Of a stretch of DNA of 64,000 nucleotides, positions 1-64,000 are shown one piece after another; the stretch's first letter is position 1, and every line of letters begins with the position of its first letter. The stretch comes from Akkermansiaceae bacterium (GTDB lineage Bacteria > Verrucomicrobiota > Verrucomicrobiia > Verrucomicrobiales > Akkermansiaceae). The position numbers and the translations under genes are program-made. Location: assembly GCA_905181965.1 (NCBI GenBank), contig CAJIZY010000002.1:1-64000 (forward strand), in the 5' to 3' direction. The notes below the pieces were generated by a model. It saw only the letters and a program-made list of their open reading frames with translations. It had not been told where the DNA came from and ran no database searches.

Positions 1-1201
1 CCTGCAACAAGGTAGCGTAAGTAGTGCAGTTGCCGGGAAATGAGTGTGATTATCGGTGACGCGATGAAGATGGGGATATTGCCCTGTCAGCATTGTTGCT
101 CGCGATGGTGAGCAGATCGAATAGACCACAATGCGTTATTAAAGTGGATCCCTCATTAGAAAGCCGATCCATGTTCGGTGTTTGTTTTACCGGGTTGGAC
201 AACCAAGGAAACCGAGCAACCCTTCCCCTGGATTCAATAGAATCCTGCATGAAACTCGTCGCGTCCCATCGCTGGTCGTCAGGAATCATCACGATGATAT
301 TTGGCCCCTCTGGGATAGGCCGCGGATTAGCTGTCGGGTCTATTGAAACAAACCCGTTATTCTGATCTTTGAAAACACCCGAGAAAGCAACGTTGTCGAT
401 CTGCACATTTCCTCCCCCTGCGTCTCCCGACCAAACGAAGCGAAACGAAGCCTTCTCACCCGGAGGAATTCGACTTACTGAACCGATTACCGGCTCTAAG
501 ACCAACGAAACATTTTCAACTCCTCGAGCAATCCAACTGTTGGTGTAAAGCAAGGTTAGATCAGCTACCTCAGAGTCGCTTGTCGCATTGATCAACTCAC
601 CAGGCTCTGCCAAATAACGGAGCTCTAATTTATCTGGAGAAGTCGCAGGATTAGCAAGTCCACGTGCATCGAAATGAATCGCGCCCAACTCAAAATGATA
701 ATCACTATGATTTGTAATCGAGAAATCTCCTTTTAATTGGTTCACATTACCGGAGTCCGCAAACTTCCAAGAACTCGTACCCTTATTGACTTCGCCATTA
801 GGCGGCGGATTCCCAAAAGGACCAATCCGAACTCCAGGAGATCCATCCGCCAGAGTGGCGCTAGTGATGGCCAGAGACGCTCCAAATGTCCCTCCATTCA
901 GAAAGTCTTTATTTGTCGCCTGGCCTAGCCCTCCCCATCCCTCTGCTGAGGCGTTTCCTCCGATACTCCCTGTTAAATAAAGATTCCCCAAACTCGACCC
1001 CATCGGAGTGGGATCATAAGTGGAGTTCGAATCAGGGGTATCGTCTTGAATTCCGGAATTATTATTTCCAGATCTACTATTTTCAAAGGTCTGCCACCCG
1101 ATGATGTGCTGCTGCGCGACCGAATTTTGGACACTCAAAAAACCAATAAACCCGAGGATGTGGTTTTTTAAGATCTTCCTCTTTTGACGAATGGAAAACA
1201 T
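1..1201 (-). CDS. Exported sulfatase with N-terminal beta-sandwich module; frameshifted and cut by the window edge
   Basis: The open frame from 1201 down to 50 encodes a signal peptide, about 260 residues resembling a beta-sandwich module of surface proteins (it ends with VWSGDAGGGNVQIDN), and then a sulfatase start: NIIVMIPDDQRWDATS supplies the first metal-binding Asp pair. After QTPNMDRLSNEGST the frame becomes nonsense. If one base is restored in each of two short A-runs (near 143 and 130 on the + strand), the reading becomes ...FNNAFVVYSICSPSRATM, then LTGQYPHLHRVTDNHTHFP, open to position 1. This contains the formylglycine motif CxPSR with Cys in the expected place. The gene is therefore a sulfatase whose catalytic domain lies mostly beyond the left edge. 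The two 1-base losses may be sequence errors or real damage. Substrate unknown; sulfate ester hydrolysis outside the cytoplasm is inferred from the family. Confidence 0.8.
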
Positions 1202-1410
1202 GGGATTGATAGCGTGTGATTTTTTAATATCTCCTGCCTAAGAAGATTAAGGGATGAAGATGAATCCCAAATGAATGAAAGCTATTCTCATGATAAAACT
1301 GGTCTCGAATAAGTCAAAAAGGACGCCTTCGTCGAATCCGTTTTTTTGAGCGACTTCCGAATTTTCTAATCAACAAAGCAGCTCATCCCGCCCTATTAAG
1401 GGCTCTTCGG

Positions 1411-2853
1411 TCACGCAATCAAGTCGTGGACCACGTTGCCGTGGACGTCGGTGAGGCGATAATCACGCCCAGAATAGCGATAGGTAAGCTTCTTGTGATC
1501 GAGGCCCATGAGGTGGAGAATCGTCGCGTTCATGTCGTGGACATGGACGCGGTCCTCGACGGCTGATAGTCCAAACTCATCGGTAGCACCGTAGCTAAAG
1601 CCTTTCTTAACTCCCCCGCCCGCCATCCAAGTCGTGTAGCCGTAATGGTCGTGGTCGCGGCCTTTTTTTCCTTCGGAAGTGGGCGCACGCCCGAATTCTC
1701 CACCCCAGACGACAAGCGTCTCATCGAGTAAACCGCGTCCTTCTAGATCTTTCAGCAAGGCCGCGATTCCCTGATCGCATGCTTTCGCAAGCTTCGCATG
1801 CCCACCAACGATATCACCGTGACCGGTGTCCCAAGCAATATCGTATCCATCGATAGAATGTGAGAGCTGAACGACGCGCACGCCCTCCTCGACTAGGCGT
1901 CGAGCGATGAGGCAGCCTTTGGCAAATTCGCTCTCCCCATAAAGTTTCCGGGTTTCCTCACTCTCCTTTGCAACGTCGAAGACTTCCGGCACTGAGAACT
2001 GCATCCGGAAAGCCATCTCCATAGCCTGAATCCCAGCCTCAAGGTTTTGATCCTGCTCGAGTCGCTCAAGGTGCAGCTTGTTAATCTTCGTCAAGAGATC
2101 AGCCTGCTTACGCTGCTCCTCTCGCGAGAGATTCGAGTTTTTCAAATCACGGATCACGGCATCCGGCTTCATATTCTGAATGTTGACGTATGAACCTGCG
2201 TAAGCCCCTGGCAAGAAGGCATTCCCCCAATTGGCGAGCTTCCCCCGCGGCTGGGCCCGCGGCGACATCGCCACAAATCCTGGAAGATTTTCGGTTTCCG
2301 CACCCAGTCCATAGGTCAGCCAAGATCCCATGCTCGGGCGGTTAGGCTGCAGGGCCCCAAGATTGGTCATCAGGATCCCCCCGGCATGCTCGGGAATATC
2401 AGTATGCATCGAATGGACGAAAGTGATGTCGTCGACACACTTCGCGACCTCCGGAAAAATGTCGCTGACCCACTTGCCACTCTCACCGTATTGTTTGAAT
2501 CCAAACGGAGAGGGCATGAGGCCCATTTTGGTATTACGCAGAGATTTTCGATCGACACTTTCGGGACGTTGCCCAGCATGTTTCGCAAGCAACGGCTTGT
2601 AGTCAAAGGTATCAACCTGCGACGGTCCACCTGGCATGAAAAGCTGGATGAGCCGCTTTGCCTTTGGCGCGAAATGAGGTTTCTTTGGCGCGAGTGGATT
2701 CGCGGAAATTTCAGCGCCAAAAGCAGTGTTTCCAAACATGCTCGCTAATCCGATACTTCCAATCCCCGCCCCCATTTTTGCGAGCGCATCCCGCCGGGTG
2801 ATTTGAGATTGCATCGCCCGGCGATACGCCAGTTCGTGTTCGAGGAATTTCAT
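1411..2853 (-). CDS. DUF1501 family exported protein
   Basis: 480 residues. The N-terminus has a Tat-like signal (ITRRDALAKMGAG followed by a hydrophobic stretch, about residues 19-45). The body matches DUF1501 (sulfatase-like alkaline phosphatase fold): LIQLFMPGGPSQVDTFDYKP near residue 68, VVQLSHSIDGYDIAWDTGH in the middle, VWGGEFGRAP followed by GRDHDHYGYTTWMAGGGVK, and a C-terminal HDMNATILHLMGLDH. The gene lies 4 bp downstream of the DUF1549/DUF1553 gene on the same strand, so the two are almost certainly co-transcribed. This pairing is the usual one in Planctomycetes and Verrucomicrobia. The biochemical role of the family is not established. No frame disruption is visible and the length is normal. 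Confidence 0.93.
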   Translation of the reverse strand: MKFLEHELAYRRAMQSQITRRDALAKMGAGIGSIGLASMFGNTAFGAEISANPLAPKKPHFAPKAKRLIQLFMPGGPSQVDTFDYKPLLAKHAGQRPESVDRKSLRNTKMGLMPSPFGFKQYGESGKWVSDIFPEVAKCVDDITFVHSMHTDIPEHAGGILMTNLGALQPNRPSMGSWLTYGLGAETENLPGFVAMSPRAQPRGKLANWGNAFLPGAYAGSYVNIQNMKPDAVIRDLKNSNLSREEQRKQADLLTKINKLHLERLEQDQNLEAGIQAMEMAFRMQFSVPEVFDVAKESEETRKLYGESEFAKGCLIARRLVEEGVRVVQLSHSIDGYDIAWDTGHGDIVGGHAKLAKACDQGIAALLKDLEGRGLLDETLVVWGGEFGRAPTSEGKKGRDHDHYGYTTWMAGGGVKKGFSYGATDEFGLSAVEDRVHVHDMNATILHLMGLDHKKLTYRYSGRDYRLTDVHGNVVHDLIA

Positions 2854-2857
2854 AATA

Positions 2858-5203
2858 CTACTGGATTTGGATGAGTTCGTGGGCGCTTAACAAAACTTGT
2901 GCATATTGATGCCAACTTTTGGGACTTGGCTTATCGCCGAGCCATTGCTTCCCAAGCTCAGTTTCGGCAGGATCTGGGTAGCGAGAATAAAGCTGCTGAT
3001 AAGCTTTTTTGATTCGGTCGGAAATTGGCTCCTTCAGTCCGTTCATATGATCGCCCAAGGTTCTCGCTCGCTCGTTCATAAAAGGACTATTCATCATAAA
3101 GAGATATTGCTGAGGCACGGTGCTGGTAGGGCGGGATGCGCTTGTCGAAACCGCCGCCGGAAAATCGAAAAGGCGCAGGAAGGCATCGGACTCAAACCGA
3201 TCGCCAGTACGACTGATGGTGGCGTAGAGAGTACGACGCTTACTTCGCAGAATCTCCCCATCGGGTTTTCCCCCAACTTTTTGATCAAGTTCGCCAGTAA
3301 CCGCGAGCAAGGAATCACGCCAAGCTTCAACTTCGAGCCGGCGCGGGTTCATTCGCCACAGGAAATTATTATCACCATCCACCGTGAATTTTTCTTTGTC
3401 AAAGCGGCTGCTCATTTGCCATGTCGATGAAAGCAGGATCTGGCGATGAAGCCGTTTCAGCGACCACCCATGTTCGACAAAATCGTGGGCGAGCCAGTCG
3501 AGTAGTTGGGGATGTGTTGGCTTCTCACCCAGAACCCCAAAGTTACTAGGAGTTCTCACAAGAGCTTTGCCAAAATGCCATTGCCAGACCCGGTTGACGA
3601 TGACCCGGGCGGTAAGGGGATTGTCTGGAGCGGTGACGGATTGGGCCAGTTCGCGGCGACCACTCCCCTCGGTATAGGGTGGTGGCGATTCTCCAGCGAG
3701 AATTTGAATGAATCGGCGAGGAACCAATTCCCCCTTCTTTCGCAAATCCCCCCTCAGGGCAACATGCATGTTGTTCTTACCAGCCTCTTGAAGAACATGA
3801 GCCGTCTCATATTTTTTTGGAGCGATTTTCTTCAAGCGATCCAACTCGGCACGCATCGTAGACACCTTCTTCTTCGCCTCTTCACCCATCGATTTCTCGA
3901 TGTCTTTCCGCTCGATCTTAAGCCGTTTACTTTCGTCATTAAGGAACTGATTGACGGCATTATTCTGGTTTTTGATTGCATCCTGACCTTGCTTGTAGGC
4001 GTCAACAATAGCTTGAGGAACGAGAGGGTGCTCGCCAATCCGGGTGTTTTTGAAAATGCCAGCGATCGCGTAGTAGTCCTGCGTCGTGATAGGATCGAAC
4101 TTATGATCATGACATCTAGCGCAAGCGGTAGTTAAACCAAGGAAAGCCCGGGAAAAGGTGTCAACTCGGTCCGAAAGAGTCTCTGCTTGAGCCTGTGCTT
4201 TAGCCTCGGGGTCACCCCCATCAGAGGTATAACTAGGGCCAACTACGAAGAACCCCGTCGCAACTGGGTCCGGATGACCATCAATGACATCCCCAGAAAT
4301 CTGACGGGAAACAAACTCGTTATACGGCATGTCAGAATTCAGGGCATTGACAACCCAGTCACGATATCGCCAGGCATCTGGCAGAGCCCTATTATCACCA
4401 AATCCACCCAAGCCATCGCTGTAACGCGCAACGTCGAGCCAATGTCTCGCCCAACGTTCGCCGTAATGATCCGAGGCTAAAAGTCGGTCGACAACTTTCT
4501 CGAAAGCATTGGCCGCTGCGTCCTCAAGGAACTCCTCGACTTCTTCCGGTGTCGGCGGCACCCCGGTCAAATCAAGATAGGCTCGGCGGATGAGTATCCG
4601 CTTTTCAGCAGCCGCATTCGGCTCGAGGTTCTTTGCTTCAAGTTTTGAAAGTGTGTAGTAATCAATCGGTGACCGTGGCCACGAGCGGTTTTCCACTGGC
4701 GGCAAATCGGATTTCACAACTGGTTTAAATGACCAATGCTCCCGTCGAAAACGATCCCAATCGTAGGCTTCTTTAGGTTGAGCTTGGGCGATTTCGGAAG
4801 TCGTGTCCGCCCCGGGCCAAGGCGCACCCATTTTCACCCAGTCGGTCAGGATTTTGATTTGTTCCTCCTTTAATTTTCCCTTCGGGGGCATCTCCATGTC
4901 TTCGTTGCGGTAATTCACCGCTTCGACGAGAAAGCTTTTCGAGGGATCTCCCGGTGTGAGAGCGGATCCTGAATCACCACCCTTAAGGAGCCCAGCCCGT
5001 GAATCGAGCAAAAGCCCTGCTTTCAATTTTCCTTTTTCCTCTGCCTTGGCAGAGTGGCACCGATAACACTTGTCGGCGAGAAGCGGCCGAACTTTATTCT
5101 CGAAGAATTCGAGTTGTTCGGCGTTCGGCGTTGCCGTGTCGACCGCAACTGCCAAAAAAACCCCAAAAAAGTTGGCGATTAAAACGATCGGACCCACTTT
5201 CAT
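2858..5203 (-). CDS. Exported cytochrome-type protein with DUF1549 and DUF1553 domains
   Basis: 781 residues with an N-terminal signal peptide (cleavage likely near residue 20). Order of domains: a planctomycete-type cytochrome c domain with the heme motif CYRCH near residue 40 and a distal EDMEMPPKGKL methionine segment; DUF1549 (about residues 180-385, with LIRRAYLDLTGVPPTPEE and the second motif CARCHDHKFDP); a Lys/Glu-rich helical linker; and DUF1553 (about residues 530-770, with RVIVNRVWQWHFGKAL and QYLFMMNSPFMNERA). It is shorter than many family members because no carbohydrate-binding insert is present. It is the upstream member of a two-gene operon with the DUF1501 gene. Heme attachment in the periplasm is inferred from CxxCH; the substrate is unknown. 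Confidence 0.93.
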   Translation of the reverse strand: MKVGPIVLIANFFGVFLAVAVDTATPNAEQLEFFENKVRPLLADKCYRCHSAKAEEKGKLKAGLLLDSRAGLLKGGDSGSALTPGDPSKSFLVEAVNYRNEDMEMPPKGKLKEEQIKILTDWVKMGAPWPGADTTSEIAQAQPKEAYDWDRFRREHWSFKPVVKSDLPPVENRSWPRSPIDYYTLSKLEAKNLEPNAAAEKRILIRRAYLDLTGVPPTPEEVEEFLEDAAANAFEKVVDRLLASDHYGERWARHWLDVARYSDGLGGFGDNRALPDAWRYRDWVVNALNSDMPYNEFVSRQISGDVIDGHPDPVATGFFVVGPSYTSDGGDPEAKAQAQAETLSDRVDTFSRAFLGLTTACARCHDHKFDPITTQDYYAIAGIFKNTRIGEHPLVPQAIVDAYKQGQDAIKNQNNAVNQFLNDESKRLKIERKDIEKSMGEEAKKKVSTMRAELDRLKKIAPKKYETAHVLQEAGKNNMHVALRGDLRKKGELVPRRFIQILAGESPPPYTEGSGRRELAQSVTAPDNPLTARVIVNRVWQWHFGKALVRTPSNFGVLGEKPTHPQLLDWLAHDFVEHGWSLKRLHRQILLSSTWQMSSRFDKEKFTVDGDNNFLWRMNPRRLEVEAWRDSLLAVTGELDQKVGGKPDGEILRSKRRTLYATISRTGDRFESDAFLRLFDFPAAVSTSASRPTSTVPQQYLFMMNSPFMNERARTLGDHMNGLKEPISDRIKKAYQQLYSRYPDPAETELGKQWLGDKPSPKSWHQYAQVLLSAHELIQIQ

Positions 5204-5474
5204 GCTAAAAATTTACGCTTAGATCAGTAAAAATCTTTCCTAAAGGAATATTTTTTAGAGCCAATTTCTCTATTTGGAGGGGGTAGAGCCCGAAATTCGA
5301 GGAGATAAGGAAATTCAAACAGCATCCACCCATCCTGCCCACTAAGGGGTAAGCATAAAGCAACTTATCCTAAACTACTTATTGTCAAATTATATTTGGA
5401 GTGTTTTTCTAACAGAAGGTCTCAAGGAAATTCGTTTTCAGACGGACTCATTAACAAAGAACTTTCCATTAGTA

Positions 5475-6140
5475 ATGAATAATAAAAAATCTGCTTTTTT
5501 TGCACTTAGCGCCCTCGGACTCATGACTAACGCCAACGCTGCTACAATTGGATTTGGCACTGATTTGCCAAGTCCAGCTCAGGATACACAATCAAATGGC
5601 GCGAACAACCAGATGCGCCAAAATATCAATACCACTGACACCGTGGTCCTCGGCGCGGGAACCTATCAAGCAGTGTCTTGGTCCTATCTTGCCGCTCCTG
5701 ATGCGACAAATGGAGCGACTCAGCCCGTTTTTCCATTTCTCACAATCGTCAATGGGATCGCAAATCACACTGTAGTGGCATATGGCCTCACAATCGACAC
5801 CGAACCTGGTGTTAACACTGACGTTCCCTTCGGTGGAGCCAACAATACCTTCACTATAGGAGAAGGCGGCGCAACGATCGCCGCTGGGATGCAAAACCCA
5901 AGTGGCGACGGCCACCAAAATAGCATCATGACCGATACCTCCTTTGGAATTACAGATCATGCGAACGGATTAAATTTCGATGACGCTGGCAGCCTCGGCG
6001 CGGAACTAGACAGCTTTGGTCACGGCAATCTTCCCCGAACCTACGGGTTCTCGATCGAAGTGGTGGCTGTGCCCGAGCCATCGACTTCCCTTCTCTCATT
6101 GATCGCGGTCGTCGGATTCTGCGGAATGCGCCGCCGCTAA
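5475..6140 (+). CDS. PEP-CTERM sorting-domain surface protein
   Basis: The start at 5475 is chosen because a normal signal peptide follows immediately (MNNKKSAFFALSALG...NANA); the frame is open further upstream but without a signal. The protein has about 221 residues. The mature part is a small beta-rich domain with repeated Asn/Gly/Thr and the motifs DTQSNGANNQMRQNIN, LGAGTYQAVSW and LPRTYGFSIEV. The C-terminus is a classical PEP-CTERM tail: VPEPS, a hydrophobic segment, then GMRRR. Such tails are recognised by exosortase systems; no exosortase gene lies in this window. The following gene encodes a close paralogue of this domain, so the two are products of a duplication. Function unknown; probably cell-surface or matrix. 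Confidence 0.88.
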   Translation: MNNKKSAFFALSALGLMTNANAATIGFGTDLPSPAQDTQSNGANNQMRQNINTTDTVVLGAGTYQAVSWSYLAAPDATNGATQPVFPFLTIVNGIANHTVVAYGLTIDTEPGVNTDVPFGGANNTFTIGEGGATIAAGMQNPSGDGHQNSIMTDTSFGITDHANGLNFDDAGSLGAELDSFGHGNLPRTYGFSIEVVAVPEPSTSLLSLIAVVGFCGMRRR

Positions 6141-6168
6141 GATTCCAATCTTTAATTTTCAAGCAGAG

Positions 6169-6203
6169 CGCAGGTTCGGTTAATCCCAATCCTGCGTTTT
6201 TTT
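6169..6203 (+). terminator. Candidate intrinsic terminator
   Basis: CGCAGG at 6169-6174 pairs with CCTGCG at 6191-6196 and is followed by seven T residues at 6197-6203. It lies 29 bp past the PEP-CTERM stop codon. The stem is only 6 bp with a 16-nt loop, so strength is uncertain. Confidence 0.6.
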
Positions 6204-6247
6204 CACCCGCTAAAACGGTATAAAAAGATTCAAATAGATTCATTAAT

Positions 6248-8317
6248 ATGAACATACAGACCAGCACCAGAAATTTACTGGCCGCCTCCATCAGTTTCGC
6301 TCTGATGGCAGGAGCAAGTGCCGCTACCATCGGCTTTGGGCCGGACCTATTGGGCGCTCAAGACACCCAATCCAATGGCACAAACAACCAGATGCGTCAG
6401 AACATCAACATCACCGATACGGTTTTCCTCGACGCAGGAACCTACCGGGCAACGACCTGGGACTATCAGGCTGCAGAAGATGCCTCAAATGGCGCTACCC
6501 AGCCAGTGTTCCCTTTCCTAACGATCGTCAACGGCGCCGCGGACCACACCGTTCTGGCGTTCGGAGCGACCATCGACACCGAACCGGGAATCCAGAATTT
6601 GGTTCCCTTCGGTGGAGCCGACGACACTTTCGTTGTTCCCGAAGGAGGTGCTACCATCGCAGCGGGCATTCAAAATACGAATGCCGATACGGTCCAAAAC
6701 AGCATCCTGACCGATACAAGCTTCGGCACAACCGACCACGCGAACGGATTAAATTTTGACGAAGCGGGCAGCGTTGGAGCCTCACTCACCTCGTTCGGAC
6801 ATGCAAACCTTCCTCGCACCTATGCCTTTTCGGTCGAAGTGGAACCGGTCGAACTCTCTAACCCAACACCCCCGGTCGTCACCGGTATAGAACCTAGCCT
6901 CAACTCAACCGAAGTCGCGATTAGCAGTGATCTGGTAGCGACATTCGACGAAATGATCGTGGCCGGTAACGGCAACATTACAATCAAGAACCTGACCGAC
7001 TCGACTCAGATCGCGATTCCGGTTAGCGACGCCCAAGTCACCATCAAGGGTGTTTTCTTGACCATCAAACCAACTGAATCTCTCGAAGGAGGCAAGGCAT
7101 ACGCCATCCAGATCGATGCGACCGCGATCGATGACACAACAGGAGATAACTTTACTGGAATCGAAGATGACGTGACGTGGGCTTTCAATACCGCTGCGCC
7201 CGACTTTGACGCCCCGGAAATAGAAACCCTCAATCCCGTTAATAGCGGAATAAATGTCCTCCTCGTAAGTGATCTCGAAGCGACTTTTGACGAACGAATC
7301 GCGATCGGCAGTGGTGACATCGTTTTAAAGAATCTCACCGACGGAACAGAGGTTGCAATCCCGGTGGGCGATGCCCAGGTTTCAATCTCAGGTAGCGTCA
7401 TGACAATCGACCCGACGGACGATCTCGAGCTTGGTAAAAACTATGCTGTCCAGATTGCTCCTACCGCAATCGATGACTTGGCAGGAAATAGCTTTGTGGG
7501 AATTAGCGATAACACAACTTGGAATTTTGCGACCCGGATTCCGGTGATTGGCGGTAGTATTATCGGTCCAGGTTCCGATATCACAGAAGCGATCCAATAT
7601 GACACCGCCAATCAAGAGCGCCTCAACATTGATCGAACAGCCTTTACCACCCTTAATGCGGGCACCTACAATGTGACCGACTGGCAGCTCAACGTCGTTA
7701 GGAGCAATGACGGCACCGGAGAAGTTACCCCAATGCTCCTGACCGGAACACCGCCATCCTATTCGATCTTGTGGCTCGGATCAGCATTCGATCCGGATCT
7801 CGATGGCATTCAAACCGTACTAGAGACAGGGAGCTTCACTCTCGAAGCTCCGACAGATATTTACGCTGGATTCTTCACAACCAACTTAGGTTCCGAAATC
7901 ATTGGGACAGACATCGATAATTCAGGCTCCGGATTCAGTTCAACTGATCACACCAACAATTTTATCGAGCCCACCGAGGTTGGCGAAACGATCGACAATT
8001 TCAGCCACTCCGGACTCGGTAGAACCTACGCTTTTGAGATTAACGTGGTAGAAGGCTCACAAAAGGGTCTTCAGATTACTAACATCAAATACCTCGATGA
8101 AGAAACCCCAAGAGTAGAATTCACCTTTAATTCCACTCCTGGACGTATCTATTTGATTGAGGCCTCTACCTCCCTGAAGCCCAATGGAGAACCCGGAGGA
8201 TGGATCGAGCTCGACGACGGTTTTGAAGCCGAAGGAGACGAGAGCACATACGTCGACTTACTTTCATTCGTCACCGGGCCGCGCGTCTTCTACCGCGTTA
8301 AATTGATGCCGCGTTAA
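6248..8317 (+). CDS. Surface protein: duplicated beta domain flanking two SbsA-type Ig-like domains
   Basis: 689 residues with a signal peptide ending near residue 25. Residues about 26-200 are a close paralogue of the preceding PEP-CTERM protein (shared TIGFG, DTQSNG.NNQMRQNIN, AGTY, VFPFLTIVNG, DHANGLNFD). Residues about 210-320 and 325-430 are two tandem bacterial Ig-like domains of the SbsA/Big_5 kind (PSLNSTEVAISSDLVATFDE; WAFNT and WNFAT at their ends). Residues about 440-610 look like a diverged third copy of the N-terminal domain (ITEAIQYDTANQERLNI, LNAGTYNVTDW, LPRTYAF-like LGRTYAFEINV). The last 80 residues (VEFTFNSTPGRIYLIEAS ... FYRVKL) are the C-terminal module common in verrucomicrobial exported proteins. 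There is no PEP-CTERM tail, unlike its neighbour. Function unknown, probably surface adhesion or glycan binding. Confidence 0.85.
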   Translation: MNIQTSTRNLLAASISFALMAGASAATIGFGPDLLGAQDTQSNGTNNQMRQNINITDTVFLDAGTYRATTWDYQAAEDASNGATQPVFPFLTIVNGAADHTVLAFGATIDTEPGIQNLVPFGGADDTFVVPEGGATIAAGIQNTNADTVQNSILTDTSFGTTDHANGLNFDEAGSVGASLTSFGHANLPRTYAFSVEVEPVELSNPTPPVVTGIEPSLNSTEVAISSDLVATFDEMIVAGNGNITIKNLTDSTQIAIPVSDAQVTIKGVFLTIKPTESLEGGKAYAIQIDATAIDDTTGDNFTGIEDDVTWAFNTAAPDFDAPEIETLNPVNSGINVLLVSDLEATFDERIAIGSGDIVLKNLTDGTEVAIPVGDAQVSISGSVMTIDPTDDLELGKNYAVQIAPTAIDDLAGNSFVGISDNTTWNFATRIPVIGGSIIGPGSDITEAIQYDTANQERLNIDRTAFTTLNAGTYNVTDWQLNVVRSNDGTGEVTPMLLTGTPPSYSILWLGSAFDPDLDGIQTVLETGSFTLEAPTDIYAGFFTTNLGSEIIGTDIDNSGSGFSSTDHTNNFIEPTEVGETIDNFSHSGLGRTYAFEINVVEGSQKGLQITNIKYLDEETPRVEFTFNSTPGRIYLIEASTSLKPNGEPGGWIELDDGFEAEGDESTYVDLLSFVTGPRVFYRVKLMPR

Positions 8318-8558
8318 TCTGGCCAACTGAGCTTAGACCGTAGCGAGAAGTCACCAGAACTATTCGAGTCAGTGAGAAACAATCGCCTGGAAATCAGAGC
8401 CTTGCACTATCAAATAGTCGCCAAGAACTTCCAACCTGCGATGTCGCCTTGAGGAAACTTCGTGACGGGAATCCCACTAATAAAAATCAAAGAAGCGGGT
8501 TCAATTAAGCGCGAATCATACTTGGAATTTTTCTCATTCGTGTGTGAATAAATAGAGA

Positions 8559-11500
8559 ATGACACTTTGTAAGACTCCTATTGCTTTGGCGCTCGTCCTG
8601 AGCTTCCTCGGATTGGTAAACCACCCGGTCTCGGCATCTCCTGACGGTGTTGTGGTATTCAATGAGGTGCAATATAATCCGACGGGGTCTGATGAGAGCG
8701 GCGAGTGGATCGAGTTATTCAACCAGATGGGGATCATCACCGACATCTCGGGGTGGCGGATCGACGGCATCGGATACACCTTCCTTAAAGGCACCTTAGT
8801 GAATCCAGGCAGTTATATTGTGATCGCCAAGACGCCGAGCGCTGGGGAGTTTGGCCCATTCACCGGGAGTATCGATAATGGTGGTGAGCGATTGAGACTT
8901 TATAATCAGAGCGACCGCCTCATGGACGAGCTCGACTTTGGCGATGATGCTCGATGGCCGGCCGCGGCAGACGGATCAGGAGCGACACTCGCCAAGCGGA
9001 AAGAGTACACCGCGAGTGGCAAATCGAACCTGTGGACTTATTCGGAGCAACTCGGAGGGACACGCCTCGCGGCCAACTTTCCTGATGCTGGAGGCCCTCC
9101 GCCCACGACAACCGTAGGCTTGATCACTCTCGCTGATGTTTGGAGATACAAGGACACTTCAGCTGATCCAGGCGCAGGCTGGGCTGCGAGCGCACATCCA
9201 ATTGGCGGCGATTGGAAGTCAGGGGCAGGCGGGATCGGTTTCGAAAGCGGCACCACCATTTCTCTGGGGACAGTGCTGAGCCACCCCAATGCCAACCCAA
9301 GCTATGTGTCCACTTATTACTATGAACGCGAGTTTGACTTAAGTGCCGCACAGTTGTCGGGATTGCAGTCCCTCAAATTGCGGCACGGCTTTGATGACGG
9401 CGCGGTGGTCTATCTCAACGGAACGGAAGTTTTGCGGGTGAATATGCCTGCCGGAGTCATCGACGCTAGCACCACAGCTCTCCGTGGCGTGGAAATCGAT
9501 AACCTTTCAGCCGATATGACACTCCCGACTAGCGCGCTGGTTTCAGGGAGTAATCGGATTTCAGTTGAAGTCCATCAGGAAAGAATCGGCAGCAGCGACA
9601 CCGTGTTCGGGGTCGAACTAGATGTGGAATTCGCTGGCGTGAATCCGAGTTCCGTTCCGATGCTTTCATTCAATGAAGTGCCGCCCGCGACTGAGACTAG
9701 CTTTTGGGTAGAGTTAATCAACAATGGTCCAGCTAATATCGATCTCGCAGGCATCGTCATCTCGGCTGGTAATGATCCATTGCGCCAGTATCAGCTCGAG
9801 GTTGGGCAACTCGCCCCGGAAGCCCTTCTTTTGATTGATGAGGCTGCTCTCGGCTTCAAGCCTGCTGATGGAGAGAAACTTTTTCTTTTTGATGCCAACG
9901 AGACGGTGGTTCTCGACGCCCGCGAGGTGACTGGGAGGCTCCGCGGCCGTGCCAAAGAAAGGAAGGGAACTTGGTGCTATCCGAACATTGCCACGCCAGG
10001 GTTGCCGAATATTTTTGTGTTCAATCAAGAAATCGTGATTAGTGAAATCGCATACAGTCCACCAGGTCTTGGGGGCAGTCCGGGGGTGCCACCGACATTC
10101 GATGTTATGCCACTAGTAGTGATGGGAGACAGCTGGAGGTATAATAGTGCCGATGTCGATTTGGCTCCTGATTGGGCAACCGAAGAACATCCGTCTGTCG
10201 GTAATTGGAAAACTGCGACAGGGCCAATTGGTTTTGAGACCGGTGCGTTACCGGTCTCACTTTCGACGGTCCTTCGCAACTATACTTCGTCGACCGTGAC
10301 TTACTACTATGAGACGGATTTTATTGTCTCAGCAGAAGTTTTTAACACCGCCGAGTCGCTGGTAATAACCCATCAAATCGATGACGGAGCCGCGTTCTAT
10401 ATCAACGGGGTACGGGTTGGCGAATTCAACTTGTCTTCGGGTGTACTCAACCCAGAGACCCTTGCAAGTCCAAGCGTTGGCAACGCGGCTATTGAGACCT
10501 TGCAGATCCCAGTGTCGAGTCTCATGATCGGCGCAAACCGGCTTTCGGTGGAGGTGCATCAGAGTAGCACGGGGAGCAGCGACACGGTATTCGGGGTTGG
10601 GCTTGATGCGCGGGTGCAAACTTCTCCCGGCATGGCGGCGTTGCCGTTTCGCAATTCAGATAACCAGTGGGTCGAGATTGCCAACCGTGGAGCAAGCGCG
10701 GTCGACCTTGGCGGCTGGGACTTCAACCGTGGGATCGCCTTCAGTTTCCCTGCAGGCACGATGCTTGCACCGGGGGAACATGCTTGCGTTGCACGTGATT
10801 CGGCTCTCTTTACCGCCGCGTTTCCCGGCGCCCGACTTCTTGGTGAGTTCTCGGGCTCTCTATCACGAACCAGCGAATACATCTTGCTACGTGATGCTCA
10901 CCGCAACCCGGTGGACGCACTCAGATACTTCGACGGAGGGCGCTGGCCTAAGGCTGCTGATGGTGGTGGTTCGACTTTGGAGTTGCGCGATTTGAACGCA
11001 GACAACGGCGATGCGGTGGCGTGGGCAGCGAGCGATGAGTCCAGCCGAACGGAGTGGAAGACTTACACTTATCGAGAGAGAGCAGCGAGTAGTCGTGGGC
11101 CGGACAATCAATGGCGCGAGTTCAATATGGGACTGCTTTCCGACGGCGAAATGCTGATCGATGATATCAGCGTGATCGAAAACCCCGACGGCGGTGCGGT
11201 GCAGAAGCTGAGCGATACGACCTTCAATAATTCTGCCGCTTGGAAACTTGTTGGAAATCATCGGCATGGAGAAATCATCGATGATCCGGATACCCCGGGG
11301 AATAAGGTTTTGCGGATCGTTGCCACGGGCGCGACCGAGCACATGCACAATCAGATTTTCACGAAACTCTCTTCGGCCATCTCAAATGGCACCGAGTATG
11401 AAATTTCGTTTCGCGCTCGCTGGGTTTCGGGTTCTCGACAGCTACACACGCGGCTCTATTTTAACCGCTGTGCCAACGTGAACCTTATTGATCGTCCTCA

Positions 11501-11675
11501 AGATGTCGGCACCCCATCTGCTCCTAACTCGCGTGCTGAGGGGAACATCGGGCCAACCTATTCGGGGATGAAGCACTCTCCGGCGGTACCCTCGGCGGGC
11601 GAGCCCACCACTGTTTCAGTGGTGGCAAACGACCCGGACGGCATTTCAAGCCTTACTCTTATTCTACTCGGTTAA
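8559..11675 (+). CDS. Lamin-tail/CotH-like surface protein, N-terminal part (fragment 1 of 3)
   Basis: 1,038 residues in this frame, starting with a signal peptide (ALALVLSFLGLVNHPVSA). A first lamin-tail domain covers about residues 30-140 (VVFNEVQYNPTGSDESGEWI; WIELFNQ). Two copies of a discoidin-like module follow: VWRYKDTSADPGAGWA... and SWRYNSADVDLAPDWA..., each with a conserved FDDGAVVYLNG/IDDGAAFYINGV and SVEVHQ..GSSDTVFGV. A second and third lamin-tail-like domain lie between and after them. The end reads DPDGISSLTL and then a stop, but the next frame continues with FYSVNGGAFQTVAM, so one extra base (or two missing) near 11661 breaks the gene. It belongs with the next two entries as one protein of about 1,850 residues. 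Role inferred: large exported surface protein. Confidence 0.85.
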   Translation: MTLCKTPIALALVLSFLGLVNHPVSASPDGVVVFNEVQYNPTGSDESGEWIELFNQMGIITDISGWRIDGIGYTFLKGTLVNPGSYIVIAKTPSAGEFGPFTGSIDNGGERLRLYNQSDRLMDELDFGDDARWPAAADGSGATLAKRKEYTASGKSNLWTYSEQLGGTRLAANFPDAGGPPPTTTVGLITLADVWRYKDTSADPGAGWAASAHPIGGDWKSGAGGIGFESGTTISLGTVLSHPNANPSYVSTYYYEREFDLSAAQLSGLQSLKLRHGFDDGAVVYLNGTEVLRVNMPAGVIDASTTALRGVEIDNLSADMTLPTSALVSGSNRISVEVHQERIGSSDTVFGVELDVEFAGVNPSSVPMLSFNEVPPATETSFWVELINNGPANIDLAGIVISAGNDPLRQYQLEVGQLAPEALLLIDEAALGFKPADGEKLFLFDANETVVLDAREVTGRLRGRAKERKGTWCYPNIATPGLPNIFVFNQEIVISEIAYSPPGLGGSPGVPPTFDVMPLVVMGDSWRYNSADVDLAPDWATEEHPSVGNWKTATGPIGFETGALPVSLSTVLRNYTSSTVTYYYETDFIVSAEVFNTAESLVITHQIDDGAAFYINGVRVGEFNLSSGVLNPETLASPSVGNAAIETLQIPVSSLMIGANRLSVEVHQSSTGSSDTVFGVGLDARVQTSPGMAALPFRNSDNQWVEIANRGASAVDLGGWDFNRGIAFSFPAGTMLAPGEHACVARDSALFTAAFPGARLLGEFSGSLSRTSEYILLRDAHRNPVDALRYFDGGRWPKAADGGGSTLELRDLNADNGDAVAWAASDESSRTEWKTYTYRERAASSRGPDNQWREFNMGLLSDGEMLIDDISVIENPDGGAVQKLSDTTFNNSAAWKLVGNHRHGEIIDDPDTPGNKVLRIVATGATEHMHNQIFTKLSSAISNGTEYEISFRARWVSGSRQLHTRLYFNRCANVNLIDRPQDVGTPSAPNSRAEGNIGPTYSGMKHSPAVPSAGEPTTVSVVANDPDGISSLTLILLG

Positions 11676-11700
11676 CGGTGGAGCGTTTCAGACTGTCGCA

Positions 11701-12771
11701 ATGGGTGGCGGCGCGGGTGGATTGTATAGCGGACAGGTCCCTGGGCAGTCATCCGGCGCGCGTGTGCAGTTCTATCTGACTGGTGCCGACTCGACCGGAG
11801 CCACGCAAACATTCCCTCAAGAGGGTCCGGACTCTAGGGCGATGTATCAAGTAAACGACGGTCTGGCGGCCACCAACGGCTGGCAAAATTTTCGCATTAT
11901 TATGACTGCGGCGGATTCCAGTTTCCAGCACCGGTCCATTGAAGTGATGAGCAATGACCGTCTCGGTGCCACCATCATCGATCGTGAGGGAGACATCTAC
12001 TATGGCTGCGGCGTGCGATTGAAAAGCAGCCAGCGTGGACGCGCCAATCTCAACCGCGTCGGCTACAGCGTGCGTTTCCCATCGGATGGGCTCTATCGCG
12101 GCGCGCTCGACTCGGTGGCGATAGACCGGTCGGAAAGCCAGAGGCCGGGGCAACGGGAATTGCTCTTCGACATCATGATTGCCAATTCCAACGGCGTCAT
12201 TAGCCGCTACTATGACTTCGTCAAAGTGCTTGCACCAAATTCATCGCTGACCGGCGGCGGACTCTTGCAGATGGCTCGCTACGGTGACGTCTTCCTTGAT
12301 TCGCAATTTGACAAGGGTGGTGATGGGCAGCTCTACGAGTATGAACTCATTTATTATCCAACAAGTGAGGATGGCAACGGTTTCAAGCGTCCACAACCTG
12401 ACAGTGTGACCGGATCGAGCGTCTCGAATGCTAGTGACGATCCAGAACTTTATCGCTGGTTCTTTCTCAATAAAAACAACCGGGAGGCCGACAATTTTGC
12501 GCCAATCATGGCCTACAATCAACATTTTCGCAATTCGGGAGCCTCCTTTGATGCTGGGCTTGAGGATGTCGTCGATGTTGACAGTTGGTTCCGAGGTATG
12601 GCCTACGCTGTCTTGAGCGGAGCGGGAGACAACGCCGGGTCTGGTAGCCAGCATAATGGGATGTATTACGCGCGCCCCGACGGACGTATCATGTTCCTGC
12701 CCGCACGACATGGACTTCGGTGCTGCCGGAGGGAATCCTACAGCATCGATCTTCGCCAACCGAGAATGTAG
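11701..12771 (+). CDS. CotH-like kinase region of the same surface protein (fragment 2 of 3)
   Basis: The true coding frame begins near 11662, immediately at the frameshift; ATG 11701 is merely the first start codon in frame. The segment carries an adhesin-like stretch (VQFYLTGADSTGATQTFP) and then what resembles the first half of a CotH-type kinase domain: FRIIMTAADSS, YYGCGVRLKSSQRG, VGYSVRFPSD, MARYGDVFLDSQFDKGGDGQ, and RWFFLNKNNREADNF. The frame is lost after GRIMFLP. The next frame resumes with HDMDFGAAGGN, the expected acidic metal-binding motif, if one C is removed from the CCC at 12700-12702. Assignment to CotH (protein/surface kinase) is by motif order and is moderately secure; phosphotransfer activity is not shown. 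Confidence 0.75.
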   Translation: MGGGAGGLYSGQVPGQSSGARVQFYLTGADSTGATQTFPQEGPDSRAMYQVNDGLAATNGWQNFRIIMTAADSSFQHRSIEVMSNDRLGATIIDREGDIYYGCGVRLKSSQRGRANLNRVGYSVRFPSDGLYRGALDSVAIDRSESQRPGQRELLFDIMIANSNGVISRYYDFVKVLAPNSSLTGGGLLQMARYGDVFLDSQFDKGGDGQLYEYELIYYPTSEDGNGFKRPQPDSVTGSSVSNASDDPELYRWFFLNKNNREADNFAPIMAYNQHFRNSGASFDAGLEDVVDVDSWFRGMAYAVLSGAGDNAGSGSQHNGMYYARPDGRIMFLPARHGLRCCRRESYSIDLRQPRM

Positions 12772-14131
12772 CAAGCTGGCAAATTCGAGTTCGACGCCTG
12801 GCAATGCGCAACGCCGACGTATCTACTTCGGCATTCTTCACGACATTGTCACGACGACATGGAACAGCGCTTACATGTCAAATTATACGACTCACTTGGC
12901 GTCGCTGGACTCGCGTCAGAACTGGGCTGGCAAGCTCAACTCTTTTGATCGACGCCGCAACTACGTGCTCACCCAGATCAATAACTCCATCGCTCCCACC
13001 AATTTTTCAATCACCACGCCTTCGCCATTGACGGTGGCATCGAGTACGGCAACGGTTTCTGGCAAAGGATGGGTGAACGTTCGGGAGATCCGCCTAGCTG
13101 GCAGTTCTGATCCGCGGGCGGTCGAATGGATGGATGGTAATTCTTGGGCGGTGAATATCCCGGTGGCACCAGGCTCACATGCTTACCGAATTGAGGCCTA
13201 TGATTTTTCTGGGGAGCTCATCGAAACCGATACGATTAGGGTCGATAACAATGGAACGGTTGAACCGGCTTCTACCTTGAATCTCGCCGTCTCCGAGTTG
13301 ATGTACAATCCATCCGCCCCGACGGCAGCAGAGGTGAATTCTGGATTTGCTGATGCTGACCTGTTCGAATTCATCGAGCTGACCAACATCGGAACTTTGG
13401 ACGTCGATCTCACAGAAGTGAGCTTTACCGCTGGCATCAATTACGATCTGCCAGCGATAGTTATCCCATCGGGTGAGCGAGTCATCCTCGCCCGTAACCG
13501 TGATGCTTTCCTCTTACGCCATCCGGGGATGGCCCCATTTTTGCTTACCGGCGAATACGGGATTGGTGACACAAACAAGCTCGCCAATGGCGGTGAGCTT
13601 ATTGTAATTCAAGATGGATTGGGTGGCGATATCCGTCGTTTTACCTACAACGATAAATTTCCCTGGCCCAATGTTTCTGACGGTGATGGACCAAGCTTAG
13701 TGTTGATCGCGCCCGATACAAATCCTGATCATGCCCTCCCATCGAATTGGCGAGCTAGTGCTATTTCCGGCGGTAACCCGGGTTCTTCAGACGCCAAGTC
13801 CTTCGTTGGGGATCCCAATGCTGACCTCGACAACAACGGCGTCCGCGACCTCGTCGATCACGCTTTGCTTGGCGATGGCTTGCAGATTCTGACCTTCAGT
13901 GGCTCGACGGTTGGTTTCGAATTTAATCGTGACCTCGCTGCAGACGACGTGGTAGTCGGACTTCAAGTCTCAACTGATTTGTCAAATTGGACGAATGGCT
14001 CTGAATTGTTCTCGGCGTTAGATCCGATCTACCTTGGGACAGGGGGGCAGCGAATACGTTATGAAGCTCAGAGCTCAGAATTGCCGGCAGAGCGCTTTTT
14101 CATCAGACTGCAGGTGGTGCTGACCAAGTAA
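12656..14131 (+). CDS. C-terminal part of the lamin-tail/CotH-like surface protein (fragment 3 of 3)
   Basis: The conserved frame joins at about 12703 (LP|HDMDFGAAGGN); sequence between 12656 and 12702 in this frame is out-of-frame read-through. It completes the CotH-like kinase region (YFGILHDIVTTTWNSAYM; LASLDSRQNWAGKL; RRNYVLTQI), followed by a beta domain (TTPSPLTVASSTATVSGKGW), another lamin-tail domain (LAVSELMYNPSAPTAAEV; EFIELTNIGTLDVDLTEVSF), a linker with an EF-hand-like DPNADLDNNGVRDLVDHALL, and the common verrucomicrobial C-terminal module ending RFFIRLQVVLTK. No PEP-CTERM tail is seen. Together the three fragments span 8559-14131. Confidence 0.78.
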   Translation: MGCITRAPTDVSCSCPHDMDFGAAGGNPTASIFANRECSKLANSSSTPGNAQRRRIYFGILHDIVTTTWNSAYMSNYTTHLASLDSRQNWAGKLNSFDRRRNYVLTQINNSIAPTNFSITTPSPLTVASSTATVSGKGWVNVREIRLAGSSDPRAVEWMDGNSWAVNIPVAPGSHAYRIEAYDFSGELIETDTIRVDNNGTVEPASTLNLAVSELMYNPSAPTAAEVNSGFADADLFEFIELTNIGTLDVDLTEVSFTAGINYDLPAIVIPSGERVILARNRDAFLLRHPGMAPFLLTGEYGIGDTNKLANGGELIVIQDGLGGDIRRFTYNDKFPWPNVSDGDGPSLVLIAPDTNPDHALPSNWRASAISGGNPGSSDAKSFVGDPNADLDNNGVRDLVDHALLGDGLQILTFSGSTVGFEFNRDLAADDVVVGLQVSTDLSNWTNGSELFSALDPIYLGTGGQRIRYEAQSSELPAERFFIRLQVVLTK

Positions 14132-14139
14132 AGGGAGAG

Positions 14140-14197
14140 CTCGCCCCCTCAAAAGCTTTCAATCCTATTGGATTTTTGACAAAACCAAAAGGGCGAG
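14140..14197 (+). promoter_or_regulatory. Inverted repeat overlapping a likely ribosome binding site
   Basis: CTCGCCC at 14140-14146, just after the stop codon at 14131, is complementary to GGGCGAG at 14191-14197, which lies 5 bp before ATG 14203 and includes the purine-rich stretch likely to bind the ribosome. The arms are 7 bp and 44 nt apart. A structure that hides the start site is possible, but the loop is long and chance is not excluded. Confidence 0.25.
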
Positions 14198-14202
14198 AGA
14201 CC

Positions 14203-16077
14203 ATGAAACAACCAATTCTCAAGATTTTCATGCTCGGCCTAGGCCTCGCCGGGCTAGCTGGCACAGTTTGGGTCATCACATCCATGATCAAAGAAGATCC
14301 GGATCGTTCTAGCTCAGGTCTTGCGCGCGGACCATTCAAGACGCGCCACGCAAAGGATTATCAACGACCAACTCAGGTTGCAGTGGACGGAGACTCGACC
14401 AGTATTGATTTTTCCAGCGTAGGAGCGAAAACGGCTGCCGATTTACAATTAGAAAATCTTGATCCAGGCAAGGCCGGTTGGGACACCGAATTGCAAAGCG
14501 ACTCTGCGGCCCGCGCGCTCACCCTTATTTTCGACAAAGATGGTGTCGATAAGCCGATCGCTGAGGACTTTCGGGGGACTCCGCTCAGGCCTGATTTGGT
14601 TGAAATCTATTCCAGTGATGGGATCCAAGTTCGGCGCTTGCAAGTCGGACAGTCTGGTGACGAAGTCCACGCTTTTGATAAGGTTGCCTTTCTTAAGGCA
14701 CTCCCAAAGCAACATGGCACTAGAAAGATTATTCGTATTTCACGGAAGGGGAATGAGGGCAATTTCTCCACTCGGGTCATCGCTTCCACCCACGATGAAT
14801 CCGGCGTCGGGAAATGGCATCAAACAACCAGTGTATGGGATTGCAACTGGGAAGTCTCAGCTCTCGAATCTGACGGATTACCACGTCTAAAACGACTCAC
14901 GCTGCTTTCCCACGAAGAGGTCACTCGCACTGGAAAAAAACCGCTATTTGAAGATATCGCAGGCAACGTACTCCCAGAAGAAATCGGTCCGCACGATTCG
15001 CCTGTGACACACTGGGCTCGATCCTTGACCAAAATCGATGATATGCATTTTGCGGGGCACCACGGAATCGCAGTCGGCGATGCGAATGGTGATGGACTGG
15101 ACGATCTGTATGTTTGCGACTGCGGCGGTTTGCCCAACCGCCTTTATTTGCAGAACCCGGAAGGCACCACCCGCGACGTTTCGGCGCAGGCTGGCGTCGA
15201 CTGGCTCGAGTCTTCCAAGTCGGCGCTATTCCTCGATCTCGACAATGATGGCGATCAGGATCTCGTCGTCGCGACAGTCGCTCTGCTGCTCGTCTTGGAA
15301 AACAATGGCAAGGCAACCTTTTCGCTGCGCGGTGGAATACCGGGCATGTCGAACCCGCAGTCTTTGTCCGCGGCTGACTACGACGGCGATGGCGATCTCG
15401 ATCTGTTCGTCTGCAACTACGGCACCGATTCGTCCGCCGGCGGTCTGCGGGGATCTACGGCCGGAATACCACTGCCGTTTAACGATGCCGAAAACGGTGG
15501 TCGTAATGCGCTGCTACGAAATGACGGCAGTCTACAATTTTCAGATGTTACGAGCGCCGCTGGAATTGCTACGGGTAGCGATCGTTGGAGCTTCGCCGCT
15601 TCATGGGAAGACTACGACAATGACGGAGATCAAGACCTCTATGTTGCTAACGACTTCGGCCGTAATAATCTATTCCGCAATGACGCCGGTCGGTTCACGG
15701 ATGTTGCTGCCGCTGCCGGCGTAGAGGACATTTCATCCGGGATGTCAGTGGCGTGGAGCGATGCCAATCGAGATGGTAGGATGGATGTCTACGTCAGCAA
15801 TATGTTCTCGTCTGCCGGGGGGCGCGTTGCATTTCAGCGACAGTTCGGCAAGGGCAATCCGGGCGCGACTGCCGATTTGCAACGGATGGCACGCGGCAAC
15901 ACCCTTTTCCTTGGGAGCGACATGGGGAAATTTGATGATGTGAGCGAGTCTGCCGGAGTCAATGTCGGCCTCTGGGCATGGAGTTCGCAATTCGCGGATC
16001 TCAACAACGATGGTTGGCAGGACTTGGTCGTCGCAAATGGTTACATGACCAACGAGGTCGGCGGTCCCGATTTGTGA
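14203..16077 (+). CDS. FG-GAP/ASPIC-UnbV protein, N-terminal part ending at an in-frame TGA (segment 1 of 3)
   Basis: ATG 14203 is preferred over the TTG at 14176 because it follows GGGCGAGAG and begins a proper signal anchor (MKQPILKIFMLGLGLAGLAG). The first 250 residues lack recognisable motifs. Then FG-GAP/VCBS calcium-binding repeats appear: GDANGDGLDDLYVCD, DLDNDGDQDLVVA, DYDGDGDLDLFVC, DYDNDGDQDLYVAND, DANRDGRMDVYVSN, DLNNDGWQDLVVAN. The frame stops at TGA 16075-16077 directly after NEVGGPDL. The same frame continues without any shift as SFYWRQVVSPSP, sequence conserved in this family, so the TGA lies inside the domain. Family members are exported beta-propellers of unknown activity. 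Confidence 0.85.
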   Translation: MKQPILKIFMLGLGLAGLAGTVWVITSMIKEDPDRSSSGLARGPFKTRHAKDYQRPTQVAVDGDSTSIDFSSVGAKTAADLQLENLDPGKAGWDTELQSDSAARALTLIFDKDGVDKPIAEDFRGTPLRPDLVEIYSSDGIQVRRLQVGQSGDEVHAFDKVAFLKALPKQHGTRKIIRISRKGNEGNFSTRVIASTHDESGVGKWHQTTSVWDCNWEVSALESDGLPRLKRLTLLSHEEVTRTGKKPLFEDIAGNVLPEEIGPHDSPVTHWARSLTKIDDMHFAGHHGIAVGDANGDGLDDLYVCDCGGLPNRLYLQNPEGTTRDVSAQAGVDWLESSKSALFLDLDNDGDQDLVVATVALLLVLENNGKATFSLRGGIPGMSNPQSLSAADYDGDGDLDLFVCNYGTDSSAGGLRGSTAGIPLPFNDAENGGRNALLRNDGSLQFSDVTSAAGIATGSDRWSFAASWEDYDNDGDQDLYVANDFGRNNLFRNDAGRFTDVAAAAGVEDISSGMSVAWSDANRDGRMDVYVSNMFSSAGGRVAFQRQFGKGNPGATADLQRMARGNTLFLGSDMGKFDDVSESAGVNVGLWAWSSQFADLNNDGWQDLVVANGYMTNEVGGPDL

Positions 16078-16107
16078 AGTTTTTACTGGCGGCAGGTCGT
16101 GTCGCCA
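16075..16107 (+). promoter_or_regulatory. In-frame TGA followed by a SECIS-like hairpin (possible selenocysteine site)
   Basis: TGA 16075-16077 sits in a continuous reading frame. Downstream, TGGCGGCA (16087-16094) pairs with TGTCGCCA (16100-16107), 8 bp with one G-T pair, leaving an apical loop GGTCG. The loop begins 17 nt after the TGA. Bacterial SECIS elements lie directly downstream of the UGA and have a short stem with a G in the first loop positions; that of E. coli fdhF has a GGUC-containing loop at a similar distance. Against this, the hairpin also encodes the conserved WRQVV, and a plain nonsense mutation or sequence error is possible. No selA, selB or selC is in this window. Confidence 0.35.
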
Positions 16108-16848
16108 TCACCGACGGATTTCACCGACAAGGAGGCGGTTGGTGAGTATGCAAATGCTTGGACAGCCATCATGAAATCGGCGCGCTCAGGAAGTTCGTGG
16201 AGCGGCTCGGAGACGAACCGCACTTTTCTGAACACTGGTGGGGGACGTTTTGCGGACGCCTCTTACGTCTCCGGGTTCGGATTCGATGACGACGGGCGGG
16301 CGTTGGCCGTAACCGACTGGGATGGCGATGGTGACCTCGATTTGTGGGCACACAATCGCACCGCGCCGCGCTTGCGCCTGCTACGCAACAACTCACCACA
16401 GGCGAATCGTTCGGTGGCGTTCCGACTGGAGGGTGGCAATAATTCAAATCGCGATGCGATTGGGGCCCGACTAAAGCTGACGCTCTCCAATGGTAGCGAA
16501 CTTCTGCAGACGCTGCGTGCAGGTAGTGGATTTCTTTCTCAATCATCAAAATGGATCCACTTTGGAATCGATCCTGGGGCGTCACCATCTTCGCTCCATG
16601 TGATTTGGCCGGATGGGGTTGAAGAGTCGTTTCCCGGGATCGCGGCAGGTGAGCGCTACCGCCTTACGGAAGGGGGAGCGCTGCGGAGGGCTGCTCCGCG
16701 TGCCGCTGTTCACCTAGGGCTAGCTCGGCAACGAACGATCGCACCGCAGCCTTCCCGGGCAGATGGTTTTACCAGGGAGAATTCCGCTTCCGGAGTTCCG
16801 CTACATCCCAGCGGGGAAATTGGAACCCGCCGGACTTCTCCGAGGTGA
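16078..16848 (+). CDS. ASPIC/UnbV domain of the same FG-GAP protein (segment 2 of 3)
   Basis: This segment is in the same frame as the gene that stops at 16077. It starts SFYWRQVVSPSP, includes another FG-GAP repeat (TDWDGDGDLDLWAHN), and has a clear ASPIC/UnbV domain: RSVAFRLEGGNNSNRDAIG, LLQTLRAGSGFLSQSS, WIHFGIDPGA and VIWPDGVEESFPG. An independent start (ATG 16171 or GTG 16099) would leave the domain order broken and no signal peptide, so it is best read as a continuation. After about 16760 the frame becomes meaningless and coding resumes in another frame with MVLPGRIPLPEF, pointing to one gained base (or two lost) near 16755-16765. Confidence 0.8.
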   Translation, partial: SFYWRQVVSPSPTDFTDKEAVGEYANAWTAIMKSARSGSSWSGSETNRTFLNTGGGRFADASYVSGFGFDDDGRALAVTDWDGDGDLDLWAHNRTAPRLRLLRNNSPQANRSVAFRLEGGNNSNRDAIGARLKLTLSNGSELLQTLRAGSGFLSQSSKWIHFGIDPGASPSSLHVIWPDGVEESFPGIAAGERYRLTEGGALRRAAPRAAVHLGLARQRTIAPQPSRADGFTRENSASGVPLHPSGEIGTRRTSPR

Positions 16849-17680
16849 GAAGCCGCTCCTCATAACTCTTTTCTCAGGAACCTGTGAGTCCTGCACCGAG
16901 GAGTTGCACGAGTTCGCACAGGAGGAGGAGCGCATCAAGGCTGCCGGTCTCGAGGTGCTCGCTCTCTCGGTTGACAAGTTGGTGGTCGGGTCCGATCATT
17001 TTGCAGCAGACAAGCTAGTTACGGCGAGCAAGTTTCCTTTTCCAACCGGGACAATCACGCCTCTCAGCGCGGATCACCTGCGCTTCTTACTCAAGTCGCT
17101 TTACGATTTCCCGGCATCGTTCTCAGTCCCCATCAGCCTCCTATTAGATGAGGAACGACGCCTATTCGCAATATATCGAGGTCGAGTTTCGACTGATCTG
17201 ATCCTCCACGATGTCGCTTTCTCGAAAGCGAGTGACAACCAGCTTCGTGATCTTTCGGTGCCCTTCCCCGGCAGTTGGTTCACGACTCCGATTGCTTCAT
17301 CCGAGCTTGCAGAGTTGATTGCGAGCCCGTTCCACCGCACCTTTCCTGATCAAGGGTTGCGTTATCTTGAGCACGCGTTGACGAGCCCGAACTCGAAAAC
17401 TCGTAACGCACGGCTAAAACGAAGAGTGAGTGGAGGCTATTACCGGCTCGCATGGCAGGAAGATTCCAAGGGCAGTAAGAGCAAGGCGGTCGCCTATTAC
17501 AAAAAAACGCTCGCGATAAATCCTAGTAATTCCAAAGCGCGTACCGACTTCGGTGCACTGCTTGGAAAGCAAGGGAAACTCAACGAGGCTGAAGCGCAAT
17601 TCCGCATGGCCTTGGAGCTCGACCCTGACAACCAAGTTGCCAAGAAAAACCTAGAACTGGTGATTCGGAAGCGACGTTAG
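16763..17680 (+). CDS. Redoxin-TPR C-terminal part of the FG-GAP/ASPIC-UnbV protein (segment 3 of 3)
   Basis: About 305 residues. A thioredoxin-like domain occupies residues about 10-150, with a CxxC pair in FSGTCESCTEELHEF and the strand pattern LLITLF ... VLALSVDKL ... VPISLLLDEERRLFAIYRG. The C-terminus has TPR repeats (KAVAYYKKTLAINPSNSKA; EAEAQFRMALELDPDNQVA). FG-GAP/ASPIC-UnbV proteins fused to a redoxin and TPR tail occur in the PVC group, and no signal peptide or good start precedes this segment, so it is the C-terminal part of the gene starting at 14203, separated by a frameshift near 16760. Whether the CxxC is redox-active is not shown. Confidence 0.8.
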   Translation: MVLPGRIPLPEFRYIPAGKLEPAGLLRGEKPLLITLFSGTCESCTEELHEFAQEEERIKAAGLEVLALSVDKLVVGSDHFAADKLVTASKFPFPTGTITPLSADHLRFLLKSLYDFPASFSVPISLLLDEERRLFAIYRGRVSTDLILHDVAFSKASDNQLRDLSVPFPGSWFTTPIASSELAELIASPFHRTFPDQGLRYLEHALTSPNSKTRNARLKRRVSGGYYRLAWQEDSKGSKSKAVAYYKKTLAINPSNSKARTDFGALLGKQGKLNEAEAQFRMALELDPDNQVAKKNLELVIRKRR

Positions 17681-17700
17681 CTGGATGGCTGAGGCCTCCT

Positions 17701-19191
17701 CTACTTACTTGTAAGCCCCTTGATGACGGTCTCAATCATGAGGAGTGATTTGCCGAAATTTCCATCCTTAATCGTTAGTTCTGATTCGCGAATGAAGTTT
17801 CCTTTGGGGTCATAGCTTCGGACGGCACATTCGTGCAGCACACCGACGGCCTCACTCTCGTCGGCGCGCGTGAGCCTGAGAAAGATTTTACCTTCGCCAT
17901 CTTCTGCTGGGCCCAATTTGTCGATGAGAGGAGTAAGATCAATTCCGACCTCGATCGGTGTTTTGTCTTCCGGGCCAGCAATAGGAACATGTCCCGCGTT
18001 CCCCCTGCGGAAGAGAGGCCAGCCATTGAAGGCTTCCGGTGCAAATTCGTGCTCAGGAGCGCTGGCATCTTTATCACTGGCGATACCAATGGTCATTCGG
18101 AGATCCGTCCGATCGCTACAAGCGAGCTTCAACCTAAGAGTTCTGCGGGGTAGATAGCGAGTCACTTCGGCCCGACCAAGGTAGTTTCCACGTTTCCACG
18201 TGGAATCAATCATCGCGCTGTAGAGAAGGAAGATCTTTCCATCCTTCGACCAATTCTCTCCCCATGAATTAACGACGATATAGGCTCCCCGTTCCCAGTC
18301 AGCGAGAGTCACTTTACCATCATCATTAAGGTCAAGGTCATTGGTAATCTTGCCATCACCGTTCACATCATAACCGACTTGATCATCGTATCCCACACAG
18401 GTGATTCCGTGCCCGTAGCCACTCGGCCCCCAGCGGACCCACACATCATCTCCAGCCCCATACTCGCCTTCCGGGATCGTTTTAGTGACCTTTTTCAATT
18501 CCCCCATTCGTCCATCTAGGGCAAAAATTCCACCAATCGTTTTCTTTCCTACCTTCTGTTGATTTCGATCAAACATCCATCCCCGTGCCTCATTCAACTG
18601 ATCCACAGTATTAGCAGGCGAGTAGCGATAACCCGACACGCGATACTCCATAGCCTCGCGCCAGATCTGATAACCGTTTGGCCAGACCCCGATTTTATTC
18701 AAGCGAACGCCACCGTAAGATTTGGCAGTGGGAATACCGATCCGCTTAGCGACCTCCCAACCATGATAGGCCTCGGATCCCACGTTCTCCGCTCGATTCA
18801 TCATATTCCACGAAAAGTGAGCCGGAAAGCGGGTTGCATCAGAGTCTGCCGCAGTCCCATTTAAAACATTCATCTCATAGGTAAAGATAGATCCTATCGC
18901 TGCGAACTGACCGCACGTCCCCCACCTCTGTTTGTAAATCGGAGGAAACTGCTCGCGGGTAGAATTATCGACCTGAGAAGGCAGACGTTCCAGGTCAATT
19001 TTCCCCACTCCCACATCCGGGCCCTGAGCATCCTTCCAAGTATTGTAGTCCTTCCCCTGCGAAGGGGGCCGTGAAAACCCACCCGGATATTCGGCCCGGG
19101 CTTGCTCGACTTCGGCCGCAATCAGAAGGCCCATAAAACTAGCAAAGAAAAGGCTTCCAGCGGCGAGAAATCGTCTTGAAAAAGTAATCAT
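17701..19191 (-). CDS. Exported papain-like (C1) cysteine protease with EF-hand-like insert
   Basis: 496 residues with a signal peptide (RRFLAAGSLFFASFMGLLIAAE). Papain-family residues are in order: Gln88 and Cys93 in QRWGTCGQFAAIG, His261 in GYGHGITCVGYDD, and Asn308 in YIVVNSWGENW. Between the catalytic His and Asn lie two calcium-loop-like sequences, DVNGDGKITNDLD and DLNDDGKVTLADW (residues about 275-300), which resemble an EF-hand or dockerin pair. About 150 residues of beta-rich sequence follow the catalytic domain. The gene is convergent with the FG-GAP/redoxin gene, with a 20-bp gap. Substrate unknown. The catalytic set is complete, so activity is likely. Confidence 0.9.
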   Translation of the reverse strand: MITFSRRFLAAGSLFFASFMGLLIAAEVEQARAEYPGGFSRPPSQGKDYNTWKDAQGPDVGVGKIDLERLPSQVDNSTREQFPPIYKQRWGTCGQFAAIGSIFTYEMNVLNGTAADSDATRFPAHFSWNMMNRAENVGSEAYHGWEVAKRIGIPTAKSYGGVRLNKIGVWPNGYQIWREAMEYRVSGYRYSPANTVDQLNEARGWMFDRNQQKVGKKTIGGIFALDGRMGELKKVTKTIPEGEYGAGDDVWVRWGPSGYGHGITCVGYDDQVGYDVNGDGKITNDLDLNDDGKVTLADWERGAYIVVNSWGENWSKDGKIFLLYSAMIDSTWKRGNYLGRAEVTRYLPRRTLRLKLACSDRTDLRMTIGIASDKDASAPEHEFAPEAFNGWPLFRRGNAGHVPIAGPEDKTPIEVGIDLTPLIDKLGPAEDGEGKIFLRLTRADESEAVGVLHECAVRSYDPKGNFIRESELTIKDGNFGKSLLMIETVIKGLTSK

Positions 19192-19390
19192 AAGTAAAAT
19201 CGTGGAGTAATACTTTACCTTGAAGCAAATACTATCGTGAGATTGCGTATTATCACTCTAGCAAAAGCCCCTTCTCTCACCACCCTTAAAAATAAACATT
19301 CACCCTCTTATCAAATTTGGCCGATAGATCACAGCATGAGCCAGCAGTAGATAACGTCATGGCCCTCTTTGCATAGGCATAGAAGCTACA

Positions 19391-21133
19391 ATGAATATAT
19401 TCCCCACTCTTTCCAAAACCCGGCTTGGCAGCACTGTCTTTTGCCTCTTGGCATCAACCGTTTTTTGTAACGCCCAGAAATCATCGCCATCGGAAAACCC
19501 TCCCTCCTTGGAAGAAACCCGGACCATCGGGCGCGCGAACTCAGCACTCTTGGCAAAAAAACAAGCGATCAAAGCGGCGAACGGAAAACCATCTGCCAAT
19601 CTCGCAGACTTCAAGAAGCATATTTCACCAATTCTCACCAAGACCTGTGTTCAGTGCCATGGCCCCAAAAAAGCCAAGGGCAAATTTCGGATCGATACCC
19701 TCGATCCCAATCTCATCGAGGGAGGTGATATCGATTGGTGGCTAGAGGTTCTAGATGCCGTAAGCAATGACGAGATGCCTCCTGAAGATGCCGAGGTGAA
19801 ACTCACCAGCGGAGAAACCAGCAAGGTCACAGAATGGCTAAGTTCTGAAATTCAGAAAGCTTCAACGGAGCGACGTCATGAGGGTGGTCATTCATCGTTC
19901 CGTCGTATGGCGCGATACGAATACGATTACGCGTTGCAAGATCTACTTGGACTCTCCTACTCACTCTCTGAAAACCTGCCTCCTGAAGCTGATTCGGAAA
20001 ATGGATTCAAAAACAGCTCAGAAACGCTGCAAATGTCTGCAATGCAGTTTGAGACTTATCGTGAGATAGCGCTCAAAGCGCTTGAACACACCACCGTGGT
20101 GGGTGAGCAACCTAAGGTCACCGTCTATCAGCTCCCCAATTCAGACGAGGCTTCATCGACCCTTGATCGCGACCAGGTTAGCAAAACTCACATCCTCACC
20201 CAAAAAACAAAAAAAGGTCAGGCTCCTCCAGAAACCGTCATTTTTGACCAGGGGAATCGGTCCGTGAAATTTAATCTGAGCAATCACCTGCCCGACCAAG
20301 GCACGATGCGCATCACTCTCCGGGCCGGACGCTCAACGATGAAAACTGATGAATTTGCGAGCCTCCGTTTTATTTTTAGCGCTCATACAAGTAACAATGC
20401 CAACTTTTCCGAGGTCATCAGCAAACACGCGATTCCGGTGACAGGCTCGCTGTCTGAGCCACAATTAATCCACCTAGATATTCCTCTCAGCGAAATCCAG
20501 CGAAACCCATTCCGAAACAACAAGGAAACATTCCCGAGACGCGACGAATTTCTAACCATTGAATGCCAGTCAAAAACTCGGGGGAAGGAACCGCTCAGTA
20601 TCACTCTTGATTTTATCGAAATTTGCGCACCCTTTTTTGAACAATGGCCACCCCAAACCCATCGTGATATTTTCTTTGAAAGCCCGAATAAAAACGAAGA
20701 GGTAGAATATGCTCGTGAGGTCTTAACTCGATTCATGAAACGAGCGTGGCGGCGCCCCGTAAGCTTAAATGAAGTGGCGCCCTTCGTCACGTTGTTCATG
20801 AAATATCGACCTGAGTTTTCGACGATGGAGGAAGCGATGATTGAGGTGCTGGCAACGGTCCTTGCAACACCGGAGTTTCTTTATCTAACACAGGAGGATT
20901 CTTCGACAATTAGCGAAACCGAATTAGCCAGCCGGCTTTCCTTTTTTCTTTGGTCCAGCATACCAGACAAAAAGCTTAAAGACCTCGCGAAGGAAGGAAC
21001 ACTGCGGGATCCCAGCAGTTCTTGGGAGCTCAGATCACACGTATGTTGGCCGATCCTCGGTCCGCAAGATTCTCGAAACACTTCGTTCAGCAATGGCTCG
21101 GTTTGGATGGGCTCAATAGCGTTGTCCATGTGA
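19391..21133 (+). CDS. DUF1592-type exported cytochrome, N-terminal and middle part (fragment 1 of 3)
   Basis: 580 residues in this frame, the last 30 or so out of frame. It begins with a signal peptide and a planctomycete-type cytochrome domain with heme motif CVQCH at residues 86-90 and a MPPEDAEVKL segment. DUF1587-like sequence follows (RRMARYEYDYALQDLLGL; GFKNSSETLQMSAMQFETY), then a beta domain, then DUF1595/DUF1592 (FMKRAWRRPVSLNEVAPFV; EVLATVLATPEFLYL; LASRLSFFLWSSIPDKKL). The frame is lost after LRDPSS near 21020. The next frame supplies LGAQITRMLADPR, the expected continuation. The fragments together span 19391-21904, about 838 residues, with a DUF1552 partner 14 bp downstream. Confidence 0.87.
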   Translation: MNIFPTLSKTRLGSTVFCLLASTVFCNAQKSSPSENPPSLEETRTIGRANSALLAKKQAIKAANGKPSANLADFKKHISPILTKTCVQCHGPKKAKGKFRIDTLDPNLIEGGDIDWWLEVLDAVSNDEMPPEDAEVKLTSGETSKVTEWLSSEIQKASTERRHEGGHSSFRRMARYEYDYALQDLLGLSYSLSENLPPEADSENGFKNSSETLQMSAMQFETYREIALKALEHTTVVGEQPKVTVYQLPNSDEASSTLDRDQVSKTHILTQKTKKGQAPPETVIFDQGNRSVKFNLSNHLPDQGTMRITLRAGRSTMKTDEFASLRFIFSAHTSNNANFSEVISKHAIPVTGSLSEPQLIHLDIPLSEIQRNPFRNNKETFPRRDEFLTIECQSKTRGKEPLSITLDFIEICAPFFEQWPPQTHRDIFFESPNKNEEVEYAREVLTRFMKRAWRRPVSLNEVAPFVTLFMKYRPEFSTMEEAMIEVLATVLATPEFLYLTQEDSSTISETELASRLSFFLWSSIPDKKLKDLAKEGTLRDPSSSWELRSHVCWPILGPQDSRNTSFSNGSVWMGSIALSM

Positions 21134-21252
21134 CCGACGGCGCACTAATGGAAGCCATGCAAGAAGAGCCCATCGCCTTCTTTAAATACGTCCTCAACAA
21201 CAACCAGGAGCCTAATGGACTTCCTTCACTCGGACTATGCTATGTTGAATGA
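21022..21252 (+). CDS. DUF1592 middle segment of the same cytochrome (fragment 2 of 3)
   Basis: A short frame carrying conserved DUF1592 sequence: GAQITRMLADPRSARFSKH, FVQQWLGLDGLNSV, LMEAMQEEPIAFFKYVLNNN. The conserved part starts at about 21026. The frame is lost after NNNQ. Removing one G from the GG at 21207-21208 gives NNNQSLMDFLHSDYAMLNE in the next frame, so a single extra base explains the break. Not an independent gene. Confidence 0.75.
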   Translation: MGAQITRMLADPRSARFSKHFVQQWLGLDGLNSVVHVTDGALMEAMQEEPIAFFKYVLNNNQEPNGLPSLGLCYVE

Positions 21253-21904
21253 ACGGATGGCTGCACATTACCAAATTCGCGATATTTATGGCCCTCAATT
21301 TCGCAAAGTTTCAATTGAACCTAACACCAATCGCGGCGGAATTCTGACAAATGCCGCAATCCTCACTATGAATTCTGACGGCAAGGATTCTCACCCACTC
21401 AAACGCGGAATCTGGATGCTTGAACGAATTCTCGATGACCCGCCACCGCCCGCGCCACCAAATGTTCCGGAAGTCGATTTGACCGATCCAAAAATCCTCG
21501 AGATGACGCTCAAGGAGCGCATCGAGGATCACCGCAACAAACCAGCCTGCATTTCATGCCATGCTAAAATCGACCCTTGGGGAATTGCCTTCGAAAACTA
21601 TGACGCCTTAGGCGTTTACCGAACCAAAATCAAAAACAAACCGGTTGATGCGACCTCAGCCTTGTTCAACAAGCAGGAATTAGCTGGGATGGAAGGCCTG
21701 AAGCGCTATCTGCTGGCGGAGCGTCAGGACCAATTTGCGAGAGCAATGGTTCACAAAATGACTTCTTATGCCCTTGGCCGTCCACTAACTTTTAGTGACC
21801 ATGCTGAAATCGAAGCCCTGACAGTTCAATTTCGAAAAAAGGAAGATCGCTTACGGGATTTGATATACCTAATCATTTATAGCAGTATCTTCAATTCTAA
21901 CTAA
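21215..21904 (+). CDS. DUF1588/DUF1585 C-terminal part of the same cytochrome (fragment 3 of 3)
   Basis: 229 residues in this frame, beginning MDFLHSDYAMLNERMAAHY, which completes DUF1592. It continues into DUF1588 (NRGGILTNAAILTMNSDGKDS; SHPLKRGIWMLERILDDPPPP), with the motif CISCHAKIDPWGIAFENYD that gives the protein its second CxxCH, and ends with DUF1585 (ALGRPLTFSDHAEIEAL; LRDLIYLIIYSSIF). The C-terminus is complete. The downstream DUF1552 gene begins 14 bp later and is the standard operon partner. Confidence 0.82.
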   Translation: MDFLHSDYAMLNERMAAHYQIRDIYGPQFRKVSIEPNTNRGGILTNAAILTMNSDGKDSHPLKRGIWMLERILDDPPPPAPPNVPEVDLTDPKILEMTLKERIEDHRNKPACISCHAKIDPWGIAFENYDALGVYRTKIKNKPVDATSALFNKQELAGMEGLKRYLLAERQDQFARAMVHKMTSYALGRPLTFSDHAEIEALTVQFRKKEDRLRDLIYLIIYSSIFNSN

Positions 21905-21918
21905 TACCTAAGAGTCCT

Positions 21919-23316
21919 ATGACAACCAAAACCACCGACATGAATCGCCGAAATTTTCTTCGAGGAACAGGCGTTGCCCTTGGTTTGCCATGGCTTGAGA
22001 CCTTTGCGGTAGATGATTCAAATCCCAACCCTGCTCCAAAACGCTTTCTCAGTGTTTATCATCCCGATGGGGTTGGCTTACCCGTCAGGGAAGATCCAGC
22101 TTGGAAGGATTGGAGTTGGTTTCCCCGAGGTGGCGAAAGAAGTTTCAAACTCACAAAAGTACTCGACGTTCTCGAGCCCTTGCGAAAGGAGATCACGATC
22201 TACTCAGGACTCTCCCACCCGGCAGCGAGAACAGTTCATGGTCATTCTAATGCCGACCAATATCTGACCGGCGCAGACATAGGAGGACATGGAGCCTACA
22301 AAAACTCGATCTCGATTGACCAAGTTTATGCCGAACAGATAGGGCAATTCACACGTCATTCCTCGTTAGTAATGTCGACCAACGGAGGGGTGGGCGGCCC
22401 AAGAGGAGCCCAGACCCAATCCTACAATCGGAGCGGACGGCCCATCCCTGCCTTAAATCACCCAAAGCAAATTTTTGACATGCTCTTTGTCACAAGCGGC
22501 AAAGAAGCAGCAGCAAAATTGGCCCGAAGCAAAAGCGCCCTCGATCTTCTCATCGCCAACACTCACTCGTTGGGCCGCAAACTTTCTCGATATGATCAAG
22601 AAACTCTAGAACAGTATCTTGATGCCGTTCGTGATACTGAAGTGAAGTTGGAGAAGGCACGGCAGTGGATCGATAACCCAGTCCCCAAGGTGGACACCAC
22701 TAACCTCACTCTGGAAGCTGGGCCCAAGGAAGCGCAACTTTACTTCGAGACAATGTATGAGCTGATCTATCTCTCCTTCTTGAGTGATTCGACCCGCGTT
22801 GCGACCTTCCAGCTTGGTCGCGAAAATGGCGGCGGACCTCACAACCTTCTCTCAACGGCCGTTGGCTTAGGAAATGCTCATGCCCTAACGCACGCCGTCA
22901 AAAAACCCAAAGGCTGGGAGAATCTGGGAACCTACAACCGCTACCAAGCAGAAGAATTTGGCCGTTTCATCCAGAAGCTGAAGGACACGAAAGAGCCCAA
23001 CGGGCAAGGAAACATCCTCGACAACACCTTTGCAATGCATGGTTCCGCGTCCAGCAGTTTCCACCTCTCCCGCAACTACCCCATCATATCTGCAGGCGGA
23101 AAAAACCTAGGCTTCGAGAATGGTCGTTATCTCAAATTCGGCAAAGGCAATGAGGACAACCAAGCCGGCGCCGGAATTGTGACCGACAGTGGATGGAGGG
23201 GTAAGGTGGAGGTTGAAGAACTCCCACTCTCCAAACTCTTTACCACCATCTTGCAGAGACTCGGGGTAGAGGCGAATTCCTTCGCAGGAATTACCGGCAC
23301 CCTAGAGCGAGTGTAA
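21919..23316 (+). CDS. DUF1552 family exported protein
   Basis: 465 residues with a Tat-like signal (MNRRNFLRGTGVALGLPWLE). The sequence matches DUF1552 throughout: FLSVYHPDGVGLPV near residue 40, FKLTKVLDVLEPLRKEITIYSG, VHGHSNADQYLTGAD, YAEQIGQFTRHSSLVMSTNG, RYDQETLEQYLDAVRDTEVKL-like SRYDQETLEQYL, and GAGIVTDSGWRGKVEVEELPL near the C-terminus. DUF1552 is related to DUF1501 and is regularly encoded directly behind DUF1592-type cytochromes, as here. ATG 21919 is followed by a second in-frame Met at the start of MNRRNF, either of which could be used. Function not established. Confidence 0.92.
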   Translation: MTTKTTDMNRRNFLRGTGVALGLPWLETFAVDDSNPNPAPKRFLSVYHPDGVGLPVREDPAWKDWSWFPRGGERSFKLTKVLDVLEPLRKEITIYSGLSHPAARTVHGHSNADQYLTGADIGGHGAYKNSISIDQVYAEQIGQFTRHSSLVMSTNGGVGGPRGAQTQSYNRSGRPIPALNHPKQIFDMLFVTSGKEAAAKLARSKSALDLLIANTHSLGRKLSRYDQETLEQYLDAVRDTEVKLEKARQWIDNPVPKVDTTNLTLEAGPKEAQLYFETMYELIYLSFLSDSTRVATFQLGRENGGGPHNLLSTAVGLGNAHALTHAVKKPKGWENLGTYNRYQAEEFGRFIQKLKDTKEPNGQGNILDNTFAMHGSASSSFHLSRNYPIISAGGKNLGFENGRYLKFGKGNEDNQAGAGIVTDSGWRGKVEVEELPLSKLFTTILQRLGVEANSFAGITGTLERV

Positions 23317-23350
23317 ATCCGGAATCCATCCTCCACCTCGAAATTCTCGG

Positions 23351-24763
23351 CTAAGCCAGCTTGTAATGGTCAGCCCATTCCTTTCTTGGAGCAGGGCCAG
23401 AAAGGAGCGTATTAGCCACCTTGTTACCGATGAACTTCTGGGTCTTGCGATCAAAATTTAGGTCGGTGTTAAGATATTCCGCAATCATGCCTAGATTCAA
23501 AACTTGAGTTAGAGTTCCTGACACACTGAAGGGAGATTCAGTTTTACCCCGACCCATACATGCTTGGGTAAAGGACTCCATATGATCGTTTGCGGGCCCT
23601 TTATTGTTCAGAGCTTTCTTGAGATCATCATGCTTGTTAGCCGAAATCAATTTGGACGATCCACTGTGGGAATTCCGATGGACTAGATAGTCCTCTTGCT
23701 TGCGATGAAGGAGAGTCCCAGCCCCGCCAAGCCCTGGAGCTTTCTTTCCTCCGAGATATTTTTTATCGATTGATGATGCGTGATCGCCTCCGGCCTTCCA
23801 AACAACATGTACCGCCGGCTTATTCTTACCACGAGAAGGGAAGTCCAACTCAATATGCGAGCTTAGCGGAAAGCTGATCTTGTTATAGTCACCAAGTGCC
23901 TTGGGCGAGATTTTAGTAGGTAGCCCAAGATGAAGGTAGTGGTGGATAAAGTCGATAATATGGCATCCCCAATCTCCGAACATACCGCCGCCATAAAGAT
24001 GGAACCCACGCCAATCAAAAGGATGAAACATCGAGCTGAATTCCTTCATTTCCTGTGGCCCGCACCAGAGATCCCACGACTTTAGCGATTCTGGAATGGG
24101 CTGGGCCTTTGGGTAACCCTTGATTCGCTTTTTCTTGTCCATGAACCAGAGCGAAGCACTTTTCCAAGCCTCAACCTTCACGATATCGTTGACCACTCCA
24201 CCTGTAAGCATGCGCTTAAATTGCTCCGATCCACCGGAGGTATGGCCCTGGTTTCCCATCTGGGTCACCACTTTAAATTTCTTCTCACCTCGCATGAGTA
24301 TTGCTGCCTCCTCAAAGGTATGAGTCAGCGGCTTCTCAACATAAACGTGCTTACCCAATGACATCGCCTGAATGGCCGCCGTAAAGTGAGTATGGTCGGG
24401 AGTTGCCACAGAGACTGCGTCAATATCTCCACCCATCTGATCGAACATCTCACGGAAGTCGTGGAAAAGCTTGGCTTTCGGGTTTCCCCTGATGATTCCA
24501 GCCGCCCGATTGTGGTCAACATCACAAATCGCAACCGGGGTCGCATTACCTTTCCGGCATATTCCAGAGACTACGCTGGCCCCTCTTCCTCCTGCTCCAA
24601 TACAGCCTAAGTTGATTCGCTGACTCGGAGGACGTTGGGGGTTATTCTGGGCTCGTGCGCTCGTGAGGTAAGCAGGAATGAAAGTAAATCCAAAAGCGGA
24701 CGATGTCGCCTGAGTAAGGAATTTACGTCGAGTGGACTTAGAATGTATTTGATGGGTACTCAT
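23351..24763 (-). CDS. Exported Gfo/Idh/MocA family oxidoreductase
   Basis: 470 residues. A Tat signal (STRRKFLTQATSSAFGF) precedes a Rossmann fold with the dinucleotide loop in LGCIGAGGRGASVV near residue 54, the strand AICDVDHNRA, VATPDHTHFTAA, and the family motif VEKPLTHT. The C-terminal half has the usual alpha/beta dimer domain (WDLWCGPQEMKEF; FDWRGFHLYGGGMFGDWGC; HIIDFIHHYL). Members often act on sugars or inositols with NAD(P) bound; the Tat signal means export folded with cofactor. It is 20 bp upstream of the sialidase-like gene on the same strand. The substrate cannot be read from the sequence. Confidence 0.92.
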   Translation of the reverse strand: MSTHQIHSKSTRRKFLTQATSSAFGFTFIPAYLTSARAQNNPQRPPSQRINLGCIGAGGRGASVVSGICRKGNATPVAICDVDHNRAAGIIRGNPKAKLFHDFREMFDQMGGDIDAVSVATPDHTHFTAAIQAMSLGKHVYVEKPLTHTFEEAAILMRGEKKFKVVTQMGNQGHTSGGSEQFKRMLTGGVVNDIVKVEAWKSASLWFMDKKKRIKGYPKAQPIPESLKSWDLWCGPQEMKEFSSMFHPFDWRGFHLYGGGMFGDWGCHIIDFIHHYLHLGLPTKISPKALGDYNKISFPLSSHIELDFPSRGKNKPAVHVVWKAGGDHASSIDKKYLGGKKAPGLGGAGTLLHRKQEDYLVHRNSHSGSSKLISANKHDDLKKALNNKGPANDHMESFTQACMGRGKTESPFSVSGTLTQVLNLGMIAEYLNTDLNFDRKTQKFIGNKVANTLLSGPAPRKEWADHYKLA

Positions 24764-24783
24764 GGTATTGTTTGGGAAGTGTC

Positions 24784-25890
24784 TTAAAGATTTTCTGGGT
24801 CAAGGATGACATGCTTAACACCTTTGCGATGGAAAGTGTAGCTGATGTGAATCTTTCCATCTTTGGTCTGAATCACTGCAGGATACGAATACTCGACCGA
24901 ACGATCGGAATTTTCAGCTTGTGAAGTTTTTTCAAGAGTTACCACGGGCGCCCAAATCGTTCCATCTTCAGAAATTGCGACGTTAAGCATACGCCGGCCA
25001 GGCACTGGAGATTTTCGCGTAGTGTGATTATAGACAATGAGATGTCTGCCATCGGCAAGAGTCAATGCGTCCGTTCCTGCATTAGGATTTGGTAAAGAAC
25101 TCGCCACCATCGGGCCCCACGTTTTGCCACCGTCTGAAGACCTGCTCTGAGTAACCACATTTTGGCGGCTTCGACATAAGATTTGAAGACTCTTGTTTTT
25201 CTGGATGAGAAGACTAGGTTGGATGGCATCGAACTCGATTCCATCGTTGATCGGCCCGATAACTTTCCATGTTTTTCCGAGGTCACGAGTAATCTCAAAG
25301 TGCACTCGCCACTTGTCTCCCTTTTCGCTGCTGGAAGGGCAGAGAATCGATCCATCTTTAAGCTCAAGCGGCTTGTTTTTCACCGGGCCTAGGAGGTGCC
25401 CGATCGACGGGTTTTCCCCAAGTTTAGTAGGCCACGACCAGGTTTTACCGTGATCGGTTGAAGTCGTCATCATCCCCCACCAAGAACTAGGACTGGGGCC
25501 AACTTTATAAAAAAGGACAAGAGGGCCATTCTCAGGCTGAAAAAGCACCGGATTCCAGCAGGGATATCGTTTCGTGCGGCTTTGCACCCCGTTCACAACC
25601 TCTACAGGAACACTCCACTTTCCGTTTCTATATCGGGAGATCCAAATCCCGACATCTCGATGGCCCTCATGGGGGCCCCCAAACCAAGCCGCCACCAAAC
25701 CTCCAGGTGTCTCGACAATTGTGGAAGCATGGCAGGATGAAGTTGGTTTTTTAGAGAGAGAAAAAATCTGACGCGCCTCTACTAATGGGCCCTCTCCCAC
25801 TTTCGAAACAGGTGGAATCAATTCTTGAGAAATCGCCAGCGGGCTAAGAAGGATCGCTAGGAAAAGAAAGAAAGTTTGGCGCGCCCTCAT
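24784..25890 (-). CDS. Exported sialidase-like (BNR/Asp-box) protein
   Basis: The start at 25890 is chosen because a signal peptide begins there (MRARQTFFLFLAILLSPLAIS); the frame is open to 26049 but lacks a signal upstream. The protein has about 368 residues and a six-bladed sialidase-like fold with several Asp-boxes: STDHGKTWSWP, TRDLGKTWKVI, SSDGGKTWGPM and SEDGTIWAPV. The conserved opening SCHASTIVETPGGLVAAWFGG and the end SYPAVIQTKDGKIHISYTF fit the exo-alpha-sialidase group found in PVC genomes. Many such proteins have unknown substrates, so sialic acid specificity is not certain. It is the downstream gene's partner in a minus-strand pair with the MocA-type oxidoreductase. Confidence 0.87.
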   Translation of the reverse strand: MRARQTFFLFLAILLSPLAISQELIPPVSKVGEGPLVEARQIFSLSKKPTSSCHASTIVETPGGLVAAWFGGPHEGHRDVGIWISRYRNGKWSVPVEVVNGVQSRTKRYPCWNPVLFQPENGPLVLFYKVGPSPSSWWGMMTTSTDHGKTWSWPTKLGENPSIGHLLGPVKNKPLELKDGSILCPSSSEKGDKWRVHFEITRDLGKTWKVIGPINDGIEFDAIQPSLLIQKNKSLQILCRSRQNVVTQSRSSDGGKTWGPMVASSLPNPNAGTDALTLADGRHLIVYNHTTRKSPVPGRRMLNVAISEDGTIWAPVVTLEKTSQAENSDRSVEYSYPAVIQTKDGKIHISYTFHRKGVKHVILDPENL

Positions 25891-26130
25891 ACGATTTTGG
25901 CAGCTTGCCTTTTTACATTCTAACCAACAAGTCAGAATCATGATCTTTGAATATAAGCTCATCAGGATTCTGAAAAATGGCCAGACTTCGGTTAAGTTTC
26001 CAAATCCAAAAACACCAGCAGAAATCAATAAAGCATCTAACCCAGCCAATTCACCAACAACCCTGCTAAAAGAAAAAATTTTTTTCTTCGCTTTCGCTTA
26101 GCCGACCAGTGTTTAATCCAACTGTTACCC

Positions 26131-27813
26131 ATGCTCAGATTTTTTCTCCTATCTCTATTTTTACTGCTTCAGGTTGAGGGTTCTAAAAGGCCAAACGTTG
26201 TCCTCATTATCTGCGATGATCTCAACGATTACGTAGAAACGCTTGGAGGCCATCCTCAGGCGAAAACACCCCATATGAGGCGTCTTATGGAGCGCGGAGT
26301 CTCGTTTACTCAAGCGCACTGCAACATTCCAATCTGCAACCCTTCAAGAGCCAGTTTTATCACGGGCCTATATCCTCACACCTCACAGCTCTACGGCTTT
26401 GAAAAGTGGCGAGATAACGAGATCACCAAGAACTCGAGAACCTTGATGGACCACTTCCGGAAGAATGGCTACCACACCCTCGGAACTGGGAAAATCATGC
26501 ACAATGGCGAACGCCAGGAGTGGATTCACTACCAGAATGATGCGGACTACAGCCCCCTCGCCCACCGTGAGGGAAAAAATATTGCGCACCCTGATATCCC
26601 TGCTCCATTCCGCGACGAGTTCGAAGCCATCGATGGTTCATTTGGACCACTGCGAAAGGTGAAGGCTCCCTTTTCTTGGAAATCCGGAAACTGGAAGCGC
26701 ATGAAAGATTTTCGCTACGAATCAGAGGACGATCGCGATCTCACTGCCGATGAACTCAATGGAAAATGGGCTGTCGAAAATCTTAAAAAACTTGCCACCA
26801 CGGATAAGCCCTTCCTCATGGGAGTTGGATTCATTCGTCCACACACTCCACTCATTGTCCCCCAAAAATATTTTGACCTCTTCCCACTCGAATCCCTCGA
26901 GCTTCCCGTCATAAAAAGAGGAGACGTTGAGGACACCTTTAAACAAACCGTCAGTTCTGTGGAAGATGATCGAAGTGGTGATCGAGGATCAAAGATTTAT
27001 GACACCCTGATTGCTTCTTTTGGAGGAAAGCGCGAACTCGCTCTCAAGAAATTTATCCAAGCCTACCTCGCCTCAGTTGCCTCTGTCGATGACCTCATTG
27101 GCGATATTCTTGATACGATTGAAGACTCACCCCTTAACGATAATACCATCATTCTTTTAACTTCAGACCACGGCTGGGGGATGGGTGAAAAAGATTACCT
27201 CTACAAAAACTCTCTCTGGCAAGAAAGCACACGGGTGCCTCTTGTCATAGCAGGCCCGAATTTAGCTCAGGCTAAAACGTGCCAAAAACCAGTCAGCCTC
27301 ATCGACCTTTACCCAACCCTCATTGATCTTTGCGGCCTTTCAAAAGAAACAAAAAAATCCGCGGAAGGTCGGCCACTCGATGGATATTCGCTCAAACCTC
27401 TTTTGCTGAATCCCGCTGGGAAATGGTCTGGGCCAGATGCCGTCCTCACAGCCATGTATAAATGGGCAAACTACTACGATCCCGCAAAGCAAAACTATGC
27501 TCTACGCGATCAAAATTGGCGCTATATCCGATACGAAAATGGCAAAGAAGAGCTTTATCACGTCAAAAATGACCCCCATGAATGGTATAATCTTGCCCTT
27601 AATCCCGATCACCAAAAAACTCTAAAAGCATACCGGAAAGCGATGCTCGCAAGAATACCTGCCTCCATTCCTCCGCCCAAGCCCACCAAGAAAGATGCCG
27701 AGATTTGGAAAGATCGTTATTTCAAAAAGCATCCAAGTGCTGATGCCAATCAAGATGGGAAACTCACTTGGTCCGAACTACAAGCCCACAAAAAATCTCA
27801 ACTTATAAAGTAG
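26131..27813 (+). CDS. Exported sulfatase, iduronate-2-sulfatase-like, with C-terminal EF-hand
   Basis: 560 residues with a short signal peptide. The metal-binding Asp pair is in VVLIICDDLND (residues 23-33). The formylglycine motif is CNPSRASFITG with Cys69. Further family motifs: GKIMHNGE, FLMGVGFIRPHTPLIVPQKY, LLTSDHGWGMGEKD and STRVPLVIAGPN. The order of motifs and the sequence QLYGFEKWRDN are typical of iduronate-2-sulfatase-like enzymes. The C-terminus adds an EF-hand-like loop, DANQDGKLTWSEL, about residues 537-549. It is the first of three consecutive sulfatase genes (gaps of 7 and 13 bp), very likely one operon. The true substrate is probably a sulfated glycan but unknown. Confidence 0.93.
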   Translation: MLRFFLLSLFLLLQVEGSKRPNVVLIICDDLNDYVETLGGHPQAKTPHMRRLMERGVSFTQAHCNIPICNPSRASFITGLYPHTSQLYGFEKWRDNEITKNSRTLMDHFRKNGYHTLGTGKIMHNGERQEWIHYQNDADYSPLAHREGKNIAHPDIPAPFRDEFEAIDGSFGPLRKVKAPFSWKSGNWKRMKDFRYESEDDRDLTADELNGKWAVENLKKLATTDKPFLMGVGFIRPHTPLIVPQKYFDLFPLESLELPVIKRGDVEDTFKQTVSSVEDDRSGDRGSKIYDTLIASFGGKRELALKKFIQAYLASVASVDDLIGDILDTIEDSPLNDNTIILLTSDHGWGMGEKDYLYKNSLWQESTRVPLVIAGPNLAQAKTCQKPVSLIDLYPTLIDLCGLSKETKKSAEGRPLDGYSLKPLLLNPAGKWSGPDAVLTAMYKWANYYDPAKQNYALRDQNWRYIRYENGKEELYHVKNDPHEWYNLALNPDHQKTLKAYRKAMLARIPASIPPPKPTKKDAEIWKDRYFKKHPSADANQDGKLTWSELQAHKKSQLIK

Positions 27814-27820
27814 ATTATCT

Positions 27821-29218
27821 ATGAAGGCCTTCTTCGCCCTCTTCTCTCTAACCGTGGCTGTTATAGGCCAAGATAAACCCAACTTGATTGTCATCATGAC
27901 AGACGACATGGGTTATGCTGACGTGGGATTTAATGGGTGCAAGGATATCCCTACACCACACATCGACTCGATTGCTTCCAATGGGGTCAGGTTCACCTCA
28001 GGCTATGTTGCCTATTCGGTTTGTGGCCCGAGCCGTGCCGCTTTCATAACCGGCCGATACGGACAACGATTCGGCTTCGAGCGAAACCCACAGTACCGCA
28101 CTCAGGACGAAAATATGGGACTCCCATTGGATGAAGATACGATCGCTTCAGCCGCGCCGGCTGGGCTGCTGTTCTTGATTGGGAAATGGCATCTTGGTGC
28201 TACAAAAAAACACCACCCTCTCAAGCGGGGTTTTCAAGAGTTTTACGGGCACCTTGGAGGGGGGCATCAATACATGCCCGAGATGCTTAATATCGAAGAT
28301 AGCTATGCGGCGAAGGATGAACCCCAGAGCTACCGCACCTGGATTCTCAAAGACCACAAGCCGGTTCCCCCTCGAAAGTACCTTACTGATGATTTTTCCG
28401 ACGAAGCGGTCAGCTTTATCGAGCGGAATCATAACAAGCCCTTCTTCTTATTTCTCTCCTACAACGCGCCACACACCCCGCTCCAAGCACCGCAGAAGTA
28501 TCTCGATCGCTTTCTTAACCTTAAAGATAAGAAACGCAAAACCTATGCCGCTATGGTCAGTGCTGTCGATGATGGCGTAGGGCGCGTCCTTAGCTCTTTA
28601 AAAAAGAACCAGATTAATCAAAACACCATCATCTTTTTCCTTTCGGACAATGGAGGCCCCACTACCAAAAATGGCTCTAACAATGCCCCCCTTCGAGGAA
28701 ACAAAGGCGATGCCTGGGAAGGGGGGTGGAGAGTCCCTTTTGCAGTTCAATGGCCACTTGGACTTCCAAAAGGAAAAGAATATGACCACCCTGTCGTTTC
28801 GCTCGATATCATGGCCACGATCGCAGCGAGAGCAGAAGCACCAATCTCCACTGATCGACCGCTCGACGGCGTGAATCTCATCCCTTTCTTAACCGGGAAA
28901 AAAGAGGGGGCACCTCATCAAGGGATTTTTCTTCGCAAGTTTGACTCCGGGTCGACAGCCGTCCGTAGTGGCAACCACAAGCTGGTGACCTATGAAAAAA
29001 AAGACTTCACCGGGCTTTATGATCTCCACGAGGATATCGGAGAATCCAAAAACATCCGCGATCAATCCCCGGAGGAAATCTCCCAATTGAAGATGCTTTG
29101 GAAGAATTGGAACAAGTCTAATATCGACCCAGTGTTCAAAGGTCTCATCCACACCCCCGCTTGGCAAAAGAAGCGGAATCAAGCCACTCGTAAGAAAGCT
29201 AAAACAGATCACAAGTAA
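27821..29218 (+). CDS. Exported sulfatase (second of three in tandem)
   Basis: 465 residues with signal peptide MKAFFALFSLTVAVIG. Asp pair in LIVIMTDDMGYADVG; formylglycine motif CGPSRAAFITGRYG with Cys68; IGKWHLG; FFLFLSYNAPHTPLQAP; FFLSDNGGPTTKNGSNN; GGWRVPFAVQWP. Around residues 111-120 the sequence ASAAPAGLLFLIGKWHLG departs from the family, while another frame of the same DNA (28151-28175) reads RAGWAAVL, which fits the usual A-G-Y/W...IGKWHLG helix. Two compensating small indels (near 28150 and 28176) therefore probably alter about ten residues. The overall frame is kept. Active-site residues elsewhere are intact. Part of the three-sulfatase operon. Confidence 0.92.
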   Translation: MKAFFALFSLTVAVIGQDKPNLIVIMTDDMGYADVGFNGCKDIPTPHIDSIASNGVRFTSGYVAYSVCGPSRAAFITGRYGQRFGFERNPQYRTQDENMGLPLDEDTIASAAPAGLLFLIGKWHLGATKKHHPLKRGFQEFYGHLGGGHQYMPEMLNIEDSYAAKDEPQSYRTWILKDHKPVPPRKYLTDDFSDEAVSFIERNHNKPFFLFLSYNAPHTPLQAPQKYLDRFLNLKDKKRKTYAAMVSAVDDGVGRVLSSLKKNQINQNTIIFFLSDNGGPTTKNGSNNAPLRGNKGDAWEGGWRVPFAVQWPLGLPKGKEYDHPVVSLDIMATIAARAEAPISTDRPLDGVNLIPFLTGKKEGAPHQGIFLRKFDSGSTAVRSGNHKLVTYEKKDFTGLYDLHEDIGESKNIRDQSPEEISQLKMLWKNWNKSNIDPVFKGLIHTPAWQKKRNQATRKKAKTDHK

Positions 29219-29231
29219 TCCCACTCCTCTG

Positions 29232-30650
29232 ATGAAGATAAAAATTCTTACGACCCTTTTCGCGCTCTTCTCGACTGCACTCAGCGATGATAAGAAGCCA
29301 AATATCATTTACCTCATGCTTGATGAATGGGGATACTTCGAGTCCGGTCATATGGGACATCCAGAATTACTGACTCCAAACATTGATCGTTTCGCAAGTG
29401 AAGGAATGCGTTTCACCAATGCCTACGCAGGAGCCCCGGTATGCGGCCCAACTCGTTGTGTCCTTCTCACCGGACTCCATTCAGGTCACACCTCGATGCG
29501 ATCCAATAATGGATTTGCTCCTATCCGTGCGAATGAGCCCACCCTAGCAAGCATGCTTAAACCACAGGGCTATGCCACCGGAGGCTTTGGCAAGTGGGGG
29601 ATTGGTGGCCGTGGAACCAGTGGAGTCCCTGAAAATCATGGGTTTGACGAATTCTTTGGATACTATGATCAGGTTCATGCTCACACTTTTTACCCGCGAT
29701 CCCTCATTAGAAATAGTGAGGAAGTGCCATTGCAAGGCAATGACAGCACAAGCTTCTACGAAGGAAAAACCCACGCTCAGACCGAAATCTTCAAGGAGTC
29801 GTTAGGCTTCATCGAGAAGCACCACGACAGGCCCTTCTTCTGCTACCTCCCATGGACCCCGCCACACGGGCTCTGGGGTATCGATGAGGACCACCCTTCA
29901 TGGCAACTCTTCAAGGACAAACCCTGGAAGGCTGGCCAGCGAACGAAGCGCGATGCCCGGGTCTATGCAGCCTTCATGCACATGGTCGATCGACAGCTGG
30001 GAGAGATCATCTCCCTCCTTAAAAAACTCAAAATTGATGACAACACTCTCATTTTCCTCTGCGGAGACAATGGAGGACAAGCCTACTTTAAAACCCCAGA
30101 TCGGCCCCATGGATTCTTCGGCCCCAACTTCAATCGTAAAACTGGCAAACGCTTTCGCGCCGGCAAGGGATCCCTTTATGAAGGAGGCCTCAAAGTCCCC
30201 TTCCTCGCTCGTTGGCCTCATAAGATCAAGGCAGGCGACGTGACCGATCACCTGTGTTACTTCCCAGATATTATGCCGACCTTAGCCGAGCTCTCCGGCG
30301 CAGAGTGCCCCAAAACTGATGGAGTCTCTTTCGTTCCCACTCTCAAGGCTCAAGCCCCACAAAAACCTCACGACTTCCTTTATTGGGAGTATCTCGGCCA
30401 AAAAGCGGTCCGCATGAAAAACTGGAAAGCTTACCAAGCAAAAAAGGGAGAGTGGAAACTCTTTGACCTGTCCAAGGATATTGAAGAAAAAAACGACCTC
30501 TCGAAATCCCAACCAGATATTCTCAATCGACTCATCGCAATCGCAAAATCGTCACACCGACCGATTCGTCCCGGAAAGATCTTCAACCGTGAACTGATTG
30601 ATAAAGACCGGAAGCAAGCTCCGCATGGAAAGAAACAAAAAAAGCAATAG
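29232..30650 (+). CDS. Exported sulfatase (third of three in tandem)
   Basis: 472 residues with a signal peptide (MKIKILTTLFALFSTALS). The first metal-binding motif is IIYLMLDEWGYFESG, with Asp-Glu in place of the more common Asp-Asp. The formylglycine motif is CGPTRCVLLTG with Cys71 and Thr in place of Ser. Later motifs: GFGKWGIGGRGTSG, FFCYLPWTPPHGLWG, FLCGDNGGQAYF and GGLKVPFLARWPHKI. The length is normal and the frame intact. It ends 2 bp before the convergent stop of the chimeric lipoprotein gene. It forms an operon with the two preceding sulfatases. Substrate unknown; sulfated glycan inferred from the neighbourhood. Confidence 0.92.
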   Translation: MKIKILTTLFALFSTALSDDKKPNIIYLMLDEWGYFESGHMGHPELLTPNIDRFASEGMRFTNAYAGAPVCGPTRCVLLTGLHSGHTSMRSNNGFAPIRANEPTLASMLKPQGYATGGFGKWGIGGRGTSGVPENHGFDEFFGYYDQVHAHTFYPRSLIRNSEEVPLQGNDSTSFYEGKTHAQTEIFKESLGFIEKHHDRPFFCYLPWTPPHGLWGIDEDHPSWQLFKDKPWKAGQRTKRDARVYAAFMHMVDRQLGEIISLLKKLKIDDNTLIFLCGDNGGQAYFKTPDRPHGFFGPNFNRKTGKRFRAGKGSLYEGGLKVPFLARWPHKIKAGDVTDHLCYFPDIMPTLAELSGAECPKTDGVSFVPTLKAQAPQKPHDFLYWEYLGQKAVRMKNWKAYQAKKGEWKLFDLSKDIEEKNDLSKSQPDILNRLIAIAKSSHRPIRPGKIFNRELIDKDRKQAPHGKKQKKQ

Positions 30651-30652
30651 GC

Positions 30653-31375
30653 TCACTTTTTTTGAAGATTCAGCGGCTGTGGACTTCGCAGATACGCAAA
30701 GAAATCACTTAATTCCTGTTCAATGAGACCATTCAAAAGTCCGGGTGGCATCAAGCTTGCTCTTGTTGGTTCCAAAGATAGCACCTGGTCCGCAGCAATC
30801 GTCAAAGGAGCTCCGCCCGCAGGCTGCAAGATGACAACACGTTTATTTTTTGTCTTAAGAAAACCCATTAGCTTACGGCCATCCCCAACCTCCAGAATAT
30901 AATTTTCGAAGCCTTCCCGAATTTCCCGGCTAGGTTCTAAAATTGAGGGGAGTAGAGTTTTAATCATGAGCCATTCATCGAGACTCACCGGGCGATAGCC
31001 TCTGGGAAATTCGTGCCATCCAAATCCCCAACGCCAAGGGGTTGGCAGCCACGGAGTGCCCCCCACTCTCACTCCCACATACGCCAACTGAGCGATCACG
31101 GGCTTCCCTTTGCGACGAATCCCATCTCGCAGCTTCCGGTCTGCATCCCTCCGCTCCTTCCAAGTTCCCCCCTTCCAATAGGCATAATCATGGAGCACGC
31201 AATCGTCACGCCAGAGGACCGGCTCACTGGCAGTGCCATCAGGAAAAGAACTACATCCATCTGACTCGAATGGATGCAATTGGGGGGTGATCTTAGTCCC
31301 GCAACCAGTCACACAAACGAACAACATCAAAAGTGGACCTATTGCCACGGGAATTCTAATCAGTGGAATTTTCAT
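30653..31375 (-). CDS. Chimeric lipoprotein: phospholipase A2-like N-terminus joined to the C-terminal module of PVC heme proteins
   Basis: 240 residues. The lipobox is VTGC, with Cys25. Residues about 38-130 resemble a small bacterial phospholipase A2-like family: SDGCSSFPDGT, then DDCVLHDYAYWKGGT with an adjacent His62-Asp63, ADRKLRDG, VGVRVGGTP and WRWGFGW. From about residue 140 the sequence changes to the C-terminal module usually found behind the CxxCH site in PVC heme-binding proteins (TIGR02603-like): LLPSILEPSREIREGFENYI, LEVGDGRKLMGFL, SLMPPGLLNGL, QELSDFFAYLRS. No heme motif is present. Both parts are in one uninterrupted frame. I know of no such fusion, but cannot search. Function unknown. 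Confidence 0.8.
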   Translation of the reverse strand: MKIPLIRIPVAIGPLLMLFVCVTGCGTKITPQLHPFESDGCSSFPDGTASEPVLWRDDCVLHDYAYWKGGTWKERRDADRKLRDGIRRKGKPVIAQLAYVGVRVGGTPWLPTPWRWGFGWHEFPRGYRPVSLDEWLMIKTLLPSILEPSREIREGFENYILEVGDGRKLMGFLKTKNKRVVILQPAGGAPLTIAADQVLSLEPTRASLMPPGLLNGLIEQELSDFFAYLRSPQPLNLQKK

Positions 31376-31511
31376 CTTATCATCAGCTATCGAAATGAAT
31401 CCTTTAACATCACCTTCTAAAAATGATTGAAATCAGAAATGGCTGGGGGCTAAAGCCTATTATTTCCTCGTAATACTCCCCTAGAACGATTTGTATCCCA
31501 AAAATAGCTTC

Positions 31512-32378
31512 ATGAAATTACTCCCAATCCTTCTCACCCTCCCATTTTGGAGTGCTCACGCCGAGCTTCTCACCCTGCCACTCTGGACCGGCGAGGTCCC
31601 CGGCGAAAAAGACCAAAAAGTGGGTGCAGAAAAGGTCGAAGATCGCAACAATGATGGGATCACCCGCACTTCGAATGTCAGCAAACCTACCATCACACTT
31701 TACCCAGCACCCATAGACAAGGCCACCGGAGCTGCTGTCATTGTCGCCCCAGGAGGAGGCTATGGCATTCTCGCCTCGAAACACGAAGGGACCGACGTTT
31801 GTAATTGGCTCAACGAGATCGGCGTCACCGCGGTCCTACTGAAGTATCGCGTTCCTCGTCGCAAGAATCTCGAAAAACACCATGCTCCCATGCAGGATGC
31901 CCAACGCGCCGTAAGCCTTGTTCGCTCAAAGGCTTCTGAATGGAAGATCAACCCTAAGCGCATTGGCCTGCTTGGCTTCTCCGCCGGAGGTCACCTCACC
32001 GCAACCGTTCTCACCTCGGATGGCTCTGTGAGTTTCCCGAAGGAAGAGGTCGACAAACACTCTCCTATTCCAAATTTTGGCCTCCTCATCTATCCCGCTT
32101 ATCTCAAAAACGAAGAAGACCCTAACAAGTTGGTTCCCGAAGTCTCCATCGATAAAAACACCCCTCCATCTTTCGTTGTTATCGCACATGGTGATTCACG
32201 CTTCGTTGAAGGAGCTGCTCTTTACTACCTCGCCATGCATCGAGCCAAACGTGACTGCGAACTCCACATTTACGGGAAAGGCGGCCACGGATACGGGATG
32301 AAAAAAATCCCACAACGAGTTGGCGAATGGACTACCCAAGCCGGCGGATGGATGAAGGAGATGGGATACCTAGATTAA
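31512..32378 (+). CDS. Exported alpha/beta hydrolase, acetyl-esterase-like
   Basis: ATG 31512 is chosen because it opens a signal peptide (MKLLPILLTLPFWSAHA). The protein has about 288 residues. The oxyanion segment is VIVAPGGGYGIL; the nucleophile elbow is GLLGFSAGGHLTA (Ser in GFSAG); the acid lies in VIAHGDSRF and the base in GKGGHGYGM. The family (BD-FAE/carbohydrate acetyl esterase type) often removes acetyl groups from plant or algal polysaccharides. A position next to the sulfatase operon and ahead of a glucanase supports a role in removing substituents from a polysaccharide, but the substrate is inferred. Confidence 0.9.
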   Translation: MKLLPILLTLPFWSAHAELLTLPLWTGEVPGEKDQKVGAEKVEDRNNDGITRTSNVSKPTITLYPAPIDKATGAAVIVAPGGGYGILASKHEGTDVCNWLNEIGVTAVLLKYRVPRRKNLEKHHAPMQDAQRAVSLVRSKASEWKINPKRIGLLGFSAGGHLTATVLTSDGSVSFPKEEVDKHSPIPNFGLLIYPAYLKNEEDPNKLVPEVSIDKNTPPSFVVIAHGDSRFVEGAALYYLAMHRAKRDCELHIYGKGGHGYGMKKIPQRVGEWTTQAGGWMKEMGYLD

Positions 32379-32393
32379 TGCGTGATCAAAAGA

Positions 32394-32415
32394 AATGGGA
32401 TGCTGAATTCCCATT
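32394..32415. terminator. Hairpin between convergent genes, weak terminator candidate
   Basis: AATGGGA at 32394-32400 pairs with TCCCATT at 32409-32415 around an 8-nt loop. It lies between the esterase stop (32378) and the stop of the PLD-family gene (32459), which converge. No T-run follows on either strand, so termination is uncertain. Confidence 0.3.
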
Positions 32416-32458
32416 CATGAATCGCCCGATTTCAGCGTAACTCCTGCGTCGCCTGTTG

Positions 32459-33868
32459 CTACAGCTGCTGTAAAAGTGGCATCGAAAGTGAATACGGTGA
32501 CGCCTTGAGGTCTTTTACCCTGAGTCTTTTAGATCGCCTCATATCCTCTTCGAAGACACGCCGCCGAAGCTCCTGGGCACTTTTTTTGTGGGAGTAAGCT
32601 ATATTTAGCTCCCCATTGATTCGCATACTTAAGCCATCAAGATTGGCCGAACCCAGGCAGACCCAATCGTCCACCATGACCGCCTTTACATGCGAAAACT
32701 TCGGGTAAGCATAAATTCGGCACCCATGTTCCAAGAGAGTTGCGGCGAATCGGCGATTCGCAGAATCGAGTAGTTTGGAATCATTTTGAACGGGGTAGAT
32801 GAAATTCACCTCTACTCCCCGTTTACGGGCCGAGATCAACTCCCTGAGAAGCAACTCGGAAGTGACATAGGAATTCTGCAAGAAAATTTCGCGACGGCTC
32901 ATTCGGATCGCCACCAAAATCGCCTCTTCAACCTCCGTCCTCTCAGGCTTGGTTCGTAAGATTCGGATCGGAAAATGCGACGCCTCGGTTGAAGCTAAAT
33001 CCGGTTTTTTATCACGATACAAAAAAGAACGGAAATCTCCCAAAAAGCTCTGAAGCTTCCAAGAATGCTCAAAACGATTCTGCAACTCGGTAGTGATCGG
33101 ACCCGTGACCCTGACCATGAGGTCATGCCAGGTGTATCGATACTCTCTTCCAATATTCATCCCTCCGAGATAGGCCTCTTTCCGATCGATCATAATTAGC
33201 TTAGAATGATCGGCCACCAGCCACGGATTTTGAGACATTCTCGCTTTAACCTGACTGTTCTTTTTTAGGTAATGGGGCATCGACGAAGGAGGGATAAACC
33301 CATCTGGGAGAGGTTTAGAAGGCGGCGTCCACCACGCCCCAATTGATCCAAGCCGATCCATCAAAACCCGGCATTTCACATCTTCGCTTCGCTTGCGTAA
33401 TCGGTTGGCAAAATCGGTTGCGACGTCATCGTTATCAAAAATAAAAACCTGACTATCAATCTGCTCTTTCGCGCCATCGACAGATCGGTAGAGTGCCGGA
33501 AAAAACTCAGCACCATCCACTAAAAGATCTACTTTTCCGGGAAGGGGCTTGGGTAAGCCGACCAAGTCAAGACCCTCTTCAATATTCGCCCCCCTGGCAT
33601 AGGCCGGATTCAGCAAAGCCTGCTCATTGAGGAAATTTTCACCAAGAAGACGCGACCTTTCATACCACATGGAGACGCCTTTTGTGGTTCCGGTCACCGG
33701 GTTGCTTACCAATGATTTCATTGATCCATGGACAACTGCTTTTGCGATCAGCTCAGTTGGCATGCCTACTACGGAGCCCGGTTCTCGCTCATTCCACAGG
33801 GGGGTATCCGGAAGGGAACAGGAGGCCATCGCAACCAAGAATAGAACTGCTATTAAGCGTGATCTCAT
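32459..33868 (-). CDS. Phospholipase D-family lipoprotein (cardiolipin-synthase-like)
   Basis: 469 residues with a lipoprotein signal (FLVAMASC, then SLPD). Two HKD catalytic motifs are present: ADHSKLIMIDRKEAYLGG (with MNIGREYRYTW behind it) near residue 220, and FSHVKAVMVDDWVCLGSANL near residue 400. Other family sequence: FPALYRSVDGAKEQIDSQVF and LQNSYVTSELLLRELISARK. The double HKD arrangement is that of cardiolipin synthase-type or other phosphatidyltransferases, but a lipoprotein signal is unusual for a classical membrane Cls, so the substrate is uncertain. It converges on the esterase gene and appears to be transcribed alone. Confidence 0.9.
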   Translation of the reverse strand: MRSRLIAVLFLVAMASCSLPDTPLWNEREPGSVVGMPTELIAKAVVHGSMKSLVSNPVTGTTKGVSMWYERSRLLGENFLNEQALLNPAYARGANIEEGLDLVGLPKPLPGKVDLLVDGAEFFPALYRSVDGAKEQIDSQVFIFDNDDVATDFANRLRKRSEDVKCRVLMDRLGSIGAWWTPPSKPLPDGFIPPSSMPHYLKKNSQVKARMSQNPWLVADHSKLIMIDRKEAYLGGMNIGREYRYTWHDLMVRVTGPITTELQNRFEHSWKLQSFLGDFRSFLYRDKKPDLASTEASHFPIRILRTKPERTEVEEAILVAIRMSRREIFLQNSYVTSELLLRELISARKRGVEVNFIYPVQNDSKLLDSANRRFAATLLEHGCRIYAYPKFSHVKAVMVDDWVCLGSANLDGLSMRINGELNIAYSHKKSAQELRRRVFEEDMRRSKRLRVKDLKASPYSLSMPLLQQL

Positions 33869-33973
33869 CAGTCATGGTTCTAATCCAACCACCAAGGATC
33901 AAAAGATGAAAATAGCGGGATGCAATTGCCCTACATCACCTTTGGTCGATCCTATAGTCAAAAAAATAGAGAA

Positions 33974-34993
33974 CTACTCCATTCCCAATTTTGGTTTGCG
34001 ATCGATTCCATAGATCCCCCAGTGTTTTTCAGCTCCGAGGGGATCGTTGGGGTCACCTTTCCAATCCTCGTCAAAGGCTTCAAAGAAAAAAGTGGTGATA
34101 TTGTGCTTCGCTGCCCACGTTTTCATCTCGCGGTAATATCGGGCTTGCGCTTTTTCACTAGCACGCTTCCCAAATTCGGAAGCCACGGTGGCCCACCCCG
34201 CTTCGGTAATTGCTAACCTCGCATCAGGCAGGGCCTTACGAACCGCTTCCATATTGGCAACACCAAATGACATTCCTTCATCAATCATTTTCCCTTCCCA
34301 GACCGGATAAATGTGGACAGAGACAAAATCGACTTCTTTGGCCAAGGCCTTTCCAAATCGAGCCCACCAATCGTAATTGTCGGCAACTGTAACGGGTTGC
34401 TCAATCTCACTTTTCACTTTTCTAACATAATTCATTACGGAACTCACCGGAACCATGTGATCGTTCCACTCGACTAATGCTTCATTTCCCACTGCAACGG
34501 CCGCCACAACTTTAGGATACTGATTGGCAAGTTTAATGAGGCGCTCCACTTCCTTTTCATTTCCGACCTTCTGAGACGACAATTCTTCTGGCGTAAAGGG
34601 CTGTGGTTTCCATGGGCATTTTGGATTATTAACTTCTGCCGAAAGCCACGCTCCCAAGAGGACCCTGATCGGAAGTTTATGAGTTTTGATCAACTTCAAG
34701 ATTGCCGCAGAATTTTCGCGACAATCGTAGAGCCGAATGAGCCTGAATCCGTCCTTTGAGAGAATCTTGAGATCCTGAAGCATCTCGGCATCACTTGGAT
34801 TCTTGGCTCCTTCTCCACGGTCCGGATGTTGACCACTCCGGAAACCCGAATAACAGATCGCCCATGACTCCCCCACCACCAAATCCTCCCGCTTTTGCCG
34901 CAAATCCATCTCTTTTTCCTCCGCTCCTAGATTGAAAAGAAGACAAAATGAAACCGTTTGGTAAATCCGACGAAAAAAGAAACAAGATTCCAT
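33974..34993 (-). CDS. GH17-like exported glucanase
   Basis: 339 residues. The N-terminus is hydrophobic (RIYQTVSFCLLFNLG) and probably a signal. The rest is a TIM-barrel glycosidase resembling GH17: WAICYSGFRSGQHPD, LKILSKDGFRLIRLYDC, IRVLLGAWLS, VVAAVAVGNEALVEW with the likely acid/base Glu, VDFVSVHIYPVW, and ARLAITEAGWAT with the likely nucleophile Glu, then FFFEAFDEDWKG. The family cleaves or transfers beta-1,3-glucan. The gene is 98 bp from the divergent sulfatase at 35091, so the two may share a regulatory region. Laminarin-type glucan is a plausible substrate by inference only. Confidence 0.85.
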   Translation of the reverse strand: MESCFFFRRIYQTVSFCLLFNLGAEEKEMDLRQKREDLVVGESWAICYSGFRSGQHPDRGEGAKNPSDAEMLQDLKILSKDGFRLIRLYDCRENSAAILKLIKTHKLPIRVLLGAWLSAEVNNPKCPWKPQPFTPEELSSQKVGNEKEVERLIKLANQYPKVVAAVAVGNEALVEWNDHMVPVSSVMNYVRKVKSEIEQPVTVADNYDWWARFGKALAKEVDFVSVHIYPVWEGKMIDEGMSFGVANMEAVRKALPDARLAITEAGWATVASEFGKRASEKAQARYYREMKTWAAKHNITTFFFEAFDEDWKGDPNDPLGAEKHWGIYGIDRKPKLGME

Positions 34994-35090
34994 AGCAGAA
35001 GATTATGATGAATGCAACTTGATGCAACACCAAAGGTGGGTATCGCTTTCTAAATGAAAGGTCAGCCCCCCTCCTCAGGTATCATTTTGA

Positions 35091-36512
35091 GTGAAACTCA
35101 CTCTCTTTTTGTCTCTTGCCGCGACCGCCTTTCTACAGGGGAAATCCTACGTTCTCATTCTCGTCGATGACCTCGGCTACATGGACATCGGAGCCTACAA
35201 TCCCAAAAGCTTTTACGAGACTCCCAACATCGATCGTCTTGCTAAATCAGGTCTAAAGTTTACCGACGGTTACGCCGCCAACCCGGTCTGCTCACCTACC
35301 CGCTTCGGAATCCAAACCGGCCGCTACCCCACCCGCAAGGATTGCACCAATTTCTTCAGTGGCCGACGTGGTGGAAAATTCGCGTGCGCCCCGCTTCACG
35401 ATCGCCTCGACCACGATGAAACAACCCTTGCCGAAGCACTCAAGACGAGAGGCTACTCCACCTTCTTCGCCGGGAAATGGCACCTTGGTCCAACCGAAGA
35501 ATTCTGGCCGACCAAGCACGGATATGATGTCAATGCGGGAGGGTTCAAAGCAGGTGGCCCCTATGGTGGAAAGAAATACTTTTCTCCCTATGGTAATCCC
35601 CGTCTAAGCGACGGTCCAGATGGCGAACATCTCCCGGATCGTCTGGCGACAGACACATGCAAGTTCATGGAAGCGAACAAGGGGAAGCCGTTTTTTGCGA
35701 TGCTTTCGTTTTACTCGGTGCACACGCCGCTGATTGGGCGTCCTGATCTCGTAGCGAAATACAAAAAGAAAGCCGCCAAAATCAACGGACAGGAATTTAG
35801 CGATGAGGAACAAGTCCTCGGTGACAAGCCGCGCAAGGTGCGCATTCTCCAAAAGCATGCCGTTTATGCCGCGATGGTGGAGGCGATGGATCAAGCGGTG
35901 GGCAAGGTGATTAAGAAGGTTGAGGAATTGGGACTGGAGGATGAGGTGGTGATTTGCTTTACCTCCGACAATGGCGGACTTTCGACATCGGAAGGATCGC
36001 CGACTTCCAACCTTCCGTTGCGTGGAGGTAAGGGTTGGATCTATGAGGGGGGCATCCGCGAACCTTTCATCGTGAAATGGCCGGGAGTGACGAGGCCTGG
36101 TTCAACGTCTTCGGTTCCCGTGATGAGCACCGATTTCTTTCCAACCTTTGTGAAAGCTGCCGGTGGCGAGAGCAAAACTGCCCTAGATGGCGTCGACCTC
36201 CTTCCCCTTCTCAAGGGGGGAAACCTCAATCGTGACGCCCTTTACTGGCACTATCCCCACTACAGTAATCAAGGCGGCTTCCCCTCGGGCGCTATTCGAA
36301 TGGGCGACTGGAAATTGGTGGAACGATACGAAGACGGGCGAGTTCATCTCTATAATCTCAAAAACGACCTCAGCGAAAAAAACGACGTGAAAGAGAGTAA
36401 CGAAGAACGCGTGAAGGAAATGCGCGCCAAGCTTCACGCTTGGTATAAAGATACCGACGCCAAATTCCTGCAGAAGAAAAAGGGGCAGGAGGAAGAGCCT
36501 TGGCGGCCATAG
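35091..36512 (+). CDS. Exported sulfatase
   Basis: 473 residues, starting at GTG 35091, which opens the signal peptide MKLTLFLSLAATAFLQG. The Asp pair is in VLILVDDLGYMDIG; the formylglycine motif is CSPTRFGIQTGRYP with Cys67; then FFAGKWHLGPTEEFWP, FFAMLSFYSVHTPLIG, VICFTSDNGGLSTSEG and GGIREPFIVKWPG. The C-terminus has the usual GDWKLVERYEDGRVHLYN. It is similar in length to the sulfatases at 27821 and 29232 but separated from them by 4.4 kb. Its stop lies 14 bp from the convergent metallophosphoesterase. Substrate unknown. Confidence 0.93.
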   Translation: MKLTLFLSLAATAFLQGKSYVLILVDDLGYMDIGAYNPKSFYETPNIDRLAKSGLKFTDGYAANPVCSPTRFGIQTGRYPTRKDCTNFFSGRRGGKFACAPLHDRLDHDETTLAEALKTRGYSTFFAGKWHLGPTEEFWPTKHGYDVNAGGFKAGGPYGGKKYFSPYGNPRLSDGPDGEHLPDRLATDTCKFMEANKGKPFFAMLSFYSVHTPLIGRPDLVAKYKKKAAKINGQEFSDEEQVLGDKPRKVRILQKHAVYAAMVEAMDQAVGKVIKKVEELGLEDEVVICFTSDNGGLSTSEGSPTSNLPLRGGKGWIYEGGIREPFIVKWPGVTRPGSTSSVPVMSTDFFPTFVKAAGGESKTALDGVDLLPLLKGGNLNRDALYWHYPHYSNQGGFPSGAIRMGDWKLVERYEDGRVHLYNLKNDLSEKNDVKESNEERVKEMRAKLHAWYKDTDAKFLQKKKGQEEEPWRP

Positions 36513-36526
36513 CTGCTAACCTTCGG

Positions 36527-37156
36527 CTACTTCTTTCCAATCACTCGCGCCCGGATCCCGGGAGTAACCGCCCCTTCGGGCTCACGTTTGAGCCCCAATT
36601 CTTTGGGGCTTTTCCCCACCCACTGGGTTACCCTTTTCTCAACAATAATCTGTCGATCCTTCGGCTCGAAAGTCAAAGTTGTGAAAAGAGCCTCTCGGTA
36701 GGGACTTGTATATTTTAAAGCTGAGTGCTTTGCATGCACTTCAGCCGGGTAGCTTTCATGGGCATACTTCGATCCCAGCCAGTGATACGACGCCGAGTTA
36801 ATGTGGAGATATGGAATCTCGCCAACCTCGGTCAGTAGATCAATGTGGGTGTGACCGTTCATGGCCAAGACCACCTTGTCAGAATGCTTTGAGAGAATTT
36901 TTTGAATCTCTGCTGCGTTATCTATTGCATAGGACCCTGCGATAGGTTGATGGGAAACAATCACTACTGGCCCTTCAAGGCTACTGAGCATTTTTTCCAG
37001 CCAAGCCACCTGGGACTTTCCGATAAATTTCGGATACCCACCCTTATGTTTCACCGAACCTTTTTCGTTAGCATTCAGCACGAGGAGATGAAGTCCTTCA
37101 ACGACATGATGATAGTAGGGGTCCTTCATTCCCCATGATTTGAGAACATGCTCCAT
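36527..37156 (-). CDS. Metallophosphoesterase, C-terminal part (fragment 2 of 2)
   Basis: The conserved frame runs from about 37210 down to 36527. It reads HEIALHVIGNHDTDGGLSM (containing the GNHD metal motif), LLVLNANEKG, WLEKMLSSLEGPVVIVSHQP, VVLAMNGHTHIDLLTEVG and ends in a helical tail. GNHD, SHQP and NGHTH are the second half of the calcineurin-like phosphoesterase metal site. The first half (DLH and GD) is in the overlapping upstream fragment, so this is not a separate gene. The whole protein would have about 319 residues, exported. The substrate is unknown; phosphodiester or phosphomonoester cleavage is inferred from the family. Confidence 0.82.
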   Translation of the reverse strand: MEHVLKSWGMKDPYYHHVVEGLHLLVLNANEKGSVKHKGGYPKFIGKSQVAWLEKMLSSLEGPVVIVSHQPIAGSYAIDNAAEIQKILSKHSDKVVLAMNGHTHIDLLTEVGEIPYLHINSASYHWLGSKYAHESYPAEVHAKHSALKYTSPYREALFTTLTFEPKDRQIIVEKRVTQWVGKSPKELGLKREPEGAVTPGIRARVIGKK

Positions 37157-37485
37157 TGAGAGCCCCCCATCTGTATCGTGGTTCCCAATAACATGAAGAG
37201 CGATCTCATGAGCTCCTCAAAGCGATCGACAATCTTCTGATTACTCTCTTTGGCAAAGGAAAAATCTCCCATCTGAATAAGAGCATCCGGCTTAGTTTTC
37301 GTCATTTCATCGAGGAAAGAGTCGAGCCGCTCTGCCCCATCGGGAATCAGGTCAACATGCAGATCTGCGATCACTCCCAAGCTGATCTTTTGAGAAAGAG
37401 AATCGAGCGTGTCCATTGACTTGGCAGAAAGTGGGAATCCAAAACCTCCAAGGGTAATAGACCTAGAAAAGTGCCGACGGTTCAT
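37126..37485 (-). CDS. Metallophosphoesterase, N-terminal part (fragment 1 of 2)
   Basis: A Tat-like signal (MNRRHFSRSITLGGFGF) precedes the first phosphoesterase motifs: ISLGVIADLHVDL and DALIQMGDFSFAKES. The frame stays correct to about IVDRFEE; after that (LMRSLFMLLGTT...) it is out of frame. Restoring one base near 37208-37212 gives FEEAHEIALHVIGNHDTDGG and joins the next fragment. One lost base is enough to explain the break. The joined gene spans 36527-37485 and lies 32 bp downstream of the amidohydrolase gene on the same strand. Confidence 0.8.
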   Translation of the reverse strand: MNRRHFSRSITLGGFGFPLSAKSMDTLDSLSQKISLGVIADLHVDLIPDGAERLDSFLDEMTKTKPDALIQMGDFSFAKESNQKIVDRFEELMRSLFMLLGTTIQMGGSQWSMFSNHGE

Positions 37486-37517
37486 TATTGCTTGTAAGTC
37501 ACTTTTTCAAAAAATCT

Positions 37518-38735
37518 TTACTTCGCAGAAGACGAAACGACTTCTCCATCAATAATAACATGGGTGGTGTGGGTAGTCGTTTCCAGTGGATCACCATCAA
37601 AGAGCGCGAGGTCGGCATGCTTCCCTTTTTCGAGCGATCCGATTTTCTTGTCCAAGCCCAAAATCTCAGCTGGCTGGATCGTGCAGGCAGCAAGCGCCAC
37701 TTCCTGGGGAAGACCATAGGCCGCGGCCATGGCTGCTTCAAAGTGAACCACGCGAGTTTTCGGAACATAAGTCTCGTAACCGGACTGGAAGGCAAAGGGA
37801 ATATTGGCTTTGTGAAGCTTCGCTGCGAGAGTGAAGGTCATATTTTCAAGATCACCATAGGGGCGACCCATCGTGGGATGAACGATGACCGGAACTCCGG
37901 CAGCTTTGATTTCTTCGAGGAGCAGATAAGCCTCGGCGGCACCATCGAGAATCAGATCGAAGCCAAATTCTTCCTGTAGGCGAAGGGCTGCAGCGATGTC
38001 CTGATGACGTTGCGCGTTAATGAGGAGCGGAGTCTTTTTGTTGAGAATATCAACAAGCACATCGAGGCGAAGATTAGGGGCCGGAGCATCTTTCTCCTTA
38101 TCGGCCTTTGCTTCTTCCATCTTGAGGCGGTGAGACTGACCTTTCATGAGCTCTGCCCGCAGCATCGCAATTGCCTTGGATCGCGTGCCGGGAGATTTAC
38201 TGAGCGCCTTGGAACCTAAGGTTGAAGCAACTGCCGAAGTAGGAACGAGAGTGTCCTTCACGGAAGTAATCGAGGGCACATTGGTCTTCACCACCATAAG
38301 TTGTCCTGACATGAGAGTTCCCGGAGCATGGCCGGTATGAACGGTGGTGACACCCAAATCACGAAGCCATTTCACGAGGGGATCACGACCATTATAAGCA
38401 TCAACCGCACGGAGTTCCGGTTGCATCGGCGATGACTTTTCAAGTTGCTCCTGATCATGCTTGGGCGAATTAAGAATTCCGGACAAGCCGACAGTTGAAT
38501 GGGCATCAATAATCCCCGGCATGACAACCTTAGCTGTAAGAGTTTGATAGCCTGCCGGGATCTTGATTTTGGAAGCAGGACCAACCGCGCGGATTTTCCC
38601 GTTTTCCCCACAGAGGACGATTCCATTTTTGATCGGCTTTAAATCACCAGTCATGGTGAAGAGGAGGTCGGCTTTGACTGCAAGCTGACCATGGGCAACT
38701 GCAGCAAAAGCGAGAGTAAGGATTATTTTAAACAT
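37518..38735 (-). CDS. Exported amidohydrolase-like protein with degenerate metal site
   Basis: ATG 38735 is chosen because it opens a signal peptide (MFKIILTLAFAAVAHG); the frame is open further upstream, inside the neighbour. About 405 residues. It has the amidohydrolase outline: GIIDAHSTVGLSG near residue 75, GVTTVHTGHAPGT, AAALRLQEEFGFDLILDG, VIVHPTMGRPYGDLENM, and a C-terminal IGSLEKGKHADLALFDGDPL. Several positions that bind metal in active relatives are changed here: the first motif is H-S-T instead of HxH, and the later HxH/D positions read DGAAEA and FQSGYE. The paralogue encoded 19 bp upstream keeps these residues. The protein may be catalytically inactive or need its partner. Confidence 0.88.
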   Translation of the reverse strand: MFKIILTLAFAAVAHGQLAVKADLLFTMTGDLKPIKNGIVLCGENGKIRAVGPASKIKIPAGYQTLTAKVVMPGIIDAHSTVGLSGILNSPKHDQEQLEKSSPMQPELRAVDAYNGRDPLVKWLRDLGVTTVHTGHAPGTLMSGQLMVVKTNVPSITSVKDTLVPTSAVASTLGSKALSKSPGTRSKAIAMLRAELMKGQSHRLKMEEAKADKEKDAPAPNLRLDVLVDILNKKTPLLINAQRHQDIAAALRLQEEFGFDLILDGAAEAYLLLEEIKAAGVPVIVHPTMGRPYGDLENMTFTLAAKLHKANIPFAFQSGYETYVPKTRVVHFEAAMAAAYGLPQEVALAACTIQPAEILGLDKKIGSLEKGKHADLALFDGDPLETTTHTTHVIIDGEVVSSSAK

Positions 38736-38754
38736 TGTATGAGTTGGTGAAAAA

Positions 38755-40086
38755 TTAACGATAGAAGCAACAGCCGGAAGCCTCGCGATTATGCCCAGCA
38801 CCGTATCCCCCTTCGGCAAAAAGGCGGTCAGTTGGATTTGCGAGATCAAAGACCTTCTCACCTTCGATATGAGTCTCAAGAACGCGGGTATAGATCGAAA
38901 AAGGGTCTCCTGAGAGCATGACGAAGTCCGCTTGCTTTCCCTGGTCGAGGGAGCCAATCGAATCATCAAGATCAAGCATCTTGGCCCCAGCGAGCGTGAG
39001 ACCTTCAAGGGCCTTTTGGCGACTCATCCCCGCCCGCACCCCAACGGCGGCATTGCGAAGAAACCAGCGAGAATCGTTGATTGGATCATCCGTATGGAAC
39101 GCGGTCACTACTCCACGTTTGGAAAGCTCAGCGCCGTTTTTCCACTCGAAATCGCGCGCCTCTAATTTCCCCCCGGGTGAATCAAGGAAGATAATGGAGC
39201 AAGGCACGTCTGCTTCGGCAATCTCATCAGCCACCTTCCACGCTTCTGAGACGTGGTGCAAAACGACTTTGAAGCCGAACTCCTCCTTGAGACGAAGAAC
39301 CGTGAGGATGTCATCGTGGCGATGGGTATGATGATGGACAGTCCGCTTCCCTTCGAGAATGTCAGCCAGAGTCTCGAGAGCGAGGTCACGCTCGAAGGCT
39401 TCCTCTGGCTTCTCCTCCTGATGCTTCTTGCGCTTCTTAAGATAGGCTTGGGCATCCATAAATTTTTGGCGAACGAGGGCCGCAGACTTACCACGAGTTC
39501 CTGGAAAAGGACCACTATCGCGGATCGAATTAGTTCCATTCGCCATCTTAACTCCATACGCCAAAGAACCGTCCGCGAGCTTGATCGTGAGATCATCAAC
39601 AATGTTTCCTTTACGAAGTTTCAGGTAAATCGTTTGACCGGAGAGCAAGTGTCCGGAGCCGGACATGAGATTAGCCGTGGTGATACCTCCGGCACGAGCC
39701 TTATTGATCGAAGTATTACGGACATCAATGGAATCAAAGACACGAACCTCAGGCTGAATCGGTGATGAAGAATCGGCCCCAGCCACCGAACCAATGTGAG
39801 AATGGGTGCAAATAAGACCAGGAATGATGGTCTTGCCAGTCGCGTCGATAACCTTGGCTTCAGCCGGTATCTTTACACCCTCCGAAGTTCCAACCGCCAG
39901 AATCGTATCACCTTTAATGAGCAAAGTTCCCTTCTCAATCTTTGGAGATGAAACCGGATAAATAGTGGCATTGGTATAAGCTAGGACCTTAACTTCGGAT
40001 TTGCGTGATTCCTGAGCAGAGGAAAAGAAAAAAGGCAATAAAAGGAATGGAGCCATAGCAATGGCGATGAGCTTGCGGGAACGCAT
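38755..40086 (-). CDS. Exported amidohydrolase with intact metal site
   Basis: 443 residues with signal peptide (MAPFLLLPFFFSSAQ). Metal-binding motifs are intact: GLICTHSHIGS with His95 and His97, HHTHRHDDILTVLR, FKVVLHHVSEAW and VVTAFHTDDPINDSRW. The C-terminal composite beta strand reads LDDSIGSLDQGKQADFVMLSGDPF. The order and spacing match imidazolonepropionase/imidase-like amidohydrolases. It is the first gene of a two-gene unit with the degenerate paralogue downstream (19 bp gap); the metallophosphoesterase may follow in the same transcript. Substrate unknown, probably a cyclic amide or peptide-like bond, by family only. Confidence 0.9.
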   Translation of the reverse strand: MRSRKLIAIAMAPFLLLPFFFSSAQESRKSEVKVLAYTNATIYPVSSPKIEKGTLLIKGDTILAVGTSEGVKIPAEAKVIDATGKTIIPGLICTHSHIGSVAGADSSSPIQPEVRVFDSIDVRNTSINKARAGGITTANLMSGSGHLLSGQTIYLKLRKGNIVDDLTIKLADGSLAYGVKMANGTNSIRDSGPFPGTRGKSAALVRQKFMDAQAYLKKRKKHQEEKPEEAFERDLALETLADILEGKRTVHHHTHRHDDILTVLRLKEEFGFKVVLHHVSEAWKVADEIAEADVPCSIIFLDSPGGKLEARDFEWKNGAELSKRGVVTAFHTDDPINDSRWFLRNAAVGVRAGMSRQKALEGLTLAGAKMLDLDDSIGSLDQGKQADFVMLSGDPFSIYTRVLETHIEGEKVFDLANPTDRLFAEGGYGAGHNREASGCCFYR

Positions 40087-40186
40087 GGTGGTGGGAAGCT
40101 AGCAGAGCCGACCCATCCGGGGAAAGCGTGGAATCCGGGATTGCTCTCTCGCAGGAACGTTTTTTAACCTCCAGACTGACGTCAGC

Positions 40187-41197
40187 ATGAAAGGCATCCA
40201 GTTTATTAGAAATACCAGTGAGGAAGGCTCAGCTACAGATATCGAACTTCCCCGCCCCAAGGCTACCGGTCGCGATATCCTCGTGCAAATCGAAGCGATT
40301 GCTATGAACCCCGTTGATTACAAGGTCCGACCAGCTGAAAGCGAGCCCCCAAAAGTTGTTGGCTTCGATGCGGCCGGGACGGTTGTCGAAACCGGTGAGG
40401 CCGTCACTCTTTTTCAAGAGGGCGATCTAGTTTACTATGCCGGAGATGTCACGAGATCCGGCACCAATGCCGAATTTCAACTGGTTGATGAACGTCTTGT
40501 TGCAAAGCGCCCGACTTCACTCGATGCCGCCAGCAGCGCCTCCCTTCCCCTCACTTCGCTTACCGCTTGGGAGGCCCTCTTTGATCAGCTTGGCATCAAC
40601 CCAGAGACGCCTAATGACAATAAGAATAAGAGGATTTTAATCATCGGAGGCGCGGGAGGGGTGGGTTCTATTGCGATCCAACTCGCCAAGCTCGCGGGGC
40701 TCATCGTGGTGGCCACAGCCTCACGGAAGGAAAGCTCTGATTGGTGCCAAAATCTTGGAGCTGACCACATTATCAATCACCACGAAGATCTGCCACTCCA
40801 ACTAAAACTCCTAGGGTTTGAAACGGTCGATTACATCGCTAACTTCAATGAGATCGATGGCGTTTGGGAAGCTATGGCAGAAATGATTGCACCCCAAGGT
40901 GGGATCGTCCTCATCACCGGGCATCAAACTCAACTCGACTTCGGTGGCGCCTTCAAACTCAAGAGCGCCAAAATCTGTTGGGAATTTATGTTCACGCGCT
41001 CGATGTTTCAAACCGATGACATGATCGCTCAGCATCATATTCTTGAGACTGTCGCCCAATTAGTCGATCGTGGGAAACTCATCGCGACCGCAAACAGTTC
41101 CATGAACCCCATCAACGCCAAAAACATTCTTGAAGGTCACCGCCGTCTTGAATCCGGAACGACAATTGGCAAACTCGTCCTCTCCGGATGGGAGTAA
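40187..41197 (+). CDS. Zinc-free MDR alcohol dehydrogenase/quinone oxidoreductase-like enzyme
   Basis: 336 residues, no signal peptide; one of few cytoplasmic proteins here. It belongs to the medium-chain dehydrogenase/reductase superfamily: N-terminal GroES-like domain (VQIEAIAMNPVDYKVRP; VVGFDAAGTVVETGEAV; GDLVYYAGD), then the Rossmann nucleotide loop IIGGAGGVGSIAIQLAKLAG near residue 155. The spacing and sequence resemble the zinc-binding alcohol dehydrogenase family grouped as TIGR02817, whose members usually reduce quinones or enones with NADPH. The classical structural-zinc Cys cluster is absent. It stands alone, divergent from the amidohydrolase pair. Confidence 0.9.
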   Translation: MKGIQFIRNTSEEGSATDIELPRPKATGRDILVQIEAIAMNPVDYKVRPAESEPPKVVGFDAAGTVVETGEAVTLFQEGDLVYYAGDVTRSGTNAEFQLVDERLVAKRPTSLDAASSASLPLTSLTAWEALFDQLGINPETPNDNKNKRILIIGGAGGVGSIAIQLAKLAGLIVVATASRKESSDWCQNLGADHIINHHEDLPLQLKLLGFETVDYIANFNEIDGVWEAMAEMIAPQGGIVLITGHQTQLDFGGAFKLKSAKICWEFMFTRSMFQTDDMIAQHHILETVAQLVDRGKLIATANSSMNPINAKNILEGHRRLESGTTIGKLVLSGWE

Positions 41198-41280
41198 CCA
41201 GCAACACAGCATCACCTCGTTTCAAAAATTCGAGCGAAGTTTGGTTGTGCTTCTTGTGAAAACCACGATCCTCACACCCC

Positions 41281-42183
41281 ATGGTTCGATCATTTATTCT
41301 CGCGTCACTCGTCCTAATTTTTTCTGGAGGCTCTGCTCATTCGAAAGAACAAGCTCAACCCATTGTTGGTCCGAAAAATGGCTCTTTGATTATCATGGGC
41401 GGGGGAGGCAAAGACCAAACCTTCCCCCAAATCTTCGCCCACTTTATTAAATTGGCCGGAGGGAAGAATGCTAGGATTGTTATCGTTCCAACCGCTGCAT
41501 CCAGTTCCCCTGATCACAACTACCAGCGCTCTTGGTCGCTTGATCTTGCAAAATCAATGGGGGTGAAGAGGGCCACGATTCTGCACTCCCACAGTCGTAA
41601 AACTGCTGACACCGAAGCATTCGCCGAACCATTGAAAACCGCTACCGGAGTCTGGTTCGGCGGGGGGCGCCAGTGGAGGTTCACCAAAGCTTATGGCGGG
41701 ACCCTGACTGAGAAGGAATTTCACAAAGTGCTCGAACGAGGTGGAGTTATTGGAGGGTCATCGGCTGGCGCGAGCATACAAGGATCCTTTCTCGCCCGCG
41801 GTGACACTAGCGGCAACACCATCATGGTCGGTGACGTTCAGCAAGGATTCGGCTTCATGCGAAACACTGCCATCGATCAGCACCTCGTTGCTCGCGGACG
41901 GCAAAAAGACCTCCTAAAGGTCCTAGAGGATCCCAGAAAGAAAATGCGAAAGGAATTCAATCGAGCAGAACTCTTAGGGATCGGAATCGACGAAGACGTG
42001 GCCATCGTGGTGAAAGGCGACCAATTCAGCATCATCGGAAAAGACCAAGGCATGGATCCTCTCGATCCCAAATCTTGGAAGAAAGATACGCCCGACACCA
42101 AAAAGTGGGTGACTTTAAAAAAGGGAGATCAGTATGATCTGGCTCAACGAGCAATCATTCCAGCTCCAGCCACAAAAAAATAA
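41281..42183 (+). CDS. Exported cyanophycinase-like S51 peptidase
   Basis: 300 residues with signal peptide (FILASLVLIFSGGSAHS). Cyanophycinase features: GSLIIMGGGGKDQTFP near residue 34, ARIVIVPTAASS, GVWFGGGRQWRF, and the nucleophile elbow GVIGGSSAGASIQGS with Ser161. The later LGIGIDEDVAIVVKGD is also typical. The intracellular enzyme releases beta-Asp-Arg from cyanophycin; secreted versions degrade the polymer outside the cell. The next gene starts 48 bp downstream on the same strand. No cyanophycin synthetase or isoaspartyl dipeptidase is seen in the window, so use of external polymer or another peptide substrate is inferred. Confidence 0.9.
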   Translation: MVRSFILASLVLIFSGGSAHSKEQAQPIVGPKNGSLIIMGGGGKDQTFPQIFAHFIKLAGGKNARIVIVPTAASSSPDHNYQRSWSLDLAKSMGVKRATILHSHSRKTADTEAFAEPLKTATGVWFGGGRQWRFTKAYGGTLTEKEFHKVLERGGVIGGSSAGASIQGSFLARGDTSGNTIMVGDVQQGFGFMRNTAIDQHLVARGRQKDLLKVLEDPRKKMRKEFNRAELLGIGIDEDVAIVVKGDQFSIIGKDQGMDPLDPKSWKKDTPDTKKWVTLKKGDQYDLAQRAIIPAPATKK

Positions 42184-42231
42184 TCCAGCTTAATGCACAA
42201 CTTCATCGATTGCCTTCCGTAACCTTACGCT

Positions 42232-43716
42232 ATGAATCTTCACCCTTCTCGACGCGATATTATCCAAACGGGCGCAGCCGCTGGCGCTCTAGGTTTCCTC
42301 TCAAGAATTCCCTTACTTGGCAAAGAGGATGTCCAAGTTGACCCTAGCCAAGTTCAGTTTCGCCCGGAAATTGAACCACTTGTTAGACTTCTCGAAGAGA
42401 CTCCCCGCGAGAGGCTTCTCGAAGAAGTCGCCTCCCGAATCAAAAAGGGCACGACTTATCGGGAAATCCTGAGTTCACTTCTACTCGCCGGCGTTCGTAA
42501 TATTCAACCTCGTCCGGTTGGCTTCAAATTCCATGCCGTTTTAGTCGTCAACTCTGCTCACCTCGCGAGCTTACGTTCCCCCGACTCAGATCGCTGGCTC
42601 CCCATCTTCTGGGCGCTCGATTACTTTAAATCTTCGCAAGCGCGCGACATCAAGGAAGGCGACTGGACAATGACAGCCGTGAAAGAGAGGGAAGTTCCTT
42701 CGGCGAGCAAAGCCCGCGACTTGTTCCGCGAAGGGCTGAATCAGTGGGATGAAGAAAAAGTCGATGCCGCAACTGCTGGGCTGGCACGCACGGTTGGGGC
42801 TCAGGAAACCTTCGACCTTTTCGCGCGCTTTGGAGCCCGCGACTTTCGCGATATTGGCCATAAGGCGATCTACGTGGCCAACAGCTGGCGCACCTTACAA
42901 ACGGTAGGATGGAGGCACTCGGAGCCCGTCCTTCGTTCACTCGGCTACGCCCTTCTGCAACACCATGGGAGCAATCCAGCACAAAGTGATCACGAGGCCG
43001 ATCGTCCAGGTCGGCTTAACGAGAAGCTTATCCACGAAATTCGTGACGACTGGCAAAGGGGCGAATTAAAGAAGGAGGCCACCAGCGAAATGCTGGATGT
43101 GCTGCGCGGTGGAACTTGGGAGGCCGCAAGTCACAAAGTCGTGGAATTACTCAACAAAGGTTCATCGCCCCAGTCCATCTGGGACGGACTTTTCCAACAC
43201 GCTTCGGAAATGCTCATGCGGCTCCCAGGAATCATTTCCCTCCATGCCAGCACCACTACAAATGCGCTCCATTACGCCCATCAACACACTTCGAATGATG
43301 AGACCCGACGTTTTCTCCTTCTCCAAAATGCCGCGTTCTTAACGATGTTTCGAGAGCGAGGTGGAATCAAAGACGGGATCAAAGTCGACCAGTTCGAGCC
43401 AGCCGATGGCACCCCCAGTATTGACGAGATCTTCGCCGATATTACCGACAACAAAGAGAAGGCGGCACGCAAAGCTCTCGCTTACCTCAAGTCGGCCAAA
43501 GACCCGAAACACTTCATGCGCGAAGCCCAACGTTTGATCTACCTTAAGGGGAATGGATCTCACGATTATAAATTTAGTTCTGCCATCCTTGAAGATTACC
43601 ACCACATCTCGCCAAAGATGCGTGACCGCTTTCTCGCCGCTAGTGTCTTTTGGCTTCAGGGCTCGGGTAAAAAAGACACCGATCTCGTGGCTCGAACCCG
43701 CGCAGCAATAAGCTGA
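42232..43716 (+). CDS. Exported protein of unknown function
   Basis: 494 residues with a Tat-like signal (SRRDIIQTGAAAGALGFLS). I do not recognise the domain. It is mostly alpha-helical and His-rich in places: FKFHAVLVVNSAHLAS, LLQHHGSNP, HYAHQHTSND and DYHHISP might form a metal or heme site, but this is only a pattern. The C-terminal part (DEIFADITDNKEKAARKALAYL; FMREAQRLIYLKGNGSHDYKFS) looks like a helical repeat. It lies between a secreted cyanophycinase and a DUF3500 gene, all on the + strand with short gaps. Clean frame, typical codon use, so a real gene. Confidence 0.82.
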   Translation: MNLHPSRRDIIQTGAAAGALGFLSRIPLLGKEDVQVDPSQVQFRPEIEPLVRLLEETPRERLLEEVASRIKKGTTYREILSSLLLAGVRNIQPRPVGFKFHAVLVVNSAHLASLRSPDSDRWLPIFWALDYFKSSQARDIKEGDWTMTAVKEREVPSASKARDLFREGLNQWDEEKVDAATAGLARTVGAQETFDLFARFGARDFRDIGHKAIYVANSWRTLQTVGWRHSEPVLRSLGYALLQHHGSNPAQSDHEADRPGRLNEKLIHEIRDDWQRGELKKEATSEMLDVLRGGTWEAASHKVVELLNKGSSPQSIWDGLFQHASEMLMRLPGIISLHASTTTNALHYAHQHTSNDETRRFLLLQNAAFLTMFRERGGIKDGIKVDQFEPADGTPSIDEIFADITDNKEKAARKALAYLKSAKDPKHFMREAQRLIYLKGNGSHDYKFSSAILEDYHHISPKMRDRFLAASVFWLQGSGKKDTDLVARTRAAIS

Positions 43717-43759
43717 AATTTTGTTACAACCTTCATTCATTGTTCGGGTTTCTTTTCTT

Positions 43760-44935
43760 GTGAAATCCTTTGTCTTTATCGCCTTTTTTCTCTCAACACT
43801 TAGCCAAATCTCAGAAGCGCAGCGCCGAGGAGGCGGAGGCCGTTTTGCCGAGATGGAAAAAAAAGCCATCGCCGAACCCTTCAAAGGAGTCACGGCCGAT
43901 GGAAAAGTTGAGAAAGGACTCTTCAAAATTCGGTCGACCGGAGTCAAAACCACCGCCGTGAGAGAAGCTGCGCAAACCTTTCTTGCGGGGCTGACTGCTG
44001 ATCAAAGGGCCAAGACTAAATTTCCCGTCGATGACGATGAGTGGCGTCGTTGGGCAAACCAACACAGCCTTCCTCGACAGGGCGTCTCGTTTGAAGAAAT
44101 GAACGAGACCCAACGTGACCTCGCTTTCAAGATGATCGGAGCTGGCCTCAGCGCAAAGGGCCTCAAAACGACTCAAGACATCATGAAGCTCAATCACACG
44201 ATTGCTGAGCTTAGCGGGCGCGAGGGTGCATACGGTTACGGCCGCTGGGCCTACTTCATCACCATTATGGGTGACCCCTCGGACACCAAACCGTGGGGAT
44301 TCCAGTTTGATGGACACCATTGCATCATTAACTATTTCATTCTAAGAGATCAGGTTGTCATGACCCCTCTCTTCCTTGGGTCCGAGCCAGTTTGGGCTGA
44401 GAAAGGGAAATACAAGGGCACAATCGTCCTCCAAGAAGAGCAAAATCAGGCCCTCGCCTTAATCCGTAGCCTGAACGAAAAACAGAAAAAGAAAGCGGTT
44501 CTCAAAAGTGAAAAAGACGGAACCAACACCAATACCGAAGCTTTTCATGACAATGCCGTTATCCCTTATCAGGGAATCCTGATCTCTGAACTCACACCAG
44601 ATCAGAAGGCCGCATTTCTGAGGCTCACTGGCCTCTGGATCGGAAATCTCAAGGAAGGCCACGCCAAAGTGAAGATGGCGGAAATCGAAAAACACCTCGA
44701 CCGCACCCGCTTTGCATGGATTGGCAAGATGGATGAAGATTCAGTCTTCTACTATCGCATTCACAGCCCGGTCGTCCTCATCGAATTTGATCACCAACGT
44801 CCCATCGCGCTAGGCCGTAGCCGCACTGCGACCCGCCAGCATATTCACGCCACGGTGCGCACCCCCAACGGGAATGACTATGGCAAGGACCTGTTAAAAC
44901 AGCACTTGCACGACCACCATCATCCCAAAAAATGA
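43760..44935 (+). CDS. DUF3500 family exported protein
   Basis: GTG 43760 is chosen because it opens a signal peptide (VKSFVFIAFFLSTLSQISEA); an earlier TTG at 43721 would put it too far upstream. About 391 residues. It matches DUF3500: WRRWANQHSLPRQGVSFEEM, GEAYGYGRW-like GAYGYGRWAYFITIMGDPS, PWGFQFDGHHCIINYFI, MTPLFLGSEPVWAE and a C-terminal RTRFAWIGKMDEDSVFYYRIH then VVLIEFDHQRP. The many conserved His and Trp suggest a metal-dependent enzyme, but no activity is known for the family. The last residues (DLLKQHLHDHHHPKK) are His-rich. Confidence 0.88.
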   Translation: MKSFVFIAFFLSTLSQISEAQRRGGGGRFAEMEKKAIAEPFKGVTADGKVEKGLFKIRSTGVKTTAVREAAQTFLAGLTADQRAKTKFPVDDDEWRRWANQHSLPRQGVSFEEMNETQRDLAFKMIGAGLSAKGLKTTQDIMKLNHTIAELSGREGAYGYGRWAYFITIMGDPSDTKPWGFQFDGHHCIINYFILRDQVVMTPLFLGSEPVWAEKGKYKGTIVLQEEQNQALALIRSLNEKQKKKAVLKSEKDGTNTNTEAFHDNAVIPYQGILISELTPDQKAAFLRLTGLWIGNLKEGHAKVKMAEIEKHLDRTRFAWIGKMDEDSVFYYRIHSPVVLIEFDHQRPIALGRSRTATRQHIHATVRTPNGNDYGKDLLKQHLHDHHHPKK

Positions 44936-45007
44936 AGGCCGTGGTAGGAGCGATTGAGAAAAGCCTATTATGATCTCGAAGAACCCAAGGTGATCTGAGA
45001 TTTCTTT

Positions 45008-45031
45008 AAAAACTCTTCGAAGAAGAAGAGT
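45008..45031 (-). terminator. Intrinsic terminator for the sugar isomerase-like gene
   Basis: On the minus strand ACTCTTC (45031-45025) pairs with GAAGAGT (45018-45012) around a 6-nt loop and is followed by a run of T (45012-45008). It lies 11 bp beyond the stop of the minus-strand gene at 45042. Confidence 0.65.
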
Positions 45032-45041
45032 CTTGGCGGAA

Positions 45042-45917
45042 CTAGAGCCCTTTAAGATACGCCACGCTTTCTTTTATACTTGCGATTGGATCAGGCGATT
45101 GATCCTGCTCCACATGACAATGGGCCACTCCCGCGGCTTTAGCCGCCTCAATGATCGGCTCCATGGGAATCATACCGTTCCCCAATTCCTTAAACGCTTC
45201 CTTGGGAAGCCCCCCATACATTGGAAGCTTCAACCCCTTCTTGATGTCCTTAAGGTGAAGTTGCGAGACACGCCCGCTCAACCCTTTGATCAGACTTACC
45301 GGATCAAGGTCTGCTGCCTTCACCCAAAAAACATCCACCTCAAACATCATCTCGTCGCCGAACTCTTGAACAAAGATATCATAACCCGTCGACTCTTCCA
45401 TCGGCTGAAATTCGAATGAATGATTATGATACGCAAGTTGGATTCCGGCCTCCTGCGCGATTACGGCAGCTTTATTGAGATTCCCCGAGACCCGCTTGTA
45501 ATCATCAAGGTTTTTCCGATCTTTGTTGTGAAGATAAGGAACTACCAAATGTGAAAGCCCGGTATCTTTGGCCTTCTCAATAATTTTTTTGAAGTCGGAG
45601 AAGCCAGCATCGGTCGGATTCACGGCAGCCTCCCAATCAAAGTGGATGGAATTCACTCCCAGCCCCAAATCCTTTGCAATCTTGATCATTTCCAGGCCAC
45701 CGGGAAAACCATAGGGCTCGACCTGCTGATACCCGGCATCGGCCACCGCTTTGAGTGTCCCTTTTAAATCTGCCTTAAGCTGATCCCGAAGAGTATAAAT
45801 CTGCAGACCGATATTCTTGCGGTAGACATTGTCATCACCCAGGGCCAACAGGCTCTGGGTGGTTCCCGCTAAAATAGATGCGGAAGCGGAGGTGCGGAGG
45901 AAGTTTCTGCGGTTCAT
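45042..45917 (-). CDS. Exported sugar phosphate isomerase/epimerase-like protein
   Basis: 291 residues with a Tat-like signal (MNRRNFLRTSASASILAGT). It is a xylose-isomerase-like TIM barrel (AP endonuclease family 2 type): IGLQIYTLRDQL near residue 36, YQQVEPYGFPGG, VNSIHFDWEA, LSHLVVPYLH, IQLAYHNHSFEFQPM, MMFEVDVFWVKAAD and VSQLHLKDIKKGL. The Glu, Asp and His residues that bind metal in the family are visible in VEPY, YHNHSFEF, FEVD and LHLKD. Exported members of this family are common in PVC bacteria beside sugar oxidoreductases. The substrate cannot be read. Confidence 0.92.
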   Translation of the reverse strand: MNRRNFLRTSASASILAGTTQSLLALGDDNVYRKNIGLQIYTLRDQLKADLKGTLKAVADAGYQQVEPYGFPGGLEMIKIAKDLGLGVNSIHFDWEAAVNPTDAGFSDFKKIIEKAKDTGLSHLVVPYLHNKDRKNLDDYKRVSGNLNKAAVIAQEAGIQLAYHNHSFEFQPMEESTGYDIFVQEFGDEMMFEVDVFWVKAADLDPVSLIKGLSGRVSQLHLKDIKKGLKLPMYGGLPKEAFKELGNGMIPMEPIIEAAKAAGVAHCHVEQDQSPDPIASIKESVAYLKGL

Positions 45918-46106
45918 GTGTGACCAAAGAAACCACAGCTCGCTTTCTCAATCCAACGAAAAGATCCACCAAACCTTTCAGGACAATCAAGGCGCTTTTT
46001 AAGGCTCAATAGTACTTCCGATCCCAACCTTTAAGATTGAAGCGCCTTCGGTTGCGAATAATCTCTCGACCGTCGCCAGATAACGGGACGCAGATCGCAT
46101 ATCAAC

Positions 46107-46913
46107 ATGACTTTTCTACGAGCATTTATCCTCGGCGGGCTTCTCTCCCAGATTCCCACAATCACCAACGCCTCCACACGAGCCGAGATCACCCAGAAAA
46201 AAGTCGCCGCGAATCCAAAGCTCAGCTGGTGGGACGCGATGGACACCGGTCCCTTCATCAGCGACACCTTCCTTGGCTTCGACCCCAAAGGCGAAGTCGC
46301 AGCACTTAAGGGAATCGCCATCAAGCTTGGAGGAAAGAAAGACCATACCGTTGTCTTCGACACCGAAACTCTCCGCATGGTCGCGGGCTTCAAAGGAAAT
46401 GTCATGCTCGAAGGCACACCTTGGAGCGGAAAGCACAATGACAACTCCTACCTTCCCGAATCCCGTAAAGACTACTTCTTTGCCACCAACAAGGGGCCGG
46501 GAGTGGCCGTAAATGAAAATTGGGACGACCTTCGCAACACCAAAAACGGGCCACTCCCTGATGCTCGGGGCGAGTATCACGGTCTCTACCGGCATGAAGC
46601 CGGCACTGTCCTAAGCTACTCAGTCGGAGGAGCCAAATTCCTCGAAATGCCAAAACTTTACGAGAAAACCCTCGTTCGCTCTTTTGAGTTTGAGCCCCTC
46701 AAGACCGATGTCGAAATTCTGGTTCTCGACCCACTGGAGGGAGGTCGTGAAATTGACGTGGCTCTCTCCAATGTTCCCAAAGGTGTCGCGCTCAAAACCC
46801 TACCCTCGGGCCGGGTCGTCGTCTCCCTCGCCACAGGTGCATCCGGATCCTTCGAACTCGCCTACCTTGCCAAGGGCACACGCATTTTGATCGAGAAGCG
46901 CGGTCCACATTAA
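46107..46913 (+). CDS. Propeller/multiheme exported protein, N-terminal part (fragment 1 of 3)
   Basis: 268 residues with signal peptide (FILGGLLSQIPTITNAS). The sequence matches the N-terminal domain found in large verrucomicrobial cytochrome proteins (the DUF6797 type, from memory): WDAMDTGPFISDTFLGFDPK, LKGIAIKLGG, VVFDTETLRMVAGFKG, LEGTPWSGKHNDNSYLP and HGLYRHEAGTVLSYSVGG. The frame ends at TAA 46911-46913 after EKRGPH. Coding continues one base over as KNFTKGGPSLFPEVIKTKG. One extra base near 46911 explains the stop. It is joined to the next two fragments in a gene spanning 46107-50255, about 1,380 residues. Confidence 0.82.
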   Translation: MTFLRAFILGGLLSQIPTITNASTRAEITQKKVAANPKLSWWDAMDTGPFISDTFLGFDPKGEVAALKGIAIKLGGKKDHTVVFDTETLRMVAGFKGNVMLEGTPWSGKHNDNSYLPESRKDYFFATNKGPGVAVNENWDDLRNTKNGPLPDARGEYHGLYRHEAGTVLSYSVGGAKFLEMPKLYEKTLVRSFEFEPLKTDVEILVLDPLEGGREIDVALSNVPKGVALKTLPSGRVVVSLATGASGSFELAYLAKGTRILIEKRGPH

Positions 46914-47446
46914 AAATTTCACCAAAGGCGGACCCTCACTCTTCCCGGAGGTCATCAAAACCAAGGGACGCACCAGCAAGGACGCCAAAGGCTACGCCGT
47001 CGATGACATCCCTCTCCCCAAGGACAACCCGTGGGAATCCAACATTCGATTCGGGGCCTTCGACTTTTTCTCCGATGGCAAGCGCGCCGCCTGCTCGACC
47101 TGGAACGGTGACGTTTGGATCGCCGAGGGTATCGACGGTGACCTCACCGGGATCACCTGGCGTCGATTCGCCAGCGGACTTTTCCAAACTCTTGGTCTTA
47201 AGATTGTCGACGACGTCATTTACACCCACGGACGCGACCAACTCACCCGCCTCCACGATCTCAACAACGATGGCGAAGCAGATTTTTACGAGTGCTTTAA
47301 TAACGACGTCCTCATCACTTCCGGCTTCCACGAGTTCGCCTTCGACCTCCAGACGGACAAGGAAGGCAACTTCTACTTTGCAAAGGCAGCTCCGGTTCGT
47401 GGCGGTGGCCGTGGCTTTGACAAGATACTCCCGCATCACGGGAAGT
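46912..47446 (+). pseudogene. Propeller segment of the same gene without its own start (fragment 2 of 3)
   Basis: This segment has no start codon and is not an independent gene. It encodes the PVC-type membrane-bound dehydrogenase/propeller sequence: DNPWESNIRFGAFDFFSDG, VWIAEGIDGDLTGITWRRFA, GLFQTLGLKIVDDVIY, HGRDQLTRLHDLNNDGEAD (a calcium-binding-like repeat) and FHEFAFDLQTDKEGNFYF. The frame is correct to ILPHHG near 47440; the next frame resumes with VSADGKTLTRMAW at about 47447. Relatives have a few more residues between these parts, so a small deletion of about 1-10 bases is likely at 47441-47447. Confidence 0.75.
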
Positions 47447-47474
47447 CAGTGCGGACGGAAAAACACTCACTCGC

Positions 47475-50255
47475 ATGGCCTGGGGACTACGTGCTCCCGG
47501 CGGACTTGGCCTCGGACCAAACGGAGAACTCACTACCGGCGAAAATGAAGGAAGCTACGTCCCGCGTTGCAAGATTACCTGGAGCAAGCCCGATGGCAGC
47601 AGCTTCCACGGCGTGGTGCCGAGCGAGTGGGACGGCAAGGCCTTCGTTGGTAATCTTCCGGGAATGCCGACCGATTATGAAAGGCCACTTTGTTGGTTGC
47701 CCTATTACGTCGATAACTCCAGCGGCAGCCAGATGTGGGTGCCAGAGAACAGCCCTTGGAAAAATCACGCGGGCAAAATGTTCCACATTTCCTACGGCAA
47801 GAGTTCGATCTACCGCACTCTGATCGATGAAGTCGGGGGGCAGGTGCAAGGTGGGGTTTATCGTCTTCCGATCGAGCTCACGACCGCGTCGATGCGCGGG
47901 CGTTTCCATCCTAAGACGGGCGACCTTTACATCATTGGATTCCGCGGTTGGCAGACCAATGGAGGCACTGGTTTTCAGCGCGTCCGTTTTGTCTCGGATG
48001 AGAAGCCCGTCCCACTGAAGCTGGAAGCATTTAAAAACGGCCTCCGTGTTGAATTCAGCTCCAGCCTTGATCCCGAAATCGCAAAAGACCCCCGACGCTA
48101 CAGCATTAGCAAATGGGACTACATCTGGGGGCCCCAATATGGTTCGGGCCGTTTTTCCATCGATGAACAAGATGCCGCCGCACGGGAGCTCGCCCGCGCC
48201 GAACCCTCGAAAGGCTCCGTCAACCAAGTCGATTCCGTCGAGATCCGCGCGGCCCAACTTTTGCCCGATGGAAAATCGGTTTTCCTCTACATTCCTAAAA
48301 TGACTCCTGCCATGCAAATGGAAATCCGCATGGACCTCGCCGACGCTGGCAAGAAGGAGTTCAAAGAAACCATCTGGAACACGATTCACAATCTGCGTCC
48401 GGCCTTCGGTGGTCATGGCCTCGATCTCGCCAATCTCCCTGTTATTAAGAAAGAAGCCCGAGGCGAACCAGGTCTCCTCTTGAGCACTTCGAAAGGCAGC
48501 GCCGACGACGCCACCGTGGTGGACCGTCTCGCCCTCACCATCGAGGAACGTAAAGCCGTCTCCGTCTTTATCGGAACCAATCAGGCGGTCTTCGAAGGCC
48601 AACTCATTGTCGACGCCCGCGACCAACGTGCCTTCCGGCTCGAAGGCAAGGGCTGGGCCAGCCTCAAGATCAACGGCAAGCAAGTGATGGAAGGCGACCT
48701 CCCCCTCGAATGCCCGCCGATCGCTCTTGAATCCGGCCCGCAAGCCATCTTCTGCCACTTCAAGGGAGCCGAAAAAGGAACCAGCAGCATTCGACTTCTC
48801 TGGAGCGGATTAGACTTCGTCTGGGAGCCAGTCAAGCCTTCCGCTTACCGCTACGCGGCGAACTCCATGCTAGGCAAAAAAGACAAAGCCCGCACCGGAC
48901 GGAATCTCTTCGCTGCTGCCAACTGCGTCAAATGCCACACCGCAGACAAGAACCACTTCAAGTCCGAAAGGATGCCTGAGCTGTTCGAACGCCTCCCCGA
49001 CTTCAAGAACGCGGGAAATCGTTTCCATCAGGCCTGGCTCGAGCAGTGGGTAAAGAAACCCGGAGATCATTGCCCGAGTGTTGCTCCCAACGAAGCCAAC
49101 GACATCGCAGCCTATCTCGTCAGCCTCCGTGACGAGAAGATTCCAACCTTGAAAGGTGAAGCAACAAACGGAGCAAAACTTATCGAAGAGCTTCACTTTA
49201 CCCCTTGGGCCGAGCAGCTCGCAAAGACTGCCAAACACACCATCGGTGGACTTCAGCTTCTGCTGCTTCACCCTCAGCAGCACGCCAAGCACAGCACCTT
49301 TCCAAACCTTCGTCTCTCAGCGCAGGAAGCAGCAGATATCGCGGCCTCGGTTCAAGCCAAGACACCAAGGGCGATCAAAGCAACTCCCGGAGATGCCGTG
49401 AAAGGCAAAACCATCGTCGCCCAACGATGCGCCAGCTGTCATGCCCCCGGCAAAGGTGTGAAATATGAATTCGCCGCTTCCGGCCTGAAGGACATGTGGA
49501 ACACCGAGTGGCTTGAAAAAGGCTGTCTTTCCGAAGAAGAAGGAAACGCCCCTGAACTCGGTCTCAGTATCGATCAAAAACAGGCCCTCTTCGCCTTCAA
49601 GAACATTGATGGCAATAAAAACTACACCTCGCTTCGCCGCTTCGTTCCTCACGAATATGCCAGCCGCGCCGTCGAGCGATTCCAATGCGCCAGCTGCCAC
49701 TCCGGAGAGAACAAGCTTCCCGGGATTTCCCTGGCTGGAGAGAAGTTCCACAGCGACTGGCTCAACACCCTCCTCAAAGGTGAAGGCCTCAAAGTGCGAC
49801 CCTGGCTCCAGGCCCGCATGCCTGGCTTCCCGGCTCATGCCAATGCCTTGAGCAAGGGTCTGGCTTTCCGCGCCGGAATGGAGCTCTCATCCTCGGGCTT
49901 CAAGACCAAACCCGACCTCGTGAAAATCGGTAACCAAATTACCGGAACGACGGGATACGCCTGCATGGCGTGCCATGCCTTTGGAGAAACGCCCGCCCTG
50001 CAAGCCTTCGAAGGACAAGGCCCCAATCTCCAAATCGCCAGTGACCGCCTCCGCCCGGACTACTACCGCACCTGGATGTTCTGGCCACAGCGCCACGCCC
50101 CGCTCACCATCATGCCAAAGTATACCGTCGACAAAAAGAAGGCTCTCAACGCGACTTTCTACAAAGGCGATGCCGGAAAACAATTCGAAGCCATTCGCCA
50201 CTACATCCAAACCTTGGACGGAGCGGAAAGGGCTCCCAAGTCACCGAAAGAATAG
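47475..50255 (+). CDS. Propeller and multiheme C-terminal part (fragment 3 of 3)
   Basis: 926 residues from ATG 47475; the conserved frame begins at about 47447. The propeller continues (GLRAPGGLGLGPNGELTTG; NEGSYVPRCKITWSKPDG; FHPKTGDLYIIGFRGWQTNG). Then come a beta domain, and four CxxCH heme motifs: CVKCH (48924-48938), CASCH (49428-49442), CASCH (49686-49700) and CMACH (49972-49986). Later sequence VRPWLQARMPGFPAHA resembles a Met-containing cytochrome c distal segment. This is an exported, probably multiheme, sugar-dehydrogenase-like protein; electron transfer is inferred. A 423-residue open frame on the opposite strand (47487-48758) lies wholly inside and is a shadow. Confidence 0.87.
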   Translation: MAWGLRAPGGLGLGPNGELTTGENEGSYVPRCKITWSKPDGSSFHGVVPSEWDGKAFVGNLPGMPTDYERPLCWLPYYVDNSSGSQMWVPENSPWKNHAGKMFHISYGKSSIYRTLIDEVGGQVQGGVYRLPIELTTASMRGRFHPKTGDLYIIGFRGWQTNGGTGFQRVRFVSDEKPVPLKLEAFKNGLRVEFSSSLDPEIAKDPRRYSISKWDYIWGPQYGSGRFSIDEQDAAARELARAEPSKGSVNQVDSVEIRAAQLLPDGKSVFLYIPKMTPAMQMEIRMDLADAGKKEFKETIWNTIHNLRPAFGGHGLDLANLPVIKKEARGEPGLLLSTSKGSADDATVVDRLALTIEERKAVSVFIGTNQAVFEGQLIVDARDQRAFRLEGKGWASLKINGKQVMEGDLPLECPPIALESGPQAIFCHFKGAEKGTSSIRLLWSGLDFVWEPVKPSAYRYAANSMLGKKDKARTGRNLFAAANCVKCHTADKNHFKSERMPELFERLPDFKNAGNRFHQAWLEQWVKKPGDHCPSVAPNEANDIAAYLVSLRDEKIPTLKGEATNGAKLIEELHFTPWAEQLAKTAKHTIGGLQLLLLHPQQHAKHSTFPNLRLSAQEAADIAASVQAKTPRAIKATPGDAVKGKTIVAQRCASCHAPGKGVKYEFAASGLKDMWNTEWLEKGCLSEEEGNAPELGLSIDQKQALFAFKNIDGNKNYTSLRRFVPHEYASRAVERFQCASCHSGENKLPGISLAGEKFHSDWLNTLLKGEGLKVRPWLQARMPGFPAHANALSKGLAFRAGMELSSSGFKTKPDLVKIGNQITGTTGYACMACHAFGETPALQAFEGQGPNLQIASDRLRPDYYRTWMFWPQRHAPLTIMPKYTVDKKKALNATFYKGDAGKQFEAIRHYIQTLDGAERAPKSPKE

Positions 50256-50270
50256 CCCAGGATTTGGATC

Positions 50271-50303
50271 AAAAAAATCCCTCGCCGGCTTCAATCAGCG
50301 AGG
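50271..50303 (-). terminator. Intrinsic terminator for the trypsin/PDZ gene
   Basis: On the minus strand CCTCGC (50303-50298) pairs with GCGAGG (50285-50280), followed by GA and a run of seven T (50277-50271). It lies 24 bp past the stop codon of the minus-strand protease gene at 50327. Confidence 0.65.
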
Positions 50304-50326
50304 AATGATTCGATCTTTGGAGTGAG

Positions 50327-51082
50327 CTAGCGAAGAGATTCTTCCAGCTGCTCGAGGCGGCTTTCGATTTGCTTCATGCTCTCGCGAATCGCCTTGATGG
50401 CTTCCAGAGTTTCTTTCTTTGAAGGAGCTCGTTTCGCGGCCACCTTTGACTCTGGTTTTGGAGCCGCTTTCATATTGAGAAGTTCGACAATCTCATCAGC
50501 CGGGATGGCGTAGGTTTTGGTGCGTCCGGCACGGGAAACATTCACGCCAATACACCTTCCCTTGAGGTTGAAGAGCGGGCCACCGCACAACTCGGGAGGA
50601 AGCGGAATGTCATGCTGGATAACATCGGGGTATCCTCCGGTCTTTTCGGAGAGTCGCCCGAGTGAGAGCTTCATGCGTGGATCGTCTTGGACACTATCGC
50701 GTATTTTCCGCTCCTTCAGAGTCACCTTAAGTTCCCCGGGCTCACCCTCCCGAAGATAACCAACGCGAACTTCTTCACCAGCTTTTCGCCCACGAATTAA
50801 TCCACCAAACGAAATTGGATCGTCCACCTTTTCGTTATCCAAACTCGTAATGATGTCGTTCTCGTTTAGTCCGGCTTGTTCGGCTGCTCCACCAGACACA
50901 AGTCGAGCAATCAACACTCCACCGTCGCCCTCAGCCGCTTGAATTCCGATGAATCCAATCTTCGACATGGCGCGACCGGGAACGCTGAGAAGCCCAATCC
51001 CGAGCGGCTCATTTTCTGCCCCACTCGCAGTCAGAATAGATCCAAGTGCAGGTTCCTCGATTTGAAAACGAACCGAGCGCAA
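50327..51082 (-). CDS. Second protease-like/PDZ half of a tandem trypsin-PDZ protein (fragment 2 of 2)
   Basis: 251 residues. A PDZ domain (GVLIARLVSGGAAEQAGLNE; DIITSLDNEKVDDPISFGGL) is followed by a trypsin-like segment LPPELCGGPLFNLKGRCIG and VNVSRAGRTKTYAIPADEIV. In active S1 proteases the corresponding motif is GDSGGP; here Cys replaces the catalytic Ser. A coiled coil ends the protein (LEAIKAIRESMKQIESRLEQ). There is no signal peptide or good start. The frame of the upstream ORF enters here if one A is restored in the five-A run on the minus strand (T-run 51084-51088 on the + strand), giving RFMPKNLRSVRFQIEEP. It is therefore the C-terminal part of one gene. Confidence 0.82.
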   Translation of the reverse strand: MRSVRFQIEEPALGSILTASGAENEPLGIGLLSVPGRAMSKIGFIGIQAAEGDGGVLIARLVSGGAAEQAGLNENDIITSLDNEKVDDPISFGGLIRGRKAGEEVRVGYLREGEPGELKVTLKERKIRDSVQDDPRMKLSLGRLSEKTGGYPDVIQHDIPLPPELCGGPLFNLKGRCIGVNVSRAGRTKTYAIPADEIVELLNMKAAPKPESKVAAKRAPSKKETLEAIKAIRESMKQIESRLEQLEESLR

Positions 51083-52653
51083 ATTTTTGGCATAAATCTT
51101 TCTGTTAAATATAAAATATCTTCAGATCTTTTTTCATACTCTTCTCCTCCTAACTTAACCGCCAACTCTCCTTCATCAGTTTCGGCATTTTTAGTCAGAA
51201 TCCGGCCATTAGCTGATATGACCGTTCCAAGGGCCGCAAGTTTTCCATCGACCGTGACCAAAGCAGTCACTCCGGGATTCTTTTTCATCACCGGCTCCAA
51301 AGCTTGCAGGGATGACGCAAAAAACTCGTCACCACCGCCGCCCATCGCCCCTGGAGCAAGTTGACCTCCACGTTTCTGAAGTTCCTCCATTAATTTCTCC
51401 ATCCCACCCATCTTCTCTACCAAGCCTGGGGTCAGCTCCATGCGACCATTATTCTTGGCGGCATCCTTAAGCAGGTTATCGAGTAAACCCTCGAGCGAAG
51501 GTTTCCTATCTTCTTCGACTTTGGCTTCCTCTTTTTCCGGGGCCGGTTTCGCAGGCTCTGCCTCTTCACTTGGCTCCTCTTTTTCCGCCGGAGCCTTTTC
51601 CTCTGACGAATCCTCTGGAGCGCTTTTCGGCTCCATCAGGTCCTTCAACTTGATCAAGGTGGCTTTCCCAGATTTCTCCGCGCCATTGCGCCTGAAGACA
51701 AAGCTGATTTCATCTCCCGCCTTAAATTCACCCACCAATCGGATTAGGCCATCAGGCTCCGAAACATCTTTCCCGTTCACCTTAATGATAAGGTCGCCAC
51801 CCTTCAGGCCAGCTTTTTCGGCAGGAGAATTTGGAACAACTTCCGTCACCAATACTCCACCTTCGCCGGCACCTAACTGCACTCCAAGCATCGGGCGATC
51901 GGGCGACTGAACGGGCTGAGGATTACTGTTGAAACGCCTCCCACTCGTTTTCCCTCCCTTCAACTTCTCCCACTGACTGAGATACACTTCAACGGGAACG
52001 TGGCGGTTCTCACTCAAGGTCATCCCAATATTGGAGTGAATTCCGATAACACGCCCCTCCACATCAAACAATGGGCCACCTGAATCACCACCCACCACGG
52101 CGGTATCAGTGACCACAAAATCAGTATTGGCCAGGACACGACCCAAACGAACTGGCGGCTTACGCGTTGGGTCAAATCCACCCGAATGGCCCAGCGCCAC
52201 CGTCCACTGATTTCGCTGCAAGCCATTGCTTTGACCAGTCGAAACGAAGGGATATTTTCCTTCGTCCGTAATTTGAACCATTGAGGCATCGCGATCATAA
52301 TCTGCGCCCAAGATCTCTCCTGCCTTTCTTGTCCCATCAGGAAAAATCACAATCACCCCATTCGGCATGCTGGAAGTCACGTGCGCAGCAGTCAAAATTA
52401 AGCCATCTTCGCTGACCACAACCCCACTTCCTGATCCCCGTCCATCCATAGAAACGAGGCAAACCGTCGCGGGCTGCGCCAGCTTCGACATATCCACGAT
52501 TTGACGGTCCAGCTTCTGAAGCTCCTTAAAATTTTTAACATTCGGAGCTAATTCAAACTCGGCCCCCGCATCCGGCCCCTGCGCTAATATTGGCAAGACG
52601 GCCAAGGACAACGAAGCGAGGAGAACGCCTTTGAGTTGGGTCAATTTCTTCAT
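51031..52653 (-). CDS. HtrA-like trypsin/PDZ protein, N-terminal part (fragment 1 of 2)
   Basis: 540 residues; the last 15-20 are out of frame. Signal peptide (GVLLASLSLAVLPILAQG). The first protease domain keeps the S1 triad: His in LILTAAHVTSS, Asp in ADYDRDASMVQI, Ser in VVGGDSGGPLFDVEG. A PDZ domain follows (GGVLVTEVVPNSPAEKAGLK; DLIIKVNGKDVSEPDGLI), then a Glu/Ala/Pro/Lys-rich linker, a helical segment (LEGLLDNLLKDAAK), and the first half of a second trypsin-like domain (VTALVTVDGKLAALGTVISA), where LTKNAETD stands in place of LTAAHV, so the His is missing. The complete gene is 50327-52653, about 774 residues. A periplasmic protease or chaperone role is inferred. Confidence 0.87.
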   Translation of the reverse strand: MKKLTQLKGVLLASLSLAVLPILAQGPDAGAEFELAPNVKNFKELQKLDRQIVDMSKLAQPATVCLVSMDGRGSGSGVVVSEDGLILTAAHVTSSMPNGVIVIFPDGTRKAGEILGADYDRDASMVQITDEGKYPFVSTGQSNGLQRNQWTVALGHSGGFDPTRKPPVRLGRVLANTDFVVTDTAVVGGDSGGPLFDVEGRVIGIHSNIGMTLSENRHVPVEVYLSQWEKLKGGKTSGRRFNSNPQPVQSPDRPMLGVQLGAGEGGVLVTEVVPNSPAEKAGLKGGDLIIKVNGKDVSEPDGLIRLVGEFKAGDEISFVFRRNGAEKSGKATLIKLKDLMEPKSAPEDSSEEKAPAEKEEPSEEAEPAKPAPEKEEAKVEEDRKPSLEGLLDNLLKDAAKNNGRMELTPGLVEKMGGMEKLMEELQKRGGQLAPGAMGGGGDEFFASSLQALEPVMKKNPGVTALVTVDGKLAALGTVISANGRILTKNAETDEGELAVKLGGEEYEKRSEDILYLTERFMPKICARFVFKSRNLHLDLF

Positions 52654-53116
52654 TTCTTGGAGAGACTTACTCTCGAAAAGCGATCTTGGCGCATGATTTG
52701 TGTGCCTAAATACAAATCAACTCACCTCCATCCCCAGCTCTCTCACCTTGCAAAGCCCTCGTATCGCCTGCAAATAATCCTTAAATTTGCAGAAATTAGG
52801 GGTATCTCACGCCTCACTTTTCCACCAGAGTTTCCCCGCTTTTCGCAGCCTTCACCAACATCGACAAAAAAAGGAGGTTTCCTCTGACAAGATTATAGGC
52901 ATTAAGGCTGGATAAAACCGAAATAATTAAGGTTAGAAGAACGTTAAAAAGACCTCGTTAATTAAAAAAAACGATACCCCCCCTGACCAATCCAAATCTC
53001 AGATAAAACTGCCCATCACTCATCAAGCGAAACTCAACCTTTGAAAGCTTAAGACCTTCGCCCTATCTCCTTGCCACCAATTTCTTGATATCCTAGTTTA
53101 TCCGAACCTTCAGACC
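52654..53116. other. 463-bp intergenic region between divergent genes
   Basis: No open frame with coding character was seen. It separates the minus-strand protease gene from the + strand cytochrome gene, so promoters for both should lie here. I could not place a convincing -35/-10 pair. Contents: an 8-bp inverted repeat at 52694-52719, an AT-rich central part and short A-runs near 52970. Confidence 0.6.
52694..52719. promoter_or_regulatory. Inverted repeat upstream of the protease gene
   Basis: TGATTTGT (52694-52701) is complementary to ACAAATCA (52712-52719), with 10 nt between. It lies 41 bp before the protease start codon at 52653, where an operator or a leader hairpin could act. No known operator is recognised. 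Confidence 0.3.
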
Positions 53117-56100
53117 ATGCGTTTGCTCCTCACTCTATCGCTCATCTCTCTTATTACCTCATCTGGCAAGGCCGCCGAGGAATCGCCAAAGCCTGTCAGC
53201 TTTTATGAGGACATTCGTCCTATTTTTCAGGCGAACTGTGTCGGGTGCCACCAGCCCTCAAAGAATAATGGTGACTATGTCATGACCGACTTCCAACGCC
53301 TCTTGGCCGGAGGGGAAGAGGCCATCGCGATTGTTCCGGGTAAACCAGACGAAAGCCACCTGATCACAGAGATCACTCCTGATGGTGATGGCGACGCGGA
53401 AATGCCAAAAAAAGACGATCCACTTCACGAAGTTGAGATCGCGTTGATCCGTCGTTGGATCCAGGAAGGCGCAAAAGATGACACCCCCGAAAACGCGCGA
53501 CAACGATATGATCAGGAGCACCCGCCAGTCTACACTAAGCCACCCGTTATCACTTCCCTCGACCACTCACCCGACGGATCTCTCATAGCAATTTCCGGTT
53601 TCCACGAGGTCCTTCTTCAAAAAGCCGATGGCTCCGGCGAAGTTGCTCGATTGGTGGGCCTCTCCGAACGCATCGAATCCGTCCGCTTCTCTCCCGACGG
53701 AACGAAACTCGCCGTGACTGGAGGACTTCCCGGTCGCATGGGCGAGGTGCAGGTCTGGGACGTCTCAAAGAAAAAATTAACTCTCTCAGCCCCTGTCACT
53801 TTTGACACAATCTATGGTGCCGCTTGGTCGCCCGATGGTTCAAAAATCTCTTTCGGCTGCTCCGACAACAGCGTTCGCGCCATCGATGCCAAGACTGGAA
53901 AACAAGTCCTCTTTCAGGGCGGCCACAATGGATGGGTTTTTGACACAGCCTTCAACCCTAAAGGTGATCACGTCGTCTCAGTCAGTCGCGATATGACCGC
54001 TAAGCTCACCGAGCTAGCGACTCAACGCTTTATCGATAACATCACCTCCATCACCCCAAATGCCCTCAAGGGAGGAATGGCCGCCGTGGTAATGCATCCC
54101 ACTCGCGACGAAATTGTTGTCGGTGGTTCCGACGGGGTTCCCAAACTTTACCGCATCTTCCGAAATACCGCGCGCAAGATCGGCGACGACGCGAACCTCC
54201 TCCTTGAATTCCCTCCACTGGAAGGTCGTATCTTCGCCCTCGATATCTCAAAAGATGCCCGCCGCATCGCCGCAGGTAGCAGCCTCAATGGCAAAGGAGC
54301 GATTCACATTTACGAGGTTGATCCTGAGGCCCAAATCCCCAAGGAAATCGCCGAAATTATCAAGAAACCAACCCACGAGCGAAATGCCGACATGAAGGCC
54401 AAGCTCCAAAAGCATTTTAATAACAGCATCAAAACCCTCGCAACCATTCCGGTTCCCGAATGCGGAATATTTGCTGTCTCCTTCAATTCTGATGGCTCAA
54501 CGCTCGCTGCTTCCGGACCCGATGGCCTCGTCCGCCTTGTCGATGTTTCCACCGGAAAAATTTCAAAATCATTTATCCCTGTCACGATCTCTGCGCCGGC
54601 CAAAATTGCGGCAAACAATACTGTAACGAAAGAACCCCAAGCCAGACGGGAATCCCTCGATCCTGAAAAGATTCCCGCAGGTCGGTCGGTTGTTAAACTG
54701 AGTGTCGTTCCAGCTGGAGTCATCAAGATCGACAATCCCTACCGCTATGCCCAAGTCGTGATTTCAGCCCAACTTGATTCCGGCGACATCATCGACGTCA
54801 CTCGTATTGCAAAGAAAGCGACAAGCGGCAATCAGGCCAAGATCTCGAATACCGGGATCGTCCGCGGGGTCTCTAATGGAAGAACTCAACTCGAATTCAG
54901 CCTCGCTGGGCAGAAGACCACGATCCCAGTTGAAGTGACTGGGATGAATCTAAATTACATCCCGGCTTGGACCAAGGACGTGAACCCCGTCGTAGCCCGT
55001 ATGGGCTGTAATGCCGGAACCTGCCACGGAGCCAAAGATGGAAAAAACGGCTTCAAACTTTCCCTGCGTGGATACGATCCGATTTATGATGTCCGAGCTT
55101 TCACCGACGACATCTCTTCCCGCCGCGTCAATCTGGCCTCACCCGATGACAGTCTCATGCTTTTAAAAGCGACCTCGGCCGTGCCTCACGAAGGAGGACA
55201 ACTCACCAAACCCGGTGACGATTATTATAAGATCATTCGAGCTTGGATTGCCCAAGGAGCGAAGCTCGAAGAGAAACAAACCAAAGTTGAAAAAATCGAA
55301 GTGTTCCCACTCAATCCGGTCGTCCAAAATATTGGAGCGATGCAACAAATACGTGTGATCGCGACCTATCCCGGCGGCGAAACTCGTGATGTCACCTCGG
55401 AAGCCGTCATCACCAGCGGTAACGGTGAGGTTGCAGAAACCGTCGACGGTTATCCCGCGCTAGTAAAGGTCATCCGCCGTGGCGAAGCGCCCATTTTAGT
55501 TCGCTATGAAGGTGCCTATGCTGCCACCACGGTCACCGCAATGGGCGATCGTAGCGGGTTTGAGTGGATTGATCTCCCGGCTTTCAATCCTATCGATTCA
55601 CTCGTCGCAGAGAAATGGAAGCGTATGAAGATTCTCCCCTCGGAGATTTCAACTGATCTTGATTTCGCACGCCGTATCCATCTCGATCTGACAGGACTTC
55701 CTCCCACGGTCGAAAAAGTAAAATCATTTCTCGCCGACCCTCGCCACTCCCAAGTCAAGCGAAACGAGCTAATCGACTCACTCATCGGAAATCCCGAGTT
55801 CGTCGAGTTCTGGACCAACAAATGGTCGGACCTACTGCAAGTGAATCGTAAGTTCCTCGCGCCCGAGGGAGCCAAGCTGTTCCGCGAATGGATTCGCAAG
55901 GAAGTCGCCGAGAACACTCCTTACGATAAATTCGCCCAAAAAATCATTACCGCTTCCGGCTCCAACAAGGACAACCCGCCCGCCTCTTACTATAAGATTC
56001 TTCGTACTCCGGAGGACACGATGGAAAACACGACCCACCTTTTCTTAGCCACTCGCTTCAATTGCAACAAATGCCATGACCACCCCTTCGAGCGATGGAC

Positions 56101-58204
56101 CCAAGACAATTACTATGAAATGGCCGCCTTTTTTGCGCAGGTAGGACTCAAGGCTGACCCAGCAAGCGGTAAGAGTAAGATTGGCGGCACTGCCGTCGAG
56201 GGAGCCAAGCCACTTTATGAAGTCGTCTTCCAGAAAAACGATGCCGAGGTCATTCACGAGCGCACCGGCGAGGTCACTCCGCCCAGCTTTCCTTACGAAG
56301 CCGAGCACTCCGACAAAAAGGAGGCGACCCGACGAGATCGGCTTGCCGAGTGGACGACCTCCCCGGACAACCAATACTTCGCCTCTAGTTACGCCAACCG
56401 AGTCTGGGGTTACATGATGGGCACTGGAATCATCGAACCTCTCGACGATATCCGCGCCGGCAACCCTCCTTCAAATCCCGAGCTCCTTAAATGGTTGACC
56501 CAATATTTCATTGAGCATGATTTCGACGTTCGGGAACTCATGCGCGTTATCGTAAAATCCCGCACCTACCAACTCTCAATCGAGAGCCATCAATGGAACG
56601 AGGATGACAAGATCAACTTCTCGCACGCCAAGGCCCGACGCCTTCCTGCCGAAGTTCTCTACGACACGATTCATGCCGTCACGGGGGCCAGCAGCCGCTT
56701 CCCCGGAGTTCCCAAGGGCACGCGCGCTGCTTCACTTCCCGATGTCGGGGTCAAACTACCAGACGGATTCCTCGCAAACTTTGGTCGCCCAGTGCGCGAG
56801 AGTTCCTGCGAATGTGAACGCAATAGCGATATGCAATTGGGCCCTGTCATGGCTCTTCTCAGCGGGCCCACCGTGGGAGATGCCATTGCGGATCCTAGTA
56901 ATGCCATCGCGCAACTTGTCGAAAACACCAAGGATGACCCGTTCCTAATTGAGAGCATCTTTTATCGAATTCTCAGCCGACCTCCGAATCAAATTGAGAT
57001 TGATACCGCTCTCAAAGTCTTCAATTCAGGAATTGACGCTGACCATGCCAAACTTGAGCAGTCTCTTGCCGACCACCTCAAGAATCGTGATCCCGCTCTC
57101 GATGCTGCTGAGAAGAAGCAAGCTGCCGATACCGAAGCAATGCGCGCTGCGGTCGCAACACACGAAAAGGCCATCCAGCCTAAGATTGATTCTGCAGAAC
57201 AAAAGAGAAAGGACCAGATCACCCAACTTGAAGGAGAGAAAAAAACCTATGAAGCCGCCCTTCCCAAGACGATCACCACATGGGAGAAGGGTCTTGTTGG
57301 AGGCACCCCATGGATCGCCCTTGAGCCAAAAACTTTGAACTCAACCAACGGAGCCACTCTCAAAGTTGAGCCCGATCAGGCAATCTTTGTAAGCGGCACC
57401 AATGGCAAGACCACCTATACGCTTCAAGGAAATACAGAGTTGAGTGGCATTACTGGTGTCAGACTTGAAATGCTTGCCGACGACCGCCTTCCAGGCAAAG
57501 GCCCGGGTCTCGGAAACGGTAACTTCGTTTTAGGTGAGATTGAGTTAGAAATCGCTCCAGCTCGCGATCCTCAAAAATTTGCACGAGTCAAATTCTCCAC
57601 TGCACAAGCAACCTTCAGCCAACAAAATTATGAGGTCACCAAAGCCATCGACGGTAACCCGGGTGGGTCTAATGCCGGCTGGGCGATTTCACCGCAGTTA
57701 GGCAAGAATCAGACCGCCATCTTCACCATTGCGGACCCTATCCAACTTGAAGGCGGAAGCATTCTTAGGTTCACGCTCAAGCAACCTTACGACGACACCC
57801 ACACTCTTGGAAAATTCCGCCTTTCCCTTACCACTCAGAAATCCCCCCTTCCCTTCGCTCTCCCCGCGGATGTTAAGAAGGCTCTTGCCGCTCAAAAAGA
57901 GGGGCGCAGTAAGCCACAACTCGATACAATCACGAAATACTTCCGTGAAAATGATGCTCTACTCAAAGGCCTCGATCAAAAGCTTGCCGAGGCGCGCAAG
58001 CCTCTTCCCATCGATCCTAAGCTCGCTGAACTCAGAGTACTTCTCACGGCACTCGAGAAAAAGCCAAGCGTCGACCTTCGCCATGACCGTTGGCTTAACG
58101 ATCTCGCCTTGAGTAAAAAACAACTCGCGCAACGCCGTCTCACCGGTGCTCAGGATCTCACTTGGGCTCTCATCAACACCTCCGCCTTCCTCTTTAATCA
58201 TTAA
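53117..58204 (+). CDS. Large exported cytochrome/WD40/DUF1549/DUF1553 protein
   Basis: 1,695 residues with signal peptide. Order: a planctomycete cytochrome domain with CVGCH at 41-45; a WD40 propeller (about 140-500; [51 protein letters not shown]); an Ig-like (BIG2) domain (about 545-615); a second cytochrome-like segment with CNAGTCH (631-637); another Ig-like domain; DUF1549 with CNKCHDHPF (from Cys983); DUF1553 ([20 protein letters not shown]). A coiled coil (about 1310-1385) and a discoidin-like beta domain (about 1395-1580) lie before the true C-terminal [21 protein letters not shown]-type end. These insertions make it unusually long. Its DUF1501 partner starts 20 bp downstream. Function unknown. 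Confidence 0.92.
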
Positions 58205-58224
58205 CGCCAAACCGACCCAAAACC

Positions 58225-59694
58225 ATGTTTAGAATCCCAGGACAAGCCGCTAAAGACATATGTGACCCCGATGCCGGAGTCACTCGCCGCGATGTATTAC
58301 GAGTCGGAGGAGCGGGAATGCTCGGGATGTCACTTGGCACCATGTTTCAGGCCAAAGCACTGGCCGAAGAGAAAAAGAAATCCGGCGCTCCCGGCTGGGG
58401 AAAAGCCAAAAGCATCATCATGGTCTATCTCCAAGGTGGGCCAAGTCATCTTGATCTCTGGGACCCAAAGGAAAACGTGCCCGACAATGTTCGCAGCACC
58501 CTAAAGTCCATCCCTACCAAAATTCCTGGAGTTAACTTCACCGAGGCCCTTCCTAAGCTCGCCAAGATTAACGATAAGTTCACCATGATCCGGTCGATGA
58601 GCTACACGCCCAACGGCCTCTTCAACCACACCGCCGCGATTTATCAAATGATGACGGGCTACACCACCGACAAGGTCAGCCCTTCCGGTCAGCTCGAGCC
58701 ACCTAGCCCGAAGGATTTTCCCAACTTTGGCTCAAACATCACAAAGATGCGACCCATGGAAGATCCGATGCTTCCCTTTGTCATGCTCCCACGGCCGCTT
58801 CAGGAAAGTAACGTTGTTGGCAAAGGCGGCAGTGCCGGGTTCCTTGGGAAATCCTATGATCCTTACACCCTCTATCCCGGTGGTGGCGACATGGACATGT
58901 CCAAAATGGCCCGCATTAAAATCGACGATCTCCAGCTCAGACCTGACGTTTTTTCGCTTCGCCTAAAACGCCGCGCGAGCCTTCGAAATGCCATCAACGC
59001 ACAGATGCCCACCATCGACAAAGCAGTCGAGGAGTATTCACTTGATGAAAACTACGACCGCGCGCTCAATCTCATAGTTAGCGGTCGTGCTCGTGAAGCC
59101 TTCGCTCTTGAACAGGAAAGCGACAAAACTCGTGAAGCCTACGGCAAGAATACTTTTGGGGATAGCTGCCTTCTCGCGCGCCGCTTGGTGGAAGCTGGCA
59201 CCCGCGTGGTCGAAGTCATCTGGCCGAAAGTCGCCAACTCCGACAACCACTCGTGGGATACGCACAAGGATCTCACTAAACGGATCAAGAACCAGGGCGG
59301 TCCCATGCTCGACAAGGGACTCTCCACCCTCATTTCGGATCTTGATGACCGCGGCCTCCTCGACGAGACCCTCGTTGTTGCGGTGGGCGAATTTGGGCGC
59401 AGTCCACAAAAAGGAGTGAGCACATCGGGCAACGGAAATAGCGCCGATGGCCGCGACCATTGGCCTTACTGCTACACTAGCGTGGTCGCCGGAGCAGGCA
59501 TCAAACAAGGCTACGTTCATGGCAAATCTGACAAAACCGGCTCCGCACCTGTGGAAGACCCAGTTCACCCGGGCGAACTCCTAGCCACGATTTACCACGC
59601 CTTCGGAATCGATCCTGAGACCATGGTGATGAATCACCTCAATCAACCCCGCGAACTGGTCAAGGAAAAGCCAGTCCTCAAACTATTCAGCTAG
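58225..59694 (+). CDS. DUF1501 family exported protein
   Basis: 489 residues. A Tat-like signal ([19 protein letters not shown]) sits about 20 residues in. Family motifs: [109 protein letters not shown] and [17 protein letters not shown]. It follows the large DUF1549/DUF1553 gene with a 20-bp gap and no terminator, so the two are one operon. It differs clearly from the DUF1501 protein at 1411 and belongs to the longer subgroup. Function unknown. Confidence 0.93.
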
Positions 59695-59828
59695 CCTGAG
59701 TTGTTTGCTTGAAGGCCATAGCTTTCCATCGCCCAGCGAAAGAAGACTTTCTATTTGGAGAGGATCTGTTAGAAGATCGCCTTTTCCTTTTCTATTTTTC
59801 AGCCTCAGTTCATCATTCCAACCTCATC

Positions 59829-61350
59829 ATGAAAACCCCAAAACGTCTTCTCTCTTTTCCCTTGAGGTCTTTCTCTCCTTATTATAGCCCTCAGCGCGAC
59901 TGCCAATGCTGGAGAGATTCCCATATCCGGTATCGAAGCCTTTCATCAGGGAGACAGCTTGGATGGTAACGGATCGGTTTTAAAAGCGATCGATGGCAGC
60001 GGCATGGATAAGCTCGATTTCGACGACCCCTCTACCTGGACGGTTGCGAGTACGGCGTGGGCCGATGATTGGCAGGGGTTTTCCTCGGACAACTCTGGAG
60101 ATAACACTTGGGCCGTGATCGATCTTGGCGCCCCTGTAGCTAGTTTGAGCACAATGTATTTGTGGAATGTTGAGGAGACCAATGCTCTCGACCGGGGGGT
60201 GAAGGATTTTGAGGTTTTTCATGCTACGAGCCCGACACTTCTGCCACCGACCACAAGCGGCACCGTCACTCCCTACAGCTTCACCAGCGGGGGGTGGACT
60301 GCAATTGGTGGATCTGAACTCAAAATGGGAATCCAAGTTGGTGACGCGGGACAGGCTTACGATCTCTCGGATGCCGCCGGGGCCCGTTACATTGGCCTGA
60401 AGTTAACAAGCAACCACGGTGGATTTCGAACCGGATTTGCTGAAGTTGCCTTTAGCGATGTTGTAGATCCAGACGCTCTCACCCTAGGTGAGCCAGCTCC
60501 TCCAGATCCACCTGTTGATCCACCGGTTGGTCCCATCGATGGGAATGTTGTCCCTATCGCTAAAGTCTCGGCTTTTCATCAAGGAGATAGCCTCGATGCG
60601 AATGGATCAGTTTTGAAAATTGCTGACGGGAGCGGGATGGCAAAAGGCGACGCCAACGATCCTTCGACTTGGACGATCAGCAGCACTGCTTGGGCTGATG
60701 ACTGGCAGGGGTTTTCTTCAGACAATTCGGGGAACAACACTTGGGTTGTCCTCGATTTGGGAGCCCAAACCACTGGCCTTGACAAAATGTATCTCTGGAA
60801 TGTTCAAGAGGGAAATGCTCTCGATCGGGGAACAAGCACTTTTGATGTCTACTATGCCTCCTCTCCTAGCGAAGCAGCACCAGACACGAGCGGAGCTGTC
60901 ACACCCTATGATTTTGGAGGTGGTGGATGGACACAGCTCAGCACCGGAAATAATCTCGCACAGGGAATTCAAATTGGCGATTCCGGTGAAGTTTTTGACA
61001 TCTCGGGAGCTTCGGGTGCTCGGTATATCGGACTTCACCTCACCGCTAACCATGGCGGTTTCCGCACCGGTCTCGCCGAGGTTGCCATCACGGTAGACTC
61101 GTCAGGAAATGGCCTTGAGATCCTGAGCGTCGATACTTCTGAGATCCAAGAAAACAGGCTCGGGCTCACTTGGTATTCCAGATCGGGGAGAATCTATGGG
61201 ATTAATTATTCAGATGATTTGATCGAATGGATCGAACTGACCGACAGTTACCCAGCAAACGCTGACGGCGAAACAACCACTTTTTCCTATGAAGGACCTG
61301 ATGTTTTTGCTGCCAAGAAGCGATTCTACCAAGTCTTCGAGGTTCAATAA
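59829..61350 (+). CDS. Surface protein with two discoidin-like domains; frameshift in the signal peptide
   Basis: ATG 59829 opens a signal-like sequence (MKTPKRLLSFPLRSF), but the frame must move by one extra base near 59870 to give LLIIALSATANAGEIPISGI, the expected end of the signal and start of the mature protein; from there the frame is open to 61350. Without the correction the first in-frame ATG is 59959. The mature protein has two copies of a discoidin/F5-8C-like jelly roll (about 59935-60455 and 60565-61085): AFHQGDSLD.NGS, WADDWQGFSSDNSG, MYLWNV, RYIGL.LT.NHGGFRTG. A Pro/Asp linker joins them. The end (LTWYSRSGRIYGINYSDDLI; FYQVFEVQ) is the common C-terminal module; no PEP-CTERM tail. 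Confidence 0.8.
60778..60837 (+). repeat. 60-nt segment identical to 61753-61812 (copy A)
   Basis: This stretch, coding for the LDKMYLWNVQEGNALDRGTS region of the second discoidin domain, is base-for-base identical to 61753-61812 in the next gene. The identity is higher than in the rest of the two domains. Confidence 0.9.
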
Positions 61351-61458
61351 TGCCAAAACACGATTTCAGAAGACTAATTTTTTTTAAAAAAACCTAGACG
61401 AGACAGCCAATAAACAGTTTCCTGAACGGGTTAAAGATCTAACAGTTATAAAAATCAT

Positions 61459-62145
61459 ATGAATGCACTAACAAAATTACCCTTGTTTTTAGGGGTTACT
61501 ATCGGCACCGCATCGGCTGCCGTCGTAGTTCCTGCGGGGATTACAGCCTTCCACCAGGGCGATAGCCTCGATGGAAATGGCTCTATCCTGAAAGCCGCTG
61601 ATGGAAGCGGAATGGCCAAAGGTGACGCCGGCGATCCTTCGACTTGGACAGTCAGCAGCACTGCTTGGGCTGATGACTGGCAGGGTTTCTCTTCAGACAA
61701 CTCTGGGAACAACACTTGGGCCGTCGTCGATCTCGGATCCGCGACCGCTGGTCTTGACAAAATGTATCTCTGGAATGTTCAAGAGGGAAATGCTCTCGAT
61801 CGGGGAACAAGCGCTTTTGACATCTACTATTCCAACTCTCCTACGTCGGCAGCACCTGCCGCGAGCGGAACAGTTACTTCCTACGACTTTGGAAGCGGTG
61901 GTTGGACCCAGCTCAGTGCAGGAAACAATCTTGCAATAGGAACTCAGGTAGGTGATGCCGGTGAGAGCTTTGATATCTCGGGCGCTTCCGGTGCTCAGTA
62001 TATCGGACTTCACCTCACCGCAAACCACGGCGGTTTCCGCACCGGTCTCGGTGAGATTGCGATCACAACAAGCGGTATTCCCGAGCCAAGTTCACTTGGA
62101 CTTCTCCTTCTTGGCGGTGTCCTTGGACTTCGTCGCCGTCGCTAA
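61459..62145 (+). CDS. PEP-CTERM protein with one discoidin-like domain
   Basis: 228 residues with signal peptide (KLPLFLGVTIGTASAA). The mature part is a single discoidin-like jelly roll, very close to the second domain of the preceding gene (shared ITAFHQGDSLDGNGSIL, WADDWQGFSSDNSGNNTW, DKMYLWNVQEGNALDRGTS, IGLHLTANHGGFRTGL). The C-terminus is a PEP-CTERM tail, IPEPSSLGLLLLGGVLGLRRRR. The neighbour has the same domain twice and another C-terminal module, so gene duplication and tail exchange are evident. The leader (61351-61458) contains a T8A7 tract at about 61378-61392 and no clear promoter. A strong hairpin terminator follows. Probably a surface glycan-binding or matrix protein. Confidence 0.9.
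   Translation: MNALTKLPLFLGVTIGTASAAVVVPAGITAFHQGDSLDGNGSILKAADGSGMAKGDAGDPSTWTVSSTAWADDWQGFSSDNSGNNTWAVVDLGSATAGLDKMYLWNVQEGNALDRGTSAFDIYYSNSPTSAAPAASGTVTSYDFGSGGWTQLSAGNNLAIGTQVGDAGESFDISGASGAQYIGLHLTANHGGFRTGLGEIAITTSGIPEPSSLGLLLLGGVLGLRRRR
61753..61812 (+). repeat. 60-nt segment identical to 60778-60837 (copy B)
   Basis: Second copy of the identical 60-nt segment, in the same position of the discoidin-like domain and in the same reading frame. It points to recent duplication or gene conversion between the neighbouring genes. Confidence 0.9.
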
Positions 62146-62191
62146 GTCACCACTTGGTGAACGAGCCCAACAAGGACTTTAAACCTCTTCA

Positions 62192-62219
62192 GAAAGCCCG
62201 CTCATAGCGGGCTTTCTTT
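62192..62219 (+). terminator. Intrinsic terminator after the PEP-CTERM gene
   Basis: GAAAGCCCGCT (62192-62202) pairs perfectly with AGCGGGCTTTC (62206-62216), an 11-bp GC-rich stem with a 3-nt loop, followed by TTT. It lies between the PEP-CTERM stop at 62145 and the next start at 62224. Confidence 0.88.
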
Positions 62220-62223
62220 GCGT

Positions 62224-64000
62224 ATGCGAAGACCTCTTCAATCCTCATTTTTAGCGATCGCCTTTTTCGGTGCGGTTTCTTGTCGCAGTGATCGTGACTC
62301 CTCCGGAAACGGCGAAGGCCTTGACTCTATCCCCGTCCGCTATGCCGACCGGGACGAATTGGTCGTTACCGATCTGAAACGCTTTGCAGGACAAGGGCCG
62401 GATACTGAAACCCTATTTCAGACTGTCGAGGCGACTCCAGCCGGAATGGACTTTATTCACCGGTGGGAACTCAACGCACAGACCGTTAGATTATTCGACC
62501 GAATTGAAGCGGGAGGTGGCGTAACGGTAGGTGACGTCGATTCTGATGGCCTGCCTGATGTCTTCCTCACTGCTCCCCAAGGCGGCTCGCGTTTGTATCG
62601 AAATCTAGGAGATTTCCGTTTTGAAGACATCACAGAGCGCTCTGGTTTATCAACTGATGCTCTTGAGATGCGGACGGGAGCGTCCTTTGCAGATATTGAT
62701 AACGATGGAGATTTAGATTTGGCAGTGTGTGGCTTCGATTGCCCCACTCGATTGTATGTCAACGATGGGAAAGGGACCTTTGTTGATCAGGCCACGGCGC
62801 TGGGCTTCGACTTTAAGGGGTCGGGAATCATGGTTTCCTTCTCAGATTACGATCGAGATGGAGACCTTGACGCTTTTATCGCGACCCATCGCTATGCCGT
62901 CGATCTCGACAATCCAAATTACGATAATGGTAGGTTTGCGGTAAGTCAGATGCAGCGCGGGAGCGATGGTAAAATGGGCATGCCACCGTGGCTTGACGAG
63001 CTTTGGGGAACCGTCGATCGCCCCGGAAAAGGGCCATTCATTATCCGAGCAGGTCAACGTGGACGCCTTCTTCGTAATGACGGGAGTCAGTTTGCAGAAG
63101 TCGGTCTTAAGGCAGGGATCGATGATCGAGGTATGTCCCTATCCGCCACATGGTGGGATCATAACGGTGACGGCTGGCCTGACCTCTATCTTGCCAACGA
63201 TTTCTTAGGGTCAGACCGCCTTTACGAAAATCAAAAAGACGGCACCTTTCGGGATGTGGCACCCGAGGTTTTACCGCAGGTGCCATGGTATTCAATGGGG
63301 AGCGATGTCGGAGATATCAACAACGATGGTCGGGAAGATTTCATTGCAACTGATATGGCCGGCTCGACTCACTACAAGGCAAAGCTTGCGATGGGAGATA
63401 TGAGCAAATTTGCATGGTTTCTGGAGAGTGGAACACCCCGTCAATACATGCGTAATGCCGTTTATCTTAACACCGGGCAGGGACGCAAAATGGAGATCGC
63501 ACAGCAACTTGGGCTCGATGCCTCAGACTGGACCTGGTCACCCAAATTTGGCGATCTCGATTGTGACGGATGGCTTGATATCTTTATCACTAATGGAATG
63601 ACCGCGGATTGGTTTAACAGCGATTCGCGCCGCCATTCTGCCCTTGGGTCCAGTACCTCCTATACTGAACTTGAACCAAAGCGGGACCTCAACATGGCTC
63701 TACGAAACAGGAAAGGCGGAATGTCCTTTGAGCCAGTAGGAGAAAAGTGGGGTTTAGCAGAAGCCAACGCAAGCTTCGGGGCAGCGCTGGCAGACCTCGA
63801 TCTCGATGGTGATCTTGATATCATCGTCAACCGATTTAAGGAACCCGTCGCCCTTTACCGGAATAGAAGTACTAAAGAACGCATCCGGGTTAAATTATTT
63901 GGCCGTGCGAGTAACTCCAAAGGGATCGGTGCGACAGTGACAGTCATCGCGGGCGATATGCACCAAATGCGAACCCTCACTCTCGCCCGTGGTGTCGTTT
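62224..64000 (+). CDS. FG-GAP/CRTAC-type lipoprotein (partial, runs off right edge)
   Basis: The frame from ATG 62224 is open to the window end, at least 592 residues. The N-terminus is a lipoprotein-type signal (LAIAFFGAVSC). It then has FG-GAP/VCBS calcium-binding repeats: VGDVDSDGLPDVFLTA, DIDNDGDLDLAVCG, DYDRDGDLDAFIATH, DHNGDGWPDLYLAND, DINNDGREDFIATD, DLDCDGWLDIFITNG and DLDLDGDLDIIVNRF. The last visible part (LFGRASNSKGIGATVTVIAG; TLTLARGVV) matches the start of an ASPIC/UnbV domain. It is a different subgroup from the gene at 14203: no TGA-equivalent WRQVV segment is visible and there is no frame break. Exported beta-propeller, substrate unknown. Confidence 0.88.
   Translation, partial: MRRPLQSSFLAIAFFGAVSCRSDRDSSGNGEGLDSIPVRYADRDELVVTDLKRFAGQGPDTETLFQTVEATPAGMDFIHRWELNAQTVRLFDRIEAGGGVTVGDVDSDGLPDVFLTAPQGGSRLYRNLGDFRFEDITERSGLSTDALEMRTGASFADIDNDGDLDLAVCGFDCPTRLYVNDGKGTFVDQATALGFDFKGSGIMVSFSDYDRDGDLDAFIATHRYAVDLDNPNYDNGRFAVSQMQRGSDGKMGMPPWLDELWGTVDRPGKGPFIIRAGQRGRLLRNDGSQFAEVGLKAGIDDRGMSLSATWWDHNGDGWPDLYLANDFLGSDRLYENQKDGTFRDVAPEVLPQVPWYSMGSDVGDINNDGREDFIATDMAGSTHYKAKLAMGDMSKFAWFLESGTPRQYMRNAVYLNTGQGRKMEIAQQLGLDASDWTWSPKFGDLDCDGWLDIFITNGMTADWFNSDSRRHSALGSSTSYTELEPKRDLNMALRNRKGGMSFEPVGEKWGLAEANASFGAALADLDLDGDLDIIVNRFKEPVALYRNRSTKERIRVKLFGRASNSKGIGATVTVIAGDMHQMRTLTLARGVV

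Follow-up and report, generated by a model that had tools for sequence, protein, structure and literature searches.

The window analysed here, a stretch of 64,000 nucleotides at the start of contig CAJIZY010000002.1 of an Akkermansiaceae bacterium (GCA_905181965.1), carries a gene for an FG-GAP/ASPIC-UnbV protein whose reading frame is crossed by a TGA triplet at 16075-16077. The question raised by this locus is whether the triplet ends the protein or is translated as selenocysteine (Sec). An initial annotation had put the gene forward as a possible new selenoprotein, and this proposal is now strongly supported by the conservation of the TGA, by cysteine at the same place in some homologues, by a covarying hairpin and by the presence of SelA, SelB and SelD. 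On this comparative evidence, the gene very probably encodes a selenoprotein and TGA 16075-16077 is very probably its Sec codon.

The gene and its surroundings

The main features of the locus, all on the forward strand, are as follows.

8556-14131, +: neighbouring large protein with Lamin-tail domains (LTD), in three frames here and in one frame of 1401 aa in the orthologue locus L107.
14203-16848, +: FG-GAP/ASPIC-UnbV gene read through the TGA at 16075, with the same TGA in six same-genus orthologues; the proposed Sec is residue 625, counting from the ATG at 14203.
15064-16398, + (bounds approximate): FG-GAP repeats (Pfam PF13517/PF01839), a predicted propeller whose nearest fold match, searched with the model of the L107 orthologue, is CRTAC1.
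16075-16077, +: in-frame TGA, the proposed Sec codon, identified by its conservation in homologues.
16087-16107, +: bacterial SECIS-like hairpin of 8 bp with apical loop GGTCG at 16095-16099, from folding and covariation.
16456-16659, +: UnbV_ASPIC domain (Pfam PF07593).
16745-16760, +: departure of the window copy from the frame of four orthologues, a length difference of one base.
16763-17680, +: TlpA/ResA-like thioredoxin-fold domain and TPR repeats (Pfam AhpC-TSA and TPR; A3 profile; Foldseek match of the L107 model to ResA).
16883-16894, +: CxxC (CESC) of the thioredoxin-like domain, from the translation and from the nearly invariant A3 columns C894/C897.

The observation that the frame is the same on both sides of the TGA holds, with 670 open codons before it and 256 after it. 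FG-GAP repeats precede the TGA and the UnbV_ASPIC domain follows it, and the presence of both places the product among the ASPIC/UnbV FG-GAP (CRTAC1-like) proteins. The C-terminal redoxin-like domain with CxxC that had been attributed to this protein is also present and has the thioredoxin fold and motif of a TlpA/ResA-like domain; in the window copy it and the TPR repeats are out of frame with the ASPIC part, owing to the one-base difference near 16752, whereas in the relatives L007, L008 and L011 the two parts form one frame as far as their loci reach. This break and the splitting of the upstream neighbour into three frames suggest that the window assembly probably carries indels. The neighbour has a weak CotH match too in L107, and in 18 of the 51 loci flanked by 3 kb or more, the window included, an LTD- or CotH-domain protein is encoded no more than 6 kb from the gene, with both domains in 12 of them; this is an association with the gene and not an assignment of function. 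Further downstream, the window contains DUF1595/DUF1587/DUF1592 (PSD-type) and DUF1552 genes at 19391-23316, and the DUF1592 match stops early near 21133, perhaps at another frame break.

Conservation of the TGA and of the hairpin behind it

Homologues were collected from 58 genomes (the organism's own and those of relatives) with the protein ending before the TGA as the query. In six same-genus genomes the orthologues are 84-96% identical and carry the same TGA in six of six cases, continuing in frame as SFFWRQVV or SFYWRQVV. From the stronger rows of this search 60 stretches were picked by hand, an alignment spanning the site (A1) was made from TGA-bearing members, and the best 80 of 532 relatives, ranked by their similarity to A1, were added as loci. 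Among 245 loci, 157 of the 185 distinct aligned sites hold TGA, a fraction that does not describe a random sample, given the A1-based choice of relatives. The tryptophan at +4 is kept in 165 sites, of which 157 have TGA, four TGC, one TGT, two GAC and one CCG, and it is this conservation that raises the TGA with its hairpin above chance; the other 20 aligned matches, without W at +4, represent other blades or subfamilies with various codons. The commonest motif at the TGA site is D-L-U-S-F-F-W-R-Q-V-V. According to their record titles, the TGA-bearing loci come from Verrucomicrobiota, Planctomycetota and Acidobacteriota, and the titles of the 80 named loci, nearly all of them metagenome-assembled genomes, include Akkermansiaceae, Roseibacillus, Pirellulales, Phycisphaerales and Holophagales.

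A search with A1 at E <= 1e-25 gave 203 matches in 30 of the 58 genomes, up to 18 in one genome. Every match listed contains exactly one TGA, and the cysteine-bearing member L033 (G051) is absent among the matches listed. In the organism's own genome five matches span the site, each with one TGA. Coding sequence is conserved on both sides of the in-frame TGA in the homologues, and in the complete frames collected the sequence beyond it runs on for hundreds of codons without a stop. At G000:C6:35100-35834 (+) and 36763-37497 (-) the organism's own genome has L054 and L055, a convergent pair of divergent copies with one TGA each.

The hairpin is as first described, with 8 bp formed between 16087-16094 and 16100-16107, one G-U pair, the loop GGTCG, 17 nt from the TGA to the loop and a minimum free energy (MFE) of -13.7 kcal/mol. 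Its fold by itself is weak evidence (z-score -1.42; 21 of 200 shuffled sequences fold as well). The published rules for bacterial SECIS elements (bSECIS), as given in the accessible text of PMC13188914, allow a loop of 3-9 nt, a stem of 4-16 bp, a G in loop positions 1-2, a spacing of 16-37 nt and an MFE of at most -7.5; the hairpin, with its loop of 5 nt beginning GG, falls within all of them, and its stem covaries, so that the earlier judgement of stem, loop and spacing as acceptable stands. These loose rules are satisfied by 295 of the 2407 TGA triplets on both strands of the window. A stricter rule defined here (GGU loop, stem of at least 6, spacing of 16-20 nt) is satisfied by two of the 2407; the second, at 55235 on the - strand, is flanked by just 25 and 9 open codons, and of the two it is 16075 alone that lies between long open frames. 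Across the family, 89 of 104 rows satisfy the published rules in their own MFE fold and 15 fail, while the strict rule is satisfied by 65 of the 104 TGA members and failed by 39.

Evidence that the stem is kept as a stem comes from a gapless alignment of 104 sequences (A2). Its column pair 18-28 is paired in 96 sequences by six types of pair (AU 42, GU 34, CG 11, GC 6, UG 2, UA 1, with 8 unpaired), and column pair 20-26 is AU in 88, GC in 10 and GU in one, with 5 unpaired. Double-change cells number 31, against a mean of 7.4 after shuffling, with none of 500 shuffles as high, and against 5-7 when the pairing is slid, and the covariation score is 0.183, against 0.024-0.087 when slid; on one of the five measures, the number of pairs with double changes, the value of 3 is reached by 42 of 500 shuffles. 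The outermost two stem pairs hold in only 63 and 31 of the 104 sequences, and the family-wide stem is mainly one of six pairs. L221 differs at both positions of one stem pair, where its codons are AGG and CCT, and the divergent members L054 and L034 have a rebuilt stem, GAGCAC/GTGCTC, enclosing GGTC. RNAalifold predicted no pairs for all 104 rows together; for the 89 rows keeping all six core pairs, a choice of rows that favours this answer, it returned the helix at -10.1 kcal/mol.

It had been feared that the hairpin might be no more than the code for WRQVV. The codons in question are nearly fixed among their synonyms: GTC stands at +7 in 148 of 157 cases (41% in the background of the same genes), GTG at +8 in 136 of 141 valines (34%), TCG at +9 in 113 of 122 serines (21%) and, right after the TGA, AGT in 117 of 151 serines (11%). 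This codon use and the compensatory changes answer that doubt, and a mere coding constraint on WRQVV is ruled out by the near-fixed synonymous codons taken with the covariation. By these comparative measures the hairpin appears to be conserved as a structure and not only as code.

Selenocysteine machinery and other readings of the UGA

The check for selA, selB, selC and selD proposed with the initial annotation succeeded for three of the four genes. The organism's own genome encodes SelA (486 bits), SelB (310 bits) and SelD (385 bits), all over the curated cut-offs. No match to tRNA-Sec reached its cut-off in this assembly, which is 61.6% complete, though close relatives have it. In the orthologue genomes G004, G006, G015, G017, G020 and G025 the tRNA-Sec matches reach 53.6-55.0 bits (cut-off 47). 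Matches over the cut-off occur in 40 of 58 genomes and in 24 of the 30 genomes with the family, and some of the 40, at 48-50 bits and 84-86 nt, may belong to other long tRNAs; ARAGORN reports tRNA-SeC (tca) at eight of the eight best-scoring loci, which are from other relatives. The organism's SelD itself has one in-frame TGA, in the motif CGG-U-ASK (L246, about position 1530; G000:C22). This resembles the UxxK motif listed for Sec-SelD (PMC13188914, Table 1), and SelD is therefore likely to be a second, conventional selenoprotein of the organism.

The family and SelB tend to occur together. SelB passes the cut-off in 27 of the 30 genomes with the family versus 10 of the 28 without it in the own and related set, and in 80 of 94 versus 133 of 249 in the planctomycete sample; the Fisher values of 1.7e-5 and 1.8e-8 overstate this evidence because the genomes are related. 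It is also found in 64 of 70 planctomycete genomes with a TGA row among the matches listed and in 17 of the 20 named genomes behind the family loci, and is below the cut-off or absent in 3 of the 30 and 14 of the 94 genomes with the family. In the decoding that we propose, SelB with Sec-tRNA would read UGA 16075-16077 as Sec, guided by the hairpin at 16087-16107.

The residues that replace the putative Sec bear on this reading from both sides. The earlier suggestion that relatives may carry cysteine here is borne out by five homologues, L184, L033, L079, L082 and L096. The first of these, from Phycisphaerales SJ659 (frame 4816-8814), has TGC within the full motif and still has the Sec-type stem codons, its hairpin satisfying the loose rule and failing the strict one, and is likely to represent a recent Sec-Cys exchange; the other four share a D-Y-C motif with W at +4. 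Further relatives have Asp in two cases and Pro in one. Unrelated residues at the site had been named in advance as a sign against a selenoprotein, and here the outcome is divided: the site is mostly TGA, with some Cys, while all 17 stop-free planctomycete paralogues, chosen for having no stop from 20 such among the matches listed, carry other residues (E in five, Q in three, A in two, D in one, R in four and N in two; Cys in none). This outcome counts against a plain Sec/Cys family. The strict hairpin rule is satisfied by none of the 17 and the loose rule by seven. These proteins can be read as paralogues that lost Sec, because they are a minority of those examined, none has the strict hairpin, and 11 have the C-terminal domain without CxxC.

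The C-terminal domain was aligned in 79 sequences, and CxxC is present in 62 of 67 TGA members, in the one Cys member and in none of the 11 others, in which the two cysteines give way to D, V or M and to S, T or a gap. These counts, like those for C305 below, are from frames of 700-1450 aa complete in their loci and from longer stretches, with L318 (no motif) left out. Five Sec members have the domain without CxxC, mostly with Ser instead (L019, L160, L125, L177 and L131), and six lack the domain, one of them, L316, being cut by a contig end. In a FastTree tree built without the site columns the type of residue at the site changes five times in all, and the link between Sec and CxxC amounts to one independent event, so that its Fisher value of 4.8e-10 is not to be taken at face value. 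The association is suggestive and not proof. C305 of the propeller, considered as a resolving cysteine, is not supported in this role, since it is kept in four of five Glu paralogues and in the Asp one and is absent in 16 of 73 Sec members. In the planctomycete loci L299-L309 the Sec is replaced by E, Q, A or D and CxxC is missing, and some of their genomes also have TGA copies.

A reading of the UGA with an ordinary amino acid, by a near-cognate or suppressor tRNA and with a hairpin that only stimulates read-through, could draw on these paralogues, whose residue at the site is E, Q, A, D, R or N and never Cys. It is nevertheless very improbable, given that the hairpin is of the bSECIS type and covaries, that the family is associated with SelB, that other homologues have Cys at the site, and that the strict hairpin and CxxC are missing together from the stop-free paralogues, the former in all 17 against 65 of 104 TGA members having it, the latter wherever they bear the domain. 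A shade less probable again is a selenium-dependent switch, in which the full-length protein with its ASPIC, thioredoxin-like and TPR parts and a shorter one that stops within the propeller would both be functional. Sec insertion generally competes with termination, and termination at the UGA would remove all downstream domains, as such a switch would have it; the conservation of these domains and the Cys at the site in some members speak against it. Finally, a sequencing error or a decaying stop in a broken copy has practically no probability left. The frame break near 16752 and the three-frame neighbour do make indels probable, but the TGA is shared by six same-genus orthologues and recurs at 157 distinct sites in many assemblies, with open frames downstream, and this conservation across independent assemblies refutes both an error and a pseudogene.

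Proposed chemistry, known relatives and spread of the family

With Sec as the preferred reading of the UGA, the architecture of the product suggests where the residue may act. The model of the orthologue L107 (1158 aa, from an alignment of 44 sequences) has a mean pLDDT of 87.9 and a pTM of 0.89, and its best Foldseek match is murine CRTAC1 (9etn; E 4.5e-24, TM 0.68 by target length), with ResA (1st9) matched at E 2.3e-6; a profile search with A3 gave TlpA 1jfu at 2.3e-15, ResA 1st9 at 4.2e-11 and CRTAC1 at 6.3e-19. The chain would thus combine an FG-GAP propeller like that of CRTAC1 with an ASPIC domain, a CxxC domain of the TlpA/ResA type and TPR repeats. In the model the Sec place, 625, lies at the N-terminus of a short helix (624-633) in the propeller part. 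A hydrophobic helix at residues 13-30, in a stretch of low confidence, would fit a membrane anchor or signal, and the product is accordingly predicted to be anchored or exported. We infer that Sec carries out a redox reaction outside the cytoplasm and that the oxidised Sec is reduced by the CxxC domain of the same chain; the six Sec members without the domain and the five without CxxC would need another reductant. We are less sure of this chemistry, extracytoplasmic Sec redox recharged by the protein's own CxxC domain, than of Sec insertion, and belief and doubt in it are about equally weighted.

The gene resembles the known bSECIS-dependent selenoproteins of bacteria, such as the E. coli formate dehydrogenases and SelD, in its in-frame UGA, in the placing of the hairpin 17 nt further on, in the G at the start of the loop and in the presence of SelA, SelB and SelD in the genome. 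It shares with CRTAC1 and other ASPIC/UnbV proteins the FG-GAP repeats and ASPIC domain recognised by Pfam, as well as the fold match to the murine protein, and differs from them by the Sec codon, by the motif DLUSFFWRQVV and, in most members collected, by the C-terminal thioredoxin-like domain. This domain is like the TlpA/ResA thiol-disulfide oxidoreductases in profile and in CxxC, but it forms part of a much larger protein whose putative Sec lies in the propeller part, outside the CxxC site. A thioredoxin-like domain is also found in the catalogued TlpA, redoxin and Prx-like selenoproteins (UGC, UxxC); judged by their motif names, these and WAxxUGC_long have Sec in the thioredoxin-like motif itself. 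The TPR stretch resembles NCBIfam WAxxUGC_long, with a weak, TPR-only match of 20.3 bits (cut-off 300).

None of the 119 selenoprotein families in Table 1 of a catalogue of May 2026 (PMC13188914) is named FG-GAP, ASPIC/UnbV or CRTAC1-like, and an FG-GAP/ASPIC selenoprotein is not among the new families in the accessible part of the deep-Sep paper (PMC12013277). A search of 19 members against NCBIfam (June 2026) returned XAC2610_fam in 19 of 19 (best E 4.6e-6; 22.4 bits for the first member, cut-off 35) and four weak others, none of them named as a selenoprotein. A literature search covering accessible text returned no report linking selenocysteine with FG-GAP or a selenoprotein with ASPIC/UnbV. 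We found no catalogue entry for an FG-GAP/ASPIC selenoprotein family, and an earlier listing in supplementary tables, such as the planctomycete table of PMC4807772, is possible. A plasmid search gave 13 records at less than 60% identity, and the 10 listed are annotated as CRTAC1, VCBS or FG-GAP or have no annotation.

The family is frequent among the relatives of the window's organism (30 of 58 genomes) and among planctomycetes, yet patchy. Of 387 genomes drawn evenly from the organism's own phylum, 18 have matches at E <= 1e-10, of which G000 and G397 alone have TGA-bearing ones, whereas 94 of 343 genomes from Planctomycetota, the phylum of the genome containing L136, have matches at E <= 1e-25; the planctomycete matches listed mostly contain one TGA, and at least 20 have no stop. 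The largest bacterial set reported in the accessible part of PMC12013277 has at least 46 selenoprotein genes of all families together, to be compared with up to 18 matches to this one family in a single genome here.

It is an even question whether these genes form a very large uncatalogued superfamily of cell-envelope selenoenzymes, with Sec in an FG-GAP beta-propeller and a thioredoxin-like domain in the same polypeptide to recharge it. If they do, the lineages of Verrucomicrobiota and Planctomycetota with as many as 18 matches per genome would be major users of selenium, redox chemistry would be implied for some CRTAC1-like proteins, selenium chemistry would be placed in the envelope of environmental bacteria, and a first lead would be gained on the role of ASPIC/UnbV propeller proteins. 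Gene callers that treat UGA as a stop would truncate such proteins, and the ASPIC, thioredoxin-like and TPR parts would be lost. The Sec, Cys and Sec-less paralogues would also make a natural series for asking why Sec is kept.

Two further loci are of note. On a planctomycete contig of 9.5 Mb, in a genome with SelB, L296 (G561:C1) contains two tandem TGA copies of a divergent type (DT-U-STWWRRF), and a family match at G474:C78:24677-25468 has three in-frame TGA triplets, which may stand for several Sec residues or for a decayed copy.
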